From the NCBI GenBank assembly GCA_015658775.1, contig DQOF01000139.1, positions 1 to 33,113 of the forward strand: DNA of 33,113 bases, written 5' to 3'. The notes under the pieces were generated by a model. That model was not told the DNA's origin, did no database searches, and saw only the letters and a program-made list of their open reading frames with translations. Position 1 is the first letter of the stretch. Each line of letters starts with the position of its first letter. Origin of the DNA: Acidimicrobiia bacterium (lineage in GTDB: Bacteria; Actinomycetota; Acidimicrobiia; Acidimicrobiales; MedAcidi-G1). Positions 1 through 33,113 of the stretch are shown in pieces. The position numbers and the translations under genes are program-made.

Positions 1-578
1 CCACCGATGAACCCGACGGTTCCGGTCTGGCTCTTAAGGCCTGCCGCTGCGCCGACGAGGAAGGAACCCTCATGTTCGGCGAACCCCAGGGAGGCGACGT
101 TGGGTGCCTCGACCCAGCCGTCGATGATGCCGAAGGCCGTGTCCGGGTACTCTGCTGCGACCTCAGTCATCGTGTCGGCGAACAAGAAGCCGACACCGAT
201 CACCAGGTCGTTCTCGTCAGCCTGGAGGCGCAACAACTCGGCGCGGTTGGAACCATCACTGTTGGGTGAAGCATCAGAGATCGACGCACCCAACTCGTTC
301 TGACCTTGCTCAAGGCCCATGTACGCAGAGTCGTTGAAACCCCCGTCGCCACGACCACCGATGTCGAATACGAGACCCACACTCACGGACTCGATAGGCG
401 CAGCCGTCGTAGCCGCAGGGGCAGCCGTCGTAGCCGCAGCAGGTGCGGCCGTGGTGGCCGCAGCAGGTGCCCTTGTCGTGGCAGCAGGCGCCGCCTCTTC
501 GGCTTCGCTGCCGCATGCCGAGAAGACCAGGATCGACCCCAGCAGTACGGCTAGCAGTCCTTGTACTCGCTTGCTCAT
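1..578 (-). CDS. BMP/PnrA-family substrate-binding lipoprotein (3' end outside window)
   Basis: This gene runs off the left edge, so only the first 192 codons are visible; it is absent from the ORF track. It starts at ATG 578 after a GGAGG ribosome-binding site. The protein opens with a lipoprotein signal peptide ending in a lipobox (VFSAC, Cys22). A low-complexity linker follows, with about four imperfect PAAATTAA-type repeats. The mature domain has the features of the basic membrane protein/PnrA family: SVGLVFDIGGRGDGGFND near its start, a GLEQG helix, VIGVGFLFADTM and FAEHEGSFLVGAAAG. Family members are extracytoplasmic receptors for ABC importers, mostly of nucleosides. It should be anchored outside the membrane and feed a permease/ATPase set lying beyond the window, which I cannot see. 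Nucleoside as the ligand is inference from the family. Confidence 0.9.
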   Translation of the reverse strand, partial: MSKRVQGLLAVLLGSILVFSACGSEAEEAAPAATTRAPAAATTAAPAAATTAAPAATTAAPIESVSVGLVFDIGGRGDGGFNDSAYMGLEQGQNELGASISDASPNSDGSNRAELLRLQADENDLVIGVGFLFADTMTEVAAEYPDTAFGIIDGWVEAPNVASLGFAEHEGSFLVGAAAGLKSQTGTVGFIG

Positions 579-590
579 GAACCCCTCCAG

Positions 591-617
591 GTAACTTGTC
601 GTTACGTAGTGTCACTA
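591..617. promoter_or_regulatory. Two adjacent inverted repeats upstream of the BMP lipoprotein gene
   Basis: Two small dyads lie just upstream of the lipoprotein ribosome-binding site: gtaac-ttgtc-gttac (591-605) and tagtg-t-cacta (607-617). Similar words (gtcac, gtaac) recur at about 651-671. They could be an operator for the importer, or a weak leader hairpin. No regulator gene is visible in the window. The rest of the 579-810 gap shows nothing I recognise. Confidence 0.35.
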
Positions 618-810
618 TGGTCGCGGCAGACCGAGGCCTCGTCGCGGGGGCGTCACAGTAGCGCACGTAACGGTCCTGCGCACGTGGGTCCTGCAGAAAC
701 GGGGTTCTACGTGCCGGGTGTCGGCGGGGCAGTAGCCACGACCGTGGTGAGGATGCCGCCGCGGACGATGGTCGGCAACGGGCGGTAGGGCGCTCCCGGC
801 GGAACCAGGC

Positions 811-900
811 TCAGCTGTTGCGGCCCACGTTGGGCTTGCGGCCGTGGTTTGCCTTCTTGCGCCTGGCGTTGACGCGCTTCTTGCTGGTGTGCTTCGACAT
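811..900 (-). CDS. Small ribosomal protein bL37-like (29 aa)
   Basis: A 29-codon gene too short for the ORF track. It encodes a very basic peptide beginning MSKHTSKKRVNARRKK and continuing ANHGRKPNVGR. The ANHG(R/K)(K/R)PN core matches the end of actinobacterial bL37, a roughly 24-residue large-subunit protein first noticed in mycobacterial ribosome structures. By family knowledge it binds 23S rRNA. It has no Shine-Dalgarno sequence, but a perfect -10 hexamer TAGCCT (908-913, minus strand) sits exactly seven bases before the ATG, so the mRNA is probably leaderless. It diverges from ychF. The long ychF reading frame from ATG 818 would run antisense across this gene, which argues for the later ychF start. 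The bL37 name rests on a short motif and is the less certain part; that a gene is here is better supported. Confidence 0.68.
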   Translation of the reverse strand: MSKHTSKKRVNARRKKANHGRKPNVGRNS

Positions 901-907
901 GCAGGTG

Positions 908-913
908 AGGCTA
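908..913 (-). promoter_or_regulatory. Leaderless -10 box of the bL37-like gene
   Basis: On the minus strand TAGCCT is followed by seven bases and then the ATG at 900. This is the TANNNT-to-start spacing typical of leaderless actinobacterial mRNAs. No clear -35 is seen. Confidence 0.55.
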
Positions 914-947
914 TCGGCCCCACCGCCGGGGACCGCCCGTACGCCCC

Positions 948-953
948 TAGCCT
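948..953 (+). promoter_or_regulatory. Candidate -10 box for ychF
   Basis: TAGCCT on the plus strand would start transcription near 960 and give ychF a leader of about 75 bases containing its AGGAG site. It faces away from the bL37 promoter. Confidence 0.35.
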
Positions 954-1036
954 GCTGTGCCGGCCCGATCCACCGGCCACATGTCGGCACATCCCGGCCG
1001 ACACCGGAGGATCGACGGGTCCCGCTAGGAGCGACG

Positions 1037-2110
1037 TTGGAGCGATTCGGGTTCGTAGGACTACCAAATGCCGGAAAGTCCTCCCTCTACAACGCCCTGG
1101 CAGGCGGCGGTGCGCTGGCAGCCCCCTACGCCTTCGCCACCACCGATCCGAACATCGGCGTGGCCAGGGTGCCCGACGACCGCCTCTACCGGCTCGCCGA
1201 GATGAGCAGTTCGGCCAGGGTCGTTCCTGCCACCGTGCAGTTCGCCGACATCGGCGGCCTGGTCGAGGGAGCGGCGCAGGGCGAGGGCCTCGGAAACAAA
1301 TTCCTGGCCGGGATCCGTGAGGTGGATGCCATCGTGTTCGTGCTGCGGGCGTTCAGGGACGACGACGTCCCGGGCCCGTGTGATCCGTTGGAGAACCTCC
1401 GGATCGTCGAGATCGAGTTGGCGTTGGCCGACCTCGACACCGGCGAGCGGCAACTGGACAAGCTGCGTCGGGCGTCCAAGGGCGACCCCTCGATGGTGCC
1501 GGCGGTCGATGCCCTGGCCGGTGCGGTCGACCTGCTAGCCGAGGGTGTGCCGATCTACCGCAGCGACATGTCCGACGAGGACCGGGAGCGGCTCTCCCCC
1601 TTCTTCCTTTTGACCGACAAGCCGGTGCTCGCCGTGGTGAACCTGGACGAGGAGCAGGTCGCCGACCCGGACCCGGTGACTGATCCGGTGGTCTCGGAGT
1701 TGGACGGTGCGGATGTGATCGGAATGTGCGTCCAGTTGGAGGCCGAGGCGGCGATGCTGGAAGAGGCGGACCGGACCGAGATGCTCGAGGGCCTGGGGCT
1801 CGGTGAGGGCGCACTACCGAGGTTCGTGCGGGCCGCGTACCACCAACTGGGCCTCCGGACGTTCCTGACCACGGGCGAGAAGGAGAGCCGCGCATGGACG
1901 TTCCGCGCCGGTTCGACTGCGCCCGAGTGCGCCGGGCGGATCCACACGGACTTCCAGCGCGGCTTCATCAGGGCGGAGACGATCAACTGGGACGTCCTGC
2001 TGGAACAGGGGTCCTGGGCCAAGGCCCGCGGTGCCGGCCTCGTGCGCAGTGAGGGCAAGGACTACCACCCGGTGGACGGCGACGTCATGGAGTTCCGCTT
2101 CAACGTCTGA
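1037..2110 (+). CDS. ychF: Redox-regulated ATPase YchF (Obg-family, OLA1-type)
   Basis: A 357-residue TRAFAC-class P-loop protein, close to the usual length of about 363. The G1 motif GLPNAGKSS lies at residues 8-16. Switch II follows as DIGGLVEGA. The G4 position reads NLDE rather than NKxD, the family hallmark that favours ATP over GTP. The C-terminal TGS domain is clear (LRTFLTTGEKE ... DYHPVDGDVMEFRFNV). YchF proteins bind ribosomes and act in stress and translation quality control. I chose TTG 1037: it has AGGAG at 1027-1031 with five-base spacing, and residue 2 onwards matches the family N-terminus (ERFGFVGLPN). The ORF track's ATG 818 would add 73 atypical residues and overlap the bL37-like gene. 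It is convergent with the Qng1 gene, with 34 bases between the stops. Confidence 0.95.
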   Translation: MERFGFVGLPNAGKSSLYNALAGGGALAAPYAFATTDPNIGVARVPDDRLYRLAEMSSSARVVPATVQFADIGGLVEGAAQGEGLGNKFLAGIREVDAIVFVLRAFRDDDVPGPCDPLENLRIVEIELALADLDTGERQLDKLRRASKGDPSMVPAVDALAGAVDLLAEGVPIYRSDMSDEDRERLSPFFLLTDKPVLAVVNLDEEQVADPDPVTDPVVSELDGADVIGMCVQLEAEAAMLEEADRTEMLEGLGLGEGALPRFVRAAYHQLGLRTFLTTGEKESRAWTFRAGSTAPECAGRIHTDFQRGFIRAETINWDVLLEQGSWAKARGAGLVRSEGKDYHPVDGDVMEFRFNV

Positions 2111-2132
2111 GCCGCGGCGGCAGCCTCCCCAC

Positions 2133-2160
2133 TACATGATCGTGTCAGTACATGATCGTG
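2133..2160. repeat. Short tandem duplication at the Qng1 3' end
   Basis: The 12-mer tacatgatcgtg occurs at 2133-2144 and 2149-2160, a 16-base period. The second copy encodes the last residues of Qng1; the first lies just beyond its stop codon, between the convergent genes. It looks like a small slippage duplication. Confidence 0.6.
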
Positions 2161-3155
2161 CGGGTGAGGTGGTGTGGCCGCAGCGTGGGGAATGCCTTGT
2201 GGTAGGTGCTCCACAGCCTGTAGTCGAGTTGCGGAATGACGATCTGCCTGTCGGCCGGCCTGATCAGGTTGATGGCGTCGGTGAGCAGGGCGGTCGCGTA
2301 GATCGTGTGCGAGCGGATCTCGACCTCCTCGTCGGAGTCCCTCTCCAGGAGTATTCCTCGGGTGATCTGGTCGTCGAGTTCCGCTGTGTACTCGAGTACT
2401 CCCATCATCTGGAGGGCGACCGGCAGTATGTAGTCGGCGAACGCGGTCATGTCGGCCAGGTCACGTATGGCCAGTGCTCCCGTCGCACATAGCGAGACGT
2501 GCAGCGACCAGAGGCAGAGCTGCCCGAGCTTGTAGAACCTGACGGGTTGGCCGTTGTAGTCGCTGACGTCGGCGAATCGCGGGAACTCCTGCACCAGTCG
2601 TTCGAGCAGACCGTTTCCGTCTGCGTAGTTGGCAGGTTCACACGATCGGACGAAGTTGTGGAAGCGGCCGTCGTACCTCTCGACAAGGACTGCGCCGATC
2701 TCGTTCAGGATCTGCGCACGCTCCTCGAGCATCGGCATCTCCATGTTGCCCCGGAAGATCGAGGCAAGGTCATCTGCCGTGACCGTGGCCAGGAACCCGC
2801 CATCGAGGACGGGGGTGCCGCTGTGGGCGGCGTTATGGATTCCGGCGAACATGGCCTCGGCGTCAGCCCACCTACGCCCCTGGTAGTCGGTCTCGAACCT
2901 CTTGCCCGATTCGAAGTCCGTGTAGGCGAAGTTGACAGACGAGGTAAGCATGGAAGCGTCGATGATCGTGTCCGGGTCGGAGCCGAAGTCGAAGGGCCCC
3001 TCGACCGACCCGTCCGGCATGGTGAACTCCTCGTAGGCCATCCACCGGGCGACCCGGTCGACAGCAGCCTCCGAGGTGCGGACGTGCCCCGATGCTTCGA
3101 CTACCGGGATGACGGACCGGAGCACGGGCTTCTCCCAGGCACTGATTCTCGGCAT
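2145..3155 (-). CDS. Queuosine salvage hydrolase, Qng1/DUF2419 family
   Basis: A 336-residue protein matching the queuosine salvage family (DUF2419; human C9orf64/QNG1), close to the human length of 341. Conserved stretches run through the whole protein: VNFAYTDF near residue 75, an IFRGN..MPMLEERAQILNEIG block, NFVRSCE, a LVQEFPRFADV segment, YKLGQLC, DMTAFADYILPVALQ, EVEIRSHTIYA, and the C-terminal LDYRLW. Characterised members are N-glycosidases that release the base queuine from queuosine 5'-phosphate or queuosine, recycling it for tRNA modification. ATG 3155 is preferred over the track's 3206 because GGAG lies seven bases upstream and the extra 17 residues are unlike the family. It is divergent from the ribokinase gene. 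No tgt or Q-transport gene is in the window, so the salvage route is inferred from family alone. Confidence 0.87.
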   Translation of the reverse strand: MPRISAWEKPVLRSVIPVVEASGHVRTSEAAVDRVARWMAYEEFTMPDGSVEGPFDFGSDPDTIIDASMLTSSVNFAYTDFESGKRFETDYQGRRWADAEAMFAGIHNAAHSGTPVLDGGFLATVTADDLASIFRGNMEMPMLEERAQILNEIGAVLVERYDGRFHNFVRSCEPANYADGNGLLERLVQEFPRFADVSDYNGQPVRFYKLGQLCLWSLHVSLCATGALAIRDLADMTAFADYILPVALQMMGVLEYTAELDDQITRGILLERDSDEEVEIRSHTIYATALLTDAINLIRPADRQIVIPQLDYRLWSTYHKAFPTLRPHHLTRTIMY

Positions 3156-3321
3156 GGCAGTTCTCCGCTGGTGGTGGGGACGGCGGGTCGAGTGTCGTCC
3201 ATCCACCGGGCCGGTTCCAAGACGGGCCTGTTGGCCGTGCAGACGGCCTGATGCCAGCGGAGGTCCCGGGCCCTCGTTACCCTCGGGCGGAGAGATTCCC
3301 GAGATTCACCAGGACGCGCAC

Positions 3322-4254
3322 GTGGCAGTCGAACCGGCCGAGTCGACCGGCCTTGTGATCGTCGTCGGCTCCACCATGATCGATCTCGTCGCGTACTCCC
3401 AGCGGGTTCCAGAAGCCGGGGAGACGATCATCGGGGACCGGTTCCAGATGGGCTTCGGAGGCAAGGGTGCCAATCAGGCCGTCATGGCGTCGCTCCTGGG
3501 CGCGAGGGTCGCGATGGTCAACTGTGTCGGAGACGACTCATACGGGCAGTTGACGAGGGACAACCTCGGGTCCTTCGGGATCGATACCGATCATGTCCAC
3601 ACCGTTCCCGGGGCCAGCGGAGTCGCACCCATCTGGGTCGAACCCGACGGGACCAACAGGATCATCATCGTTCCCGGCGCCAACAACGGGCTGACCGGCG
3701 AGATGGCCGTCGAGGCCGTCAGGTCGTTCGACGACCTCTCCGTCGTCGTCGGCCAGTTGGAGGTTCCCCAGGCCGCGACGACAGCGGGTTTCGCCGAGGC
3801 GAGGTCGAAAGGGGTGATGACGGTCCTCAACCCGGCGCCGGCAGCGGTCCTGGAGCCCGACCTGCTGGCAGTGACCGACTGGCTCATTCCCAACGAGGTC
3901 GAGTTCTCGATCCTGGCCGACGGCGCAGATCCCGAAGACGGGGCCCTTGTCGCGTACGCGGAGCGGACCGGCGCCAGGTTGCTGGTGACCCTGGGCGGGG
4001 ACGGGGTCGCCCTCCTGGAGGAGGACGGCACGGTCTCGAGGCATCCCGCCGATCGGGTGGAACCGGTCGACACGACCGGAGCGGGCGACGCGTTCGTAGG
4101 TGCCTTCGTTGCCGGGTTGGCTGCCGGCCTCGGTGAGATGACGGCCGTTCGACTCGGGACTTCATGTGCCGGGGAGAGCGTCACCCGTCCGGGCACCCAG
4201 ACCTCCTTCCCGTCCCGGGAACGCTGCAGGGAGATTCTGGCCACCTGTTCCTGA
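3322..4254 (+). CDS. rbsK: Ribokinase-family sugar kinase
   Basis: A 310-residue PfkB/ribokinase-fold kinase of usual length. It begins LVIVVGSTMIDLVAYSQRVP and shows the first PfkB signature (FGGKGANQAVMASLLGA). NPAPA lies in mid-domain, PNEVEF follows, and the C-terminal DTTGAGDAFVGAF motif carries the catalytic Asp and the anion hole. These features fit ATP-dependent phosphorylation of D-ribose or a related sugar or nucleoside in the cytoplasm. GTG 3322 was chosen over the track's ATG 3076: it has AGGA at 3311-3314, and the upstream residues are compositionally random and antisense to Qng1. A TACCCT hexamer at 3278-3283 could be its -10. The nearby BMP nucleoside receptor would make ribose from nucleosides a sensible substrate, but that link is inference. 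Confidence 0.88.
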   Translation: MAVEPAESTGLVIVVGSTMIDLVAYSQRVPEAGETIIGDRFQMGFGGKGANQAVMASLLGARVAMVNCVGDDSYGQLTRDNLGSFGIDTDHVHTVPGASGVAPIWVEPDGTNRIIIVPGANNGLTGEMAVEAVRSFDDLSVVVGQLEVPQAATTAGFAEARSKGVMTVLNPAPAAVLEPDLLAVTDWLIPNEVEFSILADGADPEDGALVAYAERTGARLLVTLGGDGVALLEEDGTVSRHPADRVEPVDTTGAGDAFVGAFVAGLAAGLGEMTAVRLGTSCAGESVTRPGTQTSFPSRERCREILATCS

Positions 4255-4271
4255 GCCGTGTCGACGGCATC

Positions 4272-4277
4272 TACGCT
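4272..4277 (+). promoter_or_regulatory. Leaderless -10 box of the DUF192-rsmI operon
   Basis: TACGCT is followed by six bases and then ATG 4284, with no Shine-Dalgarno sequence between. This supports a leaderless mRNA and the chosen start. Confidence 0.5.
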
Positions 4278-4283
4278 GCCGCC

Positions 4284-4613
4284 ATGGCTTGGTTGGTCTG
4301 CGGTGATCGGGTGTTGGCCAGTCTGGAGATAGCCGACTCGTCAACGGCGCGGAGGCGCGGGCTGCTCCGCCGCGACGGGATCGAGGGCGCGCTGCTTCTC
4401 CGGCCTGCGAACTCCGTGCACACGGTGGGAATGCGGTTCGCCATCGACGTAGCCCACCTCGACGCCGACCTGCGGGTGCTGCGCACGTCGACCATGGCGC
4501 GTCATCGCGTGGGCCGTCCCGTGCCGGGTGCCCGGGCGGTGGTCGAGGCCGATGCCGGATCGTTCGAACGATGGGGTCTGGCCGTCGGCGACGAACTCGA
4601 GGTGAGGGAGTGA
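4284..4613 (+). CDS. DUF192 family protein
   Basis: A 109-residue protein of the DUF192 family: short beta-rich proteins of unknown biochemical function. The typical core is present: a GLLRRDGIEGALLLRPANSVHTVGM stretch and then FAIDVAHLDADLRVL, matching the family pattern of Gly-Leu-Met, a Phe/Leu-rich strand, His-x-x-(Trp/Gly)-Met and a later Asp. The end (GDELEVRE) is also usual. There is no signal peptide, unlike many proteobacterial members, so it is probably cytoplasmic. ATG 4284 was chosen because the leaderless -10 box sits six bases upstream; the track's 4164 start would overlap the ribokinase gene by 91 bases. Its stop overlaps the rsmI start by four bases (GTGA), so the two are probably co-translated. 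Confidence 0.82.
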   Translation: MAWLVCGDRVLASLEIADSSTARRRGLLRRDGIEGALLLRPANSVHTVGMRFAIDVAHLDADLRVLRTSTMARHRVGRPVPGARAVVEADAGSFERWGLAVGDELEVRE

Positions 4614-5476
4614 GCGACGGGTCGGTCGGGGGCAGGCTGATCCTCGTGGCGACCCCGATCGGCAACCTGGGCGACCTCTCGCAGCGGGCTGTCGAGGTCC
4701 TGGCCGCCGCCGACCTCATTGCCTGCGAGGACACCCGCAGGACCGGCAGGCTCCTCCAGCACGCCGGGATAACAGGAGCGTCGCTGGTGCGTGTCGACCA
4801 GCACACGGAGGATCGGGCGTCCGGGAGGATCGTGGACCGGTTGGCCGGGGGTGGAACGGTCGCTGTGGTCACCGACGCCGGCACACCCGGCATCTCGGAC
4901 CCGGGTGAGCGGCTAGTTCGGCGTGTTTTGGGCGAGGGGTTCGAGGTGTCGGTGGTTCCCGGGCCGTCGGCACCGGTCGCCGCCCTGGTTGTCAGCGGCC
5001 TGCCCACCGACCGCTGGTGCATGGAGGGGTTCCTGCCCCGGAAGGGGGCTGCGCGGACCGACCGGCTGGCGGAACTGGCGGTCGAGGAGCGCACGATGGT
5101 GTTCTTCGAGTCGCCGAACCGTCTTGCCGTGACCCTGGCCGACATGGTCGGGGCGTTCGGGGCGGGTCGGCAAGTGGCGGTGGCCCGGGAACTCACCAAG
5201 CTCCACGAGGAGGTCTGGCGCGGAACCCTTGCCGATGCGGTCTCCTGGGTGCAGGACCCGCCGAGGGGTGAGGTCGTGGTCGTGGTAGGAGGTGCGTCGC
5301 CGGCCGCCGGGGCGGGCGACGACCGCATCCGTGCATTGGTGGCCGATGCCAGGAGCGCCGGCTCGTCGACCCGTGACGCCGCCGACGAGGCAGCCCGCCG
5401 GCTCGGGGTGTCACGCCGACGCGCCTATCGGCTGGCCCTGGAGGCCCATGCTCCGGAGAATGGGGCCCAGCGGTAG
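4610..5476 (+). CDS. rsmI: 16S rRNA 2'-O-methyltransferase RsmI
   Basis: A 288-residue member of the tetrapyrrole-methylase fold that methylates the 2'-OH of C1402 in 16S rRNA using SAM. Diagnostic motifs are LVATPIGNLGDLS at the N-terminus, IACEDTRRTG, VVTDAGTPGISDPG, VPGPSAPVAAL and FFESPNRL. The family C-terminal extension ends with an HTH-like GVSRRRAYRLAL. GTG 4610 overlaps the DUF192 stop by four bases (GTGA) and is preceded by a purine-rich GAGGTGAGG site; the track's ATG 4571 would need a 43-base overlap. Its TAG stop also forms the first three bases of the metG -10 box. With rsmA downstream, two of the 16S decoding-region modifiers lie in one gene block. Confidence 0.95.
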   Translation: MSDGSVGGRLILVATPIGNLGDLSQRAVEVLAAADLIACEDTRRTGRLLQHAGITGASLVRVDQHTEDRASGRIVDRLAGGGTVAVVTDAGTPGISDPGERLVRRVLGEGFEVSVVPGPSAPVAALVVSGLPTDRWCMEGFLPRKGAARTDRLAELAVEERTMVFFESPNRLAVTLADMVGAFGAGRQVAVARELTKLHEEVWRGTLADAVSWVQDPPRGEVVVVVGGASPAAGAGDDRIRALVADARSAGSSTRDAADEAARRLGVSRRRAYRLALEAHAPENGAQR

Positions 5477-5479
5477 CCT
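5474..5479 (+). promoter_or_regulatory. Leaderless -10 box of metG, overlapping the rsmI stop codon
   Basis: TAGCCT begins with the rsmI TAG stop and lies eight bases before ATG 5488. A GGAGG at 5481-5485 is only two bases from the ATG, too close to act as a normal ribosome-binding site, so leaderless initiation is the better reading. Confidence 0.5.
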
Positions 5480-5487
5480 CGGAGGCC

Positions 5488-7152
5488 ATGTCCATCCCGA
5501 TCCTGGTCGCCGTGGCCTGGCCGTACGCCTCGGGGTCCCGCCACCTCGGCCACCTTGCAGGTGCCTACCTGCCGGCCGACGTCTTCGCCAGGTACCAGAG
5601 GCTGGCCGGCAACCGGGTTCTCATGGTCAGCGGCTCGGACGTGCACGGCACGCCCATCACGGTCCGGGCCGATGCCGAGGGCGTGACGCCGGCGGAGATC
5701 GCCGACCGCTACCACGCAGAGTTCGTCGGCGACTGGGAACGCCTTGGAATCAGCTGGGATCTCTACACCTCGACCGGCACGGCGAACCACGCTGTGGTGA
5801 CCCACGACCTCTTCCTGACGTTGCTCCAGAACGGCCACATCGACAAGCGCACCAGCGAGCAGTACTTCGACGTCGACGCCGCCAGGTTCCTTCCCGACCG
5901 CTACATAGAGGGCACCTGCCCACACTGCGGCTACACAGAGGCTCGGGGGGACCAGTGCGAGGACTGCGGGCGCACCCTGGATCCAGACGAACTGGTGGAT
6001 CCCCGGTCCAGGATCACCGGCACTGTGCCGGAGTTGCGCGAGACGGAGCACTTCTTCCTGCGGCTGTCGGACTTCGGTGAGGAGTTGGGCGGTTGGCTCG
6101 ACACGCGGGAGGGCTGGCGCAGGCACGTCCTGAACTTCTCGAGGGGCTGGATCGAGGAGGGCCTCCAGGACCGCGCCATAACCCGCGACCTGGAGTGGGG
6201 CGTCGACGTGCCCGTCGACGACCTGGGTCCGGGCAAGCGCATCTACGTGTGGTTCGAGGCGGTCATCGGCTACCTGTCGGCGTCGAAAGAGTGGGCGCAG
6301 CGGCAGGGCGACCCCGAGGCCTGGCGCGAGTGGTGGGAGGGCGACGCCAGGTCCGTCTACTTCATCGGCAAGGACAACATCCCGTTCCACACCATCATCT
6401 GGCCGGGGATGCTCCTCGGCTATGGCGGTCTGAACCTGCCGACCGACGTGCCGGCCAACAACTACGTCACCTTCAAGGGGGGTAAGGCGTCGGCCAGTCG
6501 GGGTGTGGGCCTCACCATCGGCGAGGCGCTCGGGTTGTTCGAGGCCGACGCCATCAGGTATGCGCTGGCCGCTTCGCTGCCGGAGCAGAGCGACACGGAC
6601 ATCTCGGTCGAGGAGATAGGCCGTCGGGTCAACGAGGAGCTGGTGGCCACCTGGGGGAACCTGGTGAACCGGGTGCTGTCCATGGTGCACAGCACCTGCG
6701 GCGCCGAGGTGCCGGGTCCCGGCAGCCGCACCGGGGACGACCTCGCCCTGCTGGACCGGATAGACGAGGCGCTGGTCCGGGTGGGTGGCCAGATCGACCG
6801 GGTCGAGTTGCGGGCCGGCCTGCGGACGGGAATGGAGGCTGCCGCCGCGGTCAATGCGTACCTGAACGCCACCGAGCCGTGGAGGCTGGCGAAGGTCGAT
6901 CCGGAGCGCGCCAGCGTCGTGCTCGGTACCGCCCTGGCGGCTGTCAGCGGGGTGCGCCTCGCGTTGGCGCCCTACCTGCCGTTCTCGTCGTCTGCCCTCG
7001 ACGATGTGCTGGGCGAGTTGCACGCCTGGCGTCGGATAGAGCCGGAACCCGGCACGCCTGTGCCCAAGCCTACGCCGCTGTTTCTGAAGGTGAATCTCGA
7101 AGAACTACTGGCCGACGGGGCTGATGGGGGCCGTGGAGGCACCGTGGGGTGA
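5488..7152 (+). CDS. metG: Methionyl-tRNA synthetase, archaeal-like type
   Basis: A 554-residue class I synthetase that charges tRNA-Met. The HIGH motif reads HLGH in GSRHLGHLAGAYLPAD. One zinc knuckle is visible (CPHCGYTEARGDQCEDCG, near residue 150). The position of a second knuckle (PRSRITGTVPEL) has lost its cysteines. FIGKDNIPFH and the anticodon-binding helix (NEELVATWGNLVNRVL) are intact. The KMSKS loop reads KASAS in GGKASASRG, so its second lysine is alanine. From memory, the overall pattern resembles archaeal MetRS (KFSTS loop) more than the mycobacterial type. There is no C-terminal EMAP/tRNA-binding domain. Translation probably begins on a leaderless mRNA, and the stop overlaps the tatD start by four bases. 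I see no riboswitch or T-box upstream: only 11 bases separate it from rsmI. Confidence 0.95.
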   Translation: MSIPILVAVAWPYASGSRHLGHLAGAYLPADVFARYQRLAGNRVLMVSGSDVHGTPITVRADAEGVTPAEIADRYHAEFVGDWERLGISWDLYTSTGTANHAVVTHDLFLTLLQNGHIDKRTSEQYFDVDAARFLPDRYIEGTCPHCGYTEARGDQCEDCGRTLDPDELVDPRSRITGTVPELRETEHFFLRLSDFGEELGGWLDTREGWRRHVLNFSRGWIEEGLQDRAITRDLEWGVDVPVDDLGPGKRIYVWFEAVIGYLSASKEWAQRQGDPEAWREWWEGDARSVYFIGKDNIPFHTIIWPGMLLGYGGLNLPTDVPANNYVTFKGGKASASRGVGLTIGEALGLFEADAIRYALAASLPEQSDTDISVEEIGRRVNEELVATWGNLVNRVLSMVHSTCGAEVPGPGSRTGDDLALLDRIDEALVRVGGQIDRVELRAGLRTGMEAAAAVNAYLNATEPWRLAKVDPERASVVLGTALAAVSGVRLALAPYLPFSSSALDDVLGELHAWRRIEPEPGTPVPKPTPLFLKVNLEELLADGADGGRGGTVG

Positions 7153-7955
7153 GAGGTTTCGACGAACGTGGGTCCGGCGAGCAGAACTCCCCGGAACGGG
7201 TCGACCTCACCTGGTTCGACAACCACTGTCACCTCGGTGACGACGCGGAGGATGTGATCGCCCGGGCACGGGTGGCCGGGGTGTCCGGCATGGTCAACGT
7301 CGGAACCGATCTGGAGGGCAGCCGTGCCGCCATCGCCCTCGCTCGCTCCCATCCCGACGTCTGGGCAACCGTCGGCGTCCATCCCCATGAGGCCAGGCAC
7401 GGCATGGACGGCATTGCCGAACTGCTCGGTGACGACACGGTGGTGGCGGTGGGAGAGGCCGGCCTGGACCACCACTACGACTTCTCGCCCCGCCGACAGC
7501 AGGCAGACGTGTTCGCCGCCCAGATCGCCCTGGCGAACGAGCGGAGCATGCCGTTGGTCATCCACACTCGTGAGGCCTGGGAGGAGACCTTCGCTGCGCT
7601 CGATGTCGAAGGCGTTCCCGCCCGCACGGTGTTCCACTGCTTCACCGGTGGTGTCGACGAGGCCGGTGCCTGCCTCGAGCGGGGTGCCCTGCTCTCGTTC
7701 AGCGGCATCGTCACGTTCGGTGCTGCCGACGACCTACGTGCGGCAGCGGCCGCATGTCCGTTGGACCGCGCGATGGTGGAAACCGACTCCCCGTACCTGG
7801 CACCGGTGCCCCACAGGGGCCGCGCCAATGAGCCTGCGTACGTGGCGCTGGTGGGTGCGGCCGTCGCTGCTGCGATGGGGAGGGACGTGGCGGAGGTGGC
7901 GACCGCGACGTCGGCCAATGCACGCCGGTTCTACGGATTGGATCAGGATTCCTGA
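7149..7955 (+). CDS. tatD: TatD-family metal-dependent hydrolase
   Basis: A 268-residue TIM-barrel metallohydrolase of the TatD DNase family. Metal-site motifs are in order: FDNHCHLGD (the HxH of strand 1), VGVHPHEA, VGEAGLDHHYDFSP with the bridging Glu, LVIHTREAWEE, VFHCFTG and the C-terminal METDSPYL. Family members are 3'-5' exonucleases or deoxyribonucleases active on DNA or RNA ends, used in repair and RNA quality control. The start GTG 7149 overlaps the metG TGA (GTGA). The first 20 residues are a poorly conserved extension, so a slightly later start is possible, but the overlap favours this one. metG-tatD-rpf-rsmA is a standard actinobacterial order. Confidence 0.93.
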   Translation: MRGFDERGSGEQNSPERVDLTWFDNHCHLGDDAEDVIARARVAGVSGMVNVGTDLEGSRAAIALARSHPDVWATVGVHPHEARHGMDGIAELLGDDTVVAVGEAGLDHHYDFSPRRQQADVFAAQIALANERSMPLVIHTREAWEETFAALDVEGVPARTVFHCFTGGVDEAGACLERGALLSFSGIVTFGAADDLRAAAAACPLDRAMVETDSPYLAPVPHRGRANEPAYVALVGAAVAAAMGRDVAEVATATSANARRFYGLDQDS

Positions 7956-8025
7956 CCAGCCGAACTGTAAAGGCCGTGGATTCGACGCGTGCCCGGTGGT
8001 GAGTTGACCGTCACCAAGCTTCGGG

Positions 8026-8054
8026 TTGCGCTGATCCGTCTTCTTCCGTAACTT
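8026..8054 (+). promoter_or_regulatory. Promoter of the rpf gene (-35 TTGCGC, -10 TAACTT)
   Basis: TTGCGC (8026-8031) and TAACTT (8049-8054) are separated by 17 bases, and six bases separate the -10 box from GTG 8061. This is the best two-part promoter among the leaderless candidates and decides the start codon. Confidence 0.6.
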
Positions 8055-8060
8055 TCCCGG

Positions 8061-8891
8061 GTGGCGCGACAACCGCGCGCGGTCGTCCTCCGAGGGAAGA
8101 GGGATGGGGTCCTGGTGGCCGATTTCACCGTTGAGCGATGGAGGGTAGTCGTCGTGGCCCTGGCCACGGTCGCCGCACTGCCGTTGTTCGTCCTCGAGGA
8201 CCCTGGTTCGATCGGCGCCCTGACCGGTGTCGCCGATGCGACTGGCGGAGCGTCTGTCATGATCGTCGAACCAGTCGCCACGGCGTCCGCTGCCTCGACG
8301 ACGGTGCCGACGGTCGATGTGGCCGCGCTCAGCCGGCGTGCCGACGCCTGGCATGTCGCCCGCTCGAATGCGCCGACGATCGCCCGTCTCGCCGAGGCAG
8401 CCCGTCTGCACGAGGCGGAGGCACTGGCGCTGGCACGGGAGATCGCCGACACCGAGTACGAGGACCGCGAGAGCCTCGACGCGCTGCTGAAGGCCAAGAA
8501 GGAGGAGTCGAATCGGCAGGCCCTGCGGGAGCGGCTGCGGGCAGCGGAAGACGAACGGAGGGCCACTGCCCTGACGACCCCCGGCCCGACGACCACCATC
8601 CCCTGGGATACCGCGCCAGCCGACGGTGGGCCGTCCCGCGAGCAGTGGGAAGCGCTCAGGTATTGCGAGGCCACCGGCGACTACACGGCCCTCAGCCCGA
8701 CTGGCATGTACCGGGGCGCCTACCAGTTCAGCGTCACCACCTGGGACTGGATCGCCGGGCTCTACTACGAGCACCTGATCGGCGTGGATCCGGCGGCCGC
8801 CGCACCGGGCGACCAGGACGCCATGGCGCATTCCCTCTACCACCTGCGTGGTCGTGGCCAGTGGCCGGTCTGCGGCCGCTACCTGCCGTAA
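8061..8891 (+). CDS. Rpf-like (resuscitation-promoting factor) transglycosylase-domain protein
   Basis: A 276-residue exported or membrane-anchored protein. A single hydrophobic segment (VVVVALATVAALPLFVL, about residues 30-46) follows a short basic N-terminus. A long Ala/Glu/Arg-rich helical, possibly coiled-coil region spans about residues 90-175, then a Thr/Pro linker. The C-terminal Rpf domain (about 195-276) contains WEALRYCEATGDY with the catalytic Glu after the first Cys, then YRGAYQFSVTTWDW and a closing GQWPVC with the second Cys. Rpf proteins cleave peptidoglycan and promote regrowth of dormant actinobacteria. It lacks the DUF348 and G5 domains of mycobacterial RpfB, although it holds the same position before rsmA. 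GTG 8061 is supported by the leaderless promoter; GTG 8115 is an alternative. Its TAA stop is part of the rsmA -10 box. Confidence 0.87.
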   Translation: MARQPRAVVLRGKRDGVLVADFTVERWRVVVVALATVAALPLFVLEDPGSIGALTGVADATGGASVMIVEPVATASAASTTVPTVDVAALSRRADAWHVARSNAPTIARLAEAARLHEAEALALAREIADTEYEDRESLDALLKAKKEESNRQALRERLRAAEDERRATALTTPGPTTTIPWDTAPADGGPSREQWEALRYCEATGDYTALSPTGMYRGAYQFSVTTWDWIAGLYYEHLIGVDPAAAAPGDQDAMAHSLYHLRGRGQWPVCGRYLP

Positions 8892-8894
8892 TCT
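8889..8894 (+). promoter_or_regulatory. Leaderless -10 box of rsmA, overlapping the rpf stop codon
   Basis: TAATCT includes the rpf TAA stop codon and lies seven bases before GTG 8902. No Shine-Dalgarno sequence is present. Confidence 0.5.
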
Positions 8895-8901
8895 CGCCCG
8901 G

Positions 8902-9750
8902 GTGACACTCACCCGGACCCAGGTCCGGTCGCTGCTGGATCGCCACGGCATCAGCCCGAAGCGTTCGCTCGGGCAGAACTTCGTAGTCGAGCCCAACACC
9001 GTCCGGCGAATCGTCGAGTTGGCGGGCGTGGCGCCCGGCGACCGGGTGCTCGAGATAGGTCCGGGGATCGGCTCGCTCACGCTGGCCCTACTAGAGGCGG
9101 ATGCCGACGTGGTCGCCGTCGAGATCGATGACGTGCTGGTGGGCGTGCTGGCCGAGGTGACGGGGGAGTACCCGCCCGAGCGGATACGGATCGTCCACAG
9201 CGACGCCATGGCGGTCGACTGGGATGACCTGCTGGGTGACGGTCCGTGGGCTCTTGTAGCCAACCTGCCGTACAACATCTCGGTGCCGTTGGTCTGCGAC
9301 CTGCTCGACGCTGTGCCGGCGATCCACCGGATGGTGGTCATGGTGCAGCGCGAGGTGGGCGAACGCCTGGTCGCGGCACCGGGCGACGACGCCTATGGCC
9401 TGCCGTCCCTGAAGGTGGCATTCCATGCCGAGGCCCGACTCCTCGGCCGGGTACCGCCATCGGTGTTCCTTCCCCGCCCGCGTGTCGACTCGGCTCTGGT
9501 CGAGATTGTGCGCCGCCCGTCGCCCGTGGTCGACGCCGATCCGGCGGTGCTCTTCTCGCTGGCCCGTGCCGGATTCGGGCAGCGACGCAAGATGCTGCGG
9601 CGGTCGCTGCGGGCCCTGGTCGACGAGGGCGGCCTGGAGGCTGCGGGCGTGGAGCCGACGGCCCGTGCCGAGGAACTGGGCCTCGCACAGTGGGCGGACC
9701 TGGCCAGACAGGTGTCAGGGGCGGGTACGGCTGGCGGAGCAGGCGGTTGA
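8902..9750 (+). CDS. rsmA: 16S rRNA dimethyladenosine transferase RsmA/KsgA
   Basis: A 282-residue SAM-dependent methyltransferase that dimethylates A1518 and A1519 of 16S rRNA late in 30S assembly. Visible motifs are KRSLGQNFV near the N-terminus, the SAM-binding LEIGPGIGSLT, VVAVEIDD, and the catalytic NLPYN at about residue 118 (VANLPYNISVPL). MVVMVQREVGERL, FLPRPRVDSALV and the C-terminal FGQRRKMLRRSLR follow. Length is normal. GTG 8902 is the conserved start; the track's ATG 8848 lies inside the rpf gene. The seven-base gap after the TAATCT box suggests leaderless translation. Its stop overlaps the ispE TTG start (TTGA), a pairing common in actinobacteria. Confidence 0.96.
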   Translation: MTLTRTQVRSLLDRHGISPKRSLGQNFVVEPNTVRRIVELAGVAPGDRVLEIGPGIGSLTLALLEADADVVAVEIDDVLVGVLAEVTGEYPPERIRIVHSDAMAVDWDDLLGDGPWALVANLPYNISVPLVCDLLDAVPAIHRMVVMVQREVGERLVAAPGDDAYGLPSLKVAFHAEARLLGRVPPSVFLPRPRVDSALVEIVRRPSPVVDADPAVLFSLARAGFGQRRKMLRRSLRALVDEGGLEAAGVEPTARAEELGLAQWADLARQVSGAGTAGGAGG

Positions 9751-10472
9751 GCGCCGTCCTGCTCGCACCGGCGAAGTTGACACTCTCATTGAGGGTTGTG
9801 GGGGTCCGAGACGACGGCTTCCACCTCATCGACGCCGAGATGGCCACCGTCGACCTGGCCGACCGGCTGACCATCGACCCGGGTGACGGCCTCGAGGTCC
9901 TCGGGGTCGACGGCGGTCCGGAGGTGGATGACGGGGACGACAACCTGGTGCGGCGTGCCCTGGCGCTGGCCGGCCGGACCGCGCAGGTGAGGGTCGAGAA
10001 GGTGATCCCGGCCGGTGCCGGCCTGGGCGGCGGGTCGGCCGACGCTGCAGCCGTCCTGCGGTGGGCGGGTTTCGACGACCTGGTCGCAGCTTCGGCCATC
10101 GGAGCCGATGTCGCGTTCTGCCTGGTCGGAGGGCGGGCCCGGGTCACCGGCATCGGTGAGGTGGTCGAGTCGCTTCCGTTCGAGGAGCGGACGTTCACGC
10201 TGCTGACCCCACCGGTCGGTTGCCCGACACCGGCCGTCTACCGGCGTTGGGACGAGATGGGTGGACCGTCGGGCGGTCGCGGGAACGACCTGGAGCAGGC
10301 CGCTGTGGACCTGGTTCCGGACCTGGCCCGTTGGCGCGACTCGCTCGCCGAGGCGTCGGGGCTGCAACCGAGGCTCGCCGGGAGCGGCAGTACCTGGTTC
10401 GTAGAGGGGGAGTTCCCGGGTGGTGGTAGGCGGGTCGTTCGGACCCTTCCGCCGACGTTTCCGTTGGCCTGA
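9747..10472 (+). CDS. ispE: 4-diphosphocytidyl-2-C-methyl-D-erythritol kinase IspE (short form)
   Basis: A GHMP kinase of the MEP isoprenoid pathway that phosphorylates CDP-ME at the 2-hydroxyl. The N-terminal LAPAKLTLSLRVVGVRDDGFHLIDAEM is typical, and the ATP-binding glycine-rich motif PAGAGLGGGSADAAA lies near residue 90. GADVAFCLVGGRARVTGIGE and LAGSGSTWFV mark the C-terminal half. From TTG 9747 it is only 241 residues, about 40 fewer than usual. The loss seems spread over loops between motifs rather than being one truncation, since both ends look complete. TTG 9747 overlaps the rsmA stop by four bases, and GGAG lies upstream at 9735-9738. The track's ATG 9246 start lies deep inside rsmA. 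It is convergent with bS22, with seven bases between stops. Confidence 0.92.
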   Translation: MSAVLLAPAKLTLSLRVVGVRDDGFHLIDAEMATVDLADRLTIDPGDGLEVLGVDGGPEVDDGDDNLVRRALALAGRTAQVRVEKVIPAGAGLGGGSADAAAVLRWAGFDDLVAASAIGADVAFCLVGGRARVTGIGEVVESLPFEERTFTLLTPPVGCPTPAVYRRWDEMGGPSGGRGNDLEQAAVDLVPDLARWRDSLAEASGLQPRLAGSGSTWFVEGEFPGGGRRVVRTLPPTFPLA

Positions 10473-10479
10473 GACCTGG

Positions 10480-10578
10480 CTACTTGCCCCTCATCCGCTG
10501 GGCCCGGGTGCGCTTGAGCATCTTGCGGTGCTTTTTCTTGCGCATGCGCTTGCGGCGCTTCTTGATCAGTGATCCCAT
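10480..10578 (-). CDS. Small ribosomal protein bS22 (AURKAIP1/COX24 domain), 32 aa
   Basis: A 32-residue gene missing from the ORF track. It encodes MGSLIKKRRKRMRKKKHRKM and continues LKRTRAQRMRGK. This is the highly conserved actinobacterial bS22 sequence, in the AURKAIP1/COX24 domain family (MGSVIKKRRKRM...KKHRK). By family knowledge it sits near the decoding centre of the small subunit. The peptide is almost entirely Lys, Arg and His. There is no Shine-Dalgarno sequence; a minus-strand TACCCT (10589-10594) lies ten bases before the ATG, fitting a leaderless or nearly leaderless mRNA. It sits tail to tail with ispE and divergent from tRNA-Gln. Confidence 0.92.
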   Translation of the reverse strand: MGSLIKKRRKRMRKKKHRKMLKRTRAQRMRGK

Positions 10579-10588
10579 GACGGCCCGC

Positions 10589-10594
10589 AGGGTA
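10589..10594 (-). promoter_or_regulatory. Candidate -10 box of bS22
   Basis: On the minus strand TACCCT is followed by ten bases and ATG 10578, leaving at most a few untranslated bases. Confidence 0.4.
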
Positions 10595-10634
10595 CCGGCC
10601 AGAACCGACGTCGCGTCCCGACATGCCCCGGGAC

Positions 10635-10640
10635 TACGCT
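10635..10640 (+). promoter_or_regulatory. Candidate -10 box of tRNA-Gln
   Basis: TACGCT, the same hexamer as upstream of the DUF192 gene, would start transcription about 30 bases before the mature tRNA 5' end. The -35 region is not convincing. Confidence 0.35.
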
Positions 10641-10676
10641 CGGACGCGTACCGGGCGGAGTCCCAGTGCCCGCCAG

Positions 10677-10752
10677 TGGCCGGTAGTTCAACTGGCAGAA
10701 CGCCTGACTTTGGATCAGGAGGTTGCAGGTTCGAGACCTGCCCGGCCAGCCA
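10677..10752 (+). tRNA. tRNA-Gln (anticodon TTG)
   Basis: A complete cloverleaf. The acceptor stem TGGCCGG pairs with CCGGCCA, followed by discriminator G and an encoded CCA. The D-arm contains AGTTCAACTGGCAGA. The anticodon stem CCTGA/TCAGG holds loop CTTTGGA with anticodon TTG, reading CAA/CAG glutamine codons. The T-arm is GCAGG-TTCGAGA-CCTGC. No integrase or attachment-site duplication is seen next to it. No clear terminator follows before the convergent gene. Confidence 0.97.
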
Positions 10753-10782
10753 GTAGCACCTGTGGGGATCGGCCTGAAGGGG

Positions 10783-11712
10783 TCACCCGGCGTCGGGGTA
10801 GCCGGGCCAGGAGTCCTTGAAGACGCCCTGGTGGAGGAGGACTTCTGCCGTGGCCCGGTCGGTCTGGTCGTCGGTGAGCGTCGTACGGGTCCAGTACGAC
10901 TCGGTGCGACGGCTCTCGCCGAGTGCCACGATCTCGCGGTCGATCCGGTAGGTGCGGCCCACCAGGACCGGGTCGCCGAGGAGCCGGACCTCCATGTCGA
11001 TGAACAGCCCTATCGACGGCTGGCGGGCCACGAACCCGGCGTGCTTCGACCCTGCGTTGGTGAGGACGCTGAGCATCTCGATGGGCAGGATCGGCGCGCC
11101 CCACGGCGTGTCGGCCCCGGGCAGGTACCAGTCCAGCGGCTCGGTGATGCGGTCCAGCTTGTCGGCGAGCGAGAAGGGGTACATCTCGCCCAGGTCGTCG
11201 TCGAATCCCACCGTGATGGTCTCGTCTCCGGGCCCTGTCTGGCCCACCGACAACTGATCGAGGACGTGGAGCCGATCGGGGGGCGCGCTGAGGGCCCGTG
11301 CCAGGCGGGGTGCTAGCGCCGTCTCGGGGTGGTCGGGGCCGACCGAGGCCGTGCCGGTCAGGACCGGCGTGCCATCGGCCTTGGCTGAGTCGATCCGCAC
11401 GCCTGTGGCGCCCGGTCCGGAGACGGTGACGGTGGCCCGTACCTCCTCGCCCTCGACGACCATTGTCTGGAAGTGGGCGCTGAGGCAACCGTGGGCGAAC
11501 CAGCGGTCGCCCCTGAGGATGGCCAGGAGCGGGTCGAACTGGCTGAAGTGGGTCGGCCCCTCGATCGGTGCGCCGGCCAGACCGAGGCTCGCAGCGGTCT
11601 CCTCGTCGTGGACGCTCGTGTGGCCGCCGTAGGACTGCTCGGCCAGCATCTGTCGAGGCTGCCGAAGTGGTCCGGTGAGCGTGGTCGGGGTGTCGGATGT
11701 CGGGTGCTCCAC
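10783..11712 (-). CDS. Hotdog-fold (MaoC-like) protein of unknown substrate
   Basis: A 309-residue cytoplasmic protein that looks like two hotdog domains in tandem. The N-terminal half has a MaoC/dehydratase-like stretch (GLAGAPIEGPTHFSQFDPLL, then FAHGCLSAHFQTMVVEGEEVRATVTV). The C-terminal half repeats the pattern of a helix followed by beta strands (LSVLTNAGSKHAG ... GLFIDMEVRLLGDPVLVGRTYRID). Such proteins act on acyl-CoA thioesters as hydratases or thioesterases; I cannot name a substrate, and the catalytic Asp/His pair is not clear. The GTG start at 11712 is supported by a minus-strand TAGGTT six bases upstream (leaderless). It follows the PLP-enzyme gene on the same strand after 58 bases but seems to have its own promoter. 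It is convergent with tRNA-Gln. Confidence 0.62.
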   Translation of the reverse strand: MEHPTSDTPTTLTGPLRQPRQMLAEQSYGGHTSVHDEETAASLGLAGAPIEGPTHFSQFDPLLAILRGDRWFAHGCLSAHFQTMVVEGEEVRATVTVSGPGATGVRIDSAKADGTPVLTGTASVGPDHPETALAPRLARALSAPPDRLHVLDQLSVGQTGPGDETITVGFDDDLGEMYPFSLADKLDRITEPLDWYLPGADTPWGAPILPIEMLSVLTNAGSKHAGFVARQPSIGLFIDMEVRLLGDPVLVGRTYRIDREIVALGESRRTESYWTRTTLTDDQTDRATAEVLLHQGVFKDSWPGYPDAG

Positions 11713-11718
11713 ACGGCG

Positions 11719-11724
11719 AACCTA
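11719..11724 (-). promoter_or_regulatory. Leaderless -10 box of the hotdog-fold gene
   Basis: On the minus strand TAGGTT is followed by six bases (CGCCGT) and then GTG 11712. It decides the start and suggests transcription independent of the upstream PLP gene. Confidence 0.5.
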
Positions 11725-11770
11725 GCCAGTCGGGAGGTGGGCCTCGGAACCCGGGCTGCCGGGATTCGCG

Positions 11771-13048
11771 CTACTCGAGGGTCGCGTACTCGACCGCCGC
11801 GCCGGTGGCTCCGCCCCTGACCTCGTCTGAGGCCTCCTCCAGGTCGACCAGGAAGTCGTCGACCGCCATGGCGTTGCCTGCGCTGACAGTCAGGTGCAGG
11901 CTCGGCGGGGGGCCCAGCCGGTCGAGGTGCCAGCCCCGGGCAGCCAGGGCCTCGCCCAGGGCGTAGGGGTCGATACGCCGACCGGCCTGTTCGCCGGTCG
12001 GATCGACGGCCGGGTCGGCCGAGATGGCCAGGAGGTGGTGTACGGGATCACCCAGCACGGTGAGCCCCTCGATGGTCTCCACGCACGCCCTGATGCGGTC
12101 GGCCGTGTCGAGTGTCGTGCGCACCAGCCGCCTGTAGCCGTCTACGCCCAGGTACTGGAACACCGCCCAGGCGGCCGCCATCGGTAGGCCGGACCTGGTG
12201 CCCTGCAGGTTCGGGGTGACGTAGCGGCCGCCCAACCAGCCGTCGAAGTCGAATGTCTGCCAGCGCCGAAGATCACGGGACCCGTGCAGGATCACTGACA
12301 CGCCCTTCGGCGCGTATCCCAGCTTGTGCAGGTCGGCCGAGATCGATGTGACACCCTCGACCCGGAAGTCCCACAGCGGCGCGGGCCGCCCCTCCATCTC
12401 GGCGAACGGCAGGACGAATCCGCCCATGCAGGCGTCGACGTGGCAACCGGCTCCGACGCCGGCGGCCATGGCGGCGATCTCGGCGACCGGGTCGACGAGG
12501 CCCTGGGGGTACTGCGGGGCGGAGGCCACGACCAGTGCCGTGTCGGGTCCGATGGCGTCGGCCATGGCATCCAGGTCGGCGGTCCAGTCGGCGGTGACCG
12601 GAACGGTCCTGGTTCGCAGGCCGAACAGGTGGGCGCCCTTGTGGAACGCCGCGTGGGCGCTGATCGGCAGAACCAGTTCGGGGTCGGTGACCCCCCGCTC
12701 GTGGCGTGCCCTCTCCCTCGCCGCCTCGACTGCGCACAGGATGCTCTCGGTGCCACCGCTGGTCAGGAAGCCGGCGGCGTCGGGGCCGTTCAGCAGTTCT
12801 GCCGTCCAGCTACAGACCTCGGCCTGGATCGAGCCCAGTGAGGGGAAGGCCAGGGTGTTGAGGGCGTTCTCGTGGAGGTACATGATGGCGGCCTCCTCGG
12901 CGACCGCCCTCACATCCTCCCCTCCGTCGAAGACGAGGGAGAAGGTGCGCCCATCGGCCCACCTGACGTCGCCGCCCCTCTTCTCCCTCAGGTCGGCGAG
13001 GATCTCGTCGGGGGTGCGGCCGACCATCGGCAGGGGGAGAGTTCCCAT
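11771..13048 (-). CDS. PLP-dependent decarboxylase/lyase (group II, sphingosine-phosphate-lyase-like)
   Basis: A 425-residue fold-type I PLP enzyme. GFLTSGGTESI (residues 93-103) binds the cofactor phosphate. HVDACMGGF supplies His203 and Asp205, which contact the PLP ring. SADLHKLGYAPKGVSV carries the Schiff-base Lys242 in the S-x-D-x-H-K context typical of group II decarboxylases and S1P lyase. A C-terminal small domain follows. Substrates in this family range from glutamate, aspartate and tyrosine to long-chain base phosphates; the HK-x-GYAPKG pattern is closest to S1P lyase, but bacterial members so annotated are often uncharacterised. No N-terminal membrane segment is present, so it is probably cytoplasmic. 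ATG 13048 was chosen over the track's 13579 because a TAATAT box sits seven bases upstream and the longer version would cover the divergent DUF4395 gene. Confidence 0.85.
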   Translation of the reverse strand: MGTLPLPMVGRTPDEILADLREKRGGDVRWADGRTFSLVFDGGEDVRAVAEEAAIMYLHENALNTLAFPSLGSIQAEVCSWTAELLNGPDAAGFLTSGGTESILCAVEAARERARHERGVTDPELVLPISAHAAFHKGAHLFGLRTRTVPVTADWTADLDAMADAIGPDTALVVASAPQYPQGLVDPVAEIAAMAAGVGAGCHVDACMGGFVLPFAEMEGRPAPLWDFRVEGVTSISADLHKLGYAPKGVSVILHGSRDLRRWQTFDFDGWLGGRYVTPNLQGTRSGLPMAAAWAVFQYLGVDGYRRLVRTTLDTADRIRACVETIEGLTVLGDPVHHLLAISADPAVDPTGEQAGRRIDPYALGEALAARGWHLDRLGPPPSLHLTVSAGNAMAVDDFLVDLEEASDEVRGGATGAAVEYATLE

Positions 13049-13055
13049 CGGGCCG

Positions 13056-13065
13056 ATATTAGGGT
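13056..13065. promoter_or_regulatory. Overlapping divergent leaderless promoters (PLP enzyme and DUF4395)
   Basis: Within the 24-base gap between two divergent ATGs, the minus strand reads TAATAT (13061-13056) and the plus strand TAGGGT (13060-13065). The hexamers share two base pairs. Each is exactly seven bases from its own ATG (13048 minus, 13073 plus). Both genes would give leaderless mRNAs and could not be bound by RNA polymerase at the same time. Confidence 0.55.
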
Positions 13066-13072
13066 TCGACCC

Positions 13073-13576
13073 ATGGCTGAGATGAACCGGCGCACCAGAG
13101 TATTCAGTTTCCCCAACCCCGTCGACGAGGTGTCGGCCCGGTTGGTCGCTGCGGGTGTGGTCGGCCTCTGCCTGCTCTACCTGGTCACCGGATGGGGACC
13201 GCTGCTCCTCGTGCTGTCCTACGGCTTCCTGGCGAGGGTGGCTTCCGGGCCGACCCTCAGCCCGCTGGGCCAGGTCGTGACCAGGGTGATCCGCCCGCGT
13301 CTGGCCTGGGCGGTACGTGACGCTCCCGGGCCACCCAAGCGGTTCGCCCAGGGAATCGGAGCCGCACTCTCGACCGGTGCGGTCGCGGCTTGGCTGCTGG
13401 GCCAGACGGGGACGGCCCAGGTCCTGGTCTCGGCCATCCTGGGCGCCGCCTCGCTGGAGGCATTCGTCGGTTACTGCATCGGTTGTCGCCTGTTCCGACT
13501 GCTGATGGGAGCCGGCCTCATAGACGACGCCATCTGCGAGGCCTGCAATGACATATGGGACAGAAGCCGGGTCTGA
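13073..13576 (+). CDS. DUF4395 family membrane protein
   Basis: A 167-residue integral membrane protein of the DUF4395 family. Hydrophobic segments occur at about residues 20-60 (LVAAGVVGLCLLYLVTG ... LLLVLSYGFLARV) and about 100-150. The family signatures VDEVSARLVA, GP.LSPLGQ, PPKRFAQGIGA and a final GYCIGCRLF with paired cysteines are present. The CxxC-like pair and the family's frequent proximity to thioredoxin-like genes in other actinobacteria hint at a redox role, but function is unknown. ATG 13073 is backed by the TAGGGT box seven bases upstream; the track's ATG 12872 lies antisense within the PLP gene. A perfect hairpin follows 22 bases after the stop. Confidence 0.82.
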   Translation: MAEMNRRTRVFSFPNPVDEVSARLVAAGVVGLCLLYLVTGWGPLLLVLSYGFLARVASGPTLSPLGQVVTRVIRPRLAWAVRDAPGPPKRFAQGIGAALSTGAVAAWLLGQTGTAQVLVSAILGAASLEAFVGYCIGCRLFRLLMGAGLIDDAICEACNDIWDRSRV

Positions 13577-13598
13577 CACCGATTCCCGTCTACATCGG

Positions 13599-13619
13599 CT
13601 GAGAGGCAGGATCTCTCAG
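13599..13619 (+). terminator. Hairpin downstream of DUF4395 (possible terminator)
   Basis: ctgagag-gcaggat-ctctcag forms a perfect 7-bp stem with a 7-base loop. There is no following T-run, as is common for actinobacterial terminators. It lies between the DUF4395 stop and the prs promoter. Confidence 0.4.
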
Positions 13620-13650
13620 AACCCGTGTGCCCGGTCGGTAGCGGGGGTCG

Positions 13651-13656
13651 TACACT
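13651..13656 (+). promoter_or_regulatory. Candidate -10 box of prs
   Basis: TACACT would start transcription near 13663, leaving a leader of about 40 bases that contains GAGGG before ATG 13704. Confidence 0.4.
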
Positions 13657-13703
13657 CGGTTCTCGGCACGTTCAACGGACCTACCACGAGGGATCGCCGA
13701 CGC

Positions 13704-14684
13704 ATGCAACTGGTCACGCACAAGAAGCTCTATCTCGTGTCAGGCCGGATCAGCCGACCGCTCTCCGAGGCCATCGCCGACGAGATGGGCGAGACCCTCG
13801 GTGAGCCGAACATTACCGAGTTCGCCAATGGGGAGATCCACTGCAGGTTCTCCGAGTCCATCCGCGGCAGCGACGTGTTCATCATCCAGACCCACGCCCA
13901 CCAGAACGGCTCGTCCATCAACGATGCTCTGATGGAGCAGTTGATAATGATCGATGCCGCACGCCGGGCATCCGCCAAGCGCATAACCGTCGTGTGTCCC
14001 CACTACGGCTACGCCCGTCAGGACAGGAAGGCGTCGGGCCGCGAGCCGATCACGGCGAGCCTGGTCGCCAACCTCTTCAAGGTGGCGGGGGCCAGTCGCC
14101 TGGTTGCCATCGACCTCCACTCGGGCCAGATCCAGGGCTTCTTCGACGGCCCCGTCGACCACCTCACAGCCATGCCTGTACTGGTCGAGGGGCTCAGCTC
14201 GTTGAAGGGCGACCTGTCCATCGTGTCGCCCGACGCCGGTCGGGTGAAGGTCGCCGAGCGCTACGCGATGCAACTCCATGCCGACCTGGCCATCGTGCAC
14301 AAGAGGCGCAGCCACACGGGGTTCAAAACGGTCGAGGCCAAGGAGGTGGTGGGCGACGTCGCCGGCAGGGTGTGCGTCATCGTCGACGACATGATCGACA
14401 CGGCAGGCACAGTCTGCGCCGCAGCGGAGCAACTCGTAGACCGGGGTGCGGAGAGGGTCATAGCCGCAACCACCCACGGCCTCTTCTCCGGACCTGCCCT
14501 CGAGCGCTTGACAGCCTCGCCGATCGAGAAGGTCATCGTCACAGACACCCTTCCGCTACCCGACGGCATCGACCCCGATTTCATCGAGGTGCTCTCCGTG
14601 GCACCTCTCATCGCCAGGGCCATCGGTGCAGTGTTCGCCGACACATCGGTCAGCGAGATCTTCGGCGGCGAGAACCTCTCCTGA
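13704..14684 (+). CDS. prs: Ribose-phosphate pyrophosphokinase (PRPP synthetase)
   Basis: A 326-residue class I PRPP synthase that transfers pyrophosphate from ATP to ribose 5-phosphate, feeding purine, pyrimidine, His, Trp and NAD synthesis. It shows NITEFANGEIHCRF, a flexible-loop PHYGYARQDRKASGREPITASLVANL, a metal-binding HSGQIQGFFD, and the PRPP loop VIVDDMIDTAGT at about residues 230-241. Length is normal. ATG 13704 follows GAGGG and matches the usual N-terminus; the track's earlier ATG 13548 lies within the DUF4395 gene. It is usually preceded by glmU in actinobacteria; here it is not. rplY, pth and mfd follow in the conserved order. Confidence 0.96.
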   Translation: MQLVTHKKLYLVSGRISRPLSEAIADEMGETLGEPNITEFANGEIHCRFSESIRGSDVFIIQTHAHQNGSSINDALMEQLIMIDAARRASAKRITVVCPHYGYARQDRKASGREPITASLVANLFKVAGASRLVAIDLHSGQIQGFFDGPVDHLTAMPVLVEGLSSLKGDLSIVSPDAGRVKVAERYAMQLHADLAIVHKRRSHTGFKTVEAKEVVGDVAGRVCVIVDDMIDTAGTVCAAAEQLVDRGAERVIAATTHGLFSGPALERLTASPIEKVIVTDTLPLPDGIDPDFIEVLSVAPLIARAIGAVFADTSVSEIFGGENLS

Positions 14685-14743
14685 GCCACCCCGCCCCGGG
14701 CAGCCGCGCCGGTTGTGGTGGTCCGGCCCGAGACATCAGGCGG

Positions 14744-14749
14744 TAGACT
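14744..14749 (+). promoter_or_regulatory. Candidate -10 box of rplY
   Basis: TAGACT in the 129-base prs-rplY gap would give a leader of about 58 bases with AGGA at 14801 before ATG 14814. Confidence 0.4.
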
Positions 14750-14813
14750 CGCCCGTCGGTCCGGAGATCGCCCGGCCCCACATCCCCCTCTGATCCGCGC
14801 AGGAAGCGTTCCC

Positions 14814-15506
14814 ATGGACGACATCGTTCTCACCGCCAGCACCGGCCGACCCATCGGCACCCGACCCAGTCGCCGGAGCCGCAACGGGGGACACATCCCC
14901 GCCGTCCTCTACGGCCTCGGCAAGGACTCGATACCGGTGACGGTCGAGTGGACCGAACTGCGTCGCACCATCACGACCGAGGCAGGCCTCAACGCCGTCA
15001 TCCACCTCGAAGTCGAGGGCAAGAGGCACATGTCGATCATCAAGGACATCCAGCGCCATCCGGTGCGCCGGGACGTGCTGCACGTCGACTTCCTCCGCAT
15101 CGATCCGAAGAAGGACGTCACCGTCGACGTCTCGATAGTCATGGTGGGCGATGCCAAGGCGGTCACCGACAGCGACGGCATGGTTGACCAGAACCTCTTC
15201 ACGCTGACCATCAATGCGGCGCCCAGCAGCATTCCCAACGAGATCCAGATCGACATCTCAGGCCTGACCATCGGCGACTCCCTCCGGGTCGGCGACCTGA
15301 TGCTGCCCGACGGCGTCACCACCGACGTCGATCCCGACGAGACGGTTGCAGTGGGCACGATCACCCGTTCGACGCTCGAGGCCATGGCAGCCGACGAAGC
15401 CGCCGAAGCCGAGGCCATGGCAGCCGAGGTCGGTGAGGATGGCGAGCCGATCGCCGACGCCGACGCCGACGAGGCCTCGACCGAGGGCGACGGCGACGCC
15501 GAGTAG
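14814..15506 (+). CDS. rplY: 50S ribosomal protein L25 (bL25, general stress protein Ctc)
   Basis: A 230-residue two-domain bL25 of the Ctc type that binds 5S rRNA. The N-terminal domain (about residues 1-95) includes GTRPSRRSRNGGHIPAVLYG, HMSIIKDIQRHPVRRDVLHVDF and RID at the domain junction. The C-terminal beta domain includes a PNEIQIDISGLTIGDSLRVGDL segment. The tail is strongly acidic (Glu/Asp/Ala repeats such as ADADADEA), common in actinobacterial Ctc proteins. ATG 14814 has AGGAAG upstream; the track's 14715 start precedes the likely transcription start. The pth gene begins 15 bases downstream, so they are probably one operon. Confidence 0.95.
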   Translation: MDDIVLTASTGRPIGTRPSRRSRNGGHIPAVLYGLGKDSIPVTVEWTELRRTITTEAGLNAVIHLEVEGKRHMSIIKDIQRHPVRRDVLHVDFLRIDPKKDVTVDVSIVMVGDAKAVTDSDGMVDQNLFTLTINAAPSSIPNEIQIDISGLTIGDSLRVGDLMLPDGVTTDVDPDETVAVGTITRSTLEAMAADEAAEAEAMAAEVGEDGEPIADADADEASTEGDGDAE

Positions 15507-15521
15507 GCACAGGGCCGGTCG

Positions 15522-16145
15522 ATGATCCGGCGGCCCCACAGAGAGCCCCGTAGAGAGCGACGCGGCGAGCCCGCGGCCCTGCTGGTCGTGGGGCTCGGCA
15601 ACCCGGGTTCCGAGTTCGCCGGCACCCGGCACAACGTGGGTGCCGAGGTGGTGGGCCTGCTGGCCGACAGGCACGGCGGTGCCCTCAGGAAGTCCAGGGA
15701 ACTGGCCCTCGTGGCAGAGGTCCGCATCGGCGGTGAGCGGGTGGCCCTGGCGTTCCCGCAGACCTACATGAACGAGTCGGGCCAGGCGGTAGGCAGGTTG
15801 GCCCGGCGCCACGGCATCGACGATCCTGCCCGCGTCGTGGTCGTGCACGACGAGCTCGACCTGCCCGTGGGCTACCTAAGGGTGAAGGCGGGTGGAGGCC
15901 TGGCCGGCCACAACGGCCTCAAGTCGATCACCGCACACCTGCGGACCCAGGACTACCTGCGGGTACGGATAGGTGTGGGTAGGCCGCCCGGGAGGCAGTC
16001 GGGCGCCGACCACGTGCTGCGCAGGCCCGGTAGGGCCGAGGCCACAGAGTTGGCGATCGTCGTCCAGGAGGCGGCCGATGCCGTGGAGGCGATACTCGCG
16101 GACGGTGTCGATGCGGCCATGGGCCGCTTCAACTACCGCTCGTGA
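15522..16145 (+). CDS. pth: Peptidyl-tRNA hydrolase
   Basis: A 207-residue bacterial Pth that hydrolyses the ester bond of peptidyl-tRNAs released from stalled ribosomes. Catalytic and binding features are GLGNPGSEFAGTRHNVG (catalytic His), YMNESGQAV (substrate Asn), VVHDELDLPVG (catalytic Asp), GGLAGHNGLKSI and RIGVGRPPG. It has an Arg/Pro-rich N-terminal extension of about 20 residues before the usual LLVVGLGNPG; a later start is possible, but I see none with a clear ribosome-binding site, so ATG 15522 is kept. It follows rplY by 15 bases, the classic rplY-pth pairing. Confidence 0.95.
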   Translation: MIRRPHREPRRERRGEPAALLVVGLGNPGSEFAGTRHNVGAEVVGLLADRHGGALRKSRELALVAEVRIGGERVALAFPQTYMNESGQAVGRLARRHGIDDPARVVVVHDELDLPVGYLRVKAGGGLAGHNGLKSITAHLRTQDYLRVRIGVGRPPGRQSGADHVLRRPGRAEATELAIVVQEAADAVEAILADGVDAAMGRFNYRS

Positions 16146-16197
16146 CCGACGCCCTCCACGTTCGTCATGGCGGGTTCGGCCCGACCGGCCCCTTCCG

Positions 16198-19100
16198 ATG
16201 ACCGGGTCGTTGCTGCAGGCCCTTCCCGACCTGCTGGACGACGAGCCGGCTCTCACCGGTGTGATGGGTCGACGGCATGCGGTCCTCGCCGTGCCGGAGG
16301 CGGCCAGGGCGATCGTGTTGGCAGCCATCGCCCGCCAGACCGGGCGGCGACCGGTGATAGTCGCCGTTCCCACGGGCACCGAGGCCGAGTTCCTGGCCGC
16401 TGACCTGCGCCAGTACATGGGTCCCGACCAGGTCGAGTTGTTCCCCGCATGGGAGACGCTGCCGTTTGAGCGGGTCAGCCCGGGTGTCGAGACTATGGGT
16501 CGTCGTCTGCACGTGCTGCACCGCCTGAGCGACCTGGCCGACCGTCCCCGGGTCGTCGTGGCATCCGGTCGGGCGCTCGTGCAGCGGCTGGGCCCCGGAG
16601 CGGGTGACAGCCCCCCGCTCCGACTCGGCCCCGGCGACGTCATAGACCAGACGTCGCTGGTCGCCGACCTGGTGGCTACGGGCTACCGCCGTGAGTACCA
16701 GGTGGAGCACCGTGGCGAGGTGGCCGTGAGGGGATCAATCGTCGACATCTGGCCTTCCACCGCCGACGCACCGGTCAGGCTGGATCTGTGGGGCGACGAG
16801 ATCGACAGGCTCTGCGAGTTCGGCGTCGCCGACCAGCGTGCGACCGTGCCCCGGGCCGAGGTGGAGATCCATCCGTGTCGTGAGCTGATCCCCGACGAGG
16901 AGGTGCGCGCCCGCGCAGCGGAACTGGTCGCCGAGCAGCCGTGGGGCCGCGAGCAGTGGGATCGCCTAGCCGAGGGCGAGTTGTTCGACGGGATGGAGTC
17001 ATGGCTGCCGTGGCTCTCGGGCGATGAGCGGGTCCTCTTCGACCTGGTGGACGACGATGCCCTGGTCGTTGTCGTCGAACCGAGGCGCCTGCGGGACCGC
17101 ATCGCCGACCTGCAGGCGGAAGAAGAGGCGTTGGCGGACTCGTTGGCCACGACCTGGGGTGCCGATGTTGCCGCCTTCCCCCGCCTGCACACCGGCTGGG
17201 ACCGCCTGCTGCTCCACACGGACGCGCCGGTGTGGGCCATCGATTCGGTCCCGGAGGGCCCCCAGGTGGACACCGTCCCCGCTTCGGGATGGCACACCGG
17301 GCCGGGTGCGGCAGCCGGCGAGGGCAGACAGGGGGTCGGCGGGCGCCTCGCCCGGTTGCTCGCAGAGGACCACCGGGTGGTTGTCGTAGCCGACGGCGAG
17401 GGCAGCGTCGATCGGCTCACCAGGCTGCTCCTGGAGGACGGCGTGGAGGTGGTCCGCGCCACCGCCGACACCGATCCGACAGCCCCCGGAGCCCACCTCG
17501 TCGTGACGCCCATCGAGCGCGGCTTCGTCATGCCGTCGGTCCGCCTAGCCGTCGTCACCGAGGCCGAGATTACCGGTCGCAGGCGAACCCGTCGGCGCTC
17601 CAGGCCGCGGCGCCCGGCCGCGGTGCGGGTGTTCGAGGACCTGGCTCCCGGCGACCACGTGGTCCACGAACAGCACGGTGTGGCCAGGTTCGCCGGGTTG
17701 GTGACCCGCACCCTCGGCGGCGTGGAGCGCGACTACCTGCTGCTTGAGTACCGGGGCGACGACAGGCTGTACCTGCCGACCGACCAGATCGACGTCATCC
17801 GACCCCACAAGGGCGGGGAGACGCCGACACTCAGCCGGATGGGCGGCTCCGACTGGCAGAAGACCAAGGCCAGGGTCCGGTCGGCCGCTGCCGAGATCGC
17901 CCAGGAACTTGTCCTCCTCTACCAGGCACGCGTCGCCACAACGGGCCACGTGTTCGCCGAGGACACGCCGTGGCAGCGCGAGTTGGAGCAGTCCTTCCCC
18001 TTCCAGGAGACACCCGACCAGCTGCAGGCCATCGAGGACGTGAAGTCCGACATGGAGAGTGCCGTGCCGATGGACCGCCTCGTCTGCGGAGATGTCGGCT
18101 TCGGGAAGACCGAGGTCGCGGTTCGGGCTGCGTTCAAGGCCGTGCAGGACGGCCGCCAGGTGGCGGTCCTGGTACCGACCACGCTTCTCGCACAGCAACA
18201 CGGCCAGACGTTCCGGGACCGGTATGCGGCCTTCCCCGTGCGAGTCGAGGTGCTGAGCAGGTTCCTGACGACCAGAGAGGCCCGCAGGGTCATCGGCGGG
18301 CTGGCCGACGGAACGGTCGACGTCGTCATCGGCACCCACCGGCTGCTGTCCAAGGACATCCGCTTCAAGGACCTGGGGCTCCTCGTGGTTGACGAGGAAC
18401 AGCATTTCGGGGTCAGCCACAAGGAGGCCATCAAGGCTCTCAGGACCGACATAGACGTGCTCACGCTGACCGCCACGCCGATTCCGCGCACGCTTGAGAT
18501 GTCCCTGACCGGCATCCGGGACCTCAGCCTCCTGAACACCCCTCCGGCCGACCGGCAGCCGATCCTGACCTACGTGGGCGGGTACGACGAGCGGGCCGTC
18601 TCGGAGGCCATCCGCCGCGAGATGCTGAGGGACGGCCAGGTGTTCTTCGTGCACAACCGGGTCTACGACATCGATCAAATCGCAGCCGGCGTGCGTGAGC
18701 TGGTGCCCGAGGCCAGGGTGGCCGTGGCCCACGGGCAGATGGACGAGGTGAGCCTCGAGACGGTGGTCCTGGACTTCTGGGAGGGCCACTACGACGTTCT
18801 CGTCTGCACGACGATCATAGAGTCAGGTATCGACATGCCGACCGTCAACACGCTCGTCGTCGACCGGGCCGACCTGCTGGGGCTGGGGCAGCTGCACCAG
18901 TTGCGCGGTCGGGTCGGCAGGGCGGGCCAGCGGGCCTACGCATACCTGTTCACGCCGCCAGACCGGATTCTCACCGAGGAGGCCCACGAGCGGCTCCGTA
19001 CGATCGGTGAGACCACGGAACTGGGTTCAGGCTACAGGATCGCAATGCGCGACCTCGAGATCCGCGGGGCGGGCAACCTGCTCGGCACCGGTCAGACAGG

Positions 19101-19695
19101 TCACATCGCCGCGGTCGGCTACGACCTCTACTGCCAGATGGTGACAGAGGCGGTGGACGAGCTGGCCGGCCGGGTGCCCGAGCCGGTGGCGGACGTCAGG
19201 GTCGAGGTGCCGGTCGATGCCCACCTGCCCGACACCTACGTCTCCCGCAACGACCTCCGACTCGAGGCCTACCGCAAGCTGGCCACCGCAGGGGCGTCTC
19301 CCGATCCGTCGGCGGTGGAAGCGGTCCGGACCGAGTGGGAGGACAGGTACGGGCCACTGCCGCCACCCGCACAGGCGCTGATCGAGGTGGGTCGCCTGCG
19401 CTCGATGTGCGCGGCACGCGGGATCACAGAGGTCGTGGTCAACAGGGGCCCCGGCCTGGGCGGCCCCGAACGGGTCGCCCGGTGCTCGCCCGTGGACCTG
19501 CCGCTCAGCAGGCAGACCAGGCTCGCCCGCCTCTACCGGCACGCCGTGTACAAGCAGGGACCCCGGCACCTGCTGCTGCCCATCGGCGAAGGTGACCTGA
19601 TGGCCCAGTTGGCCTCGATGCTGGACGACCTTGTGCCCCTGGCCGACGGGCCTGCCGGACCCATCGTGGCGTCGCGTAGCATTCAGGGCTCGTGA
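16198..19695 (+). CDS. mfd: Transcription-repair coupling factor Mfd
   Basis: A 1165-residue SF2 translocase that removes RNA polymerase stalled at lesions and recruits UvrA. The N-terminal UvrB-like region includes GRRHAVLAV, ELFPAWETLPFERVSP and VRGSIVDIWP. The CarD-like RNA-polymerase-interaction domain begins near residue 480 (LAPGDHVVHEQHGVARFAG). The motor has Walker A CGDVGFGKTE (about 630), the DEEQ box VVDEEQHFGV (about 730), ATPIPRTLEMSLTG and motif VI QLRGRVGRAGQRAYAYL. The C-terminal TRCF domain closes the protein. ATG 16198 starts just before the conserved SLLQALPDLL; the track's 15973 start lies inside pth. No Shine-Dalgarno sequence is obvious, so it may depend on read-through from pth, 52 bases upstream. 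Its stop overlaps the next gene (GTGA). Confidence 0.97.
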   Translation: MTGSLLQALPDLLDDEPALTGVMGRRHAVLAVPEAARAIVLAAIARQTGRRPVIVAVPTGTEAEFLAADLRQYMGPDQVELFPAWETLPFERVSPGVETMGRRLHVLHRLSDLADRPRVVVASGRALVQRLGPGAGDSPPLRLGPGDVIDQTSLVADLVATGYRREYQVEHRGEVAVRGSIVDIWPSTADAPVRLDLWGDEIDRLCEFGVADQRATVPRAEVEIHPCRELIPDEEVRARAAELVAEQPWGREQWDRLAEGELFDGMESWLPWLSGDERVLFDLVDDDALVVVVEPRRLRDRIADLQAEEEALADSLATTWGADVAAFPRLHTGWDRLLLHTDAPVWAIDSVPEGPQVDTVPASGWHTGPGAAAGEGRQGVGGRLARLLAEDHRVVVVADGEGSVDRLTRLLLEDGVEVVRATADTDPTAPGAHLVVTPIERGFVMPSVRLAVVTEAEITGRRRTRRRSRPRRPAAVRVFEDLAPGDHVVHEQHGVARFAGLVTRTLGGVERDYLLLEYRGDDRLYLPTDQIDVIRPHKGGETPTLSRMGGSDWQKTKARVRSAAAEIAQELVLLYQARVATTGHVFAEDTPWQRELEQSFPFQETPDQLQAIEDVKSDMESAVPMDRLVCGDVGFGKTEVAVRAAFKAVQDGRQVAVLVPTTLLAQQHGQTFRDRYAAFPVRVEVLSRFLTTREARRVIGGLADGTVDVVIGTHRLLSKDIRFKDLGLLVVDEEQHFGVSHKEAIKALRTDIDVLTLTATPIPRTLEMSLTGIRDLSLLNTPPADRQPILTYVGGYDERAVSEAIRREMLRDGQVFFVHNRVYDIDQIAAGVRELVPEARVAVAHGQMDEVSLETVVLDFWEGHYDVLVCTTIIESGIDMPTVNTLVVDRADLLGLGQLHQLRGRVGRAGQRAYAYLFTPPDRILTEEAHERLRTIGETTELGSGYRIAMRDLEIRGAGNLLGTGQTGHIAAVGYDLYCQMVTEAVDELAGRVPEPVADVRVEVPVDAHLPDTYVSRNDLRLEAYRKLATAGASPDPSAVEAVRTEWEDRYGPLPPPAQALIEVGRLRSMCAARGITEVVVNRGPGLGGPERVARCSPVDLPLSRQTRLARLYRHAVYKQGPRHLLLPIGEGDLMAQLASMLDDLVPLADGPAGPIVASRSIQGS

Positions 19696-20582
19696 TGGCC
19701 GCCTCCCGCTTTGTCGCACCCCTCCTTCTCGTCGCACTCGTCGCATCGGCGTGCGGCTCCTCGGTGCCGGCGCTCGAGATCGGTGAGATCACCATCGACC
19801 GTGCCGCGCTCGCCGAGTGGATCGAGGACGCCGCAGGTCCGGGAGCCGTCGGAGTCACCTTCGACACCGCCGTGGCCGTCAGCCACCTTGACCAGTTAGT
19901 CCGCTACGAGGCGCTCGTGGACCTGCTCGCCGAGCACGGAACATCGGCTACCGCCGACGACCTGGACAGCGCCCGTGACCGCCTGCTGGCGGCCGGCCTG
20001 GACTCTGAAGCGCCGGGTCTGGAGACCCTCACAGGGTGGCAGGCGGCCCTGGACCTGACCGTGGCGGCGGGCGACGGTGTCCGGAGTGCGTACGAGGCCA
20101 ACTCCGACCTGCTCGGCCACGAGCTCTGCGCCAGCCACATCCTGGTCTCCCTCGAGGAGGACGCCGGTGTCGTGCATCGACTCGTCGAGTCCGGAAGGGA
20201 CTTCGCCGGGTTGGCGGGCGCTCTCTCGCAGGACCCCGGCTCGGCGGGCATCGGCGGTGCGCTGGGCTGTGTGTCCATAGGTATGTTCGTGCCCACGTTC
20301 GAGAGGGCGGTGCTGGGCGCGCTGCGCGCCGGAGTGACGCTGGTCGGACCGGTACCGAGCCAGCTCGGCTTCCACGTGATCCGGATCGACGAGGTCCGAA
20401 GGGTCGACCCAGTCCCGTTCGACGCGCTGGGTGATCGGGTCCTAGGGGCCATGCTTCACCTGGCGACCCTCACGCGCCCGATCGACCTGGATTCCAGGTA
20501 CGGCACCTGGGATCCAATCATCGGGCGCGTCGTGGCGCCGGCCGGCCCGGTCGAACCCGGAGCGGCCCGGCCGGGGTCCTGA
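19692..20582 (+). CDS. Lipoprotein with parvulin (PpiC) peptidyl-prolyl isomerase domain
   Basis: A 296-residue putative lipoprotein: signal peptide with lipobox LVASAC, then a SurA/PrsA-like helical N-domain (about residues 35-145). A parvulin domain (about 148-238) has ASHILVS at its start, SGRDFAGLAGALSQDPGSAGIGGALGCV in the middle, a FVPTFERAV stretch and QLGFHVIRIDEV at the end. This is the standard rotamase PpiC pattern. It probably folds exported proteins at the outer face of the membrane. The start may be GTG 19692, overlapping the mfd TGA by four bases, or ATG 19695 in a TGATG overlap; both give the same signal peptide. A TAGCAT hexamer at 19677-19682 may give extra transcription. 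mazG follows after six bases. Confidence 0.87.
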   Translation: MMAASRFVAPLLLVALVASACGSSVPALEIGEITIDRAALAEWIEDAAGPGAVGVTFDTAVAVSHLDQLVRYEALVDLLAEHGTSATADDLDSARDRLLAAGLDSEAPGLETLTGWQAALDLTVAAGDGVRSAYEANSDLLGHELCASHILVSLEEDAGVVHRLVESGRDFAGLAGALSQDPGSAGIGGALGCVSIGMFVPTFERAVLGALRAGVTLVGPVPSQLGFHVIRIDEVRRVDPVPFDALGDRVLGAMLHLATLTRPIDLDSRYGTWDPIIGRVVAPAGPVEPGAARPGS

Positions 20583-20588
20583 CCCGCG

Positions 20589-21980
20589 GTGAGACCGACG
20601 GTCACGATCGTGGGCCTGGGCCCGGCAGGACCAGACCTCTGCACCTCGGGGACGCTCGGTGCGATTGCCGCCCACGAGCACCGCTTCGTCCGGACAGCCA
20701 GGCATCCGGCCGTGTCCGTGCTCGGAGACGTCGTCGCCCTCGACCACCACTACGTCGGGGCAGGCTGCTTCGACGACGTCTACGCGGGCATCGTCGACGA
20801 GGTCGTCGCTGCGGCTGTCGAACACGGAGCGGCCCTCTACGCCGTGCCCGGGTCTCCGATGGTCGCCGAGCGGAGCGTCGAGCTCCTCCTCGCCGATGAC
20901 CGCGTCGACACAGTCCTGGTGCCGGCCCTCTCGTTCGCCGACCTGGCGTGGGTCCGCCTGGGGATCGATCCACTGGCCGAGGGCGTCCGGATCGTCGACG
21001 CCCGCCGGTTCGTCGTCGAGGCGGCCGGTGAGCGGGGTCCGATGCTGGTCGCCCAGGTCGACTCGCCGGCGGTGCTGGCGGAGATGGTGGCGGCGGTTCC
21101 CGATCCGCCCCCGACGCCCGTCACCGTGCTGCATGGGCTCGGCACGGCCGATGAGAGGCTGGTCCGTGTCGCATGGGACGACCTCTGCGATGTGGTCGAG
21201 CCCGACCACCTGACCTCCCTCTACATACCCGGGTTGGCGGCGCCGATCGCCGTCGAGATGCAGCGCTTCGTCGAGTTGGTGGCGACGCTCCGCCTGCAGT
21301 GCCCGTGGGACGCGGAGCAGACGCACGCCTCGCTGCGTCCCCACCTGCTGGAGGAGGCCTACGAGGTCATAGAGGCCCTCGACTCGTTCGACGAGGCCAC
21401 CGGTGCCGGCAGCGAGCACCTCGAGGAGGAGTTGGGCGACCTGTTGTTCCAGGTCGTGTTCCACTCACGGATCGCCGCGGACGACGGCCGCTTCGACCTG
21501 GCCGACGTGGCCCGGGGCATCCACGACAAGCTCCGGCATCGGCACCCGCACGTGTTCCCCGGACCGGACGGGACCGCCACGGCCGCCGCCGATTCCGAGG
21601 CCGTGCTCACCAGCTGGGACCGGATCAAGCAGGCCGAGAAGGGGCGGGCGTCGGTGCTGGACGGAATCCCGACCGCCCTGCCGGCACTGGCAGCGGCCCA
21701 GAAGACCGTCCGTCGCGCCGGTGGCGTGGGCCTCTCTCCCGTCGACGGTCCCGTCGACGGCCCGATCTCGAACGAAGGCCTGGGAGAGGCGCTGCTGTCG
21801 CTGGTGGTCTGGGCCCGTCGACACGACCTCGACGCCGAGGACGCGCTGCGCGGCGCCGTGGCCCGATTCGCCGAATCGGTGCGGGCCGTGGAGGCCCTGG
21901 CTGCCGCCGAGGGCATCGACCTGGTGGAGGCGGACGCGCCCACCCTGACAGGTCTGTGGCAGAAGGCGACCGGGGGCTGA
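20589..21980 (+). CDS. mazG: MazG nucleotide pyrophosphohydrolase fused to a tetrapyrrole-methylase-like domain (YabN type)
   Basis: A 463-residue fusion. The first ~215 residues form a tetrapyrrole (corrin/porphyrin) methylase-like domain: VTIVGLGPAGPDLCT at the start, LYAVPGSPMVAERSVELL, SFADLAW and TVLHGLGTADE. Residues ~220-463 are the MazG NTP pyrophosphatase with its metal site: LQCPWDAEQTHASLRPHLLEEAYEVIEAL, EEELGDLLFQVVFHSRIA, KLRHRHPHVF and SWDRIKQAEK. MazG hydrolyses noncanonical NTPs and dNTPs (house-cleaning) and can influence ppGpp. The same two-domain plan is known as YabN in Bacillus; the function of the methylase-like half is unclear. Near residue 390 a small duplication reads VDGPVDGP. 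GTG 20589 is used; no strong ribosome-binding site is seen, so it is probably coupled to the PpiC gene. Confidence 0.93.
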   Translation: MRPTVTIVGLGPAGPDLCTSGTLGAIAAHEHRFVRTARHPAVSVLGDVVALDHHYVGAGCFDDVYAGIVDEVVAAAVEHGAALYAVPGSPMVAERSVELLLADDRVDTVLVPALSFADLAWVRLGIDPLAEGVRIVDARRFVVEAAGERGPMLVAQVDSPAVLAEMVAAVPDPPPTPVTVLHGLGTADERLVRVAWDDLCDVVEPDHLTSLYIPGLAAPIAVEMQRFVELVATLRLQCPWDAEQTHASLRPHLLEEAYEVIEALDSFDEATGAGSEHLEEELGDLLFQVVFHSRIAADDGRFDLADVARGIHDKLRHRHPHVFPGPDGTATAAADSEAVLTSWDRIKQAEKGRASVLDGIPTALPALAAAQKTVRRAGGVGLSPVDGPVDGPISNEGLGEALLSLVVWARRHDLDAEDALRGAVARFAESVRAVEALAAAEGIDLVEADAPTLTGLWQKATGG

Positions 21981-23710
<1,730 letters not shown>

Positions 23711-23762
23711 CCCCCGGCCCACCGGTCTCCTGCCGGACTGAAGCCCGAACGCCTGCCACGGC

Positions 23763-23768
23763 TAGTTT
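23763..23768 (+). promoter_or_regulatory. Candidate -10 box of the ABC exporter operon
   Basis: TAGTTT lies 44 bases before TTG 23813 in the gap after divIC; transcription would start near 23775 with GGAGGT inside the leader. Confidence 0.35.
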
Positions 23769-23812
23769 CGCCCCACGCCCGACCGGGCATGATCGCCGAC
23801 GGAGGTGGGACC

Positions 23813-24763
23813 TTGACGGCAGTGATCGAGGCAACGGGACTGGAACGTCGATTCGGCGACATAGTCGCCGTCGACGGCATCGACCTGCGTGTCGACAGCG
23901 GCGAGATCTTCGGGTTCCTGGGGCCCAACGGTGCCGGCAAGTCGACCGTGGTGCGGATCCTCACCACGCTCCTGCGCCCCACGGCCGGCTCGGCCAGCGT
24001 GGGTGGGTTCGACCTGGCCACGCGTCCGGGCGACATCCGCCGGCTGATCGGTGTGGCGCTGCAGGACGCTGCGATCGATCCCCTGATGACCGGTCGGGAG
24101 CTGATACGACTCCAGGCCGTCCTGCACGGCATCTCCCGCAACGCGGTCAGGACCCGGGGGCCCGAACTGCTGGAGCGCGTCGGCCTGACCGGCGCTGCGG
24201 ACCGCCGGGTGGCCACCTACTCGGGTGGCATGCGCCGACGCCTCGACCTGGCCCTGGCCCTGGTGCACGAGCCGGAGATCCTGTTCCTGGACGAGCCCAC
24301 CACCGGCCTCGACCCGACCAGCCGACAGGCACTCTGGGAGGAGGTCCGGCGCCTCAACGGCGAGCACGGCACCACGGTGTTCCTGACCACCCAGTACCTC
24401 GAGGAGGCCGACCAGCTGGCCGACCGCATCGCCATAATCGACCAGGGAAGGCTCGTCCGGGAGGGTACGCCGACCGAGCTCAAGGCGACGGTCGGTGCAC
24501 CGACCCTGCGCGTCGAGGTGGGGCGGGACAATGTCGGAACGGCCCGCACAGTGCTGGCCGAGTTCGGTTCCGAGCGACCTGCACTCGAGGGACGGGCGGC
24601 TATCGGACTGCTCGACGGTGCAGCACGCGTGGCCGACGTGGTACGTGCGTTGGACGCCGCAGGCGTGCCGCTGGTCCACCTCGAGCTGGACGCTCCGAGC
24701 CTCGACGACGTCTTCGCAGACGCCACGGGCCGCCGACTCGAAGGCGCAACGGACCAGGTGTGA
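23813..24763 (+). CDS. ABC exporter ATPase (DrrA/CcmA-like)
   Basis: A 316-residue ABC ATPase of the ABC-2 (daunorubicin-resistance DrrA-like) class. It has Walker A GPNGAGKST at about residue 42, a Q-loop region (GVALQDAAIDPLMTGRELI), signature YSGGMRRRLDLA, Walker B ILFLDEPTTGLDP and the switch His region FLTTQYLEEADQLADRI. The C-terminal ~90 residues form the DrrA-type accessory domain. It powers export by the two following permeases. TTG 23813 was chosen over the track's ATG 23789 because a strong GGAGGT (23801-23806) lies six bases upstream. Its stop overlaps the first permease start (GTGA). The substrate cannot be told: drugs, lipids or polysaccharides are all possible. Confidence 0.92.
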   Translation: MTAVIEATGLERRFGDIVAVDGIDLRVDSGEIFGFLGPNGAGKSTVVRILTTLLRPTAGSASVGGFDLATRPGDIRRLIGVALQDAAIDPLMTGRELIRLQAVLHGISRNAVRTRGPELLERVGLTGAADRRVATYSGGMRRRLDLALALVHEPEILFLDEPTTGLDPTSRQALWEEVRRLNGEHGTTVFLTTQYLEEADQLADRIAIIDQGRLVREGTPTELKATVGAPTLRVEVGRDNVGTARTVLAEFGSERPALEGRAAIGLLDGAARVADVVRALDAAGVPLVHLELDAPSLDDVFADATGRRLEGATDQV

Positions 24764-25545
24764 GCGGCCTGCGCCTCATGGGCGTCCAGACCCTCGAGCT
24801 GGCCCGGCGATCGGTGGTGAACGAGCGGAGGCAGTTGCTCTCGGTGACCCCCGGCCTGGTGTTCCCGCTCCTGCTCGCAGCCGTCTACAGCCAGCAGTTC
24901 CGGCGTGTGCTGGCCCTGCCGGGCTTTCCCGAGGTCGATTCCTTCCTGGACTTCGTCCTTCCGGCGTGCGTGATCCAGGCCGTCTCGTTCGGTGCCACCG
25001 CCGCCGGCTCCGAGTTGGCCCTCGACATCGAGAACGGGTTCCTGGACCGCCTCCTGGCCTCGCCGGTGGCCAGGGTGCCGATCCTGTTGGGCCGGCTGGG
25101 CGGTTCCTCGGTGGTGGCGGCGATCAAGACGGTGATCATCATCGCCGTGTTCCTGTTCTTCGGCGCCGAGGTGGCAGGTGGACCGGCAGCGATGCTCGTC
25201 ATCGTGGGGATGTCGTCCCTCCTGGTGCTCGCCATAGGTGGCATCGCCCAGGTGATGGCCATCAGGACGGGTTCCCAGGAGGCGGTCAATGCCAGCTTCC
25301 CCCTCATCTTCGTGACCATCTTCATGAGTTCGGCCTTCTTCCCGACGAACCTCATGAGCGGCTGGTTCCGCGTGGTCGCGGAGAACAACCCGTTGACATG
25401 GGTGATCGACCCGGTCCGCCGACTGGTCATCGAGGGCTGGGCCACGGGCGATGCCGTCCAGGCCCTGGGCCTGCCGGCGATCCTGGCCGCGGCGACCATA
25501 GGGGCGGCGTTGCTGTCCCTCCGGCGCCGGCTGGCCGCCCCGTGA
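24760..25545 (+). CDS. ABC-2 type permease, first subunit
   Basis: A 261-residue integral membrane protein with about six hydrophobic segments and the ABC-2/DrrB-like pattern. A cytoplasmic N-terminus (ELARRSVVNERRQLLSV) is followed by LVFPLLLAAVYS, a conserved coupling stretch ELALDIENGFLDRLLASPV, then helices VVAAIKTVIIIAVFLFF, MLVIVGMSSLLVLAIGG and PLIFVTIFMSSAFFPTN. The C-terminal NPLTWVIDPVRRLVI motif is typical of these permeases. It should pair with the second permease and the ATPase. The GTG start overlaps the ATPase TGA; its own TGA overlaps the second permease. Confidence 0.9.
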   Translation: MSGLRLMGVQTLELARRSVVNERRQLLSVTPGLVFPLLLAAVYSQQFRRVLALPGFPEVDSFLDFVLPACVIQAVSFGATAAGSELALDIENGFLDRLLASPVARVPILLGRLGGSSVVAAIKTVIIIAVFLFFGAEVAGGPAAMLVIVGMSSLLVLAIGGIAQVMAIRTGSQEAVNASFPLIFVTIFMSSAFFPTNLMSGWFRVVAENNPLTWVIDPVRRLVIEGWATGDAVQALGLPAILAAATIGAALLSLRRRLAAP

Positions 25546-26336
25546 CCAGGGCGACGAGGGCGACCGGATGGGGCCACGGTTGGGCGGTGGCCCGGGCGGT
25601 CTGCGTGCGTGGGCTGCGACGGGTCATGGCCAGGCCGATCCTGATCATGCCCACCATCGTCATGCCCGTGTTCTTCGTGGTCAGCTTCACCGGGGCCTTC
25701 AGCGCCCTGACGAGGATCGAGGGCTACGGCACCGACAACGTCTACAACTGGATGGCGCCCTACGCGGCACTCCAGGGTGCGGTGTTCGCCGGAGTCGGCG
25801 GTGCCGCCTCGGCGGCCGACGACCTCGAGAACGGGTTCTTCGACCGCCTGCTGCTCACCCCCGGCGGTCGGTTCCCGTTGCTGGCGGGAACCATCGGATA
25901 CAGCGGGGTGCGGTCCCTGATACCGACGACAGCGGTGCTGGTCGTCTCGTACTTCGGTGGCCTGGCCCTTCCCGGAGGCCCCGTGGGGCTGGTCAGCCTC
26001 TACGTGGCGACGGTCGGCATGGCGGTCGTGTTCTGCCTGATCGGCCTGGCCATCGTCTACCGGATGCGGACAATGCGCTCGATGATGATCGTCCAGGTAC
26101 TCGGGTTCAGCCTCATGTTCCTGTCCATAGGCCAGGTTCCGATCCGGTTCCTGGACAGCTGGCTGCACACGGCGGCACGCGTCAACCCGCTCACCAACGT
26201 GCTGCGCCTGGCGCGGCAGGGGTTCATCGGCGACCTCTCCTGGTCGGTCACCTGGCCCGGTCTCGTCGCCGTCGCGGCGATGACGCTCGGCGCCGGGTTC
26301 GCCGCCCACCGCGGCTTGGTGAAGATGGCGCCGTGA
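25542..26336 (+). CDS. ABC-2 type permease, second subunit
   Basis: A 264-residue membrane protein, clearly paralogous to the first permease. It shares the coupling motif (DDLENGFFDRLLLTPGGR) and the C-terminal NPLTNVLRLARQGFI pattern. Helices include ILIMPTIVMPVFFVVSF, TTAVLVVSYFGGLAL, LYVATVGMAVVFCLIGLAIV and VLGFSLMFLSIG. The tandem arrangement suggests gene duplication and a heterodimeric channel. GTG 25542 overlaps the preceding TGA (GTGA). The track's long frame from 24495 is mostly out-of-frame reading of the first permease gene. Confidence 0.9.
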   Translation: MTRATRATGWGHGWAVARAVCVRGLRRVMARPILIMPTIVMPVFFVVSFTGAFSALTRIEGYGTDNVYNWMAPYAALQGAVFAGVGGAASAADDLENGFFDRLLLTPGGRFPLLAGTIGYSGVRSLIPTTAVLVVSYFGGLALPGGPVGLVSLYVATVGMAVVFCLIGLAIVYRMRTMRSMMIVQVLGFSLMFLSIGQVPIRFLDSWLHTAARVNPLTNVLRLARQGFIGDLSWSVTWPGLVAVAAMTLGAGFAAHRGLVKMAP

Positions 26337-26342
26337 GTGCTG

Positions 26343-26360
26343 CCCGGGGTCGCCCCCGGG
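26343..26360 (+). terminator. GC-rich hairpin after the ABC operon
   Basis: cccgggg-tcgc-ccccggg forms a 7-bp GC stem with a 4-base loop starting six bases after the permease stop. There is no T-run. It separates the exporter from the molybdenum-hydroxylase genes and abuts the candidate coxS -10 box. Confidence 0.45.
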
Positions 26361-26362
26361 GC

Positions 26363-26368
26363 TAGAGT
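26363..26368 (+). promoter_or_regulatory. Candidate -10 box of coxS
   Basis: TAGAGT immediately follows the hairpin; transcription from near 26375 would give a leader of about 85 bases before ATG 26460, unusually long for this window. Confidence 0.35.
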
Positions 26369-26459
26369 CGCCCCCTGCCTGCCGTGGGGGGGCGATCAAC
26401 CGGAAGCCCCGATTCCGGATGGACCTGACCGGCCCGGACGAGCGAGAGAGAGACTGCCG

Positions 26460-26921
26460 ATGCGGGTGTCGATGACGATCAACGGGAACCCGGTGTCCCA
26501 CGACGTGGAGCCGCGGACCCTCCTCGTGCACTATCTGCGGGACCGGGCCGGGCTAACGGGCACCAACGTGGGTTGCGACTCGTCGTCGTGTGGCGCCTGC
26601 ACCATCCACCTCAACGGCGAGGCGGTGAAGTCCTGCACGGTCCTCGCCGTGCAGGCCGACGGACAGGACCTGACCACCATCGAGGGTCTGGCCGACGGCG
26701 ACACCCTGCACCCGATGCAACAGGCGTTCCACGAGTGCCACGCCCTCCAGTGCGGGTACTGCACGCCCGGAATGATCATGGCTGCGGTGTCACTGCTGGA
26801 CGAGAACCCGGATCCCACGGAGTCCGAGGTGCGTGAGGGGCTCGAGGGCAACCTCTGTCGCTGCACCGGCTACCACAACATCGTGAAGGCCGTCCTCCAG
26901 GCGGCGGGGGGCGCGAGGTGA
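26460..26921 (+). CDS. coxS: Molybdenum hydroxylase small subunit, 2x[2Fe-2S] (CoxS-like)
   Basis: A 153-residue iron-sulfur subunit of the xanthine oxidase/aerobic CO dehydrogenase family. The plant-type ferredoxin cluster is held by C39, C44, C47 and C59 ([17 protein letters not shown]). The second cluster is held by C98, C101, C133 and C135 (CGYCTPGM and [12 protein letters not shown]). Length and all eight cysteines are normal. It passes electrons from the Mo-cofactor large subunit to FAD in the medium subunit. ATG 26460 is the family start; the track's earlier ATG 26337 adds non-family residues. It overlaps coxM by four bases. The actual substrate (CO, nicotinate-like, aldehyde or purine) is set by the large subunit, which is not in this window. 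Confidence 0.92.
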
Positions 26922-27742
26922 TCCCCGTCGCCTTCGACTACGAGAGGGCCGAGTCGACCGACCACGCACTGTCACTGCTCGCAGAGCATGGCGACGACGC
27001 GAAGGTGCTGGCCGGAGGACACTCCCTGCTGCCGCTCATGAAGTACAGGCTCGCGGCACCGGCGGTCCTCGTCGACATCGGTCGGCTCGACGAGCTCTCC
27101 TACATCCGCGACGACGGCGACCTGCTGGCCATCGGGGCCCTGACCCGTCACCGCGACGTCGAGACCAGCGACCTGGTCCTCGCCAACGCCGGGCTCCTGG
27201 CAGGGGCCACGGCCCAGGTGGGCGATCCCCAGGTCCGCCACCGGGGCACCCTCGGCGGGGCGCTGGCCCACGGCGACCCGGCGTCCGACCTGCCGGCGGC
27301 TCTACTGGCGTTGCGGGGCAGCATGGTCATACGGGGCCCGGGCGGGACCCGCGAGGTGGAGGCCGACGACTTCTTCACGGGCTTCCTCGAGACCGCCCTC
27401 GGTGAGGACGAGTTGCTGGTCGAAATCCGGGTGCCGAAGATGCCTGATGCCACCTGGTCGTTCCAGAAGTTCAACCGTCGGGCCCAGGACTGGGCGATCG
27501 TCGGTGCCGCGGTGGTCGTGAACGGGGGAGTATGCGGTGTCGGCCTCGTGAACATGGACTCGCAACCGGTCCGGGCCGCAGCCACCGAGGCCTCGGTCGA
27601 TTCGGGTGGTACGGCCGCAGAGGCGGCCGCCCTCGCAGCCGATGGGCTGGAACCGTCGGCCGACCTGAACGCCTCGGTCGAATACCGTTGCCACCTCGCC
27701 CGGGTGCTGACGCGTCGGGGCCTCGAGGAGTCGGGCCTCTGA
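26918..27742 (+). CDS. coxM: Molybdenum hydroxylase medium subunit, FAD-binding (CoxM-like)
   Basis: A 274-residue FAD subunit of the same enzyme family. The FAD pyrophosphate-binding [14 protein letters not shown] lies at residues 32-45 and [17 protein letters not shown] at 111-127, both matching the CoxM double-motif plan. The C-terminal CO_deh_flav_C domain ([20 protein letters not shown]) is complete. The GTG start overlaps the coxS TGA (GTGA), so the two subunits are made together. In typical clusters the large subunit gene follows or adjoins these; here a MoxR-type ATPase gene follows after 33 bases. Confidence 0.92.
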
Positions 27743-27763
27743 GCCACTGACGCCGCGTCCGCC

Positions 27764-27769
27764 TAGCCT
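27764..27769 (+). promoter_or_regulatory. Leaderless -10 box of the coxD-like gene
   Basis: TAGCCT is followed by six bases and ATG 27776, with no Shine-Dalgarno sequence. The maturation genes may therefore be transcribed separately from coxSM. Confidence 0.5.
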
Positions 27770-27775
27770 TGGGAC

Positions 27776-28687
27776 ATGAGCATCCATGACGTAGCCACCG
27801 TGGAAGAGGTGATCGACGCCCTCAGGGAGCGCGACTACCTGGCCGACGAGGGGCTCGGCACGGCCATCTACCTGGCCCTGCGGATGCGCCGCCCGCTGCT
27901 GCTCGAGGGCGAGGCCGGCGTCGGCAAGACCGAGGTCTCCAAGGCGCTGGCCGCCTGGTCAGGTGGACGCTTCATCAGGTTGCAGTGCTACGAGGGACTC
28001 GATGCGGCACAGGCCGTCTACGAGTGGGACTACGCCAAGCAGCTCCTGCACCTGCGTGCCGCCGAGGCGACCGGCGTGACCGTCGGCGCCGACACGGTGG
28101 CGCTTGAGGACGAGCTCTACCAGGAGCGCTTCCTGGTTCGCCGACCCCTGCTCCAGGCGCTGGCGGTGACCGAGGGGCCGCCTCCCGTCCTGTTGATCGA
28201 CGAGGTCGACCGTGCCGACGACGAGTTCGAGGCGTTCCTTCTCGAGATCCTGTCCGACTTCGCTGTGACAGTGCCCGAACTGGGCACCTTCACCGCCGTC
28301 GTCCCTCCGGTCGTGGTCATCACCTCGAACCGCACCCGCGACGTGCACGACGCCCTCAAGCGTCGCTGCCTGTACCACTGGGTCGAGCATCCCGATGTGG
28401 ACCGTGAGGTCGACATCCTCCGGGTGCGTGCCCCACACGTGCCGGTCTCGCTGGCCCGCGACGTGGCCCTCGTGGCGGCCCAGTTGCGGGACATGGGTCT
28501 GTACAAGCCGCCGGGCGTGGCCGAGAGCCTCGACTGGGCGGAGGCCCTGCTCCTGGTCGGGGTCGACGACCTGGATGCGAGCGCCATCGACACCACGCTC
28601 GGCACGCTGCTCAAGTACCGCGAGGACCAGGACCGGGTCCGCTCCCGCGGCTTCGGCGACCTGCTCGCAACTGCCCGCCAGGGCTGA
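27776..28687 (+). CDS. coxD: MoxR-family AAA+ ATPase (CoxD-like maturation factor)
   Basis: A 303-residue AAA+ ATPase. Walker A GEAGVGKTEV is at residues 45-54 (Lys51), Walker B LLIDEVDRADDEFEAFLLEIL near 140, sensor 1 VVITSNRTRDVHDALKRRCLYHW with an Arg finger, and a MoxR-type C-terminal lid. In Afipia (Oligotropha) the CoxD ATPase works with CoxE to mature the Mo/Cu active site of CO dehydrogenase. The partner VWA gene lies directly downstream here, and the close spacing to coxSM supports the same kind of role. ATG 27776 is fixed by the leaderless box. A generic MoxR chaperone is the alternative. Confidence 0.88.
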   Translation: MSIHDVATVEEVIDALRERDYLADEGLGTAIYLALRMRRPLLLEGEAGVGKTEVSKALAAWSGGRFIRLQCYEGLDAAQAVYEWDYAKQLLHLRAAEATGVTVGADTVALEDELYQERFLVRRPLLQALAVTEGPPPVLLIDEVDRADDEFEAFLLEILSDFAVTVPELGTFTAVVPPVVVITSNRTRDVHDALKRRCLYHWVEHPDVDREVDILRVRAPHVPVSLARDVALVAAQLRDMGLYKPPGVAESLDWAEALLLVGVDDLDASAIDTTLGTLLKYREDQDRVRSRGFGDLLATARQG

Positions 28688-28691
28688 GGTC

Positions 28692-29810
28692 GTGGCGGCA
28701 GTGGCAGAACGCACCCTCGACCGCCACCTGGTCGGGTTCGTGGACGCCCTCCGACGGGCGGGCGTTGCGGTACCTGTGGGCAGCACCCTGGACTTCGGTC
28801 GAGCGGTTGCCGAGGTTGGTGCCGACACCCGCGGCGGCGTCTACTGGTCGGGTCGTTCCACCCTCATCACGCGGCCGGAGGACATCGCCACCTTCGACGA
28901 GGTGTTCGAGCTCCACTGGGTCGGCGGTGTGGCCAGTTTGCGCGATGTGTCCGAGCCACCGGCGCTGACCGTCCTATTGGACGATGGACCCGACGCAGCC
29001 GATTCCGGTGACGAGCCGGACGATGTCCGTGACGACGTGGTCAGCGTGAGGTATTCGCGCATCGAGGTGCTCGGCGCCAAGGACTTCGCCGAATGCAGTG
29101 ACGACGAGTTGGCCGAACTCCACGCCATGATGCTAGAGATGCGCCTGAGCGGTCCGACACGTCCCTGTCGGCGGCGGCATCCGTCGCGTCGCCGGGGGCG
29201 CCCCGACCTTCGGCGCACCGTCCAGGCCGCCCTCCGGACGGGTGGCGAGCCGATGCGTCGGGTGTTCGCCGACACGGGCGTGCGGCCCCGACGCCTGGTG
29301 CTGCTTCTGGACGTCAGCGGCTCGATGGAGCCGTATACGCGTGCGCTCCTGCGGTTCCTGCATGCGGCGATGGTCGGCCGCCGCGATGTGGAGGTCTTCG
29401 CTCTGGGAACCCGGCTCACCAGGCTCACCCGCGAACTCTCCACCCGTGACCCCGATGCTGCGCTCGGCCGTGCGGCCCTGGCGGTGGCCGACTGGTCCGG
29501 AGGTACGAGGCTCGGTGACGGAATCGGGGAGTTCAACGACCGGTGGGGGGTCCGGGGAATGGCGAGGGGTGCGACCGTGGTGGTGCTCTCCGACGGTTGG
29601 GATCGCGGCGAACCGGCGGTGATGGACGAGCAGATGACCCGCCTCGGCCGGGTGGCCCACGAGGTGGTCTGGGTGAACCCGTTGAAGGCCACGCCGGGGT
29701 ATGCGCCGCTGGCCCGGGGCATGGCCGCCGCTTTGCCGCACGTGGACCGGTTCCTGGAAGGCCACAGCCTCGACTCCCTGAAGGCCCTGGCGGCGGCGAT
29801 AGCCGAGTAG
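28692..29810 (+). CDS. coxE: VWA-domain protein (CoxE-like)
   Basis: A protein of about 372 residues with the CoxE plan. The N-terminal helical part (LDRHLVGFVDALRRAGVAVPVGST) matches VWA_CoxE proteins. A basic linker (about residues 155-180, rich in Arg) precedes the VWA domain, which has an intact MIDAS motif DVSGSM near residue 208, the Thr/Gly loop SGGTRLGDGIGEFN and VVVLSDGWDRG. It ends with the family's LVWVNPLK-like VVWVNPLKATPGY and a LPHVDRFLEGHSL tail. With the AAA+ partner it forms a MoxR-VWA chaperone pair, here presumably for the molybdenum hydroxylase. The start is GTG 28692 or GTG 28701; the latter has GAGG at a better distance. The track's 28395 start is out-of-frame reading of coxD. 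Confidence 0.88.
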   Translation: MAAVAERTLDRHLVGFVDALRRAGVAVPVGSTLDFGRAVAEVGADTRGGVYWSGRSTLITRPEDIATFDEVFELHWVGGVASLRDVSEPPALTVLLDDGPDAADSGDEPDDVRDDVVSVRYSRIEVLGAKDFAECSDDELAELHAMMLEMRLSGPTRPCRRRHPSRRRGRPDLRRTVQAALRTGGEPMRRVFADTGVRPRRLVLLLDVSGSMEPYTRALLRFLHAAMVGRRDVEVFALGTRLTRLTRELSTRDPDAALGRAALAVADWSGGTRLGDGIGEFNDRWGVRGMARGATVVVLSDGWDRGEPAVMDEQMTRLGRVAHEVVWVNPLKATPGYAPLARGMAAALPHVDRFLEGHSLDSLKALAAAIAE

Positions 29811-29829
29811 TTCGCATCCCCTCAGATCA

Positions 29830-29972
29830 CCGGCGCCCGAGCGAGCACGGTGGGTGGGTAGTGGGATTCGGTCGGCTCCGAGAGCGCAGCGACCTGCGAT
29901 GAGCCGGCGCCCGACCGAGCACGGTGGGTGGGGGCGGGACTCTGCGGTGTCTGACTGCGCAGCGACCTGCGA
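29830..29972. repeat. Two-copy imperfect tandem repeat, about 70 bp per unit
   Basis: Copy 1 (29830-29899) and copy 2 (29904-29972) both begin ccggcgcccgaNcgagcacg, share gtgggtggg, and end gcgcagcgacctgcga, with divergent middles. The period is 73-74 bases. They lie in the 224-base gap between the convergent coxE and ppc genes and encode nothing convincing. Confidence 0.75.
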
Positions 29973-29983
29973 AGTCCGAGCAA

Positions 29984-30003
29984 GCTTCGGGGCCGGCCGA
30001 AGC
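29984..30003. terminator. Hairpin between convergent coxE and ppc (possible bidirectional terminator)
   Basis: gcttcgg-ggccgg-ccgaagc is a 7-bp stem with a 6-base self-complementary loop, 32 bases beyond the ppc stop. There is no T-run on either side. It could end both transcripts. Confidence 0.45.
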
Positions 30004-30034
30004 CCCGTGTGGATCAACAGCGCGCAGGGAGGGA

Positions 30035-32749
30035 TCAGCCGGTGTTCCTCATGCCGGCTGCGATTCCGTTGATGCTGAGAAGCAGGGCCCTCTTGGCCTC
30101 CGGGGAGTCGTCGCCCCTGCGAGAGCGGGCCAGCAACTCCACCTGGAGCACGTTGAGGGGATCCAGATAGGCGTCGCGCACGGCGAGGGTGCGACGCAGC
30201 ATCGGCTTCTCGGCGAGCAACCCCGCACCGGTGACGGTCGCCACCTCATGGGCGGTCCGTCGGTTCTCGTCGACGACCATCTCGAACAGGTGGTGCAGTT
30301 CCGGGTCCACGAGGCTCTCCACGTAGTGGCGGGCAATGGCCAGGTCGGTCTTGGCGAGCGTCATCTCGACGTTGGATATGAACGTCCGGAAGAAGTGCCA
30401 TTCGTCGTACATGCGTCGGAGTTCGTCCCCCATCCCGGCCTGTCGGGCAGCGGCGAGGCCCGTTCCGACACCGAACCAGCCGGGGATGATCTGGCGTGAC
30501 TGGGTCCAGCCGAACACCCAGGGGATGGCCCTCAGGTCCGCGATGCCCGAGGTGGACGACGCCCTCCTCGATGGTCGGGAGCCGATGTTCATGCCGCCCA
30601 ACTCCTCGACCGGGGTCGACGATCCGAAGTACTCGACCAGGCCCGGGGTCTCGATGAACTCCCGGTAGGCGTTGTAGGAGGCGTCCGAGACGTCGTCCAT
30701 GATCTGGTACCAGAGCGTGATCGTGCCGTCGTCGTGGCGCGGCGTGCGGTGGGCCAGCGAGCTCTCTATCAGGGCGCTGAGGGCCAGGTCCAGGTTCCTG
30801 TTGGCGATCTCGGGAAGGCCGTACTTGTCGGCGATGACCTCGCCCTGCTCGGTGAACTTGACCTCGCCGTCGAGCACGCCGCTGGGCTGGCTCAGGATCG
30901 ACGCATGGGTCGGACCGCCGCCCCTGCCGATGGTGCCGCCCCTGCCGTGGAACACCCTTATGTCCACCCCGGTCTCCTCGGAGACCTCGTTGATCTGGCG
31001 GAGGGCCTTGTGGATCTCCCACTGCGAGGTGGTGATGCCGCCGTCTTTGTTGGAGTCCGAGTAGCCGACCATGACCTCCTGTGTGCCGCCACGGATCTCG
31101 ACTAGGCGCCTGTACGGTTCGACGGCGAACAACGCCCTCAGCACGGGGCCGATCGACCTGAGGTCGTCGATGGTCTCGAAGAGCGGCACGAATCCCAGCC
31201 TGGCGACCCCGCTTCCGAGGTCGATGAGGCCCACCTCGCGGGCCAGGAGCACCGGTGCCAGGACGTCGTCGACGCCCCTTGTCATCGAGATGATGTAACT
31301 CTCGATGACGTCGTCGCCGTCGCGGTCGAGGATCGTCCGGAGGGTGCGGAACAGGGCGAGGGCGTCGGTCGGGTCGGCCTGGTGGGGAGGGGCCAGCGGC
31401 CGTCGGCTCTCGAGTTCGGCCGCCAGCAACTCGCTGCGCTGGTCGGGGGTGGCGTCGGCGTAGTCGGTTCCCACGGCGTCGAAGAGGCCGGAGAGCGTCT
31501 CGTGGTGTCGGTCCGTGTGCTCCCGGATGTCCAGGATCGCCAGGTGGAAGCCGATCATCGCCAGGGTGCGCCTCACGCGTGTGAGGCGTCCGTCGGCCAG
31601 GAGTGCGCCGCCGTTGGCCCTTAGCGACCTGTCGAAGACCGCCAGGTCGGCGTCCATCTCGGTCGGCGACCCGTAGGCCCTTGTGCCCGGCGGCGTCTCG
31701 GCGGTCTCGGCCAGGCGCTGCCTCATCGCCGTGCAGCGGATCCGGTATGGCTCCGCGGGGTCGTGGCGGTCCAGCAGGCCTACGAACGCGTCCTGGTCGG
31801 CGAGGGCTGCGGAGGCGAGCTCGTCGGTCACCCCGTGGACCCTCGTGCTCACGCTCAGGTCGTTCTGGAGGTCGGTGACCTCGGCGACCAGCAACTGGAT
31901 CGCCCGCTGCCGCTGCAGGCCGAGCACCGCCTCGGTGGTGGCGGGGGAGACGTTGGGGTTGCCGTCCCGGTCACCGCCCACCCAGGTGCCGAACCGGATC
32001 GGCGCATGGGTGGGGTCCATCTGCCCGCCGATGGATTCCAGGGCGGCCGCTATGTCGTCGAACAGGTCGGGCACGGCCTCCCTGACCGTTTGGCCGATGT
32101 AGTAGAGGACGGACCGTGCCTCGTCGAACGGGTCGGGTCGCTCGTGGCGGATCTCGTCGGTCTGCCAGATCGCCTCGATCAGTTCCTCGACCCTCCTGTC
32201 CATGCGGCGGAGGTCTCCCTCGGTACGACGGTGCTCGCTGCGCTTCTCGATGAGCTCGGCGATTCCAGCCAACTTCTCCAGGATCGCCCGCCGGGATGCC
32301 TCGGTGGGGTGTGCGGTGAATACCGGCCGTAGCTCCGTGCGGTTGACGAGGTCGGCGATCTCGACGGGGCTGACCCCGTGTTCCACGAGGGAGCGGACCG
32401 TCTCGTCGATGCGGTGCGCCTGCCGTGGGGCACCTGTGTTGAGGTCTTCGATTCGATGAACCTGTTCGGCCACGTTGGCGAGGTGGAAGTAGACCGTGAA
32501 CGCCCTGACCAGGAGGATGGCCTCGTCGGTGTCGGCGTCGCCGAGCAGGTCGGCCAACTCCCAGGAGATGTCGGTGCCGTCGCCCTTCTGGCGCAGGCGG
32601 CGGGCGAGCATGCGCACCTGCTCGACGTTGTCGAGCAGGTGCTGGCCGTGCTGGCGCACCAGGGTGTTGCCGAGTTGGTGGCCGAGGCGTCGGATGTCGG
32701 ACCGGAGTGCGGCATCGGTCGTCTCGTGGGCGGTGGACGGTGGAGGCAT
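30035..32749 (-). CDS. ppc: Phosphoenolpyruvate carboxylase
   Basis: A 904-residue homotetramer-type PEP carboxylase that adds bicarbonate to PEP to make oxaloacetate. Both signature regions are present: VFTAHPTEASRR with catalytic His147, and MVGYSDSNKDGG in mid-protein. GTWVGGDRDGNPNVSP, the glycine-rich loop VFHGRGGTIGRGGGP and SRPSRR are intact, as is the C-terminus (RNTG), which is involved in allosteric aspartate/malate binding in the family. ATG 32749 has no Shine-Dalgarno sequence but a TAGGTT box nine bases upstream, fitting a leaderless or very short leader. It is divergent from a malyl-CoA-lyase-like gene across a relatively AT-rich 146-base gap. The pair may share C4/C2 metabolism. 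Confidence 0.97.
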   Translation of the reverse strand: MPPPSTAHETTDAALRSDIRRLGHQLGNTLVRQHGQHLLDNVEQVRMLARRLRQKGDGTDISWELADLLGDADTDEAILLVRAFTVYFHLANVAEQVHRIEDLNTGAPRQAHRIDETVRSLVEHGVSPVEIADLVNRTELRPVFTAHPTEASRRAILEKLAGIAELIEKRSEHRRTEGDLRRMDRRVEELIEAIWQTDEIRHERPDPFDEARSVLYYIGQTVREAVPDLFDDIAAALESIGGQMDPTHAPIRFGTWVGGDRDGNPNVSPATTEAVLGLQRQRAIQLLVAEVTDLQNDLSVSTRVHGVTDELASAALADQDAFVGLLDRHDPAEPYRIRCTAMRQRLAETAETPPGTRAYGSPTEMDADLAVFDRSLRANGGALLADGRLTRVRRTLAMIGFHLAILDIREHTDRHHETLSGLFDAVGTDYADATPDQRSELLAAELESRRPLAPPHQADPTDALALFRTLRTILDRDGDDVIESYIISMTRGVDDVLAPVLLAREVGLIDLGSGVARLGFVPLFETIDDLRSIGPVLRALFAVEPYRRLVEIRGGTQEVMVGYSDSNKDGGITTSQWEIHKALRQINEVSEETGVDIRVFHGRGGTIGRGGGPTHASILSQPSGVLDGEVKFTEQGEVIADKYGLPEIANRNLDLALSALIESSLAHRTPRHDDGTITLWYQIMDDVSDASYNAYREFIETPGLVEYFGSSTPVEELGGMNIGSRPSRRASSTSGIADLRAIPWVFGWTQSRQIIPGWFGVGTGLAAARQAGMGDELRRMYDEWHFFRTFISNVEMTLAKTDLAIARHYVESLVDPELHHLFEMVVDENRRTAHEVATVTGAGLLAEKPMLRRTLAVRDAYLDPLNVLQVELLARSRRGDDSPEAKRALLLSINGIAAGMRNTG

Positions 32750-32758
32750 CAGAACGGA

Positions 32759-32764
32759 AACCTA
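32759..32764 (-). promoter_or_regulatory. Candidate -10 box of ppc
   Basis: On the minus strand TAGGTT is followed by nine bases and ATG 32749. A second candidate, TAGATT at 32769-32774, lies ten bases further upstream. Confidence 0.4.
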
Positions 32765-32792
32765 GTCGAATCTACCTTGTGCTTCTATCTAC

Positions 32793-32821
32793 TTGAATAC
32801 CAGGAAATATTCTGGCACACT
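32793..32821 (+). promoter_or_regulatory. Candidate promoter of the malyl-CoA-lyase-like gene
   Basis: TTGAAT (32793-32798) and CACACT (32816-32821) are 17 bases apart; the second differs by one base from the prs TACACT box. An alternative -10 is TATTCT at 32808-32813. The leader would be about 65 bases. Confidence 0.35.
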
Positions 32822-32895
32822 GTCATGGTTCGACGCAGAGGTCCCACCGTATCGCCCTCCCGAACCGGGGCTGGGCCGACATCCTGGAAACAGCC

Positions 32896-33113
32896 GTGAG
32901 CCACACTCGCTATCCCCCCGCCCGCCAGCGCCTCCAACGCAGCGAACTCGCCGTGCCGGGGTCCAACCCGAGCCCGTTCGAGAAGGCCGCGGCCAGCGAC
33001 GTCGACTATGTGTTCCTCGACCTCGAGGATGCCGTAGCCCCGGGCGACAAGGAGGCCTCCCGCACCAACATCATCGAGGCCCTCGGTGACATCGACTGGC
33101 GCGGGCTGGGCAA
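32896..33113 (+). CDS. HpcH/HpaI-family CoA ester lyase, malyl-CoA lyase-like (3' end outside window)
   Basis: Only the first 72 codons are visible; the gene is absent from the ORF track because it runs off the right edge. The sequence RSELAVPGSNPSPFEKAAAS, then VDYVFLDLEDAVAPGDKEASR and NIIEALGDIDW, matches the N-terminus of L-malyl-CoA/beta-methylmalyl-CoA lyases (Mcl). This is a TIM-barrel Mg-dependent class that cleaves or forms malyl-CoA, beta-methylmalyl-CoA or citramalyl-CoA. The LDLEDAV segment leads into the barrel. GTG 32896 is used, with a weak GGAAA upstream. Divergence from ppc suggests shared control of C2/C3/C4 acid flow, as in glyoxylate or ethylmalonyl-CoA-type metabolism, but the catalytic residues and full length lie outside the window. 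Confidence 0.85.
   Translation, partial: MSHTRYPPARQRLQRSELAVPGSNPSPFEKAAASDVDYVFLDLEDAVAPGDKEASRTNIIEALGDIDWRGLG

Follow-up and report, generated by a model that had tools for sequence, protein, structure and literature searches.

A Qng1-family hydrolase gene of an Acidimicrobiia genome and its linked ribokinase-like kinase and BMP-type importer genes: a probable queuosine-salvage cassette

The window analysed here, a stretch of 33,113 nucleotides, is one whole contig (C135) of an Acidimicrobiia genome of 2.0 Mb in 216 contigs, 90.5% complete. At one end it carries qng1, a divergently oriented kinase gene and part of a nucleoside-binding lipoprotein gene (Table 1). The region from 4571 to 23387 is ordinary housekeeping DNA (RsmI, MetG, TatD, KsgA, GHMP kinase, tRNA-Gln, Prs, L25, Mfd, MazG and enolase), and qng1 and the kinase gene sit at its edge, beside YchF.

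Table 1. Genes of the putative cassette within the window.
Feature	Positions	Strand	Basis or remark
BMP/PnrA-like nucleoside-binding lipoprotein (ABC transporter), N-terminal part	1..578	(-)	cut by contig edge
qng1 (DUF2419/Q_salvage) N-glycosidase, 336 aa	2145..3155	(-)	profile, alignment, structure model
ribokinase-like PfkB kinase, divergent from qng1	3355..4254	(+)	start codon uncertain; longest ORF from 3076

The qng1 reading frame is free of internal stop codons; the ATG at 3155 gives the 336-aa product, and a start at the first GTG would extend the gene to 2145-3206. The product matched PF10343 (Q_salvage) with 189 bits (E 1e-55; gathering score 25) over profile positions 9-285 of 285. 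By phmmer, its residues 12-336 aligned to the DUF2419 protein of Sphaerobacter thermophilus (2e-44), and human QNG1 aligned to residues 64-334 (1e-35). Its closest database relatives, from Ca. Microthrix UBA2131 and one actinomycetote, were 75% identical. The AlphaFold model (pLDDT 92.3, pTM 0.91) superposed on 7uk3 with TM-scores of 0.87/0.91 and on human 7ugk with 0.86, and DUF2419 structures were its only PDB matches at E <= 0.001. K209, D241, D311 and W315 of the window protein are, in the HMMER alignment, the counterparts of StQng1 K199, D231, D298 and W302, and are invariant among 16 sequences from the class Acidimicrobiia. D298 and W302 have been named as active-site residues, and Q-5′-MP is the primary substrate of Qng1 (PMC11592518); the D231N and K199C mutants were solved with Q-5′-MP (PDB entry 7ulc) and with Q (7u5a), respectively. 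These data confirmed an intact Qng1/DUF2419 hydrolase gene, and the family assignment of the first-pass annotation was thus borne out by profile, full-length alignment, fold and active-site residues. Judged by its sequence, the gene is a qng1 orthologue, and its product is predicted to act as a hydrolase. NCBIfam holds no model naming either Qng1 or the window BMP protein.

The same annotation had remarked that many actinobacteria are thought to lack queuosine altogether, and had named the lack of tgt among the findings that would count against a salvage function. Neither applies to this genome, in which a tgt gene (C150:31254-32318, 411 bits) was found with queA immediately preceding it in the same orientation, both exceeding their NCBIfam equivalog cut-offs. 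QueC, which we took as the mark of de novo Q synthesis, gave no match in this genome, and neither did QueF and YhhQ, each absence being weak alone at 90.5% completeness; there was no QueG-domain match either, with a model that is short and too weak to exclude QueG. Weak QueC-model scores (20-39 bits) elsewhere in the class were attributed to other proteins resembling ATP-pyrophosphatases and discounted.

To place these findings in a wider context, 148 genomes of the class Acidimicrobiia were surveyed, among which TGT was detected in 93, QueA in 102, Qng1 above cut-off in 34 and strong QueC in 12, in agreement with the patchy occurrence that had been proposed for Qng1. TGT was found in 30 of the 34 Qng1-bearing genomes versus 63 of the 114 others (the Fisher tests on co-occurrence ignore phylogeny), and in 45 of 50 Qng1-bearing genomes sampled across several phyla. 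The four Qng1-bearing class genomes with no detected TGT probably reflect gaps, because their congeners have TGT. TGT, QueA and Qng1 are all missing from family f5, which belongs to the same order. Two genomes (G035 and G083; loci L042 and L043) carry another Qng1 type, divergent at 26-28% identity, without the linked kinase; both gave strong QueC and QueF matches, and in G083 QueF lies about 3.5 kb from qng1.

The window kinase matched the PfkB profile (2e-61), and its best NCBIfam match was the ribokinase model TIGR02152 with 273.7 bits, below the equivalog cut-off of 299.65 bits. Searching the class with this protein returned two sharply separate score sets: a Qng1-linked set of full-length matches at 235-645 bits, plus one fragment at 191 bits, and the ordinary ribokinases at 176 bits or less. 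The linked clade was present in 31 of the 34 Qng1-bearing genomes versus 10 of the 114 Qng1-lacking ones, all ten of the latter belonging to genus g30; outside g30, the figures were 11 of 14 versus 0 of 100 (counts compiled by hand; the Fisher tests are uncorrected for relatedness). The three Qng1-bearing genomes without the linked kinase (G035, G083 and G129) all have divergent Qng1 copies. Phylogenetic analysis placed the linked kinases from Acidimicrobiia, Nanopelagicales, Chloroflexota and two Proteobacteria-labelled contigs in one group (69 rows, support 96/96) that stands apart from the ordinary ribokinases, with L050 and a few long branches left unplaced. The clade carries the signatures QAVMA and SGVAPIWV, of which the Met of the first and the P-I-W of the second are absent from ordinary ribokinases. 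P-I-W replaces V/L-I-T in the loop that follows Ala98 of the ribose site. Separately, the position of E. coli RbsK Asn14 is occupied by Met in the window kinase and most non-g30 members. Most ribose-site residues, the equivalent of Glu143 included, are retained. Ten g30 genomes have the kinase without Qng1, two of them with the lipoprotein and IUNH genes in place, so the association of the kinase with Qng1 is not a strict one. These two (L117 in G053 and L125 in G081) are also the only surveyed g30 genomes with QueF, as if precursor routes had been swapped.

The link between qng1, the ribokinase-like gene and the BMP-type transporter had been offered as a guess, and proved to be conserved in both gene order and phylogenetic profile. 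The kinase gene was present in 20 of 28 Qng1 loci of the class, the window included, and in 47 of 80 database loci, many of which are cut by contig ends. qng1 and the kinase gene are divergent neighbours in the window, f12, f28 and g30; in L050 they are co-directional and overlap by a few bases; and in f31 and Nanopelagicales the kinase gene lies divergently 6-7 kb upstream, beyond the BMP operon. Such persistent proximity despite varying arrangements speaks for a common function of the two genes. The window lipoprotein, cut by the contig edge, matched PF02608 (2e-24), and the part of it that is present was 52-58% identical to the BMP proteins that head the Qng1 operons of families f31 and f20. 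The one-strand order BMP, ABC ATPase, permease, permease, Qng1, MFS, IUNH was found in 19 of the 80 database loci, Nanopelagicales included; in the Nanopelagicales locus L180 a LacI regulator precedes the operon and two uridine phosphorylase genes and DeoC follow it. Nanopelagicales-like Qng1 operons also occur in MAG records labelled Bifidobacterium breve (L200, L201 and L209, one of 1.3 Mb), labels that look wrong.

The g30 set comprises kinase, Qng1, lipoprotein and IUNH, with a uridine phosphorylase gene adjoining the kinase gene and YhhQ clustered with qng1 in four genomes. The interval between qng1 and IUNH in g30 encodes a conserved putative lipoprotein of 190-220 aa with no Pfam match (L032 6035-6613, L034 4941-5597 and L038 2274-2861). 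This cluster, c16, was considered as YhhQ or another transporter and rejected, being lipoprotein-like and without a Pfam family; YhhQ forms the separate cluster c24. In the close relative Ca. Microthrix L153, a QueF-like gene and two BPD permease genes lie 4 kb from qng1, and the window ends short of the matching place. QueF was found near BPD_transp_2 ABC permeases in L153 (11884-14552), L277 (G051) and L282 (G071), two of these three genomes being without Qng1, and the permeases are a candidate ABC-type preQ0 importer. Rfam returned only tRNA matches in the loci scanned, and hence no known preQ1 riboswitch in them.

The qng1-kinase pair was also present on the two Proteobacteria-labelled contigs, L159 and L161. 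Their genomes have a TGT of the proteobacterial DECTP/GGLAVGE kind, and the GC content of L159 is 56% versus 69% for the window, which makes horizontal transfer of the pair likely. Gammaproteobacteria and Chloroflexota have apparently both acquired the pair, with a binning error behind the Proteobacteria-labelled contigs as a possible alternative.

The TGT pocket bears directly on the fate of the released base. Queuine-type TGTs carry GG[LS][AS]G and preQ1-type TGTs carry GGLAVG (PMC11570991). The TGT of the window genome reads GGMSVGE, which departs from the motif of direct queuine salvage as in Chlamydia and, together with QueA, predicts use of preQ1. Among the 47 class sequences read, with or without Qng1, every pocket was GG-x-x-[VI]-GE with Val or Ile, residues that disfavour queuine; the switch to queuine specificity that had been expected in Qng1-bearing Acidimicrobiia was not observed. 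Queuine released by Qng1 is accordingly not predicted, from the pocket sequence, to enter tRNA straight; a lyase (QueL) or a TGT tolerant of queuine would be required, unless the base has some other role. A motif scan confined to the loci found no radical-SAM ORF (QueL-like, CxxxCxxC-type) near qng1 (108 loci) or near tgt. Nanopelagicales have TGT in 14 of 15 genomes and QueA in none, and the six TGTs read carry GGALDK, neither the preQ1- nor the queuine-type motif; GGLAGDE, of the queuine type, was read in one QueA-lacking genome of Chloroflexota. Compared with the Acidimicrobiia pockets, this indicates that either kind of TGT can accompany the same cassette. The salvage reading of the first-pass annotation thus stood as to family, patchiness, tgt and queA, and gene linkage; its simple queuine route did not, given a preQ1-type TGT.

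Taken together, Qng1, the ribokinase-like kinase and the BMP-type nucleoside ABC importer probably constitute a queuosine-salvage cassette feeding TGT, in which the substrate of the cassette, its transport and the kinase substrate are inferred. Queuosine or its phosphate would be imported via the BMP-type ABC importer or derived from tRNA, and Qng1 would cleave the N-glycosidic bond of Q-5′-MP and/or queuosine to yield queuine and ribose (5-phosphate), with the IUNH nucleoside hydrolase putatively contributing to cleavage in relatives. The kinase could return the ribose part to the pentose phosphate pool, and the freed 7-deazaguanine base would be destined for tRNA via TGT. The earlier proposal that a ribokinase serves to recover ribose 5-phosphate after cleavage mixes two options: cleavage of Q-5′-MP yields ribose 5-phosphate directly, and a ribokinase is needed only after cleavage of a nucleoside. 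If Qng1 acts on Q-5′-MP, the kinase is therefore better placed before Qng1, acting on queuosine, or on the IUNH branch, acting on ribose.

The former placement would make the linked kinase a dedicated queuosine kinase that supplies Qng1 with Q-5′-MP, a variant of the salvage cassette that differs in the kinase step only. That Q-5′-MP is the primary Qng1 substrate (PMC11592518), that the profile linkage is tight, and that the clade is separate from ribokinases with a fixed P-I-W loop and Asn14 replaced by Met in most non-g30 members all accord with it. The retained ribose-site residues, Glu143 equivalent included, and the best NCBIfam match to ribokinase (below cut-off) argue against it, and the persistence of the kinase beside IUNH or uridine phosphorylase in Qng1-lacking g30 genomes favours ribose as its substrate. 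We consider a queuosine kinase unlikely on balance, although the altered sugar-site loop and the profile linkage mean that the enzyme may be one. The fuller proposition, a horizontally spread two-gene cassette of PfkB queuosine kinase and Qng1 served by a BMP-type ABC queuosine importer in Acidimicrobiia and Nanopelagicales, is likewise doubtful.

Two further explanations depart from queuosine salvage itself. The true Qng1 substrate in QueA-containing bacteria might be a nucleoside or nucleotide of preQ1 (or preQ0), in which case Qng1 would deliver preQ1, the base used by their TGT. This would suit the preQ1-type TGT and QueA of the window genome and of Acidimicrobiia and the QueF and permease genes near qng1 in L153, and also the UPS transporter whose gene adjoins qng1 in Acidobacteriota, since it transports preQ0/preQ1 but not Q (PMC11130926). 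However, the solved Qng1 structures hold Q or Q-5′-MP, the residues mutated in them are conserved in the window protein, and the Nanopelagicales cassette, with its different TGT pocket and no QueA, points to queuine there; a preQ1 substrate is thus improbable. Alternatively, Qng1 could be one component of a general set of nucleoside-degrading functions (IUNH, uridine phosphorylase, ribokinase, DeoC and BMP importer) for carbon recovery, with queuine as a by-product. The Nanopelagicales operon, with LacI, BMP transporter, IUNH, two uridine phosphorylases and DeoC, has the content of such a set, and in g30 the kinase adjoins uridine phosphorylase and is kept without Qng1 in ten genomes. Against this, TGT accompanies Qng1 in 45 of 50 genomes, f5 lacks Qng1 along with TGT and QueA, YhhQ or QueF lies nearby in several loci, and queuosine is scarce as a carbon source, which makes catabolic scavenging quite improbable.

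In the literature searched, we found neither a queuosine kinase nor an ABC-type importer of queuosine, nor queuosine joined with Nanopelagicales or queuine with a nucleoside kinase. A transporter survey states that Q-precursor transporters are missing for many bacteria and places Qng1 beside a preQ0/preQ1 transporter with no explanation given; its main text leaves BMP proteins and kinases unmentioned (PMC11130926). The gene sets described here name candidates: the kinase clade, the BMP ABC importer, the MFS protein and the QueF-linked ABC permease pair. Moreover, the contrast between Nanopelagicales (Qng1, no QueA and a non-preQ1 TGT pocket) and Acidimicrobiia (Qng1, QueA and a preQ1-type TGT) makes the fate of the Qng1-released base in bacteria directly testable.

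Compared with known systems, the window Qng1 shares its fold over the full length, and the active-site Lys, two Asp and Trp, with Sphaerobacter thermophilus Qng1 and human QNG1 (PF10343; PDB 7u91, 7ulc and 7ugk), at 31-32% identity to the bacterial (Sphaerobacter) enzyme in the structural alignment. Unlike these, its gene is linked to the kinase clade and a nucleoside ABC transporter, in a genome carrying a preQ1-type TGT and QueA. With RbsK (TIGR02152) the window kinase has the PfkB fold and most ribose-site residues in common; it differs in its separate clade, its QAVMA and SGVAPIWV signatures, its Met for Asn14 and its score below cut-off. Qng1 operons share with PnrA/BmpA transporters the BMP lipoprotein, an ATPase of two ABC domains and two BPD_transp_2 permeases, although the window BMP is truncated by the contig edge and its nucleoside substrate is putative. 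The logic of the QueK-QueL-QueT system of C. difficile, in which Q is imported, the base is split off and a preQ1-type TGT and then QueA follow, is common to both. Some relatives add an IUNH hydrolase, a member of the same superfamily as QueK. In contrast to C. difficile, there was no QueL candidate near qng1 by motif scan (108 loci), the window hydrolase is Qng1 and not QueK, and the importer is a BMP ABC system and not the ECF-type QueT.
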